This document shows positions 1 to 64,000 of a stretch of 64,000 nucleotides of DNA, piece by piece. The translations under genes were made by a program, and so were the position numbers. Source of the DNA: Streptomyces sp. NBC_00539 (GTDB taxonomy: Bacteria > Actinomycetota > Actinomycetes > Streptomycetales > Streptomycetaceae); the NCBI RefSeq assembly GCF_036346105.1, contig NZ_CP107811.1, positions 1,550,001-1,614,000 on the forward strand. The letters run 5' to 3'. The notes under the pieces were generated by a model. That model made no database searches. It was not told the DNA's origin and saw nothing but the letters and a program-made list of their open reading frames with translations. Each line of letters opens with the position of its first letter. Position 1 is the first letter of the stretch.

Positions 1-1
1 G

Positions 2-1609
2 CGGCTGTTCCCGCCCCATCTGCTGCTCTCCCGCCTGCGCGGCCGTATGACGGCGCTGGGCGGAGGACCGCAGCAGGCGCCCGAGCGGCACCGTTCGCTC
101 GCCGCCCTCGCCGAGTGGAGCTGCCGCGGCCTGGACCCGGCGGCGGCCGACGCACTGCGGCAACTGAGCGTCTACGAACCGGGGTTCGGGATGCCGGCGG
201 CAGGGGTGGCGGCCGAGGACGCCTTCGAGGCGCTGCTGGAGCGCGGCGTGGTGTCGGTGGTGGGCGAGGAGCGGGGGGAGCTGCGCCTGGCCGTGCCCGA
301 GCCGGTGCGTTCGTACTGCCGGGACGCGCTGGTGGAGTCGGGCGGCGAGGCCGCCGCCCTGGACGCGCACGCGGAGCACTACCGGCTGCTGGTCGGCTCC
401 GCGCAGCCCGCCCTCGCGGGGACGGAACAGGCGCTGCGCCTGCGCGAGTTGGCTGCCGAGGCGGACAACGTGGCGGCGGCGCTGCGGTGGCTGCGGGAGC
501 GGGGCGACGGCGAGGTCGTCGCCGCGGTGGTGCTGGGCTGCCGGCTGCCCTGGCTGGCGCAGGGGCGGCTGCGGGAGGGCCTGGAGTGGTGCGACGCGGC
601 CGCCGAGCCGGCCGGGCCGGCGCTCGCGGACGCCCTGCGGGCCCGGCTGGCCGACATGTCCGGCGTCTTCGCACTGGCCCTGGGTGACCCGCAGGAGGCG
701 GTGCGCCGCCACCGGCGCGCCCTCGCCCTGGGCAAGGGGGTCGGTGACCGGCGGCAGAACGCGCTGGCCTCCGCCCACCTGGGGGCGGCCCTGCTGGGAG
801 CGGGGGACGTCCCCGGCGCCCGGGCGGTGCTGGTGACCTCGCTGAGCGCGCTCGAATCGATGGGCGTCACCCGGGGCGCGGCGGCGGCGGCCGCCTCCCT
901 CGCCGCCGTCCTGCGGGCCGACGGGGACCGGCGCAAGGCGCTGGAGCTGCTGGAGCGGGCCGAGGAGGCGTTCCGCCGGATCCGGGACGGGCGGGGCCTG
1001 GCGGGTGCGCTGCGGATCTCGGCGGCGATGGCACTGGAGGGAGAGGAGCCGCAGCGCGCCGACCGGGCCCTGCGGGAGGGCCTGCGACTGTACGGGGACG
1101 TCGGGGAGCTGACGGAACTGCCGGGCCTGCTGGAGGAGTTCGCGCTCCTGCTGCTGCGCACGTCGCCCGCGCAGCGGCCCCGGTGCGTACGGCTGCTCGC
1201 GGCGGCGGACACCCTGCGCGGCCGGACGGGGGCGCGGGTGCCCGACGAGTGGCGTTCGGAGGCCGAGCGGGCCCGTACGGAGCTCAGTGCCCGGCTGGAC
1301 TGGACGGACTTCGCCGTGGCCTGGGCGGAGGGGGTGCGGATGACCGCGCCGACGGCCGTGGCGGAGGCGCTTTCGGCGCCCGGGCCCTCACGGCGTCCAG
1401 TGGTGTCGGCCGCCGCGGAGGCGCAGTCCCTCACCCCCCGCCAGGTCCAGGTGGCGCTGCTGGTCGCGGAGGGTCTGACGAACCGGCACATCGCGGCCCG
1501 TCTGGACATCTCGGAGTGGACCGTCGTCAACCACGTCCGCCAGGTGATGCGGCGCCTGGGCTGCACGTCTCGGGTGCAGGTCGCCGGGGCGGTGGGCCGA
1601 TGGGCATGA
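2..1609 (+). CDS. TPR/LuxR-type transcriptional regulator, 5' end missing
   Basis: The reading frame is open from base 2 and already matches regulator sequence before the first ATG at 47, so the true start lies left of the window. The visible part resembles the middle and end of the NB-ARC/TPR class of Streptomyces regulators: the R-G-R...L-x-G-G-P linker that normally follows the ATPase domain, then a long Ala/Leu-rich helical repeat region (about residues 110-430 from the ATG at 47), then a C-terminal LuxR helix-turn-helix (LTPRQVQVALLVAEGLTNRH...TVVNHVRQVMRRLGC). The ATPase domain, if present, is outside the window. The stop overlaps the start of the next gene by 10 bases, which suggests translational coupling with the AMP-ligase-like gene. 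It probably acts as a cytoplasmic DNA-binding activator; the target is unknown. Confidence 0.8.
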   Translation, partial: RLFPPHLLLSRLRGRMTALGGGPQQAPERHRSLAALAEWSCRGLDPAAADALRQLSVYEPGFGMPAAGVAAEDAFEALLERGVVSVVGEERGELRLAVPEPVRSYCRDALVESGGEAAALDAHAEHYRLLVGSAQPALAGTEQALRLRELAAEADNVAAALRWLRERGDGEVVAAVVLGCRLPWLAQGRLREGLEWCDAAAEPAGPALADALRARLADMSGVFALALGDPQEAVRRHRRALALGKGVGDRRQNALASAHLGAALLGAGDVPGARAVLVTSLSALESMGVTRGAAAAAASLAAVLRADGDRRKALELLERAEEAFRRIRDGRGLAGALRISAAMALEGEEPQRADRALREGLRLYGDVGELTELPGLLEEFALLLLRTSPAQRPRCVRLLAAADTLRGRTGARVPDEWRSEAERARTELSARLDWTDFAVAWAEGVRMTAPTAVAEALSAPGPSRRPVVSAAAEAQSLTPRQVQVALLVAEGLTNRHIAARLDISEWTVVNHVRQVMRRLGCTSRVQVAGAVGRWA

Positions 1610-3330
1610 CCGGTCCCACCGTGTACGGCGCCTTGGACCGTCCGGGTCCCACCCCGGCCCGTCCCATGGACATCAGCCCGCCCGACGAGGTCGCCGCCCG
1701 GTTCCGCGCGGCCGGCTGGTGGCGGCCACAGACCTTCCTGGACGACTTGTACCGTACGGCGGCCGTGGCTCCGCAGCGCCCGGCGATCGTCTCGGAGCGC
1801 GCCCACCGGCCCGCGGAGCGGCGCCGGGTCACGATCGGCTACGGGCGGCTCGCCGCGTACGTCGACCGGTTCGCCGCCGCCCTGCAGTCGCTCGGGGTCG
1901 TACCGGGCGACCCGGTGGCCTACCAGCTGCCCAACTGGTGGGAGACGGCGGCGCTGACCCTGGCCTGCCTGCGGGCCGGGGCCGTCGCGGTGCCGGTGCT
2001 GCCGACCGTACGGGCGCACGGGCTGCGGCGGATCCTGGACAGCACCCGGGCCCGGGTGTGCGTGGTGCCCGACGTCTGGGAGGGCTTCCCGCACGCCGAG
2101 GCGCTCGCGGACCTCGCCCCGCGGCTGCCGTGGCTGCGTCACCGGATCGTCCTCGGGGACGCCGCGGCGACCGGGGCGGTCGATTTCGAGGCGTACTTCC
2201 GGCGCACCGCGCACGAGCGCACCGCAGCGGGCCGGCCGGCCGGGCCGCGTCCGGGCCCGGCCGACCGGCCCGCGCTGCTGATCAGCGTGATGGGGCTGAG
2301 GGACGCCTACACGTCGGTGGTGCACTCCCCCAACACCCTGTACGCCAACATCAGTACGCAGCACGAGCCGCGGGGGCCCGGACGCCGGCCGGGCGAGGTC
2401 TTCCTCAGCACGCTCCCGCTCACCTCGCTGGCCTCGCTGATCTACACGGTGTACTGGCCGCTGGCGGTCGGCGGCACCGGCGTCTACCAGGACGTCTGGG
2501 AGCCGGGCCGGTGCCTGGACCTGATGGCGGCGACCGGGGTCGACCAGGTCAACGCCGAGCCCGCCTACCTGTCGGAGCTGCTCACCGTGCAGCGCCGGCG
2601 GCCGCGGCGGACGGACCGGCTGCGGCTGGTGCTGTCCGGCGGGCGCACCAGCACCCCGGAGCCGCTGGCCGCCGGGTTGCGGGAGGTGTTCGGGGTGCCG
2701 GTGCTCTCCGTGTGGGGGGCGCCCGAGCTGGGCATGGGGACCCTGTCCGGGGACGTCGAGCACGGGCGGGACGGCGTCAGCGCGCTGACGGGCCTGGAGT
2801 TCTCGGCCGCCCCGGGGACGGGGACCTTGACGGTGCGCGGGCCCTCGGTGTGCCTGGCCACCTGGCCGCACGGCACCGCGGCCCCCCGGCCCACGTGGGA
2901 GCACGACGACGGCCGCCTCGACACCGGTGACCTGGCCACCGCAGGACGGCACGGCGGGGTGCGGGTCGTGGCCCGGGCAGGCGAGCGGACCGGGGCCATC
3001 TTCATGGTGCCCGTCGCCGAGGTGGAGGAACGGCTGCTGACCCATCCCCGGGTACGGGAGGCCGCGGTCGTCGCCTACACCGATCCGGAACACGGGGAGC
3101 TGCCGTGCGCAGTGGTGGTCCCGGCCGCGCAGGACCGGCCGCCGGGGCCGGCGGAGCTGCGCGAGCACCTCGGCGGGCAGGGCGTCGCGGAAGCCTTCCT
3201 CCCGACCCGGCTGGAGATCGTCGGAGCGCTGCCCCGCGACGACCACGGCCAGGTCCGGCGCGACGCGCTCCGTGGCTGGCTGGCGCGACTGCGGCCCGGC
3301 GAACCCCGACCGGCGCCGGACACGGCGTGA
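1600..3330 (+). CDS. Degenerate AMP-binding (acyl-CoA ligase superfamily) protein
   Basis: A protein of 576 aa with the overall layout of an acyl-CoA/AMP ligase: N-terminal LGVVPGDPVAYQLPN..., LRAGAVAVPVLPT, a TGDL motif and a C-terminal subdomain beginning VPVAEVEERLLTHPRV. Key catalytic elements are eroded. The ATP-binding loop that normally reads TSGTTGxPKGV is SVMGLRDAYTSVV (about residue 227), the IRGGENI-like hinge reads GAIFMVP, and the C-terminal catalytic lysine (GKVRK) is GQVRR (about residue 550). I infer a pseudoenzyme or a very divergent ligase rather than a normal activating enzyme. The start at 1600 was chosen because it overlaps the upstream stop; 1606 or 1666 are alternatives. 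The gene is convergent with the next, with only four bases between stops. Confidence 0.75.
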   Translation: MGMTGPTVYGALDRPGPTPARPMDISPPDEVAARFRAAGWWRPQTFLDDLYRTAAVAPQRPAIVSERAHRPAERRRVTIGYGRLAAYVDRFAAALQSLGVVPGDPVAYQLPNWWETAALTLACLRAGAVAVPVLPTVRAHGLRRILDSTRARVCVVPDVWEGFPHAEALADLAPRLPWLRHRIVLGDAAATGAVDFEAYFRRTAHERTAAGRPAGPRPGPADRPALLISVMGLRDAYTSVVHSPNTLYANISTQHEPRGPGRRPGEVFLSTLPLTSLASLIYTVYWPLAVGGTGVYQDVWEPGRCLDLMAATGVDQVNAEPAYLSELLTVQRRRPRRTDRLRLVLSGGRTSTPEPLAAGLREVFGVPVLSVWGAPELGMGTLSGDVEHGRDGVSALTGLEFSAAPGTGTLTVRGPSVCLATWPHGTAAPRPTWEHDDGRLDTGDLATAGRHGGVRVVARAGERTGAIFMVPVAEVEERLLTHPRVREAAVVAYTDPEHGELPCAVVVPAAQDRPPGPAELREHLGGQGVAEAFLPTRLEIVGALPRDDHGQVRRDALRGWLARLRPGEPRPAPDTA

Positions 3331-3334
3331 AGCG

Positions 3335-4291
3335 CTATTCGCAGCCGGCCACGCGGCGGGCGAACGCCGCCAGTTCGGTGCGCCAGTGGGGGGCGAGGGG
3401 GGCGGCGGCCACCGCCGCGTCGGCGCGCTCCAGGAGTGCGGCGATGGTCTCCTCGGCACCGGCGCGGGCCCGCTCGTCGAAGAACACGTCGCGCAGGAAC
3501 TGGGCGTCGCCGCCGAAGCCGGGGCCGCCGCGCAGGAAGCCGCGGATGCGCCAGGCCCCGTGCAGGGCGCGGGCGTACTCCTCGTAGCTTTCGCTCAGGT
3601 CCTCGCGGCCCGCGAGCGCGGCGCCGATGAGCAGGGCGTGCCGCAGGCCGTACCAGCCGGCGCCGCAGCCGCTGCCGCAGCCGGAGACGCACTGGCCGGG
3701 CCACGCGTCGTCGAGGTACTCGGTCGCCGCCGCGGCCTCGACGTGGGCGCCGATGGCCCGTTCCGTACGCAGCTCGTCCCACCACCGCCAGGCCTCGTAC
3801 GGGAGCCGGACCGCGAGCCGGTCGCCGTAGGCGAGGGCGAGGTCCCCGGCGAGGACGGCGGTTCCCTCCCCGAACCGGCGGGGTTCGCCGCGCCAGCCGT
3901 TGCGTTCGTGCTCGGCGGCGTGGCTGATGTGCAGGGTGGGGATGCCGCGCCGCAGCGGCGCGTTGTCCCGCACGTCCTCACGGATCATCAGGCAGGTGTC
4001 GAGGAGTTCCAGCGCGGCGGCCGCGGCGACGGCGTCCTCGCCGTCCGGGTCACCGCCCGCGGCGAGGTAGCCGGTGAGGCAGATGACGGGGTGCGCCCGC
4101 TCGGCGCCGGCCTGCACCAGTTCGGCGACGCCCGCCACCAGTACGGCGCTCCGCGGATCGCAGGTGCGACGGGCCCGGTGCTCTTCGGCGAGCAGCCGGG
4201 CGAGCCGTTCCTCGACCCGGTCGAGCATGGCGTCGCGCACCTGTGCGGGTGTCTGCGTGCGCCACGGCTGGTGGTCGGTCGGTGTCGTCAT
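3335..4291 (-). CDS. Polyprenyl-diphosphate-synthase-like protein with degraded second Asp motif
   Basis: A protein of 318 aa that follows the all-helical isoprenyl diphosphate synthase fold. The first aspartate-rich motif is recognisable as EDVRD (residues 105-109) in LLDTCLMIREDVRDNAPLRRG, which corresponds to the family LLHDDxxDxxxxRRG. The second motif, normally FQLRDDxLG, reads WRIRGFLRGG (about 247-256), so both metal-binding aspartates are absent. A Cys/Gly-rich insert (CVSGCGSGCG, 201-210) lies where the KTxxL region should be. Ordinary chain-elongating prenyl transfer is therefore doubtful; it could be a repurposed or regulatory paralogue. The start at 4291 has a good GGGAGG ribosome site. 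No other isoprenoid gene lies nearby. Confidence 0.72.
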   Translation of the reverse strand: MTTPTDHQPWRTQTPAQVRDAMLDRVEERLARLLAEEHRARRTCDPRSAVLVAGVAELVQAGAERAHPVICLTGYLAAGGDPDGEDAVAAAAALELLDTCLMIREDVRDNAPLRRGIPTLHISHAAEHERNGWRGEPRRFGEGTAVLAGDLALAYGDRLAVRLPYEAWRWWDELRTERAIGAHVEAAAATEYLDDAWPGQCVSGCGSGCGAGWYGLRHALLIGAALAGREDLSESYEEYARALHGAWRIRGFLRGGPGFGGDAQFLRDVFFDERARAGAEETIAALLERADAAVAAAPLAPHWRTELAAFARRVAGCE

Positions 4292-4698
4292 GGTGCCCTC
4301 CCTGGTGGGCTACGGCCTCATGACCGACTTTCCCCGACGCCGCTCAAGGGGACCATCGAGGAACGCTACAGAGGGCGGCCCGGGGGGAGGCGGCGGCCCG
4401 GTCCGCCAGTTGTCTGTCACCCGACGGCACCCCGGGAGCCGACCTTGCCATGAGCTTGCCATGCCCCCTCCGTCCCACCGCTCACCCCGCTCGCCCCCCG
4501 TCACCGGTGACCCTCCGCGTCCGGCTGTCAGAGGGCCGTGGCACTCTCGGTGGTTCACCGGCCCGACGGACCGTGCGCCGGCCTCGTCGCGGCTGCGCCG
4601 GCGGCGGGGATGCTCGCGACCGGGCCCCCGGCCCGGGGTGGGGTTTCCCCGCCCCGGGCCGGGTGCTCCGGTCACGGCCCGCGCCGACCGCCTCCGGC
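4292..4698 (-). other. Intergenic region between LAL regulator and prenyl-synthase-like gene
   Basis: This 407-base stretch lies downstream of the LAL gene and upstream of the prenyl-synthase-like gene, both on the minus strand. It holds the strong hairpin at 4627-4663 and the GGGAGG ribosome site next to 4291. No conserved small gene was recognised in it, and open frames here are GC-rich shadows. Confidence 0.6.
4627..4663 (-). terminator. Strong GC hairpin after the LAL gene
   Basis: Two 17-base arms (4627-4643 and 4647-4663) pair with a single G-T wobble and a TTT loop. The hairpin begins 36 bases past the LAL stop codon. No T-run follows on the minus strand, so it would be a hairpin-type rather than a classic intrinsic terminator. 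Confidence 0.65.
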
Positions 4699-7398
4699 TC
4701 AGACCAGTTCCGCGACCCCCAGGTGGAAGTCGACGGGCAGGGCCTGGCGGCCGGGGATGTCCAGTTTGCGGTAGACGCGGGTCAGGTGCTGTTCCACCGT
4801 GCTCACGGTGATGTAGAGCTTCTGCGCGATCTCCCGGTTGGTGTGGCCGTGTACGGCGAGCAGGGCGACCCGCTTCTCCGAGTCGCTGAGGCTCGCCACG
4901 AGGTCGGCGTCCGGGCCGTCGGCGCCCTCTCCGGGGCCGGGGCTGTCACCGGTGTGCCCCGGCAGGATCTTCACGCACAGGGCTTCGGCGCCGCACTCCT
5001 TGGCGACGTGCCAGGCCCGCCGGTTGACCATGGCGGCGCGGGCCGGTTCGCCCAGCTCCCGCAGGACCTGACCGAAGTCGGTCATGGCGCGGGCCAGTTC
5101 GTACTGGTCGCCGGAGCGGTGCAGTTCGTCGACCGCCTTGGCCAGCAGCGCCTGCCGCTCCTTCGGTTCGCGCAGCGATGCCCGCAGCCGCAGGGAGATG
5201 CCGCGCACCCAGGGGTCGTCGGCGTCGCGGGTGGTGAGCTGGTCCGCGAGGAACCGTTCGGCCTGGTGGGCCTCGCCGAGCCGGATCAGGGCCTCCGCCG
5301 CGTCCGTGCGCCAGGGCAGCACCCGGGGCCGGTCCAGGCCCCAGCGCCGCATGTGGCGGCCGATGTCGAGGAAGTCGCCGAGGGCGGCGTGGAAGCGGCT
5401 GGTGGCCAGGGCGTGCTGGCCGCGGGCGCGCAGGTAGTTCAGGCCGTGGACGCTGCCGGCCGGCTTGTCGGGGACGGGCCGGCTGAGGACGGCCGCGGCC
5501 GCCTCGGGGCGGCCCATGGCGGTGTACGCCCGCACCAGGGTGCCGGCGACCCCGCTGAGCAGGGCGCTGCCGCCGCGCTCGGGGACGGCGCGCAGCGCTC
5601 CCTCGGCGGTTTCCGCGGCGCCGGTGAGGTCGCCCAGGCGTAGCCGCGCCTCGGCGAGCAGCCCGGAGAACTCGGCCTGCCAGCCGGTGGCGCCGCGCTG
5701 GCGGGCCTGACGGACGAACCCCTCGCACCACGGCAGGGCGCGGGCGGCGCCGTGCAGGTGGAGGAGGGTGCGCAGGGCCTGCACGACGGGTTCGACGGTG
5801 CCTTCGGCGAGGGTGGCGCCGCGCAGGAACAGTTCGGCGGCGTGGGCGGCGGCGGCTTCCTCCGGCTCTGCGGGCAGCGCCCACAGGGCCGCCGGGTGGG
5901 TGGCGGTGCGGGCGGGGCGGCCCGTGAGGGGGGCGCCCCGGTCGGGGGTGGCGGTGCGGTCGGGCGCAGTCCACTGGGGGAACGCCGAGAGGCCGTCCAG
6001 TGGATCGTCGCCGGGGACTTCGCCGGGCCGGCGGGTCGCGGCGGGGCGCCGCCCGTCGGCCGCGCCCATCTGTTCCAGTACGGCGGCCGACTCGTCGATG
6101 CGGCCCTGGGCGGCCAGGATCCGGGCGAGGGGGCCGAAGGAGCGCGGTTCGAGGCGGCCTTCGGCGAGGGCGGCCAGGGGTTCCAGGAGGTGGCGTTCGG
6201 CGGCGGCCGGGTCGGTGCGTGCGGCGACGGCGGCGAGCCTGATGCCGATGTCGGCGCGCCGGGCGTCGTCCGGGCAGGCTTCGCGGGCGAGCCGCAGGAG
6301 GGCGGCGGCCCGGTCGGGGGCGCCGTCGGCGAGGTACTGGTCGGCGGCGGAGCGCAGTACGGGCAGGGCCCAGTCCTCGGCGGTGTGCCGGGCGGCGAGC
6401 AGGTGGCGGGCCACTTCGGTGTCGGGCGCGCCCGACGCGCGGGCCAGCAGGGCGGACCGGCGGTGCAGGTCGCTGCGGGCGGCGGGGTCCATGCGGTCCA
6501 GTACGGCGGCGCGGGCGGCCGGGTGGCGGAACCCGGGGCCGTCGAGCAGGCCTGCGGCGTCGAGGGCCGCGACCGCCCGGGCGGCGGCGGTGTCGGTGGT
6601 TGCACCCAGCCGGGCGAGGTGCGAGGGGCTCGCGAGCGCGTCGAGTGCCGCGATCGCCTCGGCCAGTTCGGTGGTGGCGGCCCCGCAGCGGTGGAGGCAC
6701 GCCAGTACCGCTTGCGCGTAGGCGTCGCCGGGCCGGATCAAGGGGTCCTGGAGCAGGGCGCGCAGCAGCAGCGGGTTGCCGCCACTGGCCTGGTGCAGCC
6801 GGCCGGCCTCCGCTTCGGTGCGGTCGGGGAACATCGCGCGGACCGCCTCGGGGCGCAGGCGTTCGAGCCGGAGCCGCACGAAGTGGGGCAGCCGGAGCAG
6901 TTCGGTGCGCAGCAGCGGGTCGGCGCCGCGTTCGTGGAGGGACTCGGTGAACACCAGGAGGATCCGGGCCTGCCGGCTGCCGCGCGCGAGGTGCAGCAGG
7001 TGGCGGGTGGAGAGTTCGTCGACGTGGTGGAGGTCGTCGACGCAGATCACCACGGGTGCGGTGGCGCTGAGTTCGCGCACGGACAGCGCGAAGGCCTGCA
7101 TGGCCTCGACCCGGCCCGCGTCGGCCGCCCGCGGCGGTCGGGGCAGCGTTCCGGCCGGGGCGTCGGCGGTCAGCTGTCGCAGTACGCCCAGCGGATCGCC
7201 CTTTTCGGCCGCCGTTCCCATACCGCGCAGTACGGCACAGCCGCGGGAACGCGCCTGCGCGGCGATTGTTTCGAGGAATTCGCTTTTCCCGCAGCCGACG
7301 GCCGCTTCGACGAGAAGTAATCCGGCGTTCCCTTCCGCGCAGCCTTCGATCTGCGCATGGGCAAGGGATAGTTCCTCGGCACGGCGGAACAACACCAT
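4699..7398 (-). CDS. LAL-family (large ATP-binding LuxR) transcriptional activator
   Basis: A full-length 899-aa regulator. It has a Walker A region (EAAVGCGKS, residues 31-39; the first glycine of the classic GxxGxGKS is Ala), a Walker B (VVICVDDLHHVD, about 113-124), a long helical TPR-like middle, and a C-terminal LuxR helix-turn-helix (LSDSEKRVALLAVHGHTNREIAQKL...STVEQHLTRVYRKLDI). Proteins of this size and layout (PikD class) commonly activate type I PKS clusters, so this is the best candidate for the pathway activator. Codon 27 (bases 7318-7320) is TTA, a leucine codon read by the bldA tRNA in Streptomyces, which would tie expression to development. The ATG at 7398 is preceded by a GGGGGA ribosome site. 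Confidence 0.9.
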   Translation of the reverse strand: MVLFRRAEELSLAHAQIEGCAEGNAGLLLVEAAVGCGKSEFLETIAAQARSRGCAVLRGMGTAAEKGDPLGVLRQLTADAPAGTLPRPPRAADAGRVEAMQAFALSVRELSATAPVVICVDDLHHVDELSTRHLLHLARGSRQARILLVFTESLHERGADPLLRTELLRLPHFVRLRLERLRPEAVRAMFPDRTEAEAGRLHQASGGNPLLLRALLQDPLIRPGDAYAQAVLACLHRCGAATTELAEAIAALDALASPSHLARLGATTDTAAARAVAALDAAGLLDGPGFRHPAARAAVLDRMDPAARSDLHRRSALLARASGAPDTEVARHLLAARHTAEDWALPVLRSAADQYLADGAPDRAAALLRLAREACPDDARRADIGIRLAAVAARTDPAAAERHLLEPLAALAEGRLEPRSFGPLARILAAQGRIDESAAVLEQMGAADGRRPAATRRPGEVPGDDPLDGLSAFPQWTAPDRTATPDRGAPLTGRPARTATHPAALWALPAEPEEAAAAHAAELFLRGATLAEGTVEPVVQALRTLLHLHGAARALPWCEGFVRQARQRGATGWQAEFSGLLAEARLRLGDLTGAAETAEGALRAVPERGGSALLSGVAGTLVRAYTAMGRPEAAAAVLSRPVPDKPAGSVHGLNYLRARGQHALATSRFHAALGDFLDIGRHMRRWGLDRPRVLPWRTDAAEALIRLGEAHQAERFLADQLTTRDADDPWVRGISLRLRASLREPKERQALLAKAVDELHRSGDQYELARAMTDFGQVLRELGEPARAAMVNRRAWHVAKECGAEALCVKILPGHTGDSPGPGEGADGPDADLVASLSDSEKRVALLAVHGHTNREIAQKLYITVSTVEQHLTRVYRKLDIPGRQALPVDFHLGVAELV

Positions 7399-7544
7399 AA
7401 GAGTCCCCCAGTGTCCCCGGTCCGCGCGTCCGTTTAAATGAACGAATGCGGATACAGGAATGATCGAGCAATGCTTGAGCGAGAAATCAGGCCTCAGTGT
7501 AGGCCTGGGCCCGACTCCTCACGGTGTCCGGAAGCTGCCAGGCA
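7399..7544 (-). promoter_or_regulatory. Promoter/leader of the LAL gene with small hairpin
   Basis: This 146-base gap contains the LAL ribosome site (GGGGGA, close to 7398) and a locally AT-rich patch around 7431-7440. A perfect inverted repeat, CAGGCCT (7488-7494) and AGGCCTG (7501-7507), lies 38 bases past the end of the metallophosphoesterase gene and may be a weak terminator or an operator. No clear -35/-10 pair was identified. Confidence 0.4.
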
Positions 7545-8390
7545 TCAATCCCCGCGGCCGGTCGCGGGGAAGATGCGGCGGGGGACGCTGCGCGGGTGGC
7601 CGGGGGTACGCCACTCGCGCGGGTATCCGACGGACACCTCTTCGAAGCGCACGCCGTCGTGCCACGTGGTGCGCGGGATGTGCAGGTGGCCGTAGACCAC
7701 GGCGGCGGCCCGGAAGCGCCGGTGCCAGTCGGCGGTCAGCCCGGTGCCGCACCACTGGGCGAACTCCGGGTGGCGCAGCACACGGGTGGGATTGCGGACG
7801 AGGGGGAAGTGGTTGACGAGCACCGTGCGCAGCTCGGGATCGCAGGCGGCGAGCCGTCGTTCGGTGTGGGAGACCCGGGCCCGGCACCAGGCCTCGCGGG
7901 ACGGGTAGGGGTCCGGGTGCAGGAGGAACTCGTCGCTGCACACCACCCCCGCCGCGTAGGCCTCTTCGAGGGCCTGCTCCTTGGTGGCCGCCGAGGGGGT
8001 GCGGAAGGAGTAGTCGTACAGCAGGAACAGGGGCGCCACGACGAGGGGGCCGCCGGGGCCGGACCAGACGGGGTAGGGGTCCTCGGGCGTGTGCACGCCG
8101 AACGAGCGGCAGATGTCGACGAGCAGCCGGTAGCGCGCCTCGCCGCGGGGGCCCTCGGGGTCGTCGCGCAGCGTCCACAGGTCGTGATTCCCCGGTGCCC
8201 AGATCACCGTGGCGTATCGCCTGGTGAGCAGTTGGAGCACCCACCGTAGGTCTTCGGGTGACTCTCCGACGTCGCCGGCGATGACGAGCCAATCGGCGGG
8301 GCTCTCGGGATACAGCTCCTCGACGATCCTGCGGTTCTCCGGGAATGCGACATGGAGGTCGCTGATGCCCATGAGGTTTCCGTGCGGCAT
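7545..8390 (-). CDS. Metallophosphoesterase, PptH-like phosphopantetheinyl hydrolase candidate
   Basis: A protein of 281 aa with all the metal-binding motifs of a calcineurin-like phosphoesterase: SDLH (D11, H13), GD (39-40), GNHD (67-70), NHFPL (N193, H194) and YGHLH (233-237). It is divergent from a PptT-type phosphopantetheinyl transferase. In Mycobacterium tuberculosis the neighbouring pair Rv2795c (PptH, which removes the phosphopantetheine arm from carrier proteins) and Rv2794c (PptT) is of the same two families. I infer that this enzyme strips carrier proteins or hydrolyses a related phosphodiester; generic phosphoesterase activity is the alternative. The start at 8390 is chosen because homology begins a few residues later (8372 is a second possible ATG), and the longer open frame upstream is not credible. 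Confidence 0.8.
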   Translation of the reverse strand: MPHGNLMGISDLHVAFPENRRIVEELYPESPADWLVIAGDVGESPEDLRWVLQLLTRRYATVIWAPGNHDLWTLRDDPEGPRGEARYRLLVDICRSFGVHTPEDPYPVWSGPGGPLVVAPLFLLYDYSFRTPSAATKEQALEEAYAAGVVCSDEFLLHPDPYPSREAWCRARVSHTERRLAACDPELRTVLVNHFPLVRNPTRVLRHPEFAQWCGTGLTADWHRRFRAAAVVYGHLHIPRTTWHDGVRFEEVSVGYPREWRTPGHPRSVPRRIFPATGRGD

Positions 8391-8694
8391 TCCGTGAGTT
8401 TGGACGGGCTGCGGCGCACCGGACACCCCTGCCCGGCCCCTGAATTGCCGCCCGGGGTTCCGCGCCGGGCTATGGCAGGCGCATGGCAATGCCGCCCCGC
8501 GGCGTGCCAGCGTCGGGGCAGGGGGCGCCCGCACGGGCCCGCGAATGGCAGTGGACTGGCGGCCGGGCGGCCTTCCCGGGCCCGATCGGCCCGGGCGCGG
8601 CACCTGTTCCTGGCCCCGGCGGCGCGGTGGCGAGAGCGTGGAGTCGTCAGGCCGACCCCGGCCGGGCACCGATACCGCGACCAGAGGGAATGCC
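8391..8694. other. Divergent intergenic region, pptH-like / pptT-like
   Basis: A 304-base region between two divergent genes that must hold both promoters. The only clear element is AGAGGGA (8684-8690), the ribosome site of the PPTase. No consensus -35/-10 pair, strong repeat or small gene was recognised. Confidence 0.45.
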
Positions 8695-9465
8695 GTGCTC
8701 ACGAAGCTCCTGCCGGCGGGCGTCGCCACCGCCGAGGCCACCGCCGACCCGGCCGAAGTCTTCCTCTACCCGGAGGAGGAGAACCTGATCCGCAACGCCG
8801 TACCTAAGCGGCGGCTGGAGTTCGCCACCGTCCGCTGGTGCGCCCGCCGGGCGATGGACTCCCTCGGGCTGCCGGCGGCTCCGGTGGTGCCGGGCCGGCG
8901 CGGTGCCCCGCAGTGGGCGCCCTCGGTCGTCGGGTCCATGACCCACTGCGCGGGGTTCCGCGGGGTGGCCCTCGCCCGCTCGGCGCAGTTCGCGGCCGTG
9001 GGCATCGACGCGGAGACGAACACCGCCCTGCCCGCCGGGGTGCTGGAGTCGATCGCGCTGCCCCGGGAACTGCGCTGGACCCGGGAGCTGGCGCGGGCCG
9101 TCCCGGAGATCTCCTGGGACCGGCTGTTGTTCAGCATCAAGGAGGCCGTCTACAAGACGTGGTTCCCGCTGACGGGACAGGAACTGGACTTCACCGACGC
9201 CCTGGTGAGCATCGACGCCGCCCAGGAGACGTTCCGGGCGCGGCTGCTGCCGGACCCCGCGACCCTCTCGACGGCCGGGCCGCACGCGTTCAGCGGCCGC
9301 TGGTCCGCGGTGGACGGCGTGCTGCTCAGCGCGATCGCCGTACCTGCCGCCAGGCCCGTCGCCGCGGCCTCACGGCCCCTCGCTTCGGGCGCCCGGCCCC
9401 TCGCCGCGGGCGCCCCGCAACGACGAAGCGCCCCCCGCTTCTGCCCTGCGGGGAGCGCTTGCTGA
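8695..9465 (+). CDS. 4'-phosphopantetheinyl transferase, PptT/EntD type
   Basis: A protein of 256 aa that would transfer the phosphopantetheine arm of coenzyme A to carrier-protein serines. Signature motifs are VVGSMTHCAGF (79-88), VGIDAE (102-107, metal ligands D105 and E107) and FSIKEAVYKTWFPLTG (146-161, K149, E150, K154), with the pattern of mycobacterial PptT and enterobacterial EntD. The GTG at 8695 has an AGAGGGA site at proper spacing; an in-frame extension to 8545 lacks support. The C-terminus carries an Ala/Arg/Pro-rich tail of about 38 residues beyond the normal domain end, which is unusual. It is one of two PPTases of different classes in this window. Confidence 0.9.
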   Translation: MLTKLLPAGVATAEATADPAEVFLYPEEENLIRNAVPKRRLEFATVRWCARRAMDSLGLPAAPVVPGRRGAPQWAPSVVGSMTHCAGFRGVALARSAQFAAVGIDAETNTALPAGVLESIALPRELRWTRELARAVPEISWDRLLFSIKEAVYKTWFPLTGQELDFTDALVSIDAAQETFRARLLPDPATLSTAGPHAFSGRWSAVDGVLLSAIAVPAARPVAAASRPLASGARPLAAGAPQRRSAPRFCPAGSAC

Positions 9466-9491
9466 CGAGGGTCGCCGGCGGCGGTGCGGGG

Positions 9492-9683
9492 TTAACCCCA
9501 GCGGTCGTCCTCGGGTACCTGCGGGGCGCCGGTGATACCGCTGTTCCCCGCGATCGTGACCGACAGGTTTAACGCGTTCACCACGACGGACCCGGACATG
9601 AACTGCGCCCCCATGACGGCCAGGACTATACCCGCGAGTACGGTCAAGCACATGGCAGAGAATTTGCCCGAAATTACCCTCAC
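9492..9683 (-). CDS. Small single-pass membrane or secreted peptide (63 aa)
   Basis: A 63-residue frame starting with GTG at 9683 just behind a near-perfect GGGGGAAGG ribosome site. It encodes a basic N-terminus (VRVISGKFS), one hydrophobic segment (about residues 10-28, LTVLAGIVLAVMGAQF) and a hydrophilic acidic C-terminus ending PQVPEDDRWG. I do not recognise the family. Codon 38 (bases 9570-9572) is TTA. It is convergent with the PPTase gene and divergent from the LuxR-type regulator at 9856, so the two may share a control region. It could be a membrane partner, a signal precursor or a signal-peptide-bearing peptide; no modification enzyme for a RiPP is adjacent. Confidence 0.6.
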   Translation of the reverse strand: MRVISGKFSAMCLTVLAGIVLAVMGAQFMSGSVVVNALNLSVTIAGNSGITGAPQVPEDDRWG

Positions 9684-9855
9684 GCCTTCCCCCAGTTGAA
9701 GATCAGGTTCCGAGCACCCGCACCTGTCCGAATTTTCCGGCTTTGGTGACCCCGGGTGATGCGAATAGAGTGCTCGACATCGATCATTCCCGCCAAGGGG
9801 CCGACGCTGGCGTAAAGTTACGTGGCAGCAATTACATCGATCAGTGGGGGCTGAG
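9684..9855. promoter_or_regulatory. Divergent control region with CATCGATCA direct repeats
   Basis: The 172 bases between the small peptide gene and the LuxR-type gene are less GC-rich than their surroundings. The nonamer CATCGATCA occurs at 9778-9786 and again at 9835-9843, 57 bases apart, each with a palindromic ATCGAT core. The ribosome site GGGGG (9846-9850) precedes the ATG at 9856. The repeats are plausible operator half-sites, but no binding protein can be assigned. Confidence 0.45.
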
Positions 9856-10893
9856 ATGTTCACAGGGGAGGGACCGGATTCAGGCTTCGCAGAGCTGGAC
9901 GACGTCAGCGCCACCGCGTACGGGCTGGCCGTCGAGTCCGGCCGCTTCGTACGCGAACAGGTCGCCGAGCAGTTGTCCCTGACGCCCGAGGAGATCGACC
10001 GGGTCGAGCGCGTACTGCGCGGCGTGCGCCTGCTGCAGTCGATGCCGGGGAACCCCGCCGAACTCACCCCCGTCACTCCCGACGTGGCCGCCGCTTCCCT
10101 GGTGGCGCCCGCCGAGCGACAGATCCGCGACCTCCAGCAGGCGGTCACCGACGTACGCGCCAAGCTCCTGTCGCTGACCCCCCTCTACTTCGAGGGCCGC
10201 AGGCTGCGCAACCGGCTCGAGGCCTTCGACATCATCACGGACGTCTCGCGGATCCAGGCGATGCTCGACCACCTGAGCCAGAACTGCAAGAGCGAGCTGC
10301 TCACGGTGCAGCCAGGTGGCGCGCGGCCGGCCGATCTCCTCGACCAGGCCCGGGAGTCGGCCCTGTCCACCCTGGCCCGCGGGGTGCAGATCCGCACGAT
10401 CTACCAGCACACGGCCCGCAACGACCTGCCCACCCGCTCCTACGTCCGCGACGTGACCCGGCATGGCGCCGAGATCCGTACCGCCGACGAAGTGATCGAC
10501 CGGCTGATCATCTACGACCGGGAGGTCGCCTTCCTGCCTGAACGTTCCTCCGTGGGCTGCGCTCCGGGCGCGGCGATCGTCCGCGAGCCGACGCTCGTGG
10601 CGTTCCTGTGCTCCGTCTTCGAGTACCTCTGGGACGGCGCGTCGGTCTACGTGGTGGAGTCCCAGCGGTCCACCGCCTCCTCCGACGAGCTGAGGTGGTC
10701 GATCATCCGGCTGATGGCGAAGGGGTACAAGGACGAGATGGTCGCCCGCCGGCTCGGCATGTCGGTACGCACCTGCCGGCGCCACATCGCCGACATCACC
10801 GAGGAACTGGAGGCGACGAGCCGCTTCCAGGCCGGCTACAACGCGGCCCGCCAGGAGATGCTCTCCGGCGATTCGGCCCCCTCGCCCGGCTGA
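9856..10893 (+). CDS. LuxR-type helix-turn-helix regulator with N-terminal sensor region
   Basis: A protein of 345 aa. The N-terminal third is helical (AYGLAVESGRFVREQVAEQL..., LTPEEIDRVERVLRGV). The middle resembles the TrmB/phospholipase-D-like region found in stand-alone Streptomyces LuxR regulators (ARESALSTLARGVQIRTIYQHTARND...RTADEVIDRLIIYDREVAFLP). The C-terminus is a LuxR-like helix-turn-helix (IIRLMAKGYKDEMVARRLGMSVRTCRRHIADITEEL). ATG at 9856 was chosen over the in-frame GTG at 9844 because GGGGG sits at the right distance. Divergence from the bldA-codon peptide gene suggests the pair is co-regulated. The effector and targets are unknown. Confidence 0.8.
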   Translation: MFTGEGPDSGFAELDDVSATAYGLAVESGRFVREQVAEQLSLTPEEIDRVERVLRGVRLLQSMPGNPAELTPVTPDVAAASLVAPAERQIRDLQQAVTDVRAKLLSLTPLYFEGRRLRNRLEAFDIITDVSRIQAMLDHLSQNCKSELLTVQPGGARPADLLDQARESALSTLARGVQIRTIYQHTARNDLPTRSYVRDVTRHGAEIRTADEVIDRLIIYDREVAFLPERSSVGCAPGAAIVREPTLVAFLCSVFEYLWDGASVYVVESQRSTASSDELRWSIIRLMAKGYKDEMVARRLGMSVRTCRRHIADITEELEATSRFQAGYNAARQEMLSGDSAPSPG

Positions 10894-10903
10894 TCGTGCG
10901 CGC

Positions 10904-10926
10904 GCCGGGGCGGGACGCGCCCCGGC
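10904..10926. terminator. Bidirectional hairpin between convergent genes
   Basis: Arms GCCGGGGCG (10904-10912) and CGCCCCGGC (10918-10926) pair perfectly around a five-base loop. The hairpin sits exactly between the stops of the LuxR-type gene (plus) and the Sfp-type PPTase gene (minus). Confidence 0.65.
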
Positions 10927-10934
10927 CGGACCGG

Positions 10935-11789
10935 TCACCAGCCCGTGTCCCCGTCGAGCGCCTCCGTGATGGCGTCCACGCAGTCCTGGTCGAGCATCGT
11001 CGTCACGTGGGCGTCCTGGAGCCGGCCGAAGCCCGCGTCGTACACGGCGGCGCTGACGACGTAGCCGCCGTCGAGCGGGAAGGTACGGAAGATCCACTCG
11101 TCCCCGGTGCCCGCCGTGCCGTCCGGCCGCTGGACGCGTACCGGCCTGCCGTCCGGGCCGAAGCCGAACTCGGTGAACCGGAACTGCATTCCCTGCCCGA
11201 TGGCCTTGCTGTACGCCTCCTTGAGGGTCCACAGCCGCACCAGCGCGCCGTTGCGTTCCGCTTCCGGCATGCCCGACAGCAGCACCGACTCGTAGGGCGT
11301 GCAGATGTGGCGGCCGAGTCCGCCGCTGTACATCTCCCGGTCGGCCCGTTCCGCGTCGACGCCGATCAGGCCGCAGGTCGTCAGGCCGACGAGCAGCAGG
11401 TCCTCGGTGTGGCTGAGGCTGATGTCGATCTGGTCGCAGCCGCGCAGGTACGGGCGGCCGGTCGGCCCGTACGCCAGTTCCAGGTCGGCGGGATCACTGG
11501 CGAGCACCGCTCCCGCCGCGTGCTTGAGGAGCATCCGGGAGGCGATGTAGCGGTTGCGGACATCGGCGTGCGTCAGGTCCAGGAAGCGCGTCCAGTCGCG
11601 GCCGAGCAGCTCGCGCAGCCCGTCGCCGGACGGCAGGCCCGGTTCCAGGTCCCTGAGCCACGCGTAGATCAGGGCGGTTCCGTGGGTGGCGAGGTCCTCC
11701 CGGACCCGGTCCCATGACGTGCCCCCGGGAGCGACCGCCACGGGCTCGCCGAGCGGGGGGCCGAGCGTGGGACTGCCCGGGGCGGTCAT
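10935..11789 (-). CDS. 4'-phosphopantetheinyl transferase, Sfp type
   Basis: A protein of 284 aa, the last gene of the FAAL-to-PPTase operon. Motifs are GPTGRPYL (108-115), ISLSHTEDLLLVG (123-135), GVDAERADREMYS (143-155, metal ligands D145 and E147) and LWTLKEAYSKAIGQG (186-200, K190, E191, K195). The spacing is that of the broad-range Sfp/Svp class used in secondary metabolism. The start codon shares a base with the stop of the preceding ACP gene (TGATG), so the enzyme is made together with the carrier proteins it most likely activates. The C-terminal 60 residues or so are less conserved but keep the beta-rich end of the family. Confidence 0.92.
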   Translation of the reverse strand: MTAPGSPTLGPPLGEPVAVAPGGTSWDRVREDLATHGTALIYAWLRDLEPGLPSGDGLRELLGRDWTRFLDLTHADVRNRYIASRMLLKHAAGAVLASDPADLELAYGPTGRPYLRGCDQIDISLSHTEDLLLVGLTTCGLIGVDAERADREMYSGGLGRHICTPYESVLLSGMPEAERNGALVRLWTLKEAYSKAIGQGMQFRFTEFGFGPDGRPVRVQRPDGTAGTGDEWIFRTFPLDGGYVVSAAVYDAGFGRLQDAHVTTMLDQDCVDAITEALDGDTGW

Positions 11790-12025
11790 CAGCGGTACTC
11801 CTTCACGAGGGTGTGGATGTCGCGCAGGCTGCGCGCCTCCATCAGGCGGTGCACCGGGACGCGGTGGCCCGACTCCTCGAGGAGCGCCACCAGCCGGAGC
11901 AGGTTGAGGGAATCCCAGCCGGGCAGGTCCACCAGTGCGGTGTCGGCGCCCGCCGGGCCGGGGAGGTCCAGGCCGAGGTCGTCGCGGACCGTCCGGAGGA
12001 ACACGTCGACGTTATCGAGACTCAT
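11789..12025 (-). CDS. Discrete acyl carrier protein (glyceryl-ACP type by context)
   Basis: A 78-aa carrier protein with the phosphopantetheine attachment serine in LPGWDSLNLLRLV. It is placed directly after an FkbH-like gene, overlapping it by 14 bases, and before the Sfp-type PPTase (TGATG overlap). In tetronate clusters the ACP following FkbH receives the 3-carbon glyceryl unit from 1,3-bisphosphoglycerate; I infer that role here from gene order. Within the cell it would be a cytoplasmic shuttle between the FkbH-like loader and the KSIII-like enzyme. Confidence 0.88.
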   Translation of the reverse strand: MSLDNVDVFLRTVRDDLGLDLPGPAGADTALVDLPGWDSLNLLRLVALLEESGHRVPVHRLMEARSLRDIHTLVKEYR

Positions 12026-13955
12026 CCGCCGGCCTTCTCCCCAGGGTCGCGGTGACGCGCACGTGCCCGGGGACGTCCGGCACCCGCGTCAGATCATGGT
12101 GGAACTCCACCGAAATGTCCTCGCGCCCTGCTGGAGCAGCCCGCTCCGTGAACCCGCAGGAGGGGTAGAAGTCGCGGACGCGGTGGTTGCGTGCGGTGGG
12201 TACGTAGCGGGCGGTCACGGCGGACAGCCCGAGATCGCGGGCGTGGGCCAGCAGCACCGCCAGGACGGCCCGTTCGATGTCGCGGCCGAGCACGCGGCAG
12301 CTGAGCCACATGCCGTCCAGCCGCAGCGTCCCCGCCCCGAAGGTGCCGAGCACGGCCGCGACGAGGCCGTTGGCCCCGAACCGGTCCGCGGTGCGGGCGG
12401 CGAGCAGCAGCCTGGCCGGGTCGGCGGCCAGCGCCACCAGCTCCGGCTCGAGGTGGCCGCCGCCGGTGAGGTTGAACTGGTTGGTGCGCAGGCTCAGCTG
12501 GGACAGGCGTGCGTACTCGTGGGCGCGGGGCGGCCCGAGGTCGAGGGCGACCTCCAGCGCCCGCAGGAACTCCTCGTGGGAGGTGCCGGCGTGGAGCAGC
12601 GCCCGGCGCTCGCGTTGGCGGTGGTACTCGCCGGTCCGGGCCCGGTCCTCGTCGGTGAGCCGCAGGGTGTCGAACCAGCCGTCGGCGAGCAGCCGGGTCA
12701 CGTGCAGCGCCGGTTCGTCGTCGAGGGGCACGACGGCCACCCCGGGCGCGCCCTGGCGTACGCGGGCCCGTTCGGCCGGTGAGTCGTCGGCGAAGACGAG
12801 CGCGTCGGGGCCGAGGTCCAGCGCTCGTGCGATGTCGAGGAGGTTGCCGTCCTTGGGCTGCCAGTTGGCGTTGATCCGGACGAAGTCCTGCTCGCGCAGC
12901 GTCATGTCCGGGTGGGTGCGCAGGGTCTCCAGGACCGGTTCCTCGTCGTTCTTGCTGCTGACGGCGAGCAGCACGCCCTGGGAGGCGAGTTGGCGCACGC
13001 ACCTCTGGAAGGCCCCGAAGGCTTCGCCGCGCAGGGTGCCGGCGGCGGCGATGCCGTCGGGCCCGTCCTCGCCGAGCACTCCGTCCCACAGGGTGTGGTC
13101 GAGGTCGAGCACCAGGCACTTGCGGACGGGCCCGCGGACGGCGCGCGCCAGGTGGGCGACCTCGCGGGCGTACGCGGCGAGGAGTCCCGCGCCGAGCCGC
13201 ACCTTGCCGTAGCGCTCCAGGCGGGGGTCGGTGACGGGGCCGCCGTCGCCCACGAGGGGTTCGAGGTCGATCACCACGAGCCGGGCGGCGGACTCGGTCA
13301 GGCGCAGCAGCCGGGCGTTGAACTCCCGCCAGACCGCGCCGAGCCGGGCCCGGGAGCGGTGGTCCACCAGCTGCCGGCTGGAGGAGCGGGGCAGCGGGAG
13401 CGTGTTGAGCACGAGCGTGCCGGGGACGGCGTCGGCGAGTGCGGCGCACCGGGACAGCACCTCCTCGCCGGCCGCCTCCACGTCCTCGGGCCGCCACACC
13501 GCCGGGACCTGCGCGAACAGGGTCTCGGCGTCGAGCAGGCACAGGGTGAGGTCGGGGGCGGGGGTGCGCAGCGGGCTGCGGGGGTCGGTGAGGTCGCGCA
13601 GGTACGTGCCGTACTCCCCCACCACCGGCCGCAGCAGCATGCCGTGGCGCGCCAGTTCGCCCGTGAGCGGGTCGATGACGTGGCCGACCGTGGACTGGCC
13701 GGTGACGGCCACCGTGACGACGGGGGTGTGCGGGTGGTGTGCCAGTACGGCGTCGGGGTCGACCCGGGCGAGCAGGCGGCCGGCCTTCGCCGGGTCCGCC
13801 GCGGCGCCGGTGCCGTGGGAGCCGCCGGTGCCGTGCAGGCCGCCGGTGCCGCTCTGGTCGGTGTCCTGCGCGAGGAGCGCCGGCACCTGGTCGTAGGCCT
13901 TCTCCACGAGTCCCCGCGCGTGCAGTTCGCGCAGGCGGTCCAGTGCGTTGGTCAT
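12012..13955 (-). CDS. FkbH-like HAD-IIIC glyceryl loader with C-terminal GNAT-like domain
   Basis: A protein of 647 aa of the FkbH family. The HAD motif LVLDLDHTLWDGVLG (about residues 282-296; the two Asp of DxDxT are the nucleophile and the acid/base) is intact, followed by VSSKNDEEPV and VFADDSPAERARV, the later HAD motifs. The last 160 residues or so resemble an acetyltransferase fold (ARYVPTARNHRVRDFYPSCGF). The family dephosphorylates 1,3-bisphosphoglycerate and loads glycerate on an ACP; some members feed methoxymalonyl-ACP pathways and others tetronates. None of the usual methoxymalonyl partners (FkbI, J, K, G) are adjacent, while a KSIII gene is, which favours a tetronate or glycerate role. 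It starts seven bases after the KSIII stop. Confidence 0.9.
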   Translation of the reverse strand: MTNALDRLRELHARGLVEKAYDQVPALLAQDTDQSGTGGLHGTGGSHGTGAAADPAKAGRLLARVDPDAVLAHHPHTPVVTVAVTGQSTVGHVIDPLTGELARHGMLLRPVVGEYGTYLRDLTDPRSPLRTPAPDLTLCLLDAETLFAQVPAVWRPEDVEAAGEEVLSRCAALADAVPGTLVLNTLPLPRSSSRQLVDHRSRARLGAVWREFNARLLRLTESAARLVVIDLEPLVGDGGPVTDPRLERYGKVRLGAGLLAAYAREVAHLARAVRGPVRKCLVLDLDHTLWDGVLGEDGPDGIAAAGTLRGEAFGAFQRCVRQLASQGVLLAVSSKNDEEPVLETLRTHPDMTLREQDFVRINANWQPKDGNLLDIARALDLGPDALVFADDSPAERARVRQGAPGVAVVPLDDEPALHVTRLLADGWFDTLRLTDEDRARTGEYHRQRERRALLHAGTSHEEFLRALEVALDLGPPRAHEYARLSQLSLRTNQFNLTGGGHLEPELVALAADPARLLLAARTADRFGANGLVAAVLGTFGAGTLRLDGMWLSCRVLGRDIERAVLAVLLAHARDLGLSAVTARYVPTARNHRVRDFYPSCGFTERAAPAGREDISVEFHHDLTRVPDVPGHVRVTATLGRRPADESR

Positions 13956-13962
13956 CGGTGCC

Positions 13963-14997
13963 TCACACCTTCTCCAGGGCGAGCCCGGCGCGGAACCACC
14001 GGCTGGATTCCACGCACAGGGCGAGCGCCCGCGTCCCCGTGGTGAACTGCGGGAGCAGCCGGTCCAGTTGGTGGAACGGCAGGGCGTTGCCCGTGTTGCC
14101 GGTCTCGGAGACGCAGGAGACCTCCCGGGCGGAGGTGGCCGGCAGCCGTTCCACGATCCTGGCGGTCATCCGCCCGGACAGCTGGGGCGGCAGCAGGAAG
14201 CCGATGTCGTCGAGGTTCCAGCCGAGGCCTCCGAGGAGCTCCCAGAGGATCTCGGCGGTGATCGTCGGCACGTGTTCCTCGATCGCCTTGTAGTCCTCGG
14301 CGAGCATCCGCCGCCCGGAGTGGCGGTCGGTGGTGCCGTACCAGTCCAGCAGCTGACCGGGCGCACGCCCCTGTCCGGTCCAGGAGTTGAGCACGGCCCG
14401 TACGGCGACGCGCTCGCCCTCGGGTTCGTCCGTGAGGACCGCGGCGCCCGCCCCGTCCCCGAACAGGACGTAGTTGACCAGTTCCTCGCGCGGCATCCGG
14501 GCCGCATCGGGGGTGGCCGACAGGAACCGGTGGGTGACGTCCCCGCCGACGACCAGGCCGGCCCGGCGTCCGCCACGGACGAGGGTACGGCCGAGGTCGA
14601 GGGCCTGGATCGCACCGGAGCAGCCCGCCTGGATCTGGAAGACCGGCAGGTGGCCGAGGCCCAGCCGGTCGGCGACCTCACTGGCGGTGGTGGGCAGGAG
14701 GGTGTCGGGGGTGGCGGTCGCGAGGATCAGGAACTCGATGTCGGCGGGGCCGAGTCCGCTGCCGTCGACGGCCTGTGCGGCGGCTTCGGCGCACAGGTCG
14801 GCGAGGGTGCCGCGGACCTCCCCGGTGGCCGGGTCCCAGCCGAAGTGGCGGGTCTTGGTGCCGACGAAGAGGTCGATCCACTCCTCGCCGACTCCCAGCA
14901 GGGCGGCCAGGGCGGTGTTGTCCACGGGGGCCCCGGGCAGCGCGGTGCCGGTCGCGGCGAGGTAGACGGTGCCGCGCTCGGCGGCCGTCGCGCTCAT
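13963..14997 (-). CDS. KSIII (FabH)-like ketosynthase with altered active site
   Basis: A protein of 344 aa of the 3-oxoacyl-ACP synthase III family. The nucleophilic cysteine is present (QAGCSGAIQAL, about residue 128) and the late Asn region is present (GNTGNALP, about 302). The usual PHQAN motif carrying the catalytic His reads LPPQLSGRM (about 269), so the His is not at its normal place. Such KSIII-like proteins in tetronate clusters (RkD, AbyA1) join glyceryl-ACP to a beta-ketoacyl thioester and close the ring, and others act as acyltransferases. The gene overlaps the KS-AT-ACP gene upstream (ATGA) and is followed by FkbH and ACP, the AbyA1-A2-A3 order. Confidence 0.88.
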   Translation of the reverse strand: MSATAAERGTVYLAATGTALPGAPVDNTALAALLGVGEEWIDLFVGTKTRHFGWDPATGEVRGTLADLCAEAAAQAVDGSGLGPADIEFLILATATPDTLLPTTASEVADRLGLGHLPVFQIQAGCSGAIQALDLGRTLVRGGRRAGLVVGGDVTHRFLSATPDAARMPREELVNYVLFGDGAGAAVLTDEPEGERVAVRAVLNSWTGQGRAPGQLLDWYGTTDRHSGRRMLAEDYKAIEEHVPTITAEILWELLGGLGWNLDDIGFLLPPQLSGRMTARIVERLPATSAREVSCVSETGNTGNALPFHQLDRLLPQFTTGTRALALCVESSRWFRAGLALEKV

Positions 14998-17924
14998 GCC
15001 GACCTCGCCATGATGACGTCGCCGAGGAACGCGGCGAGCGAGCCGACCGAGCGCAGCGCGGGCAGCATCTGCTGGACGGAGACTTCGCCGGCCCGGGGCA
15101 GCCGGGCCTCGACCCGGTTCTTGAGCTGCATGATCATCACCGAGTCGAAGCCGAGGTCCTCGTGGAAGCGGGCTTCGCGTACGACGCGTTCCCTGGGGTA
15201 GCCGCCCACCTCGCTGACGGCCGCGACGACGGCCAGGAGGACCGGGTCGTCGTCGCGGTCGGGTGCCGCGGCCGGCGGGGGCACCGGCGCGGCCACCGGC
15301 TCGGGCGCGGGAGCCGGGGCCGGGGCCTGCCGGTCCCAGTAGCGGTGGGCGGCGGAGAACACGTACGGGGCGAGGGCTTCCACCACGCGGTGTTCGGGCT
15401 CGTACAGCTCCTCCCACCGCGGGTCCAGCCCGCACCGGTGGAGGGCGGCGACCGTCTCGGCGAGCTCGCGGCCGGTCGCGGCCCCGCCGGGGGCCGGATG
15501 CAGGAACTCCGCCCCGGTGGCGCGCCCGCCCCGGCCGGCGATCTCCAGCAGTTGGCTGCGCGGCCCGATCTCGATCAGGTGGGTCGGGGCGATGTCCGAG
15601 ACGAGCGCTCCCAGCGCGGTGTCCATGAGCACGGGCTCCTCGATCTGGTCCGCCCAGTAGTCGGCGTCCATGGGTTCGTGGCGCAGCATCCGGCCGTACC
15701 GGGTCGAGGCCAGCGGCAGCACGGGAGCCGCGCAGCGCACCGGCATCGTCCGCAGGTCCGCCGCGGCCGGGCCGAGCAGGGGTGAGTGGAAGGCGTGGGC
15801 GACGGGCAGCGATGTGGTCTTGACGCCGCGGAGGCCGAGCTCCTTGGCGATGCGGGCCAGGGCGTCGAGCGGGCCGGACAGCACCGTGTCGGTGGGGCCG
15901 TTGAGCGCGGCGGCCACCACTGCGGGCTCCCGGGCGAGGACCTCCGCCAGTTCGCCGGGGCCGGCGACGACGGCGGTCATACCGCCGCCCCGGGGCAGTT
16001 CGCTCATCAGGGCGCCCCGCCGGACCACCAGCCGGGCGGCTTCGCCGAGTTCGAGCGCGCCCGCGGTGACCGCGGCCGCGTACTCCCCGAGGCTGTGGCC
16101 GAGCACGGCGGCGGGGGTGACACCGAGCGAGGTGAGGGTGCGGGCGAGGGCGTAGCCGACGGCGAACAGCGCGGGCTGGGCGAACTCCGGCCGGTGCACC
16201 CGCTCGTCACCGCTGAGGATCAGCTCGCGCACCGAGGTCCCCAGGTGGCCGGCGAGGGCTTCGTCGGCCTCCCCGAGGTGGCGGCGGTAGGCGGGGGACT
16301 CGCGGTGGAGCCCGGCCGTCATGCCGGGGTACTCGGTGCCCTGCCCGGTGAAGAGGAAGGCCACCACCGGTCTGCCCCAGGGGCGGGCGGCTCCGGCCGT
16401 GTCGGGGCGCCCGGCCGCCTCGCGGAGCGCGTCCGCCAGCTCGTCGCTGTCGCGCACGGTGGCGGCGAAGCGGTACGGCAACCCGGTCTTGATCCGGTTG
16501 CTGCTCCAGCACAGGGCGGCCGCCGCGCCGCGCGGGCGCCGGGCCACCGCCTCGGCCTGCGCGGCGAGGTTGCGGCGCAGCGCCTCGGGGGTGTCGGCGC
16601 TGAGGGTGAAGACCCCCACGGCGCCCCGCGCCGCCCGGGCCCCGGTGGGGCGGGTGCGGGGCGCGCCGGGGCGGGGGGTGCGGGGTGCGGTGGCCAGGAC
16701 GGCGTGGGCGTTCGTACCGCCCATGCCGAAGCTGCTGACTCCGGCGAGGCTCTCCCCGCGCGGCAGCCGCATCGGCGACTTGAGCAGTCGCAGGCCGCGT
16801 TCGGCGAGCCGCAGCCGGGGGTTCTCCCGGCCGGCGTGGAGGCTGGCGGGCACGATGCGGTGGTGCAGGGCCAGCGCCGTCTTGATCAGGCCGGCGATGC
16901 CCGCGGCGCCTTCGGTGTGGCCGAGGTTGCCCTTGACGGAGCCGATCGCGCACGGCGTCTCGCGCACGGCGCCGTGCACCGCGCCGAGCGCCGCGCACTC
17001 GATGGCGTCGCCCAGGACGGTTCCGGTGCCGTGGGCCTCGACGAACGCGATGTGCTCGGGGGTCGTGCCGGCCCGCCGGTACGCGGAGTTCAGTACCCGC
17101 TCCTGCGACCAGCGGTTGGGGGCGATGACCCCGTTGCTGCGGCCGTCCTGGTTGACGGCGCTGCCCCGCAGCACCGCGTAGACCCGTTGGCCGTCCGCGA
17201 GCGCGTCGTCCAGCCGGCGCAGCACCACGAGGCCGACGCCGTCGCCGCGGCCGATGCCGTCGGCGTCCGCGCTGAACGGTTTGCAGCGCCCGTCGGAGGC
17301 GGCGAGGCCGAGCTGTTCGTACACCAGGCCCAGTGAGGGCGACAGGACGATGTTGACCCCGCCGGCGAGGGCGGTGTCGCATTCCCCGGTGAGCAGCGAG
17401 GAGGCCGCGAGGTGGACGGCGACGAGCGAGGACGAGCAGGCGGTGTCGACGGCGAGGCTCGGCCCGGTGAAGTTGAAGTGGTACGAGATCCGGTTGGCCG
17501 CCATCCCGGCGCTGCTGCCCGCGCCGAGCAGCGGGGTCACCCGGGCGAGGTCGCTCATGGTGAGCCGGCCCCACTCGCCGCCCATCACTCCGACGAACAC
17601 CCCGGTCTCGGTGCCGGAGAGTTCGCCGGGCGCGCGGCCGGAGTCCTCCAGCGCACGCCAGGCGCAGGGCAGCAGCAGCCGGTGGTGGGGATCCATGGCG
17701 GCGGCTTCGCGCGGGGCGACGGAGAAGAAGTCGCTGTCGAAGACATCGGCGTCGTCGATGAAGCCGCCGCTGCCGCAGACAGCGGGGAACTCCCGGTCCT
17801 CCCAGCGCTGCGCGGGGACCGGGCCGATACCGCTCCCGCCGCGCACCAGCAGGTCCCAGTACGCCTGCACGCCCGCCGCCCCGGGGAACGTGCAGTCGAT
17901 ACCGACGAGGGCGATGTCCCCCAT
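14994..17924 (-). CDS. Single-module type I PKS: KS-AT-ACP
   Basis: A 976-aa polyketide synthase with one minimal module. The KS (residues 1-430) has [16 protein letters not shown] and NLGHTEGAAG. The AT (about 530-830) has GHSLGE and HAFHS, the malonyl-type signature. The ACP (about 880-970) has FHEDLGFDSVMIMQLKN. No ketoreductase, dehydratase or thioesterase is present, so it would deliver a beta-ketoacyl-ACP. It has no long N-terminal docking helix. Position: downstream of FAAL, the acyl-CoA-dehydrogenase-like gene and an ACP (TGATG overlap), and upstream of KSIII. I infer a single malonyl extension of a fatty acyl chain to give the beta-ketoacyl substrate of the KSIII-like enzyme, as RkE-type chemistry requires in RK-682-like tetronates. 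Confidence 0.9.
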   Translation of the reverse strand: MGDIALVGIDCTFPGAAGVQAYWDLLVRGGSGIGPVPAQRWEDREFPAVCGSGGFIDDADVFDSDFFSVAPREAAAMDPHHRLLLPCAWRALEDSGRAPGELSGTETGVFVGVMGGEWGRLTMSDLARVTPLLGAGSSAGMAANRISYHFNFTGPSLAVDTACSSSLVAVHLAASSLLTGECDTALAGGVNIVLSPSLGLVYEQLGLAASDGRCKPFSADADGIGRGDGVGLVVLRRLDDALADGQRVYAVLRGSAVNQDGRSNGVIAPNRWSQERVLNSAYRRAGTTPEHIAFVEAHGTGTVLGDAIECAALGAVHGAVRETPCAIGSVKGNLGHTEGAAGIAGLIKTALALHHRIVPASLHAGRENPRLRLAERGLRLLKSPMRLPRGESLAGVSSFGMGGTNAHAVLATAPRTPRPGAPRTRPTGARAARGAVGVFTLSADTPEALRRNLAAQAEAVARRPRGAAAALCWSSNRIKTGLPYRFAATVRDSDELADALREAAGRPDTAGAARPWGRPVVAFLFTGQGTEYPGMTAGLHRESPAYRRHLGEADEALAGHLGTSVRELILSGDERVHRPEFAQPALFAVGYALARTLTSLGVTPAAVLGHSLGEYAAAVTAGALELGEAARLVVRRGALMSELPRGGGMTAVVAGPGELAEVLAREPAVVAAALNGPTDTVLSGPLDALARIAKELGLRGVKTTSLPVAHAFHSPLLGPAAADLRTMPVRCAAPVLPLASTRYGRMLRHEPMDADYWADQIEEPVLMDTALGALVSDIAPTHLIEIGPRSQLLEIAGRGGRATGAEFLHPAPGGAATGRELAETVAALHRCGLDPRWEELYEPEHRVVEALAPYVFSAAHRYWDRQAPAPAPAPEPVAAPVPPPAAAPDRDDDPVLLAVVAAVSEVGGYPRERVVREARFHEDLGFDSVMIMQLKNRVEARLPRAGEVSVQQMLPALRSVGSLAAFLGDVIMARSA

Positions 17925-18271
17925 CAGCGCTGGTCCCGCGCGGGCGCCAGGGTGGCGGACGGGGCGTCTTCGGTGGCCGGGGCGGGCACCGGGAGGACCT
18001 GCTCCAGGTGCCGGACCAGTGCGGTCACGGTCGGGTGGTCCCACAGCAGGGTGGGTTCGACCTCCAGGCCGAACTCGTCCTCCAGGTCGCCGCAGAGGCT
18101 GAGCGCCGCCACGGAGTCCATTCCGTACTCGGCGAGCGGCACGCCCGGGTCGATGCTCTCGGGCGCGCGGCGCAAGTACAGCGAAAGCCGGTCCATCAGC
18201 CACTCGTGCGGCAGGACCCCGCCGCCCGTGGTGGTGGGGTGTGTGCCGGTCAGGGCGCTGGGAACGGTCAT
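17924..18271 (-). CDS. Discrete acyl carrier protein (FAAL partner)
   Basis: A 115-aa carrier protein with the attachment serine in LAEYGMDSVAALSLCGDLEDEFG. The N-terminus has a Thr/Gly-rich extension and the C-terminus an Ala/Pro-rich tail. It follows the FAAL and acyl-CoA-dehydrogenase-like genes and overlaps the KS-AT-ACP gene by one base (TGATG). FAAL enzymes transfer acyl-adenylates to such ACPs, so this is the likely loading ACP. The start at 18271 is supported by GAAGGAGA at six to seven bases; the longer frame upstream belongs to another gene. Confidence 0.9.
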   Translation of the reverse strand: MTVPSALTGTHPTTTGGGVLPHEWLMDRLSLYLRRAPESIDPGVPLAEYGMDSVAALSLCGDLEDEFGLEVEPTLLWDHPTVTALVRHLEQVLPVPAPATEDAPSATLAPARDQR

Positions 18272-18327
18272 CGTGGTCTCCTTCGATGCGTACGGGGCGT
18301 GCGGCCGCCGGGGTCGCCCGGGGGGCG

Positions 18328-20091
18328 TCAACCGGGGATCGGGGTGGAGTAGAGGTCGTAGCTGATCTGGGTGCTGAACCGGAGCTGGACCTCGTGCCGG
18401 ATCCGCGTCTCGCACTCCGGCGGCAAGTCCGCGACCCGGGTCCCCAGCCGCCGGGCGATGCGGTGCAGCGCGGCGGCGGCCCAGCACGGGTCGGCGAGGA
18501 ACGGGTCGGGTCCGTAGCGGGCCTGGTCCCACAGCCCGAGTACGGCGGCCGCCGCCAGGAGCAGCGCGTAGCGGTCCATGAGGGCGAACCGCGCGGGCTG
18601 CGCCGTGGACGCGGACCCGGCGGCCTCCAGCCGCAGCACCCGCCGGCGGACGTCGCGCAGTTCCTCGACGAGCTGCCCGGCCAGGGTGCGCAGGGCGCGT
18701 TCGACGGGACCGCTGCCTTCGACGCCCGCGGCGACCACCAGCATCGACGCGGTGAGGGAGTCCCGCCCGCAGGCCAGGCTCAGCCGGTCGGTGCGCAGCG
18801 GCGGCAGGTCGCCGCGCAGCCTGAACAACCCGGCCGGCGCCTCGTCCTCGATGAACCACGAGCTGCGGGCCAGGCGCGGCATCTGGGGGATGACGGTGGC
18901 CTGGCACGCGACGGTACCGGCGTGGCCGAGGCTGAGCACGGGCACGTCCCGGACGTGCTTCTGGAAGATCCCGAGGGTGCCCTCGCGGGTGTAGAACCCG
19001 GAGCCGAGGACGATCGACAGGTCGTACATGGTCTCGGTGAGCACCCGCGGCAGCAGGTACTTGAGCGCCGCCGAGTAGACGCTGGTCTCGGCGGGCAGCA
19101 GGTGCAGGGCGCGGGTGGCGACGACGGCGAGGCTGTCGTACAGCAGCAGGTTGACGAACGCGTTGGTCAGCGCGGCGCCGGTCCGGCCGTCGATTCCGCG
19201 GCCCTGCCAGCCGCCGGAGTTCTCCCGGTCGAAGCGGACGGCGGTGCGCAGGCTGGTGTCGAGCGCCGCGACGGCGGTCGCGGAGATCACCGTACGGCTG
19301 ATCTGGAAGGACCGCAGGGCGGTCTCGATGCCGCTGCCCTCGGGCCCCAGCAGGGCGGACTCGGGCACCGGACAGTCGTCGAACTCGACACCGGCCCAGC
19401 GGCAGCCGCGCAGCCCGACGTGGGTGCGCCGGGCGGCGACCGCCGTACGGGCGTCGGTCAGCTGCTCGGGGTCCAGCAGCAGCACCGAGTGGCTGCGGCT
19501 GCCGGGCGCCGGGTCGGTCCGGCAGAACAGGACCAGGGCGCCGGCCCGTTCCAGGTTGTTGACCATCGGCTTGCCGCCGCTGATCAGGTAGCCGCGCGGG
19601 CCGCGGCGCGCGGTGACCTGGCTGCGGACGTAGTCGTTGCTGTGGGCGGTCTCGTGCTGGGCGATGGCCGCCTTGCCGCCGCCGCGCAGCAGTGCGGCGA
19701 GCCGGTGGCGCTGGCGGGAGCTCCCGGCGGCCCACACGTCGGAGGCCGCCATGAAGGTGGTCATGCCGTGTCCCATGGCCAGGCCCACGTCCCGGCGGAG
19801 CACCGGGCGCATGATCCTCACCAGGGTGTCCATGCCGTCGAGGCGTCCGCCCAGGGCGCGCGGCACGTACTCGTCGGTGATCCGGAAGTCGTCGAGCAGC
19901 GCCTCGCCGGCGGCGAAGGGCACGGCGGCCCGGTCCGCTTCCAGCAGCGCGGTGTAGCCGACGGGGTTGGCCGGGTCCGAGGGGTCGCCGAACAGTGCCT
20001 CCAGCCGGGCGACGCGCTCGCGCACCGCACTCTCCCGGTGGTGGGCGTCGCGGCCCTGCGCCACGGCCGGGTCGCCGAGCAGCGACGTCAC
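18328..20091 (-). CDS. Acyl-CoA/acyl-ACP dehydrogenase-like flavoprotein, extended
   Basis: A protein of 587 aa, clearly longer than the usual 380-400. The N-terminal half follows the acyl-CoA dehydrogenase pattern (AIAQHETAHSNDYVR...GYLISGGKPMVNN, then VEFDDCPVPESALLGPEGSG). The C-terminal helical domain has LGSGFYTREGTLGIFQKHVRD, matching the family GGxGYTRExPxxRxxRDAR. Where medium-chain enzymes have the catalytic glutamate in YEGT, this protein has HAGT, so the standard base is missing. An extra C-terminal region of about 150 residues is Arg/Ala-rich. The start is GTG at 20091, overlapping the FAAL stop by four bases (GTGA). In FAAL-ACP systems these enzymes usually desaturate the acyl-ACP; here activity is uncertain. 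Confidence 0.82.
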   Translation of the reverse strand: MTSLLGDPAVAQGRDAHHRESAVRERVARLEALFGDPSDPANPVGYTALLEADRAAVPFAAGEALLDDFRITDEYVPRALGGRLDGMDTLVRIMRPVLRRDVGLAMGHGMTTFMAASDVWAAGSSRQRHRLAALLRGGGKAAIAQHETAHSNDYVRSQVTARRGPRGYLISGGKPMVNNLERAGALVLFCRTDPAPGSRSHSVLLLDPEQLTDARTAVAARRTHVGLRGCRWAGVEFDDCPVPESALLGPEGSGIETALRSFQISRTVISATAVAALDTSLRTAVRFDRENSGGWQGRGIDGRTGAALTNAFVNLLLYDSLAVVATRALHLLPAETSVYSAALKYLLPRVLTETMYDLSIVLGSGFYTREGTLGIFQKHVRDVPVLSLGHAGTVACQATVIPQMPRLARSSWFIEDEAPAGLFRLRGDLPPLRTDRLSLACGRDSLTASMLVVAAGVEGSGPVERALRTLAGQLVEELRDVRRRVLRLEAAGSASTAQPARFALMDRYALLLAAAAVLGLWDQARYGPDPFLADPCWAAAALHRIARRLGTRVADLPPECETRIRHEVQLRFSTQISYDLYSTPIPG

Positions 20092-21899
20092 CAACGCCGG
20101 CCTCCGTCGGCTCCTTCCGGCCGCAGCAGGTCTTCGCCGAACAGCACGTCGTCGGCGCGGGCCAGGGCCCGTACGTCCGGGGTGAGGACCTCGTACTCGC
20201 CGCGCACCACGCCGTCGAGGAACAGGGTGCGCATCAGGGTGCGCTGCACCTTGCCGCTGCTGGTGCGGCGTACGGCGCCGGGCCGGACCAGCAGCACGTT
20301 GCCGGCCGGGATCTCGAACTCCTTGCCGATCAGCGCCTGGATCTTCTGCGCGACGGTCCTCAGCTCCGCGGAGCCGGCGCCCCGCACCTCCTGGATGAGG
20401 ACGAGGTGTTCGCGGCCGGCGTCCACGGAGAACGCGGCGCCCACACCGAAGGTCAGGGCCGGGCTGACGGTCCGGGCCGCCCACTCGATGTCCTGCGGGT
20501 AGACGTTGCGGCCGTTGATGATGATGACTTCCTTGAGGCGTCCGGTGACGTACAGCTCGCCGTCGTCGAACATCCCGAGGTCGCCGGTGCGCAGGAAGCC
20601 GCTCTCCTCGTCGTTGAGGCTGGCGCGGAAGGTCCGGATGGTCTCGGTGGGCCGCTTCCAGTAGCCGCGGGCCACGCTGTATCCGCGCAGCCAGATCTCG
20701 CCGACGGCGCCGGGCGGCAGCTCGTGGTGGGTCAGCGGGTCCACGATGCGCACCTCGATGTCGACCGGCTTGCCGCAGCCGACCAGCGTCTGCACCCGCT
20801 CCTCGGCGCCCGCGCCGGCGGCCCGGTCGCGTTCCAGGGCGCTCTTGTCGAAGTCCTTGCGCACGTGGGGGGTGCCGGGGGTGCCGCCGGAGACGACGAG
20901 GGTCGCCTCGGCCAGTCCGTAGCAGGGCCGCAGCGCCTCGGGCCGGAAACCGGCGGGGGCGAAGCGGGCGGCGAACTCGTCGAGGCTCTCGGGGCGGACG
21001 GGTTCGGCGCCGTTGAGGGCGAGGCGCCAGCGGGACAGGTCGAGGGCGGCGACCTGTTCGTCCTTGACGCGGCGCACGCACAGGTCGTAGCAGAAGTTGG
21101 GGCCGCCGCCGACGGTGACGCCGTACTCGTCGATGGCCTGGAGCCAGCGCAGGGGCCGCTTGACGAAGGACAGCGGGGTCACCTGCACGCTGTGCGTGCC
21201 CAGCCAGACGGGGTGCAGGAGGTGCGCGACGAGGCCCATGTCGTGGAAGTACGGCAGCCAGCTGCCGAAGCGGTCCTCGCGGGTGGTGTGGAGCAGCTTC
21301 TGCAGCGCGGCCTGGTTGGCGAGCAGGTTGCGGTGGGTGACGGTCACGCCGCGCGGTTCGGAGACGGACCCGGAGGTGTACTGGAGGAAGGCGTAGTCGT
21401 CCTGGCGTACGGTGACGGGCCGCCAGGCGTCGGCGTCGCCGATCCCGGGGACGTCGCTGACCACGCAGGCCGCGTCGGGGCGGGAGTTGCGGGCGAGCCA
21501 GAGGGCGACCTCGGGGGCGGCGGCCGTCTCGGTGAGGACGACCTTCGCGCCGGTGTCCTGGAGGACGGCGGTGGTGCGGTTCAGCCGCTTGTCGCGGCCG
21601 GCCTCGCCGGGCAGCGGAACGGGAACGGCGACGGCGCCCGCGTAGAGGCAGCCGGCGAAGGCCTTGAGGAACTCGACGGTCGAGGAGTAGGCGAGCAGGA
21701 CGGGCTGCTCGCCCACCCCGTATTCCTGGAGGCAGGCGGCGATCCGTCTCGCCTCCCGGTCCAGCTCCCCGTAGGTGAGGTGTTCGGCCACCGTTCCGCC
21801 TGCGGTGTCGCGGAGGAAGATGTGCACATCCTCGTCGGCGAGTTCCGCCGCCCGCGCGCGGAGCAGTTCGGTGAAGGTGGCGAAGCGTGACTCTGACAT
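20088..21899 (-). CDS. Fatty acyl-AMP ligase (FAAL)
   Basis: A 603-aa AMP-forming ligase of the FAAL type. Motifs are LQYTSGSVSEPRGVTVTHRNLLAN (the A3 loop with the FAAL-typical 'PRGV'), WLPYFHDMGL, PCYGLAEATLVVSGG, FLRTGDLG, and TSSGKVQRTL with the C-terminal catalytic lysine. FAALs activate free fatty acids to acyl-adenylates and load them on an ACP instead of CoA. This gene is first in the minus-strand operon ending at 10935. The start at 21899 was chosen because GAGGGG lies nine bases upstream; ATG at 21908 is also possible but has no spacer. The long open frame upstream of it (to 22691) is an antisense shadow of the acyltransferase gene. Confidence 0.92.
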   Translation of the reverse strand: MSESRFATFTELLRARAAELADEDVHIFLRDTAGGTVAEHLTYGELDREARRIAACLQEYGVGEQPVLLAYSSTVEFLKAFAGCLYAGAVAVPVPLPGEAGRDKRLNRTTAVLQDTGAKVVLTETAAAPEVALWLARNSRPDAACVVSDVPGIGDADAWRPVTVRQDDYAFLQYTSGSVSEPRGVTVTHRNLLANQAALQKLLHTTREDRFGSWLPYFHDMGLVAHLLHPVWLGTHSVQVTPLSFVKRPLRWLQAIDEYGVTVGGGPNFCYDLCVRRVKDEQVAALDLSRWRLALNGAEPVRPESLDEFAARFAPAGFRPEALRPCYGLAEATLVVSGGTPGTPHVRKDFDKSALERDRAAGAGAEERVQTLVGCGKPVDIEVRIVDPLTHHELPPGAVGEIWLRGYSVARGYWKRPTETIRTFRASLNDEESGFLRTGDLGMFDDGELYVTGRLKEVIIINGRNVYPQDIEWAARTVSPALTFGVGAAFSVDAGREHLVLIQEVRGAGSAELRTVAQKIQALIGKEFEIPAGNVLLVRPGAVRRTSSGKVQRTLMRTLFLDGVVRGEYEVLTPDVRALARADDVLFGEDLLRPEGADGGRRW

Positions 21900-22055
21900 C
21901 CGCGGCATCCCCTCGCGTCTGCGGGCCCCCGTGGAGTGGCGGACCTCGTCTTCGCGCCGATGGTCCCCGTACGTCCTTAAGGGGCGCTTGCGCGCGTCGC
22001 ACTCAGGGGGTGGCAGGGGTGCGCGGAGCCTGGGGGCGGGCAGGAGGCTCGGGGC
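21900..22055. promoter_or_regulatory. Divergent control region with paired AGGGG(G)T motifs
   Basis: A 156-base region between FAAL (minus) and the acyltransferase gene (plus). It contains CCTTAAGG (palindromic, about 21975-21982) and two direct motifs, CAGGGGGT (22004-22011) and CAGGGGT (22014-22020). AGGAGG (22041-22046) is the ribosome site for the plus-strand gene. Related AGGGGT motifs occur upstream of the MFS gene, the aminomutase gene and a PKS gene. Confidence 0.4.
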
Positions 22056-23039
22056 ATGAACACCAACACCGACACCAGTGCCGACGCCGGGGCCACGCAG
22101 CCGTCGGCGCTCGTCTTCCCCGGGATGCAGCCGACCGCCTTCTCCGAGGTCGCGAAGTTCATGCTGGTCAACCCGTACGCGCGCGAGCTGTACGCGATCG
22201 CGGACGAGGTGCTCGGCTACCGGCTGGCCGACCGCTACCAGCAGACGGAGGGCGACTATTCCCTGTACGGGCAGATCTCGTTCGTCGTGAACTGCCTGGC
22301 GCTGGCGCGCTGGGCGGCGGACCGGCTGGACGTCACCCCTGCCTTCGTCACGGGTCCCAGCTTCGGCGCGCGGGCCGCCGCCGTGCACTGCGGGGTCCTC
22401 GAATTCCCCGACGCGGTACGGATGACGGCACGGCTGGCGACCGTGATGGACGAGTACTTCGCACGCGAGCACCCGGCCCTGGTGACCCAGTCCATCGCGC
22501 GGGTGCCGCAGGAGAAGGTGGAGCTGCTGCGGCGGGAACTCGACGAGCGGGGCGAGTGGAGCGACGTCTCCTGCGTCGTCGACCACGACTTCACGATGCT
22601 GACGGTCCACGAGTCCGTACTGGACTGGCTCCAGCGGCGGATCCGCTCGCTGGGCGGGATGCCGATGTACACGATGAAGCCGCCCATGCACTCGTACCTC
22701 TTCGGCGGGCTGCGGGACCGGGTGGACGCGGAGGTCTTCGACGCGATGACCTGGTCCGAGCCCCGGCTGCCGGTGGTCGCCGACCAGGACGGCCGGGTGG
22801 TGACCACCGGCGAGGGCGTGCGCGGCATGCTGCTGGACGGCTTCGTACGGACGGTGCGCTGGCCCGACGTGGTGGACACCCTGGCCCGGGCGGGGGTCGG
22901 CCGGCTGTACGTGTCCGGGCAGGACGGGCTGTTCACCCGGGTGGCCTGCACCACGCGCGCCTTCGAGGTGGTGCCGATGACGCCCCGCTCCGCGATGCGC
23001 CCGGCGCCGCGCCGGATGCCGGTGGCGGCTGCCGCCTGA
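22056..23039 (+). CDS. Stand-alone acyltransferase (malonyltransferase fold, VinK-like)
   Basis: A 327-aa protein with the fold of FabD/PKS AT domains. The nucleophile elbow is GPSFGA (S102) where most have GHSxG, so the residue before Ser is Pro rather than His, and the catalytic His is in KPPMHSYLF (about 210). The N-terminal FPGxQ is altered to FPGMQ. Similar stand-alone acyltransferases in macrolactam clusters (VinK) move aminoacyl units from a discrete ACP to the PKS loading ACP. Here it lies near a discrete ACP, two adenylation enzymes and an aminomutase, so I infer an aminoacyl or acyl shuttle. A malonyltransferase role is the alternative. A strong AGGAGG site precedes the ATG. Confidence 0.8.
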   Translation: MNTNTDTSADAGATQPSALVFPGMQPTAFSEVAKFMLVNPYARELYAIADEVLGYRLADRYQQTEGDYSLYGQISFVVNCLALARWAADRLDVTPAFVTGPSFGARAAAVHCGVLEFPDAVRMTARLATVMDEYFAREHPALVTQSIARVPQEKVELLRRELDERGEWSDVSCVVDHDFTMLTVHESVLDWLQRRIRSLGGMPMYTMKPPMHSYLFGGLRDRVDAEVFDAMTWSEPRLPVVADQDGRVVTTGEGVRGMLLDGFVRTVRWPDVVDTLARAGVGRLYVSGQDGLFTRVACTTRAFEVVPMTPRSAMRPAPRRMPVAAAA

Positions 23040-23050
23040 CGCCTGCGCGC

Positions 23051-23090
23051 CCGAAGGGGGCCGGTGCCCGTCGGCACCGGCCCCCTTCGG
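23051..23090. terminator. Bidirectional terminator hairpin
   Basis: Two perfect 18-base arms (23051-23068 and 23073-23090) with a four-base loop lie between the convergent stops of the acyltransferase gene and the quinoprotein gene. Confidence 0.85.
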
Positions 23091-23111
23091 CGTTCCCTCA
23101 CACCGCGACCG

Positions 23112-24710
23112 TTACTTGCCGTCCACGGTGAAGGCGTAGAAGGTGCCGGAGGTCAGGCTGCCCGTGGTGCCGGCGCCCTGGCTGAACCGGGCGTAGCCGT
23201 TGCCCCAGTAGACGGTGCCGTCGACGACGGCCGGGCCCGCGTTGGAGGAGTACGGCGCGTCGAACTCCCACAGGTACTTGCCGGTCGCCGCGTCCAGTGC
23301 GTACATCGCACCGCTGGTGGAGCCGCCGAAGACGACACCGTTCGCGGCGGTCAGGGCGCCCCAGGCGTAGCCGTCGGTCTTGTCGGCGACCTGCCACAGG
23401 ATCCGGCCCGTCTGCGGGTCGAGCGCCGCGAAGGAGCTGCGGGTGGTGGAGGCGCCGCCGGCCAGGGTGTACGGCATGCGGAAGAAGTTGGCCTCGGCGA
23501 GGTAGATCCGGCGCTCGTCGTTGGCGGTGCCCCACTCGATGCCGCCGATGTGGCCGCCGGGGCCGGCCGCCGCGCTCCAGACCACGTCTCCGGTGGTGGC
23601 GTCGAGGAGCCAGTACTCCCCGCTCTTCTCCCCCGCGCCGATCACCTTGCGGGCGTGGCCGTCGGCCGCCTTGATCGTGAACAGGTGGGCGCCGTCGCCG
23701 AAGTCGTAGTCGTTGCCCGGGTTGGGCGGGCAGTTGTTGGGCGGGAAGCCGGGGATGCAGCCGGTGTTCCAGGCGTCGAAGCGGCCGGAGCCGGTGTGCC
23801 ACTTGATGCGGCCGGTGGTCATGTCCAGTGCGAGCACCGAGTCGACGTAGTCGTCGGGCGCCAGGCACTGGCCGGGGGTGCCGCCGGCGCTCTGGCAGTC
23901 GCTGGCCGCCTGGGGCACCGTGTAGTTGTTGCCGGTGGTGAAGTACACCGTGTTGGTCGACGGGTCCAGGGCCGGGGTGCCCCAGACGGCCACGCCGCTG
24001 TATCCGCCGGTCTTGCCGCCGTTGTCGGGGACCGTGTATTGGCGCCACAGCAGGTTCCCGGTGGCGGCGTCGAGGGCGTTGACGCTGCCGCGGAAGGTGC
24101 AGCAGGGGTAGGCGGGATCGAGGGCGCCCTCGGACTCGCGGGAGGAGACGCCCTGGTAGATCACGCCGTTGTGGACGACGGGCGACTGGGTCAGGACCGA
24201 CTTGTACTGCGAGTCGATCTGCTTGCTCCACACCAGGTTTCCGGTGGCCGCGTCGACCGACATGAGGACGGCCTTGTCCCAGTCCGCGATGTACACCCGG
24301 CCGCCGACCACGGTGGGGCTGGTGCGGGAGACCGAGTTGGGGTTACCGGTGTAGTCGGACACCTTGCGCGACCAGACGGGGTTGCCCGTCTTGGCGTCCA
24401 CCTTGTGCAGGTAGCCGCCCCAGTCGGGGAAGTAGACCGCGCCGCCGGTCACCGCGGGGGTGGCGGACACGTCGCCGTGGGTGGTGAACGTCCACTTGGC
24501 CTTGAGCCGGCCGACGTTCCACTTGTTGATGGTGTCTTCCTGCGGGTTGGACCGGCTGTTGCGGATGTCGTGGCCGCCGGTCGGCCATGTCTCCGCGAGG
24601 TACGCGGCGTTGGTGGGCTGCGTGGTGACGAGGGTCGCGGTCATCGCCGCGATGGCGAGCAGGACGAACCTGCGGACCGCTCCCTGCCGTGACCAGGGTC
24701 TTGTGCGCAT
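23112..24710 (-). CDS. Secreted PQQ-like beta-propeller dehydrogenase
   Basis: A 532-aa protein with a Sec-type signal peptide (basic start, hydrophobic core FVLLAIAAMTATLV, likely cleavage after TNAA). The rest is a repeated beta-propeller of quinoprotein type: blades contain the recurrent VxxxDAxTGxxxW pattern (VDAKTGNPVW, VDAATGNLVW, LDAATGNLLW, LDATTGDVVW, LDPQTGRILW, LDAATGKYLW). A vicinal cysteine pair (PCCTFRG) is present, a feature of PQQ alcohol dehydrogenases. It resembles polyvinyl-alcohol-dehydrogenase-like proteins. It should act outside the membrane, possibly oxidising an exported product or a precursor. No PQQ biosynthesis genes are in the window. It follows the adenylation gene at 24847 by 136 bases on the same strand. 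Confidence 0.8.
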   Translation of the reverse strand: MRTRPWSRQGAVRRFVLLAIAAMTATLVTTQPTNAAYLAETWPTGGHDIRNSRSNPQEDTINKWNVGRLKAKWTFTTHGDVSATPAVTGGAVYFPDWGGYLHKVDAKTGNPVWSRKVSDYTGNPNSVSRTSPTVVGGRVYIADWDKAVLMSVDAATGNLVWSKQIDSQYKSVLTQSPVVHNGVIYQGVSSRESEGALDPAYPCCTFRGSVNALDAATGNLLWRQYTVPDNGGKTGGYSGVAVWGTPALDPSTNTVYFTTGNNYTVPQAASDCQSAGGTPGQCLAPDDYVDSVLALDMTTGRIKWHTGSGRFDAWNTGCIPGFPPNNCPPNPGNDYDFGDGAHLFTIKAADGHARKVIGAGEKSGEYWLLDATTGDVVWSAAAGPGGHIGGIEWGTANDERRIYLAEANFFRMPYTLAGGASTTRSSFAALDPQTGRILWQVADKTDGYAWGALTAANGVVFGGSTSGAMYALDAATGKYLWEFDAPYSSNAGPAVVDGTVYWGNGYARFSQGAGTTGSLTSGTFYAFTVDGK

Positions 24711-24727
24711 GGTGACTTCTTCTTCCG

Positions 24728-24810
24728 GGTGGTGACGGGTTCGGTGGTGAGGGTTCGGTGGCGACGGGCGGTGGAGACGGGCTCGGCGGTGACGGGTTCG
24801 GCGGTGGCCG
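24728..24810 (-). repeat. Imperfect tandem repeats, GGTGACGGGTTC-type
   Basis: Imperfect units of about 14-15 bases (GGTGGTGACGGGTTC and variants) are repeated several times between the adenylation gene and the quinoprotein gene. They may be slipped minisatellite sequence or a leader element; no function is assigned. Confidence 0.5.
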
Positions 24811-24846
24811 GCCGTCTCCCGGCCGTGCCCGCGGCCGCGCCCGGGG

Positions 24847-26451
24847 TCAGCCGACCGGTACGGGCTTGCCGTGCAGTGCGGCGGCCCGTGCGGTGAGCTC
24901 CAGCCGGTCGGTCTTCTTGTTGGTGTTGAGGGGGAACTCGGTGAGCCGGTGGTAGTGGCGCGGGATCAGCTGGGCGGGCAGCAGCCCGGCCAGGTCCCGG
25001 TGGAACTCCTGGGGCGAGCGCTCCTCGCCGAGGTAGAAGGTGACGAGTTCGGTGCTGTTGGCGACGGGTACGCCGACCACCACGGCGCCGGACACGGGGG
25101 TGCCGGCGCGCAGCGCGTGCTCCACCTCGGCCAGTTCGACGCGGTAGCCCTGCACCTGCACCTGGGAGTCCGTGCGGCCCAGGTAGACCAGTTCGCCGCC
25201 GGCCAGGCGGCGTACGCGGTCGCCGGTGCGGTACCAGCGGGCACCGTTGCGCTGGAGGTACTTGCCGCGGCCGTCCTCCGGGTCGAGGTACCCGGCGGAC
25301 AACTGGGGTCCCGACAGCCACAGTTCGCCCTCATCGGCGACGGGCTCGCCGTGCTCGTCGAGCAGGAGTTCCGCGTGGCCGTCGTGGAGCAGGCCGAGCG
25401 GGACCACGCCGTTGACGCCGAGCCGGGTGGACTCCTCGGGGTCCCAGCGGTGGCGGTGGGTGGTGATGGTCATCTCGGTGGGCCCGTAGACGTTGACCAC
25501 CGCCGAGCGGGGCGCCGCCTGCTGCCAGGCGTCGGTGTCCTGGAACTGGAGCGCCTCGCCGCCGAAGAACGTCCAGCGCAGGGAGGGCATGCTGCCCGGC
25601 ACCAGGCGTCCGGTGCGCCGGGACAGGGAGATCACGCTGGGGGCGGAGAACCATACGGTGATGCCGTGCTCGGCCACGAAGCCGGGCAGGTCGCGGTAGG
25701 CGTGCGGGGACACCGAGACCAGCGGCGCGCCGGCCGCCCAGGCGCACCACAGGTCGGAGACGGCCGAGTCCCAGTTCAGGTTGGCGGCCTGGGAGAAGAC
25801 GTCGGCCGCGGTGAAGTCGTACCAGGCGTCCATCAGCGCGAAGTAGTGCGCCATGTTGCCGTGGGTCAGCCGGACGCCCTTGGGACGGCCCGTGGACCCC
25901 GAGGTGAACAGGACGTAGGCCACGTCGTGCGCGGCGGCGGACCGGGGAGCCTCCAGCGCCGTGTCCGCGCCGGTGGGCACCGGCCGCAGCCCGAGGTCCG
26001 ACAGCTCCCCGGCCCCGGCCGGGTCCAGGTGGGGCGCGAGGACCGGGAGCCCGGCCAGGCCCGCCAGTTCGGCGGGCAGCCGGCCGGATGCCGCGCCGAG
26101 CAGGGCCGCCCCCTCCGTGTCGACGATCAGGGCGGACACCTCCGCGGCGGCGAGCATGGAGGCGATCTTCCCGGCCGGGAAGTCGGCGAGCAGGGGCACT
26201 GCGGGGAGCCCCGCGTACAGGCTCGCCAGGACGGCCACGTACGAGGTCACGCTGCGGCCGGCGACGATGCCGACGGCCTTCGGCGGACCGCCCGGGGCGG
26301 CGAGCAGGGCGCCCGCCCAGGCCAGGGCCAGCCGGTGGGCCGTCGTGTAGTCGACGGTCTCCTTCCCGACCCGCACCGCGACGCCGTGCGGCGATTTCTC
26401 CAGACCGCGCAGGAAACGAGCGTGCAGCGCGGTCCGCGCCAATGGTTCCAT
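24847..26451 (-). CDS. Stand-alone NRPS-type adenylation enzyme
   Basis: A 534-aa adenylation enzyme with no carrier or condensation domain. Motifs in order: [17 protein letters not shown] (A3), [10 protein letters not shown] (A4 region, with the Asp that binds an alpha-amino group in amino-acid-activating enzymes), NVYGPTEMT (A5), [21 protein letters not shown] (A7), [20 protein letters not shown] (A8), and [13 protein letters not shown] (A10 Lys). It should form an aminoacyl-adenylate and load a discrete ACP, most plausibly the one encoded divergently at 26594. Its partner in substrate choice may be the second adenylation gene at 31591. The start ATG at 26451 has an ideal AAGGAGGAG site. 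Confidence 0.88.
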
Positions 26452-26462
26452 TACCGCTCCTC

Positions 26463-26483
26463 CTTGCCGGAATTACCGGCAAG
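26463..26483. promoter_or_regulatory. Inverted repeat CTTGCCGG-N5-CCGGCAAG in the divergent leader
   Basis: Perfect 8-base arms (26463-26470 and 26476-26483) around AATTA, ending 12 bases before the start codon of the adenylation gene. Because it lies just upstream of the ribosome site it could be an operator or a short leader hairpin. Confidence 0.5.
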
Positions 26484-26529
26484 CTCTCGTCGGACAAAAT
26501 CGGGAGAGCGCACCGCGCCATTGTGCACG

Positions 26530-26593
26530 CATTTCCCGGGCACATTTCCCGGGCGCATTGACACGCACCGAAAGCAGCCGCATTATTTCCCGT
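26530..26593 (+). promoter_or_regulatory. Consensus-like promoter with upstream direct repeats; leaderless start
   Basis: TTGACA (26558-26563) is followed after exactly 17 bases by CATTAT (26581-26586). The ATG of the ACP gene follows seven bases later at 26594, so the predicted first transcribed base is at or next to the start codon and no ribosome site is visible. Immediately upstream of the -35 are two copies of CATTTCCCGGGC (26530-26541 and 26543-26554) with a 13-base period. This arrangement suggests a leaderless, regulated promoter. Confidence 0.6.
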
Positions 26594-26863
26594 ATGCCAG
26601 AACTCGCGAATCACACCTGGGACGGCGCTTTCGAGGCCGTCGTACGTCCGTTCCTGCCGTACCTCTCGCCGGGCGAGAAGCTGACCGGCGACGCCCAACT
26701 CCGTGACCTGGGCCTGGACTCCATGGGCACGGTCGAACTGCTCGCCGCACTGGAAAGCGCTTATGACGTCCGTTTCCTGGACGACGCCCTGAAACTGGAG
26801 AATTTCGCCAGTCCGGATGTGCTGTGGCGCACCCTGATGACCGAGACCGAATCCGCCGCGTGA
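26594..26863 (+). CDS. Discrete acyl/aminoacyl carrier protein
   Basis: An 89-aa carrier protein with the attachment serine in [19 protein letters not shown]. It is isolated on the plus strand, divergent from an adenylation gene and convergent with the aminotransferase gene. Its C-terminal half ([25 protein letters not shown]) is the usual helix III/IV end. In macrolactam pathways a small ACP of this kind (VinL type) carries the beta-amino acid starter between adenylation enzymes and the PKS. The ATG at 26594 is chosen; the TTG further upstream (26558) is part of a promoter element. Confidence 0.88.
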
Positions 26864-26939
26864 CATTTTCGATTTCCGCCAGGCCCGGCCCGGATCACCT
26901 CCGAGTCGGGCCCTTCCCTTTGCGCGGGACGCAACGGTT

Positions 26940-28193
26940 TCAGGGGACCAGCCTCATGAAACCGTCCTCGACCCTTTCGAGGAGTGATCTGATGTGTGCC
27001 AGCGCCAGCGGATCGGGCGCGTCGAGCGCGAGCTGCTGCTCTTCGACGGTTTCGCCGTACAGCATGCTGGTGGCGCATTTGAATCGCAGCGCCTCCCCCT
27101 CGTCGCCGAGGAGGTGTCCGGCGAGTACCACGATGCCGAGGTCCAGCATCCGGCGGGCCAGCGTCGGTGAGTCCGTCACCTCGTACTTGCCCAGTTCCGC
27201 GCGGACCGGTTCGAAGTCGGGGTAGACGTAGAACGCCCCGGTGGGCGGCCGGCAGCGGGCTCCTGCCGCGACGGTGATGCGGTGGACCTCGCGGGCGACG
27301 GCCCCGTGCAGCCGGGCGCTGGCGCGCAGCCGCTCGCGGATGTCCTCGGGCTCGTTGAAGGCGTACTCGGCCACCGACTGCATCGGGGCGGCCAGCGTCG
27401 ACCACACCTCGCTCGCCACCGAGACCACGCCGGAGCGGATCCACTCGCCCCACGGTCCCCGGGGGAAGCGGGCCGCGCCGATGCGCCAGCCGCCCAGGGC
27501 CAGGCTCTTGCTGAGCCCGGTGACGACGACCGTGCTGCCGGGCGCCACTTCGGCGGGGCTGAGGAACTCGGTCTCCGGGTCGTGCACGACGTCCCGGTAG
27601 ATCTCGTCCGAGATGATCAGCAGGCCCTCTTCCTCGGCGATCGCGCACAGTTCACGGATCAGCGCGGGCGGGGCGAGGGTCCCGGTCGGGTTGTCCGGCA
27701 GGGTCAGGACGAGGATGCGCGGGTCGCGGCCCAGCACGCGCGCCGCGGTGATGCTCTCGCGCAGCGCGGCCGGGTCGGGCACCCCGCCGCACTCCTCGGG
27801 GATCGCGACGGCGATGGGGTGCTTGCCGGCCAGCCGGGCCTGGGGGGCGTACGTGTTCCAGGCCGGCCGGGGCAGGATCACGTCCCCGGGGACGACGAGG
27901 CCGATGGCCATCAGCAGCGGCTTGCTGCCGGGCGCGACCACGATCTGGTCGGGCCCGGTGGGGATGCCCCGCCGGCCGAAGTAGCCGGCGACGGCGGCCC
28001 GCACCTCGGGTGAACCGGCCACCGGACCGTAGGCGTTGCGGGTCGCGCCCGCCGCGAGGCGTTCCATCAGCGGGGGGAACGGCGGCAGCCGCGACTCGCC
28101 GAAACCGAGGTGGACCAGCGACTCGCCGGCCGCCCGGCGCTGGGCCACGAGCTGGTTCAGCGCCAGGTTCGGCGACATCCTCATGTCGTTCAT
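26940..28193 (-). CDS. PLP aminotransferase, class I/II (fold type I)
   Basis: A 417-aa enzyme with fold-type I aminotransferase features: YGPVAGSPEVRAAVAGYF, PDNPTGTLAPP, IISDEIYRDVV and the PLP-lysine site TGLSKSLALGGWRIGA (K about residue 228), with arginine-binding residues near the C-terminus (RFKCA). It is most like aspartate/aromatic or kynurenine-type transaminases; the substrate cannot be named. The start overlaps the stop of the aminomutase gene by four bases (ATGA), so the two are co-translated and probably act on the same amino-acid precursor. Confidence 0.88.
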   Translation of the reverse strand: MNDMRMSPNLALNQLVAQRRAAGESLVHLGFGESRLPPFPPLMERLAAGATRNAYGPVAGSPEVRAAVAGYFGRRGIPTGPDQIVVAPGSKPLLMAIGLVVPGDVILPRPAWNTYAPQARLAGKHPIAVAIPEECGGVPDPAALRESITAARVLGRDPRILVLTLPDNPTGTLAPPALIRELCAIAEEEGLLIISDEIYRDVVHDPETEFLSPAEVAPGSTVVVTGLSKSLALGGWRIGAARFPRGPWGEWIRSGVVSVASEVWSTLAAPMQSVAEYAFNEPEDIRERLRASARLHGAVAREVHRITVAAGARCRPPTGAFYVYPDFEPVRAELGKYEVTDSPTLARRMLDLGIVVLAGHLLGDEGEALRFKCATSMLYGETVEEQQLALDAPDPLALAHIRSLLERVEDGFMRLVP

Positions 28194-29572
28194 GCGGGGC
28201 TCCCCACCGGGGCGACGGAACGCGTCCCGAAGAGTTCGGGTTCGGCCGTCCAGGCGGGACCGGCGATCGCGCGGGCGATGTCGGCCGGGACGGAGCGGTC
28301 GAGGCGCAGCTCGTCCAGCCAGGCGGCGTCGGGGTCGTAGTGCGCGAGGAACGGCCGCCCGACCAGGGCGGGTTCGCGGGCCTGCACCATGTGCAGCTGG
28401 AGGAAACGGCCCTCGGCCGTCTCGACGACCCCGTCCACGGCCACCTTGCCGGGCGTCGCGGACATCACCGGGCCGCGGACGGTGCGGGCCAGGCCCGGCA
28501 GGGTCCGGTAGGCGTCCCGGAAGATCTCGGCGGCCCGGGCGAGCGGGACGCGGAAGTAGTCGTAGGGCCCGGTGTCCCGCTCGACGAACATGTAGTAGGG
28601 GACCGCGCCGAGGGCGAGTTCGGCGCGCCACATCTCGCTCCAGACGTCCGCGTCGTCGTTGACGCGGGCGATCAGCGGCGCCTGGCAGTAGACGAGCGCG
28701 CCGGTGGACTTGATGCGGGCGACGGCCCGCCGGGCGAGGTCGGTGCTGAGCTCTCGGGGGTGGCTGAAATGCGCCATGACGGCGAGGTTCCGCCCGGAGG
28801 CGGCGACCCGTTCGAACAGGCGCAGCACGTCGTCGGCGTCCGGGTCGGTGACGAAGCGCTGCGGCCAGTAGGCCACCGACTTGGTGCCGATGCGGATGGT
28901 CCGTACGGTGTCGACCGCCAGCAGCGGCTCCAGGTGCGAGCGCAGCCGTTCGGTGGACATCACCATGGGGTCGCCGCCGGTCACCAGGACGTCGCCGGCG
29001 TCGGGGTGGGCGCCCAGGTAGGAGATCAGCCCGCTCGGGTCGGGTGCGGCGAACCGCAGGTCGGCGTCACCGACGAACTGGGCCCAGCGGAAGCAGTAGG
29101 TGCAGTACGAGTGGCAGGTCTGGCCCTGGCTCGGGAAGTAGAGCACCGTCTCGCGGTACTTGTGCTGGAGGCCGGGGATCTCGGCACCGTCCCGGGTGGG
29201 GACGTTCAGCTCCTTCTGCCCGGAGGGGTGCGGGTTGAGGCGGCCGCGGATCTGCTGGACCAGGGTCCGCAGGGCGGCCTTCGAGGCGGGGTCCGCGCTG
29301 AGCAGGGCGAGGTCGCGCTCGTTCTGCTCGGTCAGCATTCCCTTCTGCGGGAAGACCAGTTGGAACATGGGGTCGTCAGGGATCCGGTCCCAGTCGATGA
29401 GCTGCCTCAGTACGTACTCGTTGACCCGGAAGGGCAGCACCATCGACACGAGCCGGACGGTCTCCCGTATGTCGGCGGGCAGGCCGTGACGGTCCGCGAT
29501 CTCGTCGAGCTGCCGCGGCCCGTACGCGCGGAACCGTGCCGTCCCGACAGAATCGGTTGCCAGCAGGGACAT
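28190..29572 (-). CDS. KamA-family radical SAM 2,3-aminomutase, non-lysine substrate likely
   Basis: A 460-aa radical SAM enzyme of the lysine 2,3-aminomutase family. The [4Fe-4S] ligand motif is CHSYCTYC (about 152-159), followed by DVLVTGGDPMVMST, RIGTKSVAYWPQRF and PYYMFVERDTGPYDYFR. The PLP-binding lysine is conserved in TPGKVAV (about 375). Two aspartates of lysine aminomutase that hold the lysine side-chain amine are not conserved: at the first the aligned residue is Arg (VERD), at the second no Asp remains (PVMSATPGK). Glutamate 2,3-aminomutase has Lys and Asn at these sites, so an acidic substrate such as glutamate is plausible. It is upstream of the aminotransferase and has a strong GGAGGA site. 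Confidence 0.86.
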   Translation of the reverse strand: MSLLATDSVGTARFRAYGPRQLDEIADRHGLPADIRETVRLVSMVLPFRVNEYVLRQLIDWDRIPDDPMFQLVFPQKGMLTEQNERDLALLSADPASKAALRTLVQQIRGRLNPHPSGQKELNVPTRDGAEIPGLQHKYRETVLYFPSQGQTCHSYCTYCFRWAQFVGDADLRFAAPDPSGLISYLGAHPDAGDVLVTGGDPMVMSTERLRSHLEPLLAVDTVRTIRIGTKSVAYWPQRFVTDPDADDVLRLFERVAASGRNLAVMAHFSHPRELSTDLARRAVARIKSTGALVYCQAPLIARVNDDADVWSEMWRAELALGAVPYYMFVERDTGPYDYFRVPLARAAEIFRDAYRTLPGLARTVRGPVMSATPGKVAVDGVVETAEGRFLQLHMVQAREPALVGRPFLAHYDPDAAWLDELRLDRSVPADIARAIAGPAWTAEPELFGTRSVAPVGSPA

Positions 29573-29656
29573 GCGGATATTCCTCCAGCCTGGTGCCTGG
29601 CAGTTCGGAGCGTGTGCTCGAACGCGGTTCGATGCTAGGAAGCCGATTCGGCCACG

Positions 29657-29749
29657 GGACCCCCAGCCGGACCCCTAATAGCGGCGCCGGACCAGGGGGT
29701 CCGGGCGGGGTGCGGCGGGGGTCCCTGGTCCGGGGTCCGGCCGGGGTCC
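29657..29749. repeat. Cluster of GGGGTCC/GGACCCC heptamers upstream of the aminomutase
   Basis: Six copies of GGGGTCC or its complement lie between 29657 and 29749 (29657, 29669 as GGACCCC; 29696, 29718, 29732, 29743 as GGGGTCC). Several spacings are 11-12 or 22 bases, near helical repeats. They sit between the MFS terminator and the aminomutase start. A putative -10 (TAGCAT on the minus strand, near 29634-29639) lies downstream. Confidence 0.45.
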
Positions 29750-29780
29750 GGCTCACGGGAACATCGCGGAAGGGGGCGCG

Positions 29781-29821
29781 AAAAAGCCGCCCAGGACCGC
29801 GGGGGCGGGATCCTGGGCGGC
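29781..29821 (-). terminator. Intrinsic terminator of the PKS/MFS operon
   Basis: An 11-base perfect stem (29786-29796 and 29811-29821) is followed on the minus strand by a run of five T (AAAAA at 29781-29785). It lies 22 bases past the MFS stop codon and is the best-formed intrinsic terminator in the window. Confidence 0.85.
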
Positions 29822-29842
29822 TGCTCGGGGCGGGACGCGGGG

Positions 29843-31450
29843 TCAGGCCCTGCCGGTGCCCGCCTGGTGGGCGTCGGCGCTCGCGGAGGCGAGTTCGGCG
29901 GCGCGCGCGTTGTCGTTCTGGACGGCGCGCAGCCCGATCACGGCGAACACCGCCGCGCCGGCCATCACGATCGCCCCTGCGACGGACGCGGCGTGCACCT
30001 CGCTGGTGAACGCGGCGCGGGCCGCGTCGACGAGGTGGGCGGAGGCGTCCCCGGAGAGCTTCCCGGCGGTCGCGAGGGCGCCGCCGATGGTCTCGCGGGC
30101 CGGGTCCAGCGCGTCGGCGGGCACCCCGGCGGGGGCGTCCAGCGCGGGACTGTTGCGGTAGACGGCGGCGCCGATGCTGCCGAGGACGGCCACACCGAGT
30201 GCGCCTCCGAGTTCCTGGCCGGTCTGGAGCAGGGCGGAGGCCGTTCCGGCGCGCTCCGGCGGTACCTGGCCGACGACGAGTTCGGTGACCAGGGTGAGGA
30301 CCGGGGTGAGGCCGACGGCGAGCGCGATGATGCCGATCAGGATGAGGACCAGGCCGTCCTCGGCGGGGACCTGGGTGAGCATGAGCAGGGCGACGGTGGC
30401 GATGGCGAAGCCGGTGCCGATGATGTGGGCGGGCTTGACGGTGCGGACGAGGACGGTGGCGACGGGTACGACGGCGCCGACCGCGAGCGTGCCGGGGATG
30501 GTCCACAGCGCCGACTTGAGGGCGCTCATGCCGAGGACCGACTGCATGTACTGGGTGCTGAACAGCGAGTACCCGACGAGGGTGAAGCAGGCCAGCATGT
30601 TGACGGTCACCGAGGCGCCGAAGGCACGGTTGCGGAACAGCTCGATGTCGACCATCGGGTCGCTGCTGGTGCGCTGGCGGCGCAGGAACACCGGTGCGAG
30701 GGCCAGGCCGACCACGATGGCGGCGATGTAGGGCACGGAGAAGCCGTCGACGGCGATCCGCTTGAAGCCGTAGATGACCGGGAGCACCACGGCCAGCGAC
30801 AGCGCCGCGCTGAGCAGGTCGAACTTGCCGGCCGCGGCGTCACGGAACTCGGGGAGCAGGAACGGCGCCGACACCAGCAGGAGCAGCATCACGGGGACGT
30901 TGATCAGGAAGACGGAACCCCACCAGAAGCCGTTGAGGAGCGCGCCGCTGACCACGGGGCCCAGGGCCGCGCCGGCGGCCATGCCGGTGGACCACACGGC
31001 GACGGCGGTGCGCCGCTGCGTCTGGTCGCGGAACAGGTTGCGGATCAGCGCGAGGGTCGAGGGCATGAGGGTGGCGCCGCCGATGCCCTGGAGGGCGCGC
31101 GCGGAGATCACCATCTCGGGGTTGGAGGCGTAGGCCGCGAGCAGCGAGCCGGCCGCGAACACGACGGCCCCGATGAGCAGGAGACGGCGGCGGCCGATCC
31201 GGTCGCCGAGTGCGCCCATGGTGAGCAGGACGCCCGACAGGACGAAGCCGTAGATGTCGATCATCCACAGCTGTTCGCTGCCGGAGGGGCGCAGGTCCTC
31301 GCTGATGGAGGGGATGGCGAAGTAGAGAACCGTCAGGTCCATGGAAACGAGCAGCACGGGCAGGAGCAGGACGCCGAGGGCGATCCATTCCTTGCGGCCC
31401 GCTTTGGCCTCCGGTCCGGCGTGGTCGTTCTCGCTCAGGGAGCTGGTCAT
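29843..31450 (-). CDS. DHA2-family MFS drug exporter (about 14 TM helices)
   Basis: A 535-aa membrane protein with the 14-helix DHA2 layout. The first helix contains LLPVLLVSMDLTVLYFAIPSI, then QLWMIDIYGFVLSG, and the loop motif GALGDRIGRRRLL. It is close in pattern to SmvA/QacA-type proteins that export drugs with proton antiport. Position immediately downstream of the adenylation gene of the PKS operon and just before its terminator suggests product export or self-resistance. No ribosome site is evident before 31450. Confidence 0.92.
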   Translation of the reverse strand: MTSSLSENDHAGPEAKAGRKEWIALGVLLLPVLLVSMDLTVLYFAIPSISEDLRPSGSEQLWMIDIYGFVLSGVLLTMGALGDRIGRRRLLLIGAVVFAAGSLLAAYASNPEMVISARALQGIGGATLMPSTLALIRNLFRDQTQRRTAVAVWSTGMAAGAALGPVVSGALLNGFWWGSVFLINVPVMLLLLVSAPFLLPEFRDAAAGKFDLLSAALSLAVVLPVIYGFKRIAVDGFSVPYIAAIVVGLALAPVFLRRQRTSSDPMVDIELFRNRAFGASVTVNMLACFTLVGYSLFSTQYMQSVLGMSALKSALWTIPGTLAVGAVVPVATVLVRTVKPAHIIGTGFAIATVALLMLTQVPAEDGLVLILIGIIALAVGLTPVLTLVTELVVGQVPPERAGTASALLQTGQELGGALGVAVLGSIGAAVYRNSPALDAPAGVPADALDPARETIGGALATAGKLSGDASAHLVDAARAAFTSEVHAASVAGAIVMAGAAVFAVIGLRAVQNDNARAAELASASADAHQAGTGRA

Positions 31451-31532
31451 GGGGGCTGTCCAATGCTTTCGTGACGGGGGCGTGTACCAGTGAACGGAGC
31501 GCAGGGCCCGGCGCGCCCGGGCCGGGACGGGA

Positions 31533-31575
31533 ACAGGGGTGAAGACAGGGGTGGGGCCGGGCGCGGAACAGGGGT
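31533..31575. promoter_or_regulatory. Three ACAGGGGT direct repeats upstream of the MFS gene
   Basis: ACAGGGGT occurs at 31533-31540, 31545-31552 and 31568-31575, 12 and 23 bases apart. They lie 83 to 125 bases upstream of the MFS start. A GC hairpin (31505-31511 with 31517-31523) sits between them and the gene. Paired copies of the same AGGGGT core occur near other operon starts in this window. Confidence 0.42.
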
Positions 31576-31590
31576 CGTCGCGGTGGGTTT

Positions 31591-33270
31591 TCAGCCGTTC
31601 GCGGTGGCGAGCGCCGTCAGGGCCCTGCGGTCGGTCTTCCCGTTGGGGGTCAGGGGCAGACCGGGGAGCAGGGCGACCTTCCGCGGCACCATGTACTCGG
31701 GCAGGGTCTGCTTGCAGAACGCGCTGATCACGACGGGGTCGGCGGTGGAGCCGCGGGTGGGGACGACGTACGCGTACAGTTCCGGGTCTTCGTCGGGGCG
31801 GGGCCGCACGACCGCCGCGGCCGCTTCGACGCCGGGGAATTCCAGGAGCCTGCGCTCGATCTCGCCGAGTTCCACGCGGTTGCCGCGGATCTTGACCTGG
31901 AGGTCGGACCTGCCCACGAAGTACAGCTCACCACTGTCACCGCGGTATGCCAAGTCGTTTGATTTGTAGACCAGTTGACCGGAACGGGGGTTGAGCGGAT
32001 CGGGTACCAGGGCGGCCCGGGTGGCTTCGGGGTCGTCCCAGTAGCCGGTGAAGAGGGAGGGCCCGCGCAGGTGGATCTCGCCGACCGCGCCCGGCTCCTC
32101 GACGGGCCGGCCCTCCTCGTCGATCAGCAGCATTTCGGCGCCGGGGTAGGCGAAGCCGATGGAGAGCTTGTCGACGCCCTCGGGCAGCGGATTCGGCACG
32201 TCCGTCAGGGAGAAGGCCATCGCCTCGGTGGGTCCGAAGCAGTTCACGACGCGGGTCCGCGGCAGTAGGGCTTGCAGCTGGCGCAGTTCCGGCAGGGGGA
32301 ACGCCTCGCCGGAGAACAGGACGCCGCGGATCTGGTCGGCCAGTGCGGCCAGGCCCTTGGCCTCGTGGCGCAGGACGGGCCGCCAGACGGAGGGGACTCC
32401 GTCGACCTGGGTGGCGCCGGTATCGCTGAGGAAGCGCAGCAGCCGGCGCGGCCAGTGCATCAGCTCGCGCGGAACGGGGATCAGCTGGGCGCCGGTGCCC
32501 AGTGCCAGGCCGATGTCCAGGAGGGCGAAGTCGAACTGGAGCGGTGAGGTCGTGGCGACCCGGTCCTGGGCCGTGACGATCCGGTGCCGGAGCATCCCGC
32601 GGTAGAAGGACAGCACCCCGCGGTGGCTCATGACGACGCCCTTGGGGCGTCCCGTGGTGCCCGAGGTGAAGATCATGTACGCGGCGTCGGTGGTGACCGG
32701 CTCCCGCCGGTGGCGCACGCGCGGCGCCGGCGGGCGCTCCACCACCACGCCGTCGGGCCCGAAGCGGGCCGTGCCGATGGGGTCGGGCACGCCTTCGCGG
32801 CGGCCGGCGGTCGTCTGGAGGTGCAGCGCGGGCTCCGCGGCGGAGGTGATCGCCAGCAGCCGGGCGGTGGGCACTTCGGGGCTCACCGGGATGAAGGTCA
32901 GCCCGAGCATCGAGCAGGCCAGCAGCATCGCCACGGCCGAAGCGGAGTTGTCCGACTCCAGGACGACGCGGTCGCCGATGTCGAGGCCGAGGGCGTCCAG
33001 GGCGACGGCGTAGTTGTGGGCGCGGCGCTCCAGCTGCCGGTAGGTCAGGACCCGGGAGGTGCCGTCGTCGCCGGCCTCCCAGACGGCCGGGCTGTCCGGT
33101 GCGGTGCCGGCCGCGGCCAGCATGAACTCGTGGATCCGCTCGGCCGGTCCGTGGACCTCGGCCGGGCGCACCGTGCTCAGGGTCACCGTCGTGTCACCTC
33201 TGCTCGTCATCGCATCGTGGTCGGTCGGGGAAGGTCCGACCGGGGTGGGTCCGGTCTTCGTCGCGGGCAT
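31591..33270 (-). CDS. Stand-alone adenylation enzyme of the PKS operon
   Basis: A 559-aa adenylation enzyme. Motifs are [20 protein letters not shown] (A3), [11 protein letters not shown] (A4 region, with Asp), [13 protein letters not shown] (A5), [12 protein letters not shown] (A7, with Asn replacing the usual Gly in TGDL), [20 protein letters not shown] (A8) and [13 protein letters not shown] (A10 Lys). The FDF context resembles VinN-class beta-amino-acid ligases, but this is only suggestive. The start at 33270 shares one base with the stop of the PKS/TE gene (TGATG), placing it in the PKS operon; ATG at 33210 has no ribosome site. The partner carrier is likely the discrete ACP at 26594. 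Confidence 0.86.
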
Positions 33271-36200
33271 CAGGAGATCCGCTCCTTGAGTTCCGTCAGC
33301 CACCGGTCGATGACGGGGGCCGTCGTGTCGACGTGCTGTTCGACGATCGTGAAGTGGGTGCCGGGGACGGTCGCCACGGTGTCGGCGCCTTCCCAGTCGG
33401 CCTGCCAGTCGGCTTCGGGCGCGTCCGGAGCGATCGCCGAGTCCTCGGCCTGCGCGAACAGGTCCCCGGCCCGGACGAACAGCACCGGCGCCTCGATCCG
33501 GTCCTGGCGGAACTGCGGCAGCAGCTCGACGTACCGGCCCATCGCGGAGAGTTCGGCGCTGCTGAACGAGCCGAGCGTGGCCGCCTTGTCGGGGACGGCG
33601 AACGCCATCTGGTCGAAGAGCGCGTCGTTGGTCCCGCCCATGTAGTACGTGTCGAGCAGGACGAGTCCGGCCGGCCGCACCCCGTGGGCGCGCTCCAGGC
33701 GGGCCACCGTGGCGTGGGCGAGCAGGCCGCCCGAGGAGAAGCCGAGCAGGGCGAACGGTGCACCGTCCGCGGCCCGCAGCACGGCTTCGGCCAGTACGTC
33801 GACCGCCGCCTCGAAGGACTCCGGCAGCGACTCCCCGCGCCCGAAGCCCGGGGTGGGGATACCCGACACCGGCATCGAGAGCCGGGCCGCGAGCCGCGCG
33901 TGCTGGTGCACACCGCCGGCCACGGTCGGCGTGCTGAGGCAGATCAGTCGGGGCGCCTTCGGCCCCCCGGCGGCCTGCTGGTGGCGGGCGCCGTACGACA
34001 CCGCCGCGGGCAGCTCCGGGAGGTCCGCCGCCGAGGCGAAGGAAGGCCGCAGCGCGGCCACGGACCGCAGCATCGCCAGCCCGGGCTGGAGGTTGCCCGA
34101 CATGATCGCGTCGAGGAACAGCCCGTACAGGGTGTCGTCGAGCGGGCTCTGCGACGGCGCCGCCGAAGCGGCGTCCCGGCCCTGTTCGCCCTGCGCCGCC
34201 GCCAGCCGGGCGGCGAGCAGCCGGGCCAGTTCGAGCGGGTTCTTGCTGTCGAAGACGACCATCGCCGGCAGGGACAGCCCGCAGGCCGCGTTCAGCCGGT
34301 TGCGGAGCTCGACCGCGGTCAGCGAATCGAACCCGGCCTCCAGGAAGCCCGCTTCGGCGTCGACCGCGCCCACGTCGGCGTGTCCGAGCACCTCGGCCGC
34401 GTGCGTGAGCACGGCGTCCAGCACGGCCCGCTCCCGTTCGGCGTCGCCGAGACCGCGCAGCCGCTCGCGCAGCGCCCCCGCGTCGGTGGCCGCGGCCGCC
34501 GCACCGGCCCGGCGCCGGGCGGTGGGTGCCAGGCCCCGCAGCAGGGCCGGTACCTCGTCGGTACGGGCCCGCAGGGCGCCCAGGTCGACCCGGAGCGGGA
34601 CCAGCGCCGGGGCGTCGGCGGCGACCGCCGCGTCGAAGAGCCACAGCCCCTCCTCTTCGGAGAGCGCGGGGGTTCCCGTACGGCGCATGCGCTGGAGGTC
34701 CGCCTCGCCGAGCCACTGGCTGAGGCCGGTCTCGGTGTCCCACAGGCCGAACGCCATCGAGGTGGCGGCCATGCCGCGGGAGCGGCGGTGCTGGGCGAGC
34801 GCGTCGAGGAACACGTTGGCCGCCGCGTAGTTGCCCTGCCCGGCGGCCATGACGAGGCCGCCGGCGGAGGAGAACAGGGCGAACGCGGTGAGGTCGAGCC
34901 CTGCCGTCAGCTCGTGCAGGTGCCAGGCTGCGTCCGCCTTGGCACGCAGTACGTGGTCCACCTGCTCGGGGGTGAGTGCGCCGATCAGGCCGTTGTGCGC
35001 GACACCCGCGGCGTGTACGACGCCGCGCAGGGGGTGCTCGGGGCCGACGGAGCCGATCAGGGCGGCGACCGCCTCGCGGTCGGAGACGTCACAGGCGGCG
35101 ATGTCCACCTCGGCCCCCAGCGCGACGAGTTCGTCGCGCAGGCCGGCCGCGTTGGGGGCGCCGAGGCCCCGCCGGCTGGTGAGCAGCAGGTGCCGCACGC
35201 CGTGCTCGGTGACGAGGTGCCGGGCGACGAGGGCGCCGAGACCTCCCGTACCACCGGTGATCAGGACCGTGCCGTCGGCGTCCCAGGGGCTCGCGCCGCC
35301 CGCGGCGGTGGAGCGGGTGAGGCGCGGGGCGAGCACCGTGCCCCGGCGGACGGCCAGTTCCGGCTCGTCGGTCGCGAGGGCCGCGGCCAGCGCCTTCGGG
35401 GACACCTCGGCGTCCTCCAGGTCCAGCAGGACGAACCTGCCGGGGTTTTCCGCCTGCGCGGCGCGGACCAGGCCCCAGACGGGTGCCTGCCGTACGTCGA
35501 CGGGGTCGCCGTCCGAGACGGCCGACGCGGCCCGTGTGACGAGGACCAGCCTGGAGCGTGCGAACGCCGGCTCCGCCAGCCACCGCTGGACGGCGGCGAG
35601 TGCGGTGTCCACCGCGGTCCGCACCCCGGCGGTGACCTGCGCCTCCCCGCCTGCGGCCGGGCCGCCGGGCAGCACCGGCAGGAGTACGGTGTCCGGCACC
35701 TCCGCGCCCGGCGCGCCGAGCGCGTCGAGGCCCGCGACCACCGGGACCCCGGCGACTTCCAGACCCGGCCCGGCGATCGTCCACGGCCCGCGCGGCCCGG
35801 ACCCGCCCCGCACCGGCACCCAGTCGACGGCGAGCAGCGCGTCCCGGAAGCCGCCGGCAGCGGGCAACTGCCGAGCGGCGACCGGCCGCAGCAGCAGGGC
35901 GGCCACGGAGGCCACGGGCGCCCCCGCCGGGTCGGCGAGGTCCAGGCGCACCGCGTTGCGCTGCCCCTCGACGGGGGCGAGCCTGACCCGCACGGCGGTC
36001 GCGGACGCGGCGTGCAGGGTGACGCCCGCCCAGGAGAAGGGGAGCAGGGCCTGCCCGCCGTCCTCGTCGGCGCCGAGACCGCCGAAGCCGAGGGCGTGCA
36101 TCGACGCGTCGAGCAACGCCGGGTGGAGCCCGAACCGCCCGGCGTCGGCGTGCGCCTGCTCGGGCAGCTCGATCTCCGCGTACAGGGCCTCGCCGAGCCG

Positions 36201-39200
36201 CCAGGCGGCCGTCAGGCCCTGGAAGACCGGACCGTAGCCGAAGCCGCGTTCCGCGAGCCGGTCGTACAGCTCGTCGGTGTCGAGTGCCTCGGCGCCGACG
36301 GGCGGCCAGACGGTGGGGCCGCCACCGTCGCCCGGCACGGTGCCTCCGGCATTCCCGGTGCTCGCCGGGGCGAGGAAACCGTCCGCGTGCCGGGTCCACG
36401 GCTCGTCGGGCCGGTTCTCGGGGCGCGAGTAGACCTGTACGGCCCGCCGGGCACTGTCGTCGGGCTCCCCGACGACGACCTGCACGGCGACACCCGCGCG
36501 TTCGGGGAGTACGAGCGGCGCCTGGAGGGTGAGTTCCTCAAGGTGGGCGCATCCGACGTGGTCACCGGCCTGGAGCGCGAGCTCCACGAAGCCGGTTCCG
36601 GGGAGGAGGACGCTGCCGTGGACGGCGTGGTCGGCCACCCACGGCTGCGCGTCCGGCGAGATGCGGGCGGTGAAGGTCACCGCTTCGGAGTCGGGGGAGG
36701 CCAGGACGGCGGCCAGCAGCGGGTGGTCCAGCGCCCCCTGGCCGACCGCGACGGCGTCGGTGGCGGGCTTGGCGGCGTCGACCCAGTAGCGGCTGCGCTG
36801 GAAGGGATAGGTGGGGAGGTCGACGCGCCGGGCGCCGGTGCCGGCGTAGAGGGCCTGCCAGTCGACGCGCACGCCGTCCACGTGCAGCTGCGCGAGCGCC
36901 GTGACCAGCGACTCGGACTCACCCCGGTCCTTGCGCAGAGCAGCCGCGCAGAGGGACCGGTCCGTGGTGAGGCTCTGCTGGGCGAGGCCGGTCAGGACCC
37001 CGCCGGGGCCGATCTCCAGGAAGCGGGTCACTCCCTGCTGCTCCAGGGTCCGTACGGCGTCGGAGAAGCGGACGGCCTCGCGGACCTGCCCGACCCAGTA
37101 CTCGGGGGACTGCCAGTCCAGCGACGGCTCACCGGAGACGGTGGACACCGCGGGGATGCGCGGCTCGGCATAAGCCAACCGGGAAGCGACGGCACGGAAC
37201 TCGTCCAGCATCGGATCCATCAAAGCCGAGTGGAAGGCGTGCGAGACGGCCAGACGGCTGGTCTTGCGGCCGGCAGCCGTGAAGTGCTCACCGAGGGCCA
37301 GCACAGCAGCCTCGACACCGGAGACGACGACCGAGTCCGGCCCGTTGACCGCAGCGATACCCACACCCTCGGCCAGGAGCGGCAGCACCTCTTCCTCGGT
37401 GGCCTGCACGGCGAGCATCGCCCCACCCGCAGGCAACGCCTGCATCAAACGTCCCCGGCTCACGACGAGTTCGGCCGCGTCCGCCAGGGACAGCACCCCC
37501 GCCACATGGGCGGCGGCCAGCTCACCGATCGAATGCCCGGCGACGACATCGGGCTTCACGCCCCACGCCTCCACCAACCGGTAGAGAGAAACCTCCAGCG
37601 CGAACAGTGCGGGCTGCGTCAACGCGGTCGCATCGAGCGCGGCCGCGTGTTCACCCCACACCACCTCCCGCAACGACCGACCCAGATGCCGGTCGACTTC
37701 TCCGCACACGGCGTCGAAGGCCTCGGCGAACACCGGGAACGCGTCATACAGCTCACGACCCATCCCCAGCCGCTGCGCCCCCTGCCCCGTGAAGAGGAAG
37801 GCGGTCTTCCCGGTCCGGCGGGCCTGGTCCCGTACGACCACGGGTGCGTTGCGGTCCTGGGCCAGTGCGGTCAGACCGCGCAGCAGTTCCGCCCGCTCCG
37901 TGCCCACGATCACCGCCCGGTGGGCGAAGGTGGTGCGCGAGGTGGCCAGGGAGAGCCCGATGTCCGATGCGTCGGTGTCCGTTTCGGCGGAGACCCGCTC
38001 CAGCAGACGTTCCGCCTGCGCGGCCAGCGCCTGCGGGGACTTCGCCGACAACACCCATGGAGTGGCCGGGAGTTCGGTTCGGAGGGCGCTCTCGCCGGGT
38101 ACCGCGGCGGCTTCCTCGACGATCACATGGGCGTTGGTGCCGCTGATGCCGAACGACGAGACTGCGGCCCGGCGGGGCCGGTCCCCGGCCTGCCACGGGC
38201 GCGCTTCCGTCAGCAGCTCCACCCGGCCCGCCGCCCAGTCCACCTGGTCGGACGGGGCGTCCACGTGCAGGGTCTTGGGCAGGAGGCCGTGCCGCATCGC
38301 CATGACCATCTTGATGATGCCGGCGACGCCCGCCGCAGCCTGCGTGTGCCCCATGTTGGACTTGATGGAGCCCAGCCACAGCGGTTTGTCCGCCGGCCGG
38401 TCCTGGCCGTAGGTCGCGAGCAGTGCCTGCGCCTCGATGGGGTCACCGAGGGTGGTTCCCGTGCCGTGCGCCTCGACGGCGTCGACCTCGGCCGCCGTCA
38501 GCCCGGCGTTCGCCAGCGCCTGGCGGATGACGCGTTGCTGCGAGGGCCCGTTGGGGGCGGTCAGGCCGTTGCTGGCACCGTCCTGGTTGAGCGCGGAGCC
38601 TCGGACGACTGCGACGACGGGGTGGCCGTTGCGACGCGCGTCGGAGAGCCGCTCCAGGAGCAGCACGCCCGCGCCCTCACCCCAGGCGACTCCGTCCGCC
38701 GAGGCCGCGAAGGACTTCGAGCGGCCGTCGGGGGCGAGCCCGCGCTGCCGGCTGAACTCGACGAACATGCCCGGGGTGCCCATGACGGCCACGCCGCCGG
38801 CGAGCGCGAGGGAGCACTCCCCCGAGCGCAGCGCCTGGGCGGCCATGTGCAGGGCGACGAGGGAGGACGAGCAGGCGGTGTCGACGGTGACCGAAGGCCC
38901 TTCGAGGCCGAGGGTGTACGAGGTACGGCCGGAGACGAGGCTGCCGCCGCTGCTGGCCGCGGCTTCCACCCCGAGCGCGTAGTCGTGGTACATCACACCG
39001 GCGAACACCCCGGTCGCTCCGCCCTTGAGGGTGGTGGGGTCGATCCCCGCGCGCTCGATGGCCTCCCAGGACACCTCCAGCAGCAGCCGCTGCTGCGGGT
39101 CCATCATCAGCGCCTCGTTGGGGCTGATCCCGAAGAAGACCGGGTCGAACTCCGCCGCGTCGTAGAGGAACCCGCCTTCCTTGGCGTACGTGCGGCCCGG

Positions 39201-42200
39201 CGTGCCGGGCTCCGGGTCGTAGACCTCCGGGTCCCAGCCCCGGTCGGCGGGGAACCCGCCGATGGCGTCGACACCGTCCGCGACGAGCTTCCACAGCTCC
39301 TCGGGAGTGGTCACACCGCCCGGGTAGCGGCAACCCATGCCGACGATCACGATCGGGTCGTCCGCGTCCGCTCCCCCGACGGAGGACGGGGCACGGGCGG
39401 GCGCGGGCGCGGAGTGGGCGGAGCCGGCGGCCTCGGCGCCGATGTGGTCGGCGACCGCCCGCGCGCTGGGGTAGTCGAAGATCAGCGTGGCGGGCAGCCG
39501 CAGCCCGGTCACGGAGCCCAGCCGGTTGCGCAGCTCGACGGCTGCCAGGGAATCGAAGCCCAGCTCGCTGAACGCCCGCTCCGGCTCGATCGCGTCGGCC
39601 GAGGCGTGCCCGAGTACACCGGCGACCTGGGTCCGTACGAGGTCGAGCAGCGCGGCGCTGCGGTCGGCGGCGTCCAGCCCTGCGAGACGGGCGGCGAAGC
39701 CCTCGGCGCCGTCCGAGGACCGGGCGGACCGGCGTACGGGGACGCGGACGATGCCGCGCAGGAGGGCGGGCAGCTCGTCGGCCCGGCCGCGCAGGACGTT
39801 CGCGTCGATGCGCAGGGGAACAACGGCGGGGTATCCGGAGCGCAGGGAGAGGGTGAAGAGTGCGAGCCCGTCGTCCTGGGACAGGGCGGGCAGGCCCTGG
39901 GCCGCCATGCGCTGCTCGGCGAGGTCCAGCATGGTGGTCATACCGGTGTTGACGCCCCAGAGGCCGAAGGCCATCGAGGTGGCCGGCAAACCCTCAGCAC
40001 GCCGATGAGCCGCAAGAACATCCAGGAAGACATTCGCAGCCGCGTAATTGCCCTGCCCCGCCGCCAGCACCAGACCACCGGCCGACGAGAACATCACGAA
40101 CGCCGACAGACCCATACCCTTCGTCAACTCGTGCAAATGCCACGCCGCGTCCGCCTTCGGACCCAACACCGCATCCAACCGCGCCGCCGACAACGCACCC
40201 ACCACACCGTTGTCCGCCACACCCGCCACATGCACCACACCCGACAACGGATGCGCCCCATCCACCCCCGCCAACACAGCAGCCAACGCACCACGATCAG
40301 ACACATCACACGCCACGACCGAGACGCTCGCGCCCAACCCGGCCAGGTCACCCACCAGTTCGGCAACACCCGGCGCATCCGGACCACGACGCCCCAACAA
40401 CAGCAGATGCCGCACCCCGTGCTCGACCACCAGATGCCGGGCCACCAAAGCACCCAGACCACCCGTACCACCCGTCACCAACACCGTGCCCGAGCCATCC
40501 CACACCGGCCCGACACCCTCCACAGCCGGCACACGAGCCAGACGAGGCACCAACACCCCACCACCCCGCACCGCCAACTCCGGCTCACCCAACGCCACCA
40601 ACCCGGCGACATCCAACGAACCATCCGAATCAACCAACACGAACCGACCCGGATTCTCCGCCTGCGCAGCCCTCACCAGACCCCACACCGGACCCTGCCG
40701 CACATCCACCGGCTCACCCACACCCACAGCCACACCACCACGCGTCACCACCACGAGCGACGCACCCTCGAACCGCTCACCCGCCAACCACTCCTGCACC
40801 ACACCCAGGACACGGTTGGCCAGGGCGTGCACGGCGGCAGGGACGTCGTCCCCGTCCGTGACGGGGCACTCGAAGACGACCGGGCCGTCGACCGGGCCGT
40901 CCTCGGGCAGGTCCGCCCAGCGCATGCCCGGCCCGTGGGCGGTGGCGGGCGCCGCGTCCGGCAGCGGGTTCCAGGTGATGTGGAAGAGGGAATCCGCGCC
41001 GTCCGTACCCAGCTGTTCGGTGGAGACGGGCCGGCCGACGACCGCGCCCACCGTCGCGACGGGCGCGCCGGTGGTGTCGGCCACCTGGAGCGAGAGGCTC
41101 TCCGGGCTGGGCTGGGTGATCCGCACCCGTACGGCGGTGGCACCCGTCGCGTGAAGGGTGACGTTCTGCCACACGAAGGGCAGTACCGTTTCGTCGCCGC
41201 CGGTGCCGTTCACGAGGGCGGCGTGCATGGCAGCGTCCAGCAGGGCCGGGTGCAGCCCGAACTCCGCGGCCTCCGCGTGGGCCTGCTCGGGCAGGGCGAC
41301 CTCGGCGAACAACGTGTCCCCGAGCCGCCAGGCCGCCGTCAGGCCCTGGAAGACCGGTCCGTAGCCGAAGCCGCGCTCGCGCAGGCCCTCGTAGGCGCCG
41401 TCCAGGGGCAGTACGTCGGCACCGGCCGGGGGCCAGGCGGCCAGGGAGAAGTCGGGCGCTGCGGCATCCGGGGCGAGGACACCGTCTGCGTGCAGGGTCC
41501 ACGGCAGGTCCGGCCGCTCCTCGGCGCGCGAGTAGACGCTGACCGACCGCCGTCCGGAGGCGTCCGCCGCCCCGACGACCATCTGAACGGTCACGGCGCC
41601 GCGCTCGGGGAGGATGAGGGGAGCCTGGAGGGCGAGCTCTTCCAGCACCCCGCACCCGACCTGGTCCCCGGCGCGGACCGCGAGTTCCACGAAGCCCGTG
41701 CCGGGCAGCAGGATGGACCCGAGCACGTCGTGGTCGGCGATCCAGCCGTGCGAGCCCACCGACAGCCGACCGGTGAACGTGACCACGTCCGTGTCGGGGG
41801 ACGGCAGGACCGCACCGAGCAGCGGGTGACCGGCATCGGTCAGCCCGGCGGTCGCCATGCTGCCGCCACCCGTCCCGATCCACGAGTTCGCGAGGTACTC
41901 CTCGGTGCCGACCCAGTACCGGGTGCGCTGGAAGGCGTACGTGGGCAGCTCCACGCGGCGCAGAGGGGCGTCGGCGGGGGAGAACGCACGCCAGTCGACG
42001 GGGACACCGACGGTGTGGAGCCGTCCCAGGGCCGAGAGGAGCGATTCGGGCTCGGTGCGGTTCTTGCGGAGGGCGGGTACGAGGACGGCCTGCTCGGAGT
42101 CCACACCCTGCTGCGCGAGGCCGGTCAGGATGCCGTCCGGGCCGATCTCCAGGAAGCGGGTCACTCCCTGCTGCTCCAGGGTCCGTACCGCGTTCGCGAA

Positions 42201-45200
42201 GCGGACGGCCTCGCGGACCTGCCCGACCCAGTACTCGGGGGACTGCCAGTCCAGCGACAGCTCACCCGAAACGGTGGACACCACCGGGATCTGCGGCGTA
42301 GAGAACGTCAACCGGGAAGCGACGGCACGGAACTCGTCCAGCATCGGATCCATCAAAGCCGAGTGGAAAGCGTGCGAGACGGCCAGACGGCTGGTCTTGC
42401 GACCTTCGGCCGTGAAGTGCTCACCGAGGGCCAGCACAGCAGCCTCGACACCGGAGACGACGACCGAGTCCGGCCCGTTCACCGCAGCAATACCCACACC
42501 CTCGGCCAGGAGCGGCAACACTTCCTCTTCCGTCGCCTGCACGGCGAGCATCGCCCCACCCGCAGGCAACGCCTGCATCAACCGGCCACGCGACACCACC
42601 AGCTCTGCCGCATCAGCCAGCGACAGCACCCCCGCCACATGGGCGGCGGCCAGCTCACCGATCGAATGCCCGGCGACGACGTCAGGCTTCACGCCCCACG
42701 CCTCCACCAGCCGGAACAGCGCCACTTCCAGCGCGAACAGTGCGGGCTGCGTCAACGCGGTCGCATCGAGCGCGGCCATGTCCTCACCCCACACCACCTC
42801 CCGCAACGACCGCCCCAGATGCCGGTCCACCTCCCCGCACACCGCGTCGAAGGCCTGCGCGAACACCGGGAACGCCTCGTACAGCTCACGACCCATCCCC
42901 AGCCGCTGCGCCCCCTGCCCCGTGAACAGGAACGCCGTCCGCCCACCGGGCTGAGCCTGACCCTTCACCAGGGCCGGGTGCTCCTCCCCCGCCGCCAGGG
43001 CCGCAAGGGCACCCAGCCGGCCCGCCTCGTCGCCCGTCACCACCGCGCGGTGGTCCATCGTGCTGCGGGCTGTCGCGAGGGTGTATCCGATGTCCTCGGG
43101 GCGATGGGCGTCGGCCACTGCGAGCAGGCGTTCCGCCTGGCCCGCCAAGGCAGCGGCGGACTTCGCCGACAGCACCCAGGGCTGAGGGGTCGTGTGCCCC
43201 GCCTCGGCCGTCGGCTGTGCTTCGTCGGTGGCCTCCTCCACGATGACGTGGGCGTTCGTCCCGCTGATGCCGAACGAGGAGATGCCGGCGCGGCGCGGCC
43301 GGCCCTCGGCCTGCCACTCCCGCGCCTCGGTCAGGAGCTCCACGTCCCCCGCCGTCCAGTCGATCTGGTCCGACCGCTCCTGCGCGTGCAGGGTGGGCGG
43401 CAGCACGCCGTGCCGCATCGCCATGACCATCTTGATGATCCCCGCGACGCCCGCCGCAGCCTGCGTGTGCCCCATGTTCGACTTGACGGAGCCCAGCCAC
43501 AGCGGCCGCCCCTCCGGCCGCCCCTGCCCGTACGTGGCCAGCAGCGCCTGCGCCTCGATCGGGTCACCGAGCACCGTGCCCGTTCCGTGGGCCTCGACGG
43601 CGTCGACCTCCGCCGTCGTCAGTCCGGCGTTCGCCAGTGCCTGGCGGATCACCCGCTGCTGCGCGGGGCCGTTCGGGGCGGTCAGCCCGTTGCTGGCACC
43701 GTCCTGGTTGAGCGCCGAGCCGCGGACGACGGCGAGTACCGGGTGTCCGTTGCGGCGCGCGTCGGAGAGCCGCTCCAGGAGGAGCATGCCGGCGCCCTCG
43801 CCCCAGCCCGTTCCGTTCGCGTCCGCGCCGAACGACTTGCAGCGGCCGTCGGGGGCGAGGCCGCGCTGACGGCTGAACTCGACGAAGACCTCCGGGGTCG
43901 CCATGACGGCGACACCGCCGGCCAGCGCCAGCGAGCACTCCCCGGACCGCAGGGCCTGGGCCGCCATGTGCAGGGCCACCAGGGACGACGAGCACGCCGT
44001 GTCGACGGTGACCGCCGGACCCTCCAGGCCGAACACGTACGAGACGCGCCCGGAGGCGATGGCGCCGGTGCTGTTGTTGGCGGCGTAGTCGTGGTACATC
44101 ATCCCGGCGTAGCAGCCGGTCATGCTGCCCCGCAGGGTCTCCGGGTCGATCCCGGCGCGCTCGAAGACCTCCCAGGCCGTTTCCAGCAGCAGGAACTGCT
44201 GCGGGTCCATGAGGGCGGCCTCGTTGGGGCTGATGCCGAAGAACGCCGGGTCGAACTCGCCCGCCCGGTGCAGGAATCCGCCCTCGCGGGCGTAGCTGGT
44301 GTGCGGGCGCTCGGCGGTGGGGTCGTAGATGCGGTCGAGGTCCCAGCCGCGGTTGTCGGGGAAGCCGGAGACGGCGTCCACGCCGTCGGCCACCAGCCGC
44401 CACAGCGCCTCGGGGGTGTCCACCCCTCCGGGGTAGCGGCAGGCCATGGCGACGATCACGATGGGGTCGTCGTCCTCGCCGGCGGTCCGGACCGCGGTGG
44501 CCGCGGCGGGGCCGGACCGGCTGTCCGCGCCGTCGAGTTCGTCCAGCAGGTGACGGGCGAGGGCGCGCGGGTTCGGGTAGTCGAAGGCCAGGGTGGCGGG
44601 GAGGCGTACGTCCGTGGCGGCGCTGACGGCGTTGCGGAACTCGACGGCGGTCAGCGAGTCGAAGCCCAGTTCGCTGAACGCGCGGCTCTCGTCCACCGCG
44701 TGTGGCCCGGGGTAGCCGAGGGTGACCGCCACCTGGGTGCGCACCAGGTCCAGCAGGAGGGCGACGCGCGCTTCCCGGTCCAGCCCGGCCAGGCGCCCGC
44801 GCAGCGAGCCGGCGTCCTCGGGCGCCGTCACCGCGCCGCGGCGCGGCCGTATGCGGACCAGGCCCCGGAAGAGCGGGGGCAGTGCGTCGCCGGCGGCCGC
44901 GAGGGTCCGTACGTCGAGCCGGATCGGCAGGACGACCGGGATGTCGACGGTCAGGGCGCGGTCGAAGAGGTCCAGGCCGTACTCGGCGGTGAGGGCGCCG
45001 ATGCCGGTGCGGCTCATCCGCTGGAGGTCGGCTTCGGTCAGGGTGCCGGACATGCCGCTCGCCCACAGCCCCCAGGCGAGGGACCGGGCGGGCAGGCCGT
45101 GGGCGCGGCGGTGGGTGGCGAGGCCGTCGAGCAGGGCGTTGGCGGCGCCGTAGTTGCCCTGGCCGGGGGCGCCGAGGACCCCGGTCGCGGAGGAGAACAG

Positions 45201-48200
45201 GACGAAGGCCGACAGCTCCAGGTCCCGGGTCAGCTCGTGCAGGTGCAGGGCCGCGTCCGCCTTGGCCCGCAGGACGGCTTCCAGGCTCTGCGGGGTCAGC
45301 GAGCCGATGAGGGTGTCGTCGAGCACTCCGGCGAGGTGGACCACGCCGGTGAGGGGTACGCCGGCCATGAGCGCGGCCAGGGCGTCCCGGTCGCCCGCGT
45401 CGCAGGCGGCGAGGGTGGCTTCGGCTCCGAGGGCCCGCAGTTCGGCGAGCTGTTCCTGCGCGCCGGGGGCGTCCGCGCCGCGCCGGGAGACCAGCAGCAG
45501 GTTCCGTACGCCGTGGGCTTCGACCAGCCGCCGGGCGACGAGACGGCCCAGCGCGCCGGTGGCGCCGGTCACCAGGACGGTGCCGTTGCCGAAGTCGGGC
45601 TGCACGCGCCGCTCGGGGTCGTCGGTGAGGCGGGTCAGGCGGGCTCCGTGCACGGTGGTGCCGCGCACGACGGTGTGGGGTTCGCCGGCGGCCACCGCGA
45701 GGGCCGGCTCCGCGTCGCGGCCGAGGTCGGTCAGGAGGAACCGGCCGGGGTGCTCCGCCTGCGCCGAGCGGACCAGGCCCCAGACGGCCGCTCCGGCCAG
45801 GTCGGTGACGTCCTCGCCGGGCAGGGCGACGGCTCCTCGGGTGGCGATCAGCAGGCGCGAGGCGGAGTACCGCTCGTCGGCGAGCCAGCTCTGCAGCGCG
45901 TCGAGCACCCGGCCGGTGGCGGCCCGTACCCCGTCCGTGTCGCAGGCGGGTGCGGAGTGCAGGACGACGGTCTCCGGTACGGGCACGTCGGCGGGCAGGG
46001 TGTCCCAGTCGGCCGGGGCCGCGTCGGCGGCGGGGACGACGGGCAGCTCGGCCCAGTCCAGGGCGAAGAGGGACTCGTGGGCGACGGTGCGGGCGGCGGC
46101 GAGCTGCCGGGCGGAGACCTCGCGCAGGACGAGGGAGTCCACCGAGAGGACGGGGCGGCCCGTCTCGTCGCCCACGGCCAGCGCGAGCGCGCCCGAGCCG
46201 TCCGGGGTGATGCGGACGCGCAGCCGGGTGGCCCCGGAGGCGTGCAGCCGTACGCCCGTCCAGACGAACGGCAGGACGGGGCCTTCGGCGCCCGCGAACA
46301 GGTCGGTGAAGACGGAGCCGTGGAGGGAGGCGTCGAGGAGGGCGGGATGCAGCCCGAACGCGGCGGCGTCGGCGCGGGCCCGTTCGGGCAGGGCGACTTC
46401 GGCGAAGACCTCCGTGCCGGCGCTCCAGGCGGCGGTCAGGCCGCGGAAGGCCGGGCCGTAGGGGAGCCCGGCCGCGGCGAGCGCCTCGTACACCCCGGCC
46501 GTGTCGATCGGGGCGGCGCCGGCCGGCGGCCAGGCCGCCAGGTCGAAGGCGTCGGTGGCGGCCTTGGCGGGGCCGGCCGCGGCTATTGCGGCGGTGACGG
46601 GTCCGGCCGCGAGGACGCCGGCCGCGTGCAGGGTCCACGGCTGGTCGGGCTGGTCGTCCCGCCGGGAGTGGACGCTGACGGGACGCCGTCCGGCGGCGTC
46701 CGCCGCACCGACCTCGACCTGGAGGGCGACGGCTCCGCGCTCGGGCAGCACGAGCGGGGACTGCAGCATGAGCTCTTCGAGCGAGTCGCAGCCGACCTGG
46801 TCACCGGCCCGGACGGCCAGTTCCACGAAACCGGTGCCGGGGAACACCACGGAGTCGCCCACGAGGTGGTCGGCGAGCCACGGCTGCGCCGAGACCGAGA
46901 CGCGGCCGGTGAGGACCACCCCTCCGGAGTCGGCCAGGGACACGACGGCGCCGAGCAGCGGGTGTCCGGCGGCGGCCAGCCCGGCGGCGGAGAGGTCTCC
47001 GAGGGCGCCCGTGCCCTCGACCCAGTAGCGGGTGCGCTGGAAGGCGTACGTGGGAAGCCCGACGCGGCGCGCGCCGGTGCCGGCGTAGAACGCCGCCCAG
47101 TCGACGGGCGCGCCGCAGGTGTGGAGCCGGGCCACGGCGGCGATGAGGGCCTCGGGCTCGGGGCGGTTCTTGCGGAGGGCGGGGACGAGGACGGCCTGCT
47201 CGGAGTCCAAGCTCTGCTGCGCGAGACCGGTGAGGACGCCGTCGGGGCCGATCTCCAGGTACCGGACGGCGCCTTCGCGTTCCAGCGCGCCCACCGCGTC
47301 GGCGAAGCGGACGGCTTCGCGGACCTGCCCGACCCAGTAGTCCGGGGACTGCCACTGCGCGCCGACCCGCTCACCGGTGACGGTGGAGACGGCCGCCACG
47401 ATCGGTTCGGAGTAGCTCAACCGCGATGCCACGGCTCGGAATGCGTCCAGCATCGGGTCCATGAGCGCCGAGTGGAAGGCGTGCGAGACGGCGAGCCGGC
47501 TGGTCTTGCGGCCGATGGCGGTGAAGTGCTCGCCCACGGCCAGTACGGCGGCCTCGGCGCCGGAGACGACGACCGAGTCCGGTCCGTTGACCGCCGCGAC
47601 GCCCACACCGTCGGTCAGGAGCGGCAGCACCTCTTCTTCGGTGGCCTGCACGGCGAGCATCGCCCCGCCCGCGGGCAGCGCCTGCATCAACCGCCCGCGC
47701 GCCACGACGAGTTCGGCCGCATCGGCCAGCGACAGCACCCCCGCCACGTGCGCGGCGGCCAGCTCGCCGATCGAATGCCCGGCAACCACATCTGGCGTGA
47801 TACCCCACGCCTCCACCAACCGGTACAGGGAGACTTCCAGCGCGAACAGTGCGGGTTGCGCCAGCGCGGTGGCGTTCAGCGCGTCCGCGTCCTCGCCCCA
47901 CACCACCTCCCGCAACGACCGCCCCAGATGCCGGTCCACCTCCGCACACACCGCGTCGAAGGCCCCGGCGAACACCGGGAACGCCTCGTACAGCTCACGG
48001 CCCATGCCCGGCCGCTGGGCGCCCTGGCCCGTGAACAGGAAGGCGGTCGCGCCCTTGGTGACCACGCCGGGCACGACGTTCGGGTGCGGCTGCCCCTGCG
48101 CCAGCGCCGCGAGGCCGGCAAGGGCGCCCTCGCGGTCGGCGGCGAGGACGACCGCGCGGTGGTCCAGGGCGGCGCGGGTCGTGGCGAGGGAGTAGCCGAG

Positions 48201-49784
48201 GTCCGCGGCGGAGTCCTGTTCCGGGAGGCCGGTGACGTGCGCGTGCACCCGGGCGGCCTGGGCGGCGAGCGCGTCGGCGTCGCGGCCGGACACCGGCCAG
48301 GGCAGGACGGCGGGCAGCGCCGCCGTGTCGGGCGCCGGGGCGTCGGCCGCTTCCGGGGACGCCTCGGACGGCGCCTCGACGGGAGCCTCTTCGAGGATGA
48401 CGTGGGCGTTGGTTCCGCTGACGCCGAACGCGGAGACACCGGCGCGCCGGGGCCGGCCCTCGGCGCGCTCCCACGTACGGGGTTCGGCCAGCAGCCGGAC
48501 CCGCCCCGCGGACCAGTCGACGTGGCTGGAGGGCTCGTCCACGTGCAGGGTCTGCGGCAGCACCCCGTTGCGCAGGGCCATGACCATCTTGATGACGCTG
48601 CCGACACCGGCCGCGGCCTGGGCGTGCCCGATGTTGGACTTGATGGAGCCCAGCCACAGCGGCCGGTCCTCGGGGCGGTCCTGGCCGTAGGTGGCGAGCA
48701 GCGCCTGTGCCTCGATGGGGTCGCCGAGGGTGGTGCCCGTACCGTGCCCCTCGACGACGTCGACCTGCGAGGCCGGCAGTTTCGCGTGGGCGAGCGCCTG
48801 GCGGATCACGCGTTGCTGCGCGCGTCCGTTGGGGGCGGTCAGGCCGTTGCTGGCGCCGTCCTGGTTGACCGCGCTGCCGCGGACGACGGCGAGGACCGGG
48901 TGGCCGTTGCGGCGGGCGTCGGAGAGCCGTTCGAGTACGAGCATGCCCGCGCCCTCGGACCAGCCGGTGCCGTCGGCCGCTTCGGCGAAGGCCTTGCAGC
49001 GGCCGTCGGGGGCGAGCCCGCGCTGGCGGCTGAACGCGATGAACGGCGACGGGGTGGACATGACCATGACGCCGCCGGCGAGGGCCAGCGAGCATTCGCG
49101 CTGCCGCAGCGCCTGCGCGGCGAGGTGCAGGGAGACGAGCGAGGAGGAGCAGGCGGTGTCGACGGTGACGGCCGGCCCTTCGAGACCCAGGGTGTAGGAG
49201 ATGCGGCCGGAGATGACGGCGGCGGCGTTGGCGGTGGTCATGTACGCCTCGGCGACTTCGCCCGCCGCGCCGATCAGGTACTCGTAGTCCTGGATACCGG
49301 AGCCCGCGAACACCCCGACGGGCTTGCCGCGCAGGGAGACGGGGTCGATGCCGGCCCGCTCGATGGCCTCCCAGGACACCTCCAGCAGCAGCCGCTGCTG
49401 GGGGTCCATGGTCAGCGCCTCGTTGGGGCTGATGCCGAAGAACCCGGCGTCGAAGCCGGCGACGTCCTGGACGAAGCCGCCTTCGTTGACGTAGCTGCCG
49501 CCGGACCCGGAGGTGTCCGCTCCGTCCCCTTCCCCGCCGCGCAGGCCGTCGAGGTCCCAGCCGCGGTCGGTGGGGAAGGTGGTGATGGCGTCGCGGCCCT
49601 CGGCCACGAGCCGCCACAGGTCGTCCGGGGTGCTGATGCCTCCCGGGTAGCGGCAGCTCATCGCCACGATGGCGATGGGTTCGTGGTCCTGGTTCTCGAC
49701 CTCCTGGAGCCGTCGGCGGGTCTGGTGCAGATCCGCCGTGACCCGCTTGAGGTAGTCGAGAAGCTTGGCGTCGTCATTGGACAT
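33270..49784 (-). CDS. Type I PKS, three modules with terminal thioesterase
   Basis: A 5,504-aa multimodular PKS, the last of the assembly line. After an N-terminal coiled docking segment ([14 protein letters not shown]) come module A: KS 35-470, AT 575-895, DH 940-1240, KR 1395-1600, ACP near 1708; module B: KS 1770-2185, AT 2280-2595, DH 2650-2930, KR 3095-3300, ACP near 3403; module C: KS 3475-3890, AT 3995-4310, DH 4350-4630, KR 4835-5040, ACP near 5145; TE 5275-5504 (GFSSGG nucleophile, [10 protein letters not shown]). All ATs have the malonyl-type HAFH. Each module should set one C=C, giving a terminal triene. DH of module A reads [10 protein letters not shown], where HxxxGxxxxP is usual. 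KR of A has LDD, of B ADN, of C AHN. MSN-type start 49784 was preferred over ATG 49811. Confidence 0.93.
37140..37810 (-). repeat. AT-domain block nearly identical to two other modules
   Basis: The AT core here is nearly the same DNA as 42270-42940 and 55870-56550, including long stretches with no visible differences. The high identity at the nucleotide level, including wobble positions, points to recent duplication or gene conversion between modules. Confidence 0.7.
39960..40800 (-). repeat. KR/linker block shared with 59280-60130, unusual codon usage
   Basis: This stretch and 59280-60130 share long runs of the same bases. On the coding strand they favour codons such as GTG, TTG, GGT and GAT instead of the C-ending codons of flanking PKS DNA. 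The patch edges fall inside the KR and its linker, indicating a mosaic. Confidence 0.65.
42270..42940 (-). repeat. AT-domain block, second copy
   Basis: The copy in module B of the AT block described at 37140-37810. It shares with 55870-56550 the same choice of third-position bases in the region coding for the GHSIGE motif. Confidence 0.7.
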
Positions 49785-49865
49785 TCTGGGTCCCACCGAG
49801 TCCTTGTTCATGCCGAGAGGTCGAGTCGATCCGGGGTCGGGTGCACCGGGGCGCGGTCGCGCCGG

Positions 49866-52800
49866 TCAGGTGAGGCCGAGTGCGTTGTCGATGAAGGCGA
49901 AGACGTCGTCTGCGGAGGCCGATTCGAGCCGGCCGCCTATGCCGTGGGCACCGGCCGTCGCGTCGAGGGTCGCGGTGAGGCGGGTCAGCAGGCTCTGCAG
50001 CCGGGCGGTGATGCGGGTGGCTTCGATCTCGTCGGCACCGAGCGCTTCGGCGGCCTGTTCGAGACGGTCCAGCTGGGCGAGCACCGGCAGTTCACCGGCG
50101 TTCTCGTCCTGGCAGAGCTCCGAGTGGAGGTGGCCGGCGAGCGCCGCCGGGCTGGGGTGGTCGTAGATCATGCTGGTCGGCAGGGGCCGGCCGGTGGCCG
50201 TGACCAGGCGGCTGCGCAGGTCGACGGCCGCGACGGAGTCGAAGCCCAGGTCGGTGAAACCGCGGTCGGCGCCCACGTCGGCGGGGTCGTCGTAGCCGAG
50301 CAGGGCCGCCGTGTGGCCGCGTACCAGGTCCAGCAGTGTCCTCAGCTGGTCGGCCCGGCCGAGTCCGGCCAGCCGGGCGGCCAGGTCGGTGCCTTCACCG
50401 GCGCCCGTCGCGGGGTCCGTGCCGAGGGCGGCGACCGCCTCGGGCAGTGCGTTCAACAGGGGTCGTGGGCGGGCCAGCGCGTAGGTGGGGGCGAAACGTT
50501 CCCAGTCGAACTCGGCGACCACCGCGTGCGGGGCGACGCCCGCGAGGATCCGGCGGAGTGCGCCGACGGCGTGCTCCGGGCGCATCGCGGGTGCCCCGAT
50601 GCGGCGCATCACGGCGGCGAGTTCGGCGTCGACCATGCCGCCGTCCCAGGAGCCCCAGGCCACGGAGGTGGCGGCGAGGCCGCGGGCACGGCGGGAGTGG
50701 GCGAGGCCGTCGAGGTAGGCGTTGGCGCTGCCGTACGCGCACTGCCCGGCGCTGCCCCACACGGCGGCGCCGGAGGAGAACAGCACGAAGGCGTCGAGGG
50801 GGGTGTCCGTGAGCATTTCGTCGAGGTGGCGGGCGCCGAGCACCTTGGCGGCGGCCACCTCGGCGAGGTCCGCGAGGGTGAGTTCGGCGAGCGGCGCGAT
50901 GCGCTGGGGCAGTCCGGCCGCGTGGACGACGGCGGTGAGGCCGGTCAGTCCGTCCAGGAGGCGGCGCACGGCTTCGCGGTCGGCGATGTCGCAGGCTTCG
51001 ACGGAGACCCGCACGCCCGACGTGCGCAGTTCCTCGGCGAGTTCGGCGGCGCCGGGGGCCTGCGGGCCGCGCCGGCCGGCCAGGACGATGTGCTCCGCGC
51101 CGTCGGCGGCCAGCATCCGGGCGACGTGCGCACCGAGTCCGCCGGTGCCGCCGGTGACCAGGACGGTGCCGCGCGGGTGCCACGGCCCGGCCGGGTCGGG
51201 CCGGGTGGGGCGCGTCATGCGGCGGCCGTACGTGCCCTCGGGGCGCAGCGCGACCTGGTCCTCCCCGGTGGCTCCGCCGAGGATGTCGCACAGCCGTCCC
51301 GCGAGCCGTTCGGCGGCTTCGCCCTCGGGCTCCGCCCCGGCGGGGAGGTCGACGAGACCGCCCCAGGTGGCGGGGGTCTCCAGTGCGAGCGCCGCGCCCA
51401 GGCCCCAGACGGCGCTCTGGGCGGGGTGCACGGGCCGGGCGGTCGAGTCGGCCTCGTCGGTGGCGACGGCGCCCCGGGTGAGGCACCACACGGGGGCGGT
51501 GCACTCCCGTGCGGCCAGCGCCTGGAGCAGGGCGACGGTGTCGGCCAGGCCGCGGGACAGCTCGGGGTGCTCCGGGTGGTCGGTGTCGTCCAGGGCGAGC
51601 AGGCTCAGCACCCCGGCCGGCGCTGCGGGCAGCGCCGGGGGCAGTACGGGGCCGCCCGCGCCGGTCGTGTGCAGGACGGGCCGCGCACCCCGGGTGGTGA
51701 GCGCGTCGGCGAAGACGGCGGCGAGGGGGTCCTGGCCGGGGGCGTGGACGAGGAGCCAGTCACCGTCGAGCGGGGCGGGCCGCGCCGGGTCGGGGACGGG
51801 GACCCAGCTGACGCGGTAGCGCAGCGCGTCCACGGCGGAGGCCTCGCGGCGGCCGGCCCGCCAGGTGGTGAGGGCGGGCAGGACGGGGGCGAGGGTGTCG
51901 GCGTCGAGGCCGAGCCGCTCGGCGAGTTCCGCCGCGTCGGCGCGTTCGACGGCCTCCCAGAAGCCGGTTTCCGCCGGGTGGGCTGCGGCCGGGGCGGCGG
52001 TCGGGACCTGGTCGGGGCGCGCCCAGTAGTTCTTGCGCTGGAAGGCGTAGGTGGGCAGGTCCACGCGCCGGGGGCCGGACCCCACCCCGGCTGCCGCGGC
52101 GTTGAAGTAGGCCGCCCAGTCGACGTGGACCCCTTGCGCGTGAGCGGCGGCGACGGCTTCGGCGAGCGCCCGCTCCTCGCTCCGGCCGCGCCGCAGGGCG
52201 GCGGTGAACACCGGCCGGTCGGCGTCGGCGGCCACGTCGCCGTCGGCGTCGCCGAGGCAGTCGGGGCCGAGCGGGGTGAGCGCGGCGTCGGGGCCGAGTT
52301 CGAGGAAGGTGCGGACGCCCTTGGCCGCCAACTGTCCCACCGCGTCGCTGAAACGGATGCTCTGGCGCACGTGGCGCACCCAGTAGTCGGCGTGGGCGGC
52401 TTCGTCGGCGCCGAGGAGTTCCCCGGTCACGGTGGAGACGATCGGGATGCGGGGGGTTCCGTAGCGGATGCTCTCGGCGACGGCGCGGAACGCGTCGAGC
52501 ATCGGCTCCATCAGCGGCGAGTGGAAGGCGTGCGAGACGGCGAGCCGTTTGGTCTTGCGTCCCTGGGCGCGGAAGTGCTCGGCGAGCGCGGTGACCGCCT
52601 CCTCCGTGCCGGAGACGACGACGGCGCGGGGGCCGTTGAGGGCTGCGATGCCCACATCGGCGGTGAGCAGCGGTTCCACCTCCTCCTCGCCGGCTTCGAC
52701 CGCGGCCATCGCACCGCCCCCGGGCAGGTCCTGCATCAGGCGGCCGCGGGCGGCGACGAGCCGGGCGGCGTCGGGGAGCGTGAGGATGCCGCTGACGTGG

Positions 52801-54863
52801 GCGGCGGCCAGCTCGCCGATGGAGTGCCCGGCGAGGAAGTCGGGCCGGACGCCCCAGGACTCGACGAGCCGGTACAGGGCCACCTCACAGGCGAACAGGG
52901 CGGGCTGCGCCCGGCCGGTGGCGTCGAGCGGCGCACTGTCCTCACCCCACATCGTGTCGCGCAGCGGGGTGTCGAGGTGGGCGTCGAGGGCGGCGACCAC
53001 CTCGTCGAAGGCGCGGGCGAACACCGGGTAGACGGCATGGAGTTCGCGGCCCATGCCGATCCGCTGGGAACCCTGGCCGGTGAAGAGTACGGCGGTCAGC
53101 GCGTCGGGGCGGGCTGCGCCGGTGACGGTGCCGGGGGCCGGCAGCGTCGGGTCGGCGGCGAGGGCGCGCAGGCCGCGGGTCAGCTCCGCGTAGCTGTCGG
53201 CGACGACCACGGCGCGGTGTTCCAGGGCGGCCCGGGTGGTGGCCAGGGACCAGGCCGTGTCGGAGAGGGCGTGGCCGGGGTGGGCGTCCACGTGGTCTGC
53301 GAGGCGGGCCGCCTGCGCGGCGAGCGCCTCGGGGCGGCGGGCCGAGACGAGGACGGGCACCGGAACGGGCCGGGGGGCCTCGGCCGTCCGGCCGCCCGCC
53401 CCGGGCGCCGTGGTCTCGTCCGTCCGGACCTCCAGCGCCGGAGTGCCATCTGCCGGGATGTCCTCTGCCCGGGTCTCCACCGGCGGGGTCTCGCCCGCCC
53501 CGGGCGCCTCCTTCGGGGCCTCCTCCACGATCACGTGCACGTTCGTGCCGCTCAGCCCGAACGACGACACGCCCGCACGCTTGGCGTGACCCCGCTCCGG
53601 CCAGGCGATCGGCTCGGTCAGCAGCCGTACGCTGCCCGCGCTCCAGTCGACGTTGGGGCTGGGTTCGTCCACGTGCAGGGTGCGCGGCAGCACACCGTGG
53701 CGCATCGCCTGCACCATCTTGATGACTCCGCCGATCCCGGCGGCCGCCTGCGAGTGCCCGATGTTCGACTTGAACGAACCCAGCCACAGCGGCTGGTCGG
53801 CGGGCCGCTCGCGCCCGTAGGCGGCGATGAGGGCCTGCGCCTCGATGGGGTCACCCAGGGTGGTGCCGGTGCCGTGCGCCTCCACGGCGTCGACGTCGGC
53901 GGGGGTCAGCCGCCCGGAGGCGAGGGCCTGCAGGATGACCCGCTGCTGGGAAGGGCCGTTGGGCGCGGTCAGGCCGTTGGAGGCACCGTCGGAGTTCATC
54001 GCCGAGCCACGGATGACGGCGAGCACCGGGTGGCCGAGGCGCCGCGCGTCGCAGAGCCTCTCCACGAGGACCATGCCCGCGCCCTCGGACCAGGTGGTGC
54101 CGTCCGCAGCCGCCGCGAAGGACTTGCACCGGCCGTCCGGGGCCAGCCCGCGGTCCTGGCTGAACCCGACGAAGGAGTCCGGGCTGGCCATGACGGTGAC
54201 CCCGCCGGCGAGGGCCATCGTGCACTCCCCCGTCCGTACGGACTGGACGGCGAGGTGGAGCGCGACGAGCGAGGACGAGCAGGCGGTGTCGACGGTCACC
54301 GCGGGACCCTCCAGGCCCAGCGAGTACGCCACGCGGCCCGAGGCGACGCTGGCCAGCCCGCCGGTACCGCCGCCGCCCGGGTAGTCGTGGTAGACGACAC
54401 CGGCGAACACACCGGTCCGGCTGCCCTTGAGGGAGGTGGGGTCGATGCCCGCGCGCTCGATGGTCTCCCAGGACACCTCCAGCAGCAGCCGCTGCTGCGG
54501 GTCGGTGTCGCGGGCCTCGCGCGGGCTTATCTTGAAGAAGTCGGCGTCGAACTCGCCCGCGTCGTGGAGGAAGCCGCCCTCGCGGCAGTACGTCTTGCCG
54601 GGCGTGGCCGGCTCCGGGTCGTAGAGGGCGTCCACGTCCCAGCCGCGGCCGTCCGGGAAGAGCGACACGGCGTCCCGGCCGGCGTCCACCAGCTGCCACA
54701 GGTCCTCGGGCGAGGCGATACCACCCGGGAACCGGCATCCCATCGCGACGATGGCCACCGGCTCCTGGTTGAGCTCCTCCGCTTCGCGCAACTGACGGCG
54801 CGTGCGCTGGAGTTCGGTGGTGGCGCGCTTGAGATAGTCCCGGAGCTTCTCGTCGTTGCTCAT
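49866..54863 (-). CDS. Type I PKS module KS-AT-KR-ACP
   Basis: A 1,665-aa single module. N-terminal docking helix ([13 protein letters not shown]), KS about 34-460 ([26 protein letters not shown]), AT about 590-900 ([14 protein letters not shown], malonyl type), KR about 1230-1450, ACP about 1500-1570 ([14 protein letters not shown]), then a C-terminal helical docking region. No DH or ER. The KR lacks the LDD motif and has Trp eight residues before the catalytic Tyr ([19 protein letters not shown]), the hallmark of A-type KRs, so an L-configured (A-type) hydroxyl is expected. It is 81 bases upstream of the terminal PKS gene. Confidence 0.93.
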
Positions 54864-54895
54864 CGAACCTCAACCAATCTAGAGCTGATCGCTGG

Positions 54896-57800
54896 CTAGG
54901 AGATGCCGAATTCGCTGTCGAGCACGTCGAACAGCTCCTCGTCGGTGACCGTTTCGAGGTCGGTGCCGTCATCGGCGGGGCCGCCGCCCGTACCCCGGGC
55001 GTCGCGCCAGCGCCGTACGACGGCCTCGAGGCGGGACGTGATGGCGTCGGCGCGGGCGCCGATCACGGCGGTGTCCCCGCCGTCGGCGGGGAAGCCCGTG
55101 AGTACCGCTTCGATGCGGTCGAGTTCGGCCAGCGCGGCGGCGGCCGGGTCCTCGCCGACGGAGTCGGCGTCCAACCGCTCGCCCAGGAACGCCGCGGCGG
55201 CACGCGGCGTCGGATAGTCGAAGATCAGGGTGGCGGGCAGGTCACAACCGCTCGCCGCGGTGAGCCGCTTGCGCAGTTCGACGGCGGCCAGCGAGTCGAA
55301 GCCCATGTCGCGGAAGGCCAGATCGGCTTCCACGGTGGTGGTGGAGTCGTAGCCGAGGACGGCGGCGACGTGCGTACGGACCAGCCCGAGCAGCACGCGG
55401 CCCCGATCGGCGGCGGGCAGCCCGTCGAGCTTGGCGTGCAGATCGGCCGCCGCCCGCCGGGACTCTTCGGCGGTGGGGACGTCATGGGCGACGTGGGCAC
55501 CGCCGCCCGTGGAGTGCGCGGCGTCGACCCAGTAGCGGCTGCGCTGGAAGGGATAGGTGGGGAGGTCGACGCGCCGGGCGCCGGTGCCGGCGTAGAAGGC
55601 CTGCCAGTCGACGCGCACGCCGTCCACGTGCAGCTGCGCCAGCGCCGCGGTCAAGGCCTCGGGCTCGGGGCGGTTCCTGCGCAGGGTGGCCACGAGGACG
55701 GCTTCGGCCGACTCGGCCGACTGCTGGGCGAGGCCGGTGAGGATGCCGTCCGGGCCGATCTCCAGGAACCGGGTCACTCCCTGCTGCTCCAGGGTCCGTA
55801 CGGCGTCCGCGAAGCGGACGGCCTCGCGGACCTGCCCGACCCAGTACTCAGGGGACTGCCAGTCCAGCGACGGCTCGCCCGAAACGGTGGAGACGACGGG
55901 GACGCGCGGCGTAGAGAACGTCAACCGGGAGGCGACGGCCCGGAACTCGTCCAGCATCGGATCCATGAGGGCCGAGTGGAAGGCGTGCGAGACCTGGAGC
56001 CGGCTGGTCTTGCGACCTTCGGCCGTGAAGTACTCGCCGAGGGCCAGCACAGCAGCCTCGACACCCGAAACCACGACCGAGTCCGGCCCGTTCACCGCAG
56101 CAATACCCACACCCTCGGCCAGGAGCGGCAACACTTCCTCTTCCGTCGCCTGCACGGCGAGCATCGCCCCACCCGCAGGCAGCGCCTGCATGAGCCGGCC
56201 GCGGGTCACGACGAGTTCGGCGGCATCGGGCAGGGACAGCACCCCCGCCACATGGGCAGCAGCCAGCTCACCGATCGAATGCCCGGCGACGACGTCAGGC
56301 TTCACGCCCCACGCCTCCACCAGCCGGAACAGCGCCACTTCCAGCGCGAACAGTGCGGGCTGCGTCAGCGCGGTCGCATCGAGCGCGGCCGCGTCCTCAC
56401 CCCACACCACCTCCCGCAACGACCGACCCAGATGCCGGTCAACCTCCCCGCACACCGCGTCGAAGGCCTCCGCGAACACCGGGAACGCCTCGTACAGCTC
56501 ACGACCCATGTCGAGGCGCTGCGCCCCCTGCCCCGTGAAGAGGAAGGCCGTCCGGCCGCCGCGCCGCAGGGTTCCGGTGAGCACCCGCGGGTGCTCCTCC
56601 CCCGCCGCGAGCGCCGCGAGCGCACTCTCGCGGTCGCCGAGCACGACGGCCCGGTGGGTGAAGGCGGTGCGCGAGGTCGCGAGGGAGAGCCCGATGTCCG
56701 ATGCGTCGGTGTCCGTTTCGGCGGAGACCCGCTCCAGCAGACGTTCCGCCTGCGCGGCCAGCGCCTGCGGGGACTTCGCCGACAACACCCAGGGCAGCAC
56801 GGGGAGCGTGGCCCGCACAGCCGGCCCCTCCGCCTCCGCCCCGGCCGGGGCCTCCTCGATGATCACGTGGGCGTTCGTCCCGCTGATGCCGAACGAGGAC
56901 ACCCCGGCCCGCCGCACACCGCCGGGTGCCGTCTCCCACACACGGCCCTCGGTGAGCAGCTCGACGCTCCCGGCTTCCCAGTCCACTTCGTCCGAGGGCG
57001 CGTCCACGTGCAGGGTGGGCGGCAGGACGCCGTTCCGTATCGCCATGACCATCTTCATCACGCCCGCGACGCCCGCGGCCGCCTGGCCGTGCCCCATGTT
57101 GGACTTGATCGAACCCAGCCACAGCGGCCGCCCCTCGGGCCGCTCCTGCCCGTACGTCTCCAACAGCGCCTGCGCCTCGATGGGGTCACCGAGGGTGGTT
57201 CCCGTGCCGTGTGCCTCGACCACGTCGACGTCGGCCGCCGTCAGCCCGGCGTTCGCCAGCGCCTTGCGGATCACGCGCTGCTGGGCCGGTCCGTTGGGGG
57301 CGGTCAGGCCGTTGCTTGCGCCGTCCTGGTTGAGCGCGGAGCCGCGGACGACGGCGAGCACGGGGTGGCCGTTGCGGCGCGCGTCGGAGAGCCGCTCCAG
57401 GAGCAGCACCCCCGCTCCCTCCGAGCAGGCCACGCCGTCCGCAGCGGCGGCGAAGGACTTGGAGCGGCCGTCGGCGGCCAGGCCCTGCTGGGTGCTGAAG
57501 TAGACGAACATGTCGGGGGTCGCCATCACCGTCACGCCACCCGCCAGGGCCAGGTCGCACTCCCCGGACCTCAGGGCCTGGGCGGCCATGTGCAGGGCCA
57601 CCAGGGACGAGGAGCAGGCGGTGTCGACGCTGACCGCCGGGCCCTCCAGGCCCAGGGTGTAGGCCACTCGCCCCGATACGACACTGCCCGCGGTGGTGCT
57701 GCCGGGTTCGAGGCCGAGGGCGTAGTCGTGGTACATGACGCCGGCGAACACCCCGGTCGGGCTCCCCTTGAGGGTGGTGGGGTCGATGCCGGCCCGCTCG

Positions 57801-58210
57801 ATGGCCTCCCAGGACACCTCCAGCAGCAGCCGCTGCTGGGGGTCGGTCACGACGGCCTCGTTGGGGCTGATCCCGAAGAAGACCGGGTCGAACTCCGCGG
57901 CCTCGTAGAGGAACCCGCCTTCCCGGGCGTACGACTTGCCGGGCGTGCCGGGCTCCGGGTCGTAGACCTCCGGGTCCCAGCCCCGGTCGGCGGGGAACCC
58001 GCCGATGGCGTCGACACCGTCCGCGACGAGCTTCCACAACTCCTCGGGGTTCGTGACACCGCCCGGGTAGCGGCAGCCCATTCCGACGATCACGATCGGA
58101 TCGTCGTGGCGTCCGGGGCGGCGCTCGGCCTCGGCCAAGCGCCGGCGGGCGTCACGCAGGTCGGAGGTGGCCCGCTTCAGATATTCGAGAAGTCGCTCCT
58201 CGTTGCTCAC
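54896..58210 (-). CDS. Type I PKS minimal module KS-AT-ACP
   Basis: An 1,104-aa module with KS (about 38-460), AT (about 550-870, GHSIGE and HAFHSALM, malonyl type) and ACP (about 950-1020, [17 protein letters not shown]). No reductive domains exist: the linker after the AT ([11 protein letters not shown]) runs directly into the ACP. The beta-carbonyl should remain a ketone. The start is GTG at 58210 with GGGAG nine bases upstream. KS N-terminus and AT flanks are almost the same DNA as in module C of the terminal gene. A 32-base gap separates it from the next gene. Confidence 0.92.
55870..56550 (-). repeat. AT-domain block, third copy
   Basis: Third copy of the AT block described at 37140-37810, inside the minimal module. 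Flanking stretches (55510-55640, 56690-56780, 57720-58040) match the corresponding parts of module C as well. Confidence 0.7.
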
Positions 58211-58308
58211 CGAGACCTACTCCCTCTGGTCGACAAAAAGTGGCGACTCGCTCGCGTTACCCAGTCCGGCGTTGATCGGTTCGAACGCTACTGAGCTGCC
58301 GAGAGGGC

Positions 58309-58342
58309 GGCCTACCCTTAGGCCACCCCTGCCCAGAGGGGT
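58309..58342. promoter_or_regulatory. Palindromes in the 238-base gap between PKS genes
   Basis: GGCCTA-CCCT-TAGGCC (58309-58324) is followed by the perfect inverted repeat ACCCCT-N6-AGGGGT (58325-58342). These lie about 100-130 bases upstream of the GTG of the KS-AT-ACP gene, suitable for an operator of a second promoter. The AGGGGT core recurs upstream of other operons. Confidence 0.45.
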
Positions 58343-58369
58343 CACCGGAGCAGGGGAAACACGCAGAAC

Positions 58370-58416
58370 GGCCGGGGTGCGTGACGGCTGTCGTCCAGCT
58401 GTCACGCACCCCGGCC
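58370..58416 (-). terminator. Strong hairpin between two PKS genes
   Basis: Perfect 16-base arms (58370-58385 and 58401-58416) around a 15-base loop lie 32 bases past the stop of the upstream PKS gene. On the minus strand the hairpin is followed by GTTCTGCGTGTTT, so it could terminate or pause transcription inside the PKS gene series. Confidence 0.7.
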
Positions 58417-58448
58417 GGGGTCTGCCGAGCCCGCCGGAGTGGGGCGGG

Positions 58449-61400
58449 TCAGGGGGTCGCGGGGGTACCGAGCTCGTTGTCCAGGATGTCGAACAGCTCG
58501 TCCGCGGTGACCTCGTCGAGGTCCTCGCCACGGTCCGGGATCTCCGGCGTGGCATACCCCTGGGCGTGGGTGGGTCCTCCGTCGAGCCGGCCGGCCAGCT
58601 CCCGCAGGCGCTCGGCGAGCCGCGTCCGGTCGGGGGTGGTGACGGGCGGCGCGGTGGGCGCGTCGGAGGCCAGCAGTGCCTCCCACCGTGCGATGTCGGC
58701 CTCCAGTCCGGTGGCCGGTACGGGGGCGGCGACCGCCGGAGCCAGCTTCCGGGCGAGGTACGTGGCGACCTCCGCCGCACTCGGGTAGTCGAAGATCAGC
58801 GTGGCGGGCAGCCGCAGCCCGCTGGCCGCGTTCAGCTGGTTGCGCAGCTCCACCGACCCGAGGGAGTCGAAGCCCAGCTCGCCGAAGGCGCGGTCGGGTT
58901 CGATCGCCTCGCCCGAAGCGTGGCCGAGCACGGTCGCCGCGTGGCCGCGTACGACGTCCAGGATGATCCGGGTCCGCTCCTCCTCGTCGTGACCGGCGAT
59001 CCGTTCGGCGAGCGACACGCCCTGGGACGCCGTGCCACCGGCCCGCTTGCGGGCGGCCGGAACCAGCCCGCGCAGCAGCGACGGCAGTTCGTCGGTACGG
59101 GTCCGCAGGGCCGCCGCGTCCACCTGGAGCGGCACGGTGACGGCCGCGCCCGACGCCAGCGACGCGTCGAACAGGGCGAGCGCCTGGGCCTCGGACAGGG
59201 CGGGAGTACCGGCGCGGCGCATCCGGTCCCGGTCGGCTTCGGTGAGGTGGGCGGCCATGCCGGTGTTGACGTCCCAGAGACCGAAGGCCATCGCCGTCGC
59301 CGGCAGACCCTCCGCGTGCCGGTGAGCGGCCAGCGCGTCCAGGAACACGTTCGCCGCCGCATAGTTGCCCTGGCCCGCCGCCAGCACCAAACCACCCGCC
59401 GACGAGAACATCACGAACGCCGACAGACCCAAGTCCCTCGTCAGCTCATGCAGATGCCACGCCGCATCGGCCTTCGGCCGCAGCACCGCATCCATCCGCT
59501 CCACGGTCAACGCACCGACCACACCGTTGTCCGCGACACCCGCCACATGCACCACACCCGACAACGGATGCGCCCCATCCACCCCCGCCAACACCGCCGC
59601 CAACGCACCACGATCCGCCACATCACACGCGGCAACCGTCACACGGGCGCCCAACTCAGTCAGGTCCGCGGCGAGTTCGGCGACACCCGGAGCATCCGGA
59701 CCACGTCGGCCCAACAGCAACAGATGACGCACCCCGTGCTCCACCACCAGATGACGGGCCACCAAAGCACCCAGACCACCCGTACCACCCGTCACCAAAA
59801 CCGTGCCCGAACCGTCCCACTGCGGCTCGACACCGTCGGACACCGCCAGCCGCGCCAGCCGCGGCACCAGCACCCCACCGGCACGCACCGCCAACTCGGC
59901 CTCACCCAGACCCGCAACCACACCCAGGTCCACGGACCCATCGGTGTCCACCAGCACGAACCGGCCCGGATTCTCCGCCTGAGCCGACCGCACCAGACCC
60001 CACACCGGAGCCTGCCGCACGTCCACCGGCTCACCATCGACAACAGCCACCCCACCACGCGTGACCACCACCAACGACGCACCCTCGAACCGCGGCTCCG
60101 CCAGCCACTCCTGCACCACGCCGAGGACCCGCTGCGCGTGTGCCCGGACATCGGCGAGTACGTCACCGGTCGCCGCGGCGGCGCAGTCCAGCACCACCGT
60201 CGCCGGCACCTCGGCGGCGGGCGTCACGTCCTCCCAGGCCGTCCAGTCGCCCGCGGCGGCCGGGGCCGCTTGCGGCACGGGCTGCCAGCGGACGTGGAGC
60301 AGGGCGTCGCCCGCCCCCGCGCCCAGCTGCTCGGCCGAGACGGGCCGGGAGAGGAGCGACTCGACCGACAGAACGGGGTTGCCCTGCTCGTCCGCGACGG
60401 TGAGCGCGAGCCCGTCCTGGTGGGCGATCGGGGTGAGCCGCACGCGCAGCGCCCTGGCCCCCGCGGCGTGCAGGGCGACCCCGTTCCAGGCGAAGGGCAG
60501 CAAGGTGCGGCCGCCGCCCTCGCGGCCCGGAATCGCGAGCAGTCCGACGTGCATCGCCGCGTCGAGCAGGGCCGGGTGGAGGCCGAAGCGGGCCGCGTCG
60601 CCGTGGGCGTGCTCCGGCAGGGCCACCTCGGCGAACAGCTCCTCGCCGCGCTGCCAGGCGGCCGTCAGGCCCTGGAAGACCGGCCCGTAGTGGTAGCCGG
60701 CGGCCGCGAGGTCCGGGTAGGCGTCGCCGACGGGAATCTCCTCGGCGCCCGTGGGGGGCCATTCGGTGAGCCCTTCCGCCCGCTCGGCCGCCGCCGGTGA
60801 CAGCGTGCCTTCGGCATGGCGGGTCCAGGGCAGGTCGGGCTGGTCGTCGGGGCGCGAGTGGATCGCCACGGTCCGCCGGCCGCCGTCGTCGGCGGGACCG
60901 ACCGCCACCTGGACGGCGATGCCGCCCCGGGCGGGGAGGATCAGCGGGGCTTGGAGGGTGAGTTCCTCCAGCAGTCCGCAGCCCAGCCGCTCGCCGGCCC
61001 GCACGGCCAGTTCCACGAAGCCGGTGCCGGGCAGCAGGATGCTGCCGAGGACGTCGTGGTCGGTGATCCAGCCGTGCGTGCTCGCCGACAGCCGGCCGGT
61101 GAGCACGGTGCCGCCCTCGTCGGGCAGTTCGACGGCCGCACGCAGCACGGGGTGGTCGAGCCCGACTTGCCCGGTCTCCGCCGTGCCACCGGCGGCGGCG
61201 GGGGCCGTCATCCAGAAGCGGGAGTGCTGGAAGGCGTACGTCGGCAGCTCTACGCGGCGGGCACCGGCGGGGGCGTAGAACGCCTCCCAGTCCACGGCCA
61301 CCCCGCTCGTGTGCAGCTGCGCCAGAGCCGCGACGAGTGCCTCGGCCTCGGGGCGGCTGCGTCGCAGGGCCGGCACGAGGACGGCCTGGTCGGATACGAC

Positions 61401-64000
61401 GCTCTGCGCGGCGAGGCCGGTGAGGATGCCGTCGGGCCCGATCTCCAGGAACCGGGTCACGCCCTGCCCCTCCAGCGCCCGCACCGCGTCCGCGAAGCGG
61501 ACGGCTTCGCGGACCTGGCCGACCCAGTACTCGGGCGACTGCCAGTCCGAGCACAGCTCACCGGTCACCGTGGAGACGACGGCCACGCGCGGCGCGGAGT
61601 ACGTCAACGCGGCTGCGACGGCACGGAACTCGTCGAGCATCGGGTCCATCAGGGCCGAGTGGAAGGCGTGCGAGACGGACAGCTGGCTGGTCTTACGGCC
61701 GACCGCGGCAAAGTGCTCGCCGACGGCCAGAACGGCCGCTTCCGCACCCGAAATCACCACGGACTGCGGCCCGTTGACGGCGGCGACACCGACACCGTCG
61801 CCGAGGAACGGAAGAACGTCCTCCTCGGTGGCCTGCACGGCGAGCATCGCGCCACCGGCAGGGAGCTCCTGCATCAGCCGGCCCCGCGCGACGACCAGCC
61901 GGGCCGCGTCCGCCAGCGAGAACACACCCGCGACGTGCGCGGCGGCCAGCTCGCCGATCGAGTGACCGGCGACCAGGTCGGGCGTGACACCCCAGGCCTC
62001 CACCAGCCGGAACAGGGCGACCTCGACCGCGAACAGCGCCGGCTGGGTGACCGCGGTGGCGTTCAGCGCGTCCGCGTCCTCACCCCACACCACGTCCTTG
62101 AGTGACCGCCCGAGGTGGAGGTCGACCTCCGCGCACACCGCGTCGAACGCGGCGGCGAAGGCGGGGAAGGCCTCGTACAGTTCCCGGCCCATCCCGAGGC
62201 GCTGCGCACCCTGGCCCGTGAACAGGAACGCCGTCGAACCCTTGGTCACCGTGCCGGTCAGCAGGCCGGGGTGCGGTTGCCCCTCGGCCAGTGCGGCGAG
62301 GGCCTCCGTGCGGGCGCCCACGACCACCGCCCGGTGCTCCATCACGCCGCGCGTGGTGGCGAGGCTGAGGCCGATGTCCTCGGGGCGGTGCGCGTCCGCC
62401 ACGGCCAGCAGGCGTTCCGCCTGCCCGGCCAGGGCCCGCGGGGTCTTCGCCGACAGCAGCCACGGCACGGCCGGCAGCGCGGCCCGCGTCTCCGGCTCGG
62501 TCTCCGGCTCGTCCTGGGGTGCCTGCTCCACGATCACGTGGGCATTGGTGCCGCTCAGGCCGAAGGAGGAGATGCCGGCCCGGCGCGGCCGCCGGCCCGG
62601 GGCCTCCCAGTCCCGTGTCTCGGTGAGGAGCTCCACGTCGCCCGCCGACCAGTCGATCTGGTCCGACCGCTCCTGCGCGTGCAACGTGGGCGGCAGGACG
62701 CCGTGCCGCATCGCCATGACCATCTTGATCATCCCGGCGACACCGGCGGCGGCCTGGGTGTGGCCCATGTTGGACTTGATGGAGCCCAGCCAGAGCGGCT
62801 GTCCCTCCTCGCGTCCCTGGCCGTACGTGGCCAGCAGCGCCTGCGCCTCGATGGGGTCACCGAGACGGGTTCCCGTACCGTGCGCCTCGACCACGTCGAC
62901 GTCGGCCGCCGACAGGCCCGCGTCGGCCAGCGCCTGGCGGATCACCCGCTGCTGCGCCGGCCCGTTCGGAGCCGTCAGACCGTTGCTGGCACCGTCCTGG
63001 TTCAGCGCGGAGCCCTTCACCACCGCCAGCACCCGGTGCCCGTTGCGCCGCGCGTCCGACAGCCGCTCCAGCAGCAGCACACCCGCACCCTCACCCCAGC
63101 CCGTACCGTCCGCGCCCGCACCGAACGACTTGCACCGCCCGTCCGGGGCCAGGCCGCGCTGCTCGCTGAAGTACACGAGCATGTCGGGGGTCGCCATGAC
63201 GGTGACTCCGCCCGCGAGCGCCAGCGAGCACTCCCCGGACCGCAGGGCCTGGGCCGCCATGTGCAGGGCCACCAGGGACGACGAGCACGCCGTGTCGACG
63301 GTGACCGCCGGACCCTCCAGGCCCAGCGTGTAGGCGACGCGGCCGGAGACCAGGCTGCCCGCCGTGCCGCCTGCGTAGTCGTGGTACATCACACCGGCGT
63401 ACACACCCGTCCGGCTGCCCTTGAGCGCGGCCGGGTCCACGCCCGCGCGTTCGAGCGCCTCCCAGGAGATCTCCAGCAGCAGCCGCTGCTGCGGGTCCAT
63501 GGTCAGCGCCTCGCGCGGGGAGATCCCGAAGAACGCCGGGTCGAACGCGGCCGCGTCGTAGAGGAATCCACCGTCACGTGCGTACGACTTGCCCGGCACG
63601 CCCGGCTCGGGGTCGTAGACGCCGGGGTCCCAGCCCCGGTCGTCGGGCAGCGGGGCGATGGCGTCGACCCCGCCCGCGACGAGCTGCCAGAGCCCGTCGG
63701 GCGTGGTGACGCCGCCCGGATAGCGGCAGGCCATGCCGACGATCGCGATGGGGTCGTCGTCCGCGCCCCGGACGGCAGGTGCGGCGGGTGCGGGCGTGGC
63801 GTCCGGGGTGCCGTCGAGGACTTCGAGGATGTGGGCGGCGACCGCTCCGGCCGTCGGGTAGTCGAAGATCAGCGTGGCGGGCAGCCGCAGGCCGGTCTCC
63901 TTGTCGAGCCGGTTGCGCAGTTCGACGGCGGTCAGGGAGTCGAAGCCCAGTTCGTCGAAGGCGCGCCGCGGTTCGATGGCGTCGCCCGAGGCATGGCCCA
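58449..64000 (-). CDS. Type I PKS, at least one full module KS-AT-DH-KR-ACP plus part of another; 5' end missing
   Basis: The gene runs off the right edge. The first 88 codons or so in view are the end of an ACP ([18 protein letters not shown]) and a linker of the previous module. The full module then holds KS ([26 protein letters not shown]), AT (HAFHSALM, malonyl type), DH ([10 protein letters not shown] and [12 protein letters not shown], both motifs intact), KR ([36 protein letters not shown] in place of LDD), ACP ([17 protein letters not shown]) and a C-terminal docking region. It should set one C=C. An ATG at 63734 is internal to the KS and is not the start. The next gene in the line is separated by 238 bases with a hairpin. 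Confidence 0.92.
59280..60130 (-). repeat. KR/linker block shared with 39960-40800
   Basis: The second copy of the KR/linker block described at 39960-40800. It lies in the KR domain of the last full module and carries the same G/T-ending codon preference. Confidence 0.65.

Follow-up and report, generated by a model that had tools for sequence, protein, structure and literature searches.

The window, that is, the whole stretch of 64,000 nucleotides of Streptomyces sp. NBC_00539 that was analyzed, contains eight open and contiguous reading frames on its minus strand, running from position 21899 to 10935 and encoding, in this order, a fatty acyl-AMP ligase (FAAL), an acyl-CoA dehydrogenase (ACAD)-like flavoprotein, an ACP (ACP1), a single polyketide synthase (PKS) module of KS-AT-ACP architecture, a KSIII, an FkbH-type protein, a second ACP (ACP2) and a PPTase. 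The FAAL and ACAD genes overlap by 4 bases (GTGA), as do the KS-AT-ACP and KSIII genes (ATGA), and the FkbH and ACP2 genes overlap by 14 bases. The ACP1/KS-AT-ACP and ACP2/PPTase junctions both read TGATG. These junctions agree with the same-strand operon of mostly overlapping stops and starts described in the initial annotation. The remaining two junctions are gaps, of 56 bases (ACAD/ACP1) and 7 bases (KSIII/FkbH). The domain assignments of the initial annotation for the eight genes also hold by Pfam and NCBIfam.

The FAAL (20088..21899, with an alternative in-frame ATG at 21908) matches Pfam AMP-binding above the cut-off, and the FAAL families PRK05850, PRK09192 and FadD32 are among its top NCBIfam matches, each under its own cut-off; its inferred role is the activation of a free fatty acid for ACP1. 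The chain length of this acid is not readable from the sequence. ACP1 (17924..18271; Pfam PP-binding), the predicted carrier of the activated fatty acid, belongs to a set in which the DS serine is kept in 69/69 sequences. The KS-AT-ACP protein (14994..17924) contains the motifs DTACSSS, EAHGTGT, KGNLGHT, GHSLGEY, HAFH (which we take to indicate malonyl specificity of the AT) and GFDS, and Pfam detected no reductive domains in it. The FkbH-type glyceryl transferase/phosphatase (12012..13955), a predicted glyceryl-ACP2 synthase, scores 270.6 bits against TIGR01686 (cut-off 146.65) and had no Pfam match at 0.001. ACP2 (11789..12025; Pfam PP-binding) is the predicted glyceryl carrier, and its WDS serine is kept in 89/89 sequences. 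The PPTase (10935..11789) matches Pfam ACPS above the cut-off and the NCBIfam models HetI and AcpT under theirs. On the plus strand, a LuxR/HTH-type regulator gene (9856..10893) converges with the operon; the LuxR label was given by inspection, the NCBIfam matches being weak, and a relative in NZ_CP107837.1 is annotated as a helix-turn-helix regulator. Also on the plus strand lies the gene of a VinK-type acyltransferase (22056..23039; Pfam VinK_C), which opens an adjacent macrolactam-type cluster and is a neighbor outside the tetronate line.

The KSIII (13963..14997) is assigned to the tetronate-forming AbyA1/RkD type by clade and signature residues. Cys126 is present, Pro271 replaces the FabH His, and Asn residues occupy positions 301 and 304. 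The corresponding signature (Cys, PPQL and both Asn of GNxGN) was found in 104/104 tetronate-type KSIII sequences, and HQAN in 5/7 outgroup sequences. The closest PDB chain, 5by7 (E 2.2e-104), carries the same PPQL motif; the matches that follow are FabH-type chains at E 3.4e-26 or worse. The phylogeny with RkD and AbyA1 proposed in the initial annotation was realized in part: the protein groups with the KSIIIs of loci carrying FkbH, ACP, Agg4 and Agg5, in a clade anchored by gene neighborhood rather than by deposited AbyA1 or RkD sequences. Outside this clade fall six other proteins of the window's genome, five of them FabH-like KSIIIs and one KSIII-like, together with a non-tetronate member of the KSIII family from locus L078.

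The ACAD-like flavoprotein (18328..20091), designated type b, has ACAD chains as PDB relatives, and its Acyl-CoA_dh_M match of 27.3 bits lies under the Pfam cut-off of 33.3 bits. All 27 type-b copies have LGHAG where FadE3 has GEGT, the motif reading GHAG[ST] or GHAGP, and Ser/Thr at the IVD position. An acidic residue is missing from both usual catalytic-base positions, those of MCAD and IVD, and with it the usual catalytic glutamate. Residue H390 is invariant in 22/22 sequences. The protein is predicted to be an acyl-ACP1 oxidoreductase with an atypical active site; the missing glutamate and the invariant LGHAG go beyond what the initial annotation described.

Tetronate-type KSIIIs were found at 50 places in 45 of 247 genomes of the genus. 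The 41 places examined were the window's own and 40 others, those left out being the second G226 copy, G028, G168, G047, G050, G105, G097, G138 (fetched later and left out of the KSIII tree) and G070; 34 of the 41 loci, in 33 genomes, carry a FAAL. The tree and class counts cover 104 loci, after ten identical loci and L151 had been dropped, and plasmid matches entered them solely as L078 and L079. Among these 104, Agg4 was detected in 54, Agg5 in 62, FkbH in 86 and ACP2 in 99. Class names rest on the genes detected inside the fetched flanks, which mostly extended 10 kb in either direction. Class II loci combine the FAAL-ACAD-ACP-KSAT-KSIII line with Agg4 (23/25) or Agg5 (21/25), counts that follow partly by construction, as classes II and IV were defined by the presence of either gene. 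This association links the FAAL-containing line itself with tetronate formation. FAAL-fed acyl-tetronate lines thus recur in the sampled Streptomyces genomes, and the comparison sorts them into versions whose accessory genes (with or without Agg4/Agg5; no, one or two ACADs) would predict ring and chain chemistry. To our knowledge, few products of such lines have been described.

The eight-gene order, which the initial annotation had suggested seeking in other genomes, was found uninterrupted in 30 of the 32 non-identical class I (window-type) loci, indicating that the arrangement is more than chance. With L092 left out, the FAAL/ACAD distance is -4 in 29/31 class I loci, the ACP1/KS-AT-ACP distance -1 or -4 in 31/31 and the ACP2/PPTase distance -4 or -1 in 27/30, values that were favored by a script choosing the start nearest the preceding stop. 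Active-site residues are largely retained in class I: the HAD-motif residues D, D and T of FkbH in 31/31 sequences, the KS Cys and two His in 32/32, the AT Ser in 29/32 (two Gly, one gap) and the active-site serines of ACP1 and ACP2 in all. The SCR cysteine of FkbH, which we assume to be catalytic, is present in at least 95% of 86 sequences. Some relatives of the operon look damaged, the KS-AT-ACP frame being broken in G101 and the ACAD split in L092. Over the class I loci without L092 and L106, the operon proteins co-diverge with the KSIII (r 0.88 to 0.93; 0/500 permutations reached such values). This behavior is not specific to the operon, because a neighboring PptT-like PPTase reaches r 0.92, and much of it is accounted for by common descent of the whole region. 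Relatives of the operon PPTase also occur beside FAAL-ACADb units that have no KSIII.

Taken together, the operon is best read as a stand-alone acyl-tetronate assembly line that would use a free fatty acid and a unit derived from glycerol as starting materials, a reading to which we assign a probability of about 0.85. By sequence, it holds the genes by which a glycerate-derived tetronate pathway is recognized: a KSIII of the tetronate clade, an FkbH, a discrete ACP and a beta-ketoacyl source. The FAAL would adenylate the fatty acid and load ACP1, previously activated by the operon PPTase. The ACAD-like flavoprotein would then oxidize acyl-ACP1, most likely introducing one double bond; this is the weakest step, and the double bond is uncertain because both usual base positions lack an acidic residue. 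As judged from its domains, KS-AT-ACP would extend the chain by one malonyl unit, and the product should remain a beta-ketoacyl thioester because the module contains no reductive domain. The FkbH protein, as expected from its family, would move a glyceryl unit from 1,3-bisphosphoglycerate onto ACP2, and the KSIII, as its clade and signature suggest, would join the two units by C-C and C-O bonds with release of a 3-acyl-5-hydroxymethyl-tetronate, the type of compound to which RK-682 belongs. Relatives of Agg4 and Agg5 were not found at E<=1e-10 in 9/10 class I genomes, that of the window included, whereas 3/3 class II positive controls were detected; in the tenth, G038, both genes are present at a separate cluster. 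The hydroxymethyl group is thus predicted to stay, as in RK-682.

The tetronate-type logic proposed in the initial annotation is supported by KSIII clade and signature and by the recurring gene order, and its derivation of the beta-ketoacyl chain from a FAAL and a single KS-AT-ACP is consistent with the motifs present and the missing reductive domain. The description as a self-contained line needs qualification: an AfsA gene, some 18 kb away from the KSIII, and the nearby LuxR/HTH gene travel along, and the predicted ACAD oxidation goes beyond the comparison with RK-682. Beta-ketoacyl units from the same pool could also serve the linked AfsA, and the tetronate may then not be the sole product.

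The KSIII-FkbH-ACP order corresponds to AbyA1-A2-A3, as had been claimed (available text of PMC3625739). Published work likewise describes RK-682 formation from a beta-ketoacyl-ACP and glyceryl-ACP by RkD, RkE and the Rk ACPs; the minimal gene set, six in number, includes the KSIII RkD, the FkbH RkE and the ACPs RkC and RkF (excerpts of PMC3625739, PMC4979870 and PMC5819245). Both systems have a KSIII, an FkbH and ACPs; the window operon adds the ACAD-like flavoprotein, which would bring in an oxidation left unexplained by the comparison, and the PPTase, and has an AfsA near its KSIII. From gene order, we would guess that rkA-rkC encode a FAAL, an ACP and a KS-AT-ACP. The agglomerin cluster of Pantoea agglomerans PB-6042 (HF565364.1; 8,009 bp, seven ORFs) likewise encodes a compact line to a 3-acyl-tetronate and has no room for a modular PKS (accessible parts of PMC11350110 and PMC4979870). 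It differs in that its Agg4 and Agg5 make an exocyclic methylene. The FAAL-ACAD-ACP gene order is shared with lipopeptide starter units (friulimicin, taromycin, malacidin and rotihibin), where a FAAL, one or two ACADs and an ACP occur in order and the ACADs are held to introduce lipid double bonds (available text of PMC9113097 and PMC8552735); the comparison is one of gene order. There the chain passes to an NRPS condensation domain, whereas in the window operon it would pass to KS-AT-ACP and KSIII. In foxicin, an FkbH domain is present within a different architecture (excerpt of PMC5318452). Among the matches listed from the open-licence literature, no paper dealt with the operon, none named the structure 5BY7 and none joined a tetronate with a fatty acyl-AMP ligase.

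AfsA relatives (E<=1e-20) were found in 28/247 genomes of the genus, namely in 23 of the 45 KSIII-positive genomes versus 5/202 others (p 1.7e-15, with related genomes counted as independent). In 22 of the 23 genomes having both, AfsA lies 3.9 to 24.8 kb from the KSIII, and in the remaining one on another contig. This linkage of an AfsA-type gene to the KSIII goes beyond the initial annotation and makes a connection between tetronate and butanolide-type signaling testable. A LuxR/HTH relative is found near 32/32 class I loci, and the regulator co-diverges with the KSIII (r=0.91). As a tetronate resembles a gamma-butyrolactone, these observations could mean that the product is a signal rather than an antibiotic, with AfsA and the LuxR protein in the same circuit. 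This is rather unlikely: the AfsA and LuxR genes are also found at loci without tetronate genes (L172, L173, L175 and L176), and among 37 genomes compared by class, 15 have no such AfsA (six of class II, five of class III and all four of class IV). Since antibiotic clusters are commonly regulated by AfsA genes, the linkage by itself does not show that the tetronate acts as the signal. A fuller version would unite operon, AfsA and LuxR in one hormone-like system, in which beta-ketoacyl units from a single FAAL-fed pool are combined by the KSIII with glyceryl-ACP (giving the tetronate) and by AfsA with dihydroxyacetone phosphate (giving a butanolide), the tetronate is itself a signal, and the LGHAG flavoprotein oxidizes acyl-ACP unlike ordinary acyl-CoA dehydrogenases; we regard it as speculative and quite unlikely.

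It is more doubtful still that the operon supplies a building block or side chain to the adjacent macrolactam-type PKS, in which case the true product would be a macrolactam bearing an acyl-tetronate or an acyl group. VinK adjoins the FAAL gene in 11/32 class I loci, all within one clade of 15 (support 100); KamA and VinK are 6 to 7.5 kb apart in those 11 genomes, and over these loci VinK co-diverges with the KSIII (r 0.93). G054 has a collinear block running from the LAL regulator to pqqC, except that one additional gene is predicted in it and a small ACP gene was not called; no title on PQQ with macrolactams was among the matches listed from the open-licence literature. A more distant VinK relative (46 to 58%) lies 89 kb from the operon in G101; provided that the contig numbers correspond to the record names, the genomes of L092, L096 and L103 have one too, the distances ranging from about 40 to 100 kb. 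Within the genus sample, VinK is present in 5/10 class I genomes versus 45/237 others (p 0.03), an excess weak by itself; adjacency to the operon is what tells. Against this reading, the fetched flanks of 21/32 class I loci contain no VinK, the VinK gene is oriented divergently to the operon, the PKS carries its own terminal TE, and in G101 VinK is part of a cluster with another arrangement. S. cirratus JCM 4738 and S. virginiae NRRL ISP-5094 both contain the operon, but the macrolactam genes adjoin it in S. cirratus alone. The operon is also retained in four nested members of the clade in whose genomes neither KamA (E<=1e-30) nor VinK (E<=1e-60) was found, and an obligate macrolactam-tetronate hybrid was rejected on this ground.

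Methoxymalonyl-ACP pathways combine FkbH, ACP and dehydrogenases (available text of PMC7489565), and by such FkbG-K logic FkbH, ACP2 and the ACAD might provide the PKS with an extender unit of the hydroxymalonyl or methoxymalonyl type. This was rejected as very improbable, since the O-methyltransferase and second dehydrogenase are both absent from the operon, ACAD relatives occur with FAAL and PPTase in loci without FkbH, and the operon KSIII belongs to the tetronate clade. A CerJ/ChlB3-type KSIII attaching the acyl chain as an ester to another molecule is very improbable: CerJ/ChlB3-like KSIIIs exist in related clusters, but tree and residues place this protein with tetronate KSIIIs (the tree held tetronate KSIIIs and the outgroup, without verified CerJ or ChlB3), so that the clustering named as refuting in the initial annotation did not appear there, and no chain named CerJ is among the best 60 of 117 PDB matches, headed by 5by7.

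The acyl-tetronate reading finally invites comparison with the spirotetronates and polyether tetronates (abyA1-A5, abmA1-A5, mad), whose abyA1-A5/abmA1-A5 set comprises KSIII, FkbH, ACP, Agg4 and Agg5 (excerpts of PMC3625739 and PMC5819245). KSIII, FkbH and ACP are shared, in the order of abyA1-A3, and the KSIII signature is common to class IV loci. The beta-ketoacyl chain of those systems comes from a modular PKS, whereas that of the window operon would come from the FAAL and the single KS-AT-ACP. In the KSIII tree, class I as a single group has low support (22), class IV is placed among FAAL-fed loci with weak support (38 to 55), and the root lies on a long branch (1.20). With inner support weak and the root uncertain, the nesting of spirotetronate-type loci among FAAL-fed lines suggests that modular PKS clusters took their ring-forming cassette from small fatty-acid lines.

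The eight ORFs of the minus-strand operon (21899-10935) were found to be real, contiguous and coupled, as the initial annotation had described, by an ORF and junction check of the window. Pfam and NCBIfam searches assigned them, in order, to FAAL, an acyl-CoA dehydrogenase (ACAD; a weak match), ACP (ACP1), KS-AT-ACP (KSAT), KSIII, FkbH, ACP (ACP2) and PPTase, and a Pfam scan of the KS-AT-ACP showed KR, DH and ER domains all to be absent. Gene content, order, conservation and family membership of the operon, located in a 7.5 Mb genome, are directly established; all of its chemical steps we infer. The expected product is an RK-682-like 3-acyl-5-hydroxymethyl-tetronate, RK-682 reportedly being such a compound itself, and its acyl chain would perhaps carry one double bond. 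Insertion of this double bond by the ACAD-like flavoprotein is a first guess, made tentative by the missing base: in the alignment, all 27 copies of the window type (ACADb) have LGHAG in place of the GEGT of FadE3, and in all 27 the second of the known base positions is occupied by Ser or Thr. The second type (ACADa) has FDGNT in 17 of 17 copies.

KSIII matches (E<=1e-60) were detected in 45 of the 247 genomes of the genus sample, and an alignment scan of a named genome collection yielded 72 loci. The best 25 of these named relatives all belong to Streptomyces or Kitasatospora, the closest being that of Streptomyces cirratus JCM 4738 (94%), and the window genome is assigned to Streptomyces on this basis. 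Once ten identical loci and a non-relative had been removed, 104 loci remained, and these were assigned to classes according to the genes found in their fetched flanks. Class I, the window type, is defined by FAAL and ACADb without ACADa, Agg4 or Agg5, and comprises 32 loci, 30 of which have an uninterrupted FAAL-ACADb-ACP1-KSAT-KSIII-FkbH-ACP2-PPTase order; the exceptions are a split ACAD (L092) and undetected FkbH and ACP2 (L106). Agg4 or Agg5 presence is part of the definitions of class II (25 loci; FAAL line with ACADs; Agg4 in 23, Agg5 in 21) and class IV (31 loci; no FAAL; Agg4 and Agg5 in 30 each), the latter being the spirotetronate arrangement. Class III (12 loci) has the FAAL line with ACAD undetected, Agg5 in 11 and Agg4 in one. 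Four of the 104 loci, three of them on short contigs, were left unclassed.

By Pfam, at one locus, the Agg4 type is a 2-oxoacid dehydrogenase acyltransferase and the Agg5 type an alpha/beta hydrolase. These identities agree with those of AbyA4/AbyA5 and Agg4/Agg5 in passages of three papers (PMC4979870, PMC5819245, PMC3625739). Searches at E<=1e-10 found neither an Agg4 nor an Agg5 relative in the window genome or in eight of nine other class I genomes; in the ninth (G038), the two genes are present in a tetronate-type cluster that is separate from the operon.

In a maximum-likelihood tree of the 104 KSIIIs with seven outgroup sequences, class I forms a single group that includes two truncated loci, with a support of only 22, and its VinK-carrying subclade has a support of 100. 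Class IV is placed within the FAAL-fed loci, with a support of 100 at the node of 97 sequences that contains it and of 38 to 55 for its closer relations. Cys, PPQL and both Asn residues of GNxGN are present in all 104 KSIIIs. At the PPQL position, five of the seven outgroup sequences have HQAN, a sixth carries a different motif, and the seventh has Pro in the aligned column. PDB chain 5by7, for which a literature search found no paper, shares the PPQL motif with the window KSIII (E 2.2e-104).

On its FAAL side, the operon adjoins the start of a macrolactam-type cluster, with VinK (22056-23039) and a minus-strand PQQ-type beta-propeller protein (23112-24710) whose N-terminus is signal-like. Further cluster genes encode two adenylating enzymes, a small ACP, an aminotransferase-like protein, an MFS exporter and a KamA-like radical SAM protein (match below its cut-off). 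Four of the five long ORFs, those covered by the Pfam scan, are modular PKS genes, one of them (33270-49811) with a terminal thioesterase. VinK adjoins the operon in 11 of 15 loci of one supported clade and in 0 of 17 other class I loci; it is common, occurring in 50 of the 247 genus genomes. Because both KamA and VinK were not found, at the thresholds used, in the genomes of the four exceptions of that clade, the macrolactam-type cluster was probably lost there as one block, with the operon retained. Cluster and operon have been neighbours for a long time, and the operon does not depend on the macrolactam genes. In the genomes of L092, L096 and L103, the class I operon apparently has a VinK relative (48 to 58%) at a distance of ~40 to 100 kb, provided that contig numbers correspond to record names. 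The beta-propeller gene and pqqBCDE-like genes, the latter outside the window (~88365-91369 in window coordinates; L005:4365-7369), flank the macrolactam-type PKS cluster on both ends, and the block so bracketed is collinear in genome G054.

The PPTase-gene side has a LuxR/HTH gene, a PptT-like PPTase gene and, both named by inspection, a phosphoesterase gene and a LAL regulator gene. Also on this side, an AMP ligase gene and a polyprenyl synthase-like gene lie end to end (1666-4240); relatives of the latter adjoin class I operons of G101 (57%) and L045. An AfsA gene, of the type making butanolide-type hormones, lies outside the window (-4238 to -3234), followed by a SARP regulator. AfsA relatives (E<=1e-20) occur in 28 of the 247 genus genomes, 23 of them among the 45 KSIII-positive ones (Fisher p 1.7e-15, though the genomes are not independent), and in 22 of these 23 AfsA and KSIII share a contig, at a distance of 3.9 to 24.8 kb from each other. 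Among 37 genomes tested by class, AfsA is present in 22: 10/10 of class I, 11 of class II and one placed in class III (G116), whose locus L052 carries both Agg4 and Agg5. The 15 AfsA-less genomes comprise six of class II, five of class III and all four of class IV.

Five genomes are AfsA-positive and KSIII-negative. G209 (L172) and G012 (L173) have FAAL-ACADb-ACP1-PPTase with AfsA, LuxR and SARP and without KSAT, KSIII, FkbH and ACP2, a reduced version of the operon. AfsA adjoins a LuxR gene and a PPTase gene in G031 and G154; in G120, the only such neighbour is a gene matching KSIII at 29%. AfsA accompanies the FAAL-ACAD-PPTase-LuxR part no less than the tetronate part, since KSIII-negative genomes keep it beside such genes. 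ACAD relatives, both types pooled, occur in at least 107 of the 247 genus genomes (E<=1e-25), and at sampled KSIII-less loci they often adjoin FAAL and PPTase. KSIII-less FAAL-ACADb-(ACP/KSAT-like)-PPTase operons were seen at L178, L179, L181, L183 and L187, and likewise, with PPTase undetected, at L180.

A 292 kb linear plasmid of Streptomyces sp. NBC_00523 (L078, NZ_CP107837.1) carries a class I operon accompanied by AfsA and SARP, 9 kb from a large gene (14 kb, annotated SDR family oxidoreductase) and a further KSIII gene. Plasmid-borne, tetronate-like KSIII-FkbH-ACP-E2 acyltransferase cassettes were also observed in the alphaproteobacterium Methylosinus trichosporium (pOB3b3; L192) and in Pseudalkalibacillus hwajinpoensis of the Bacillota (L193).
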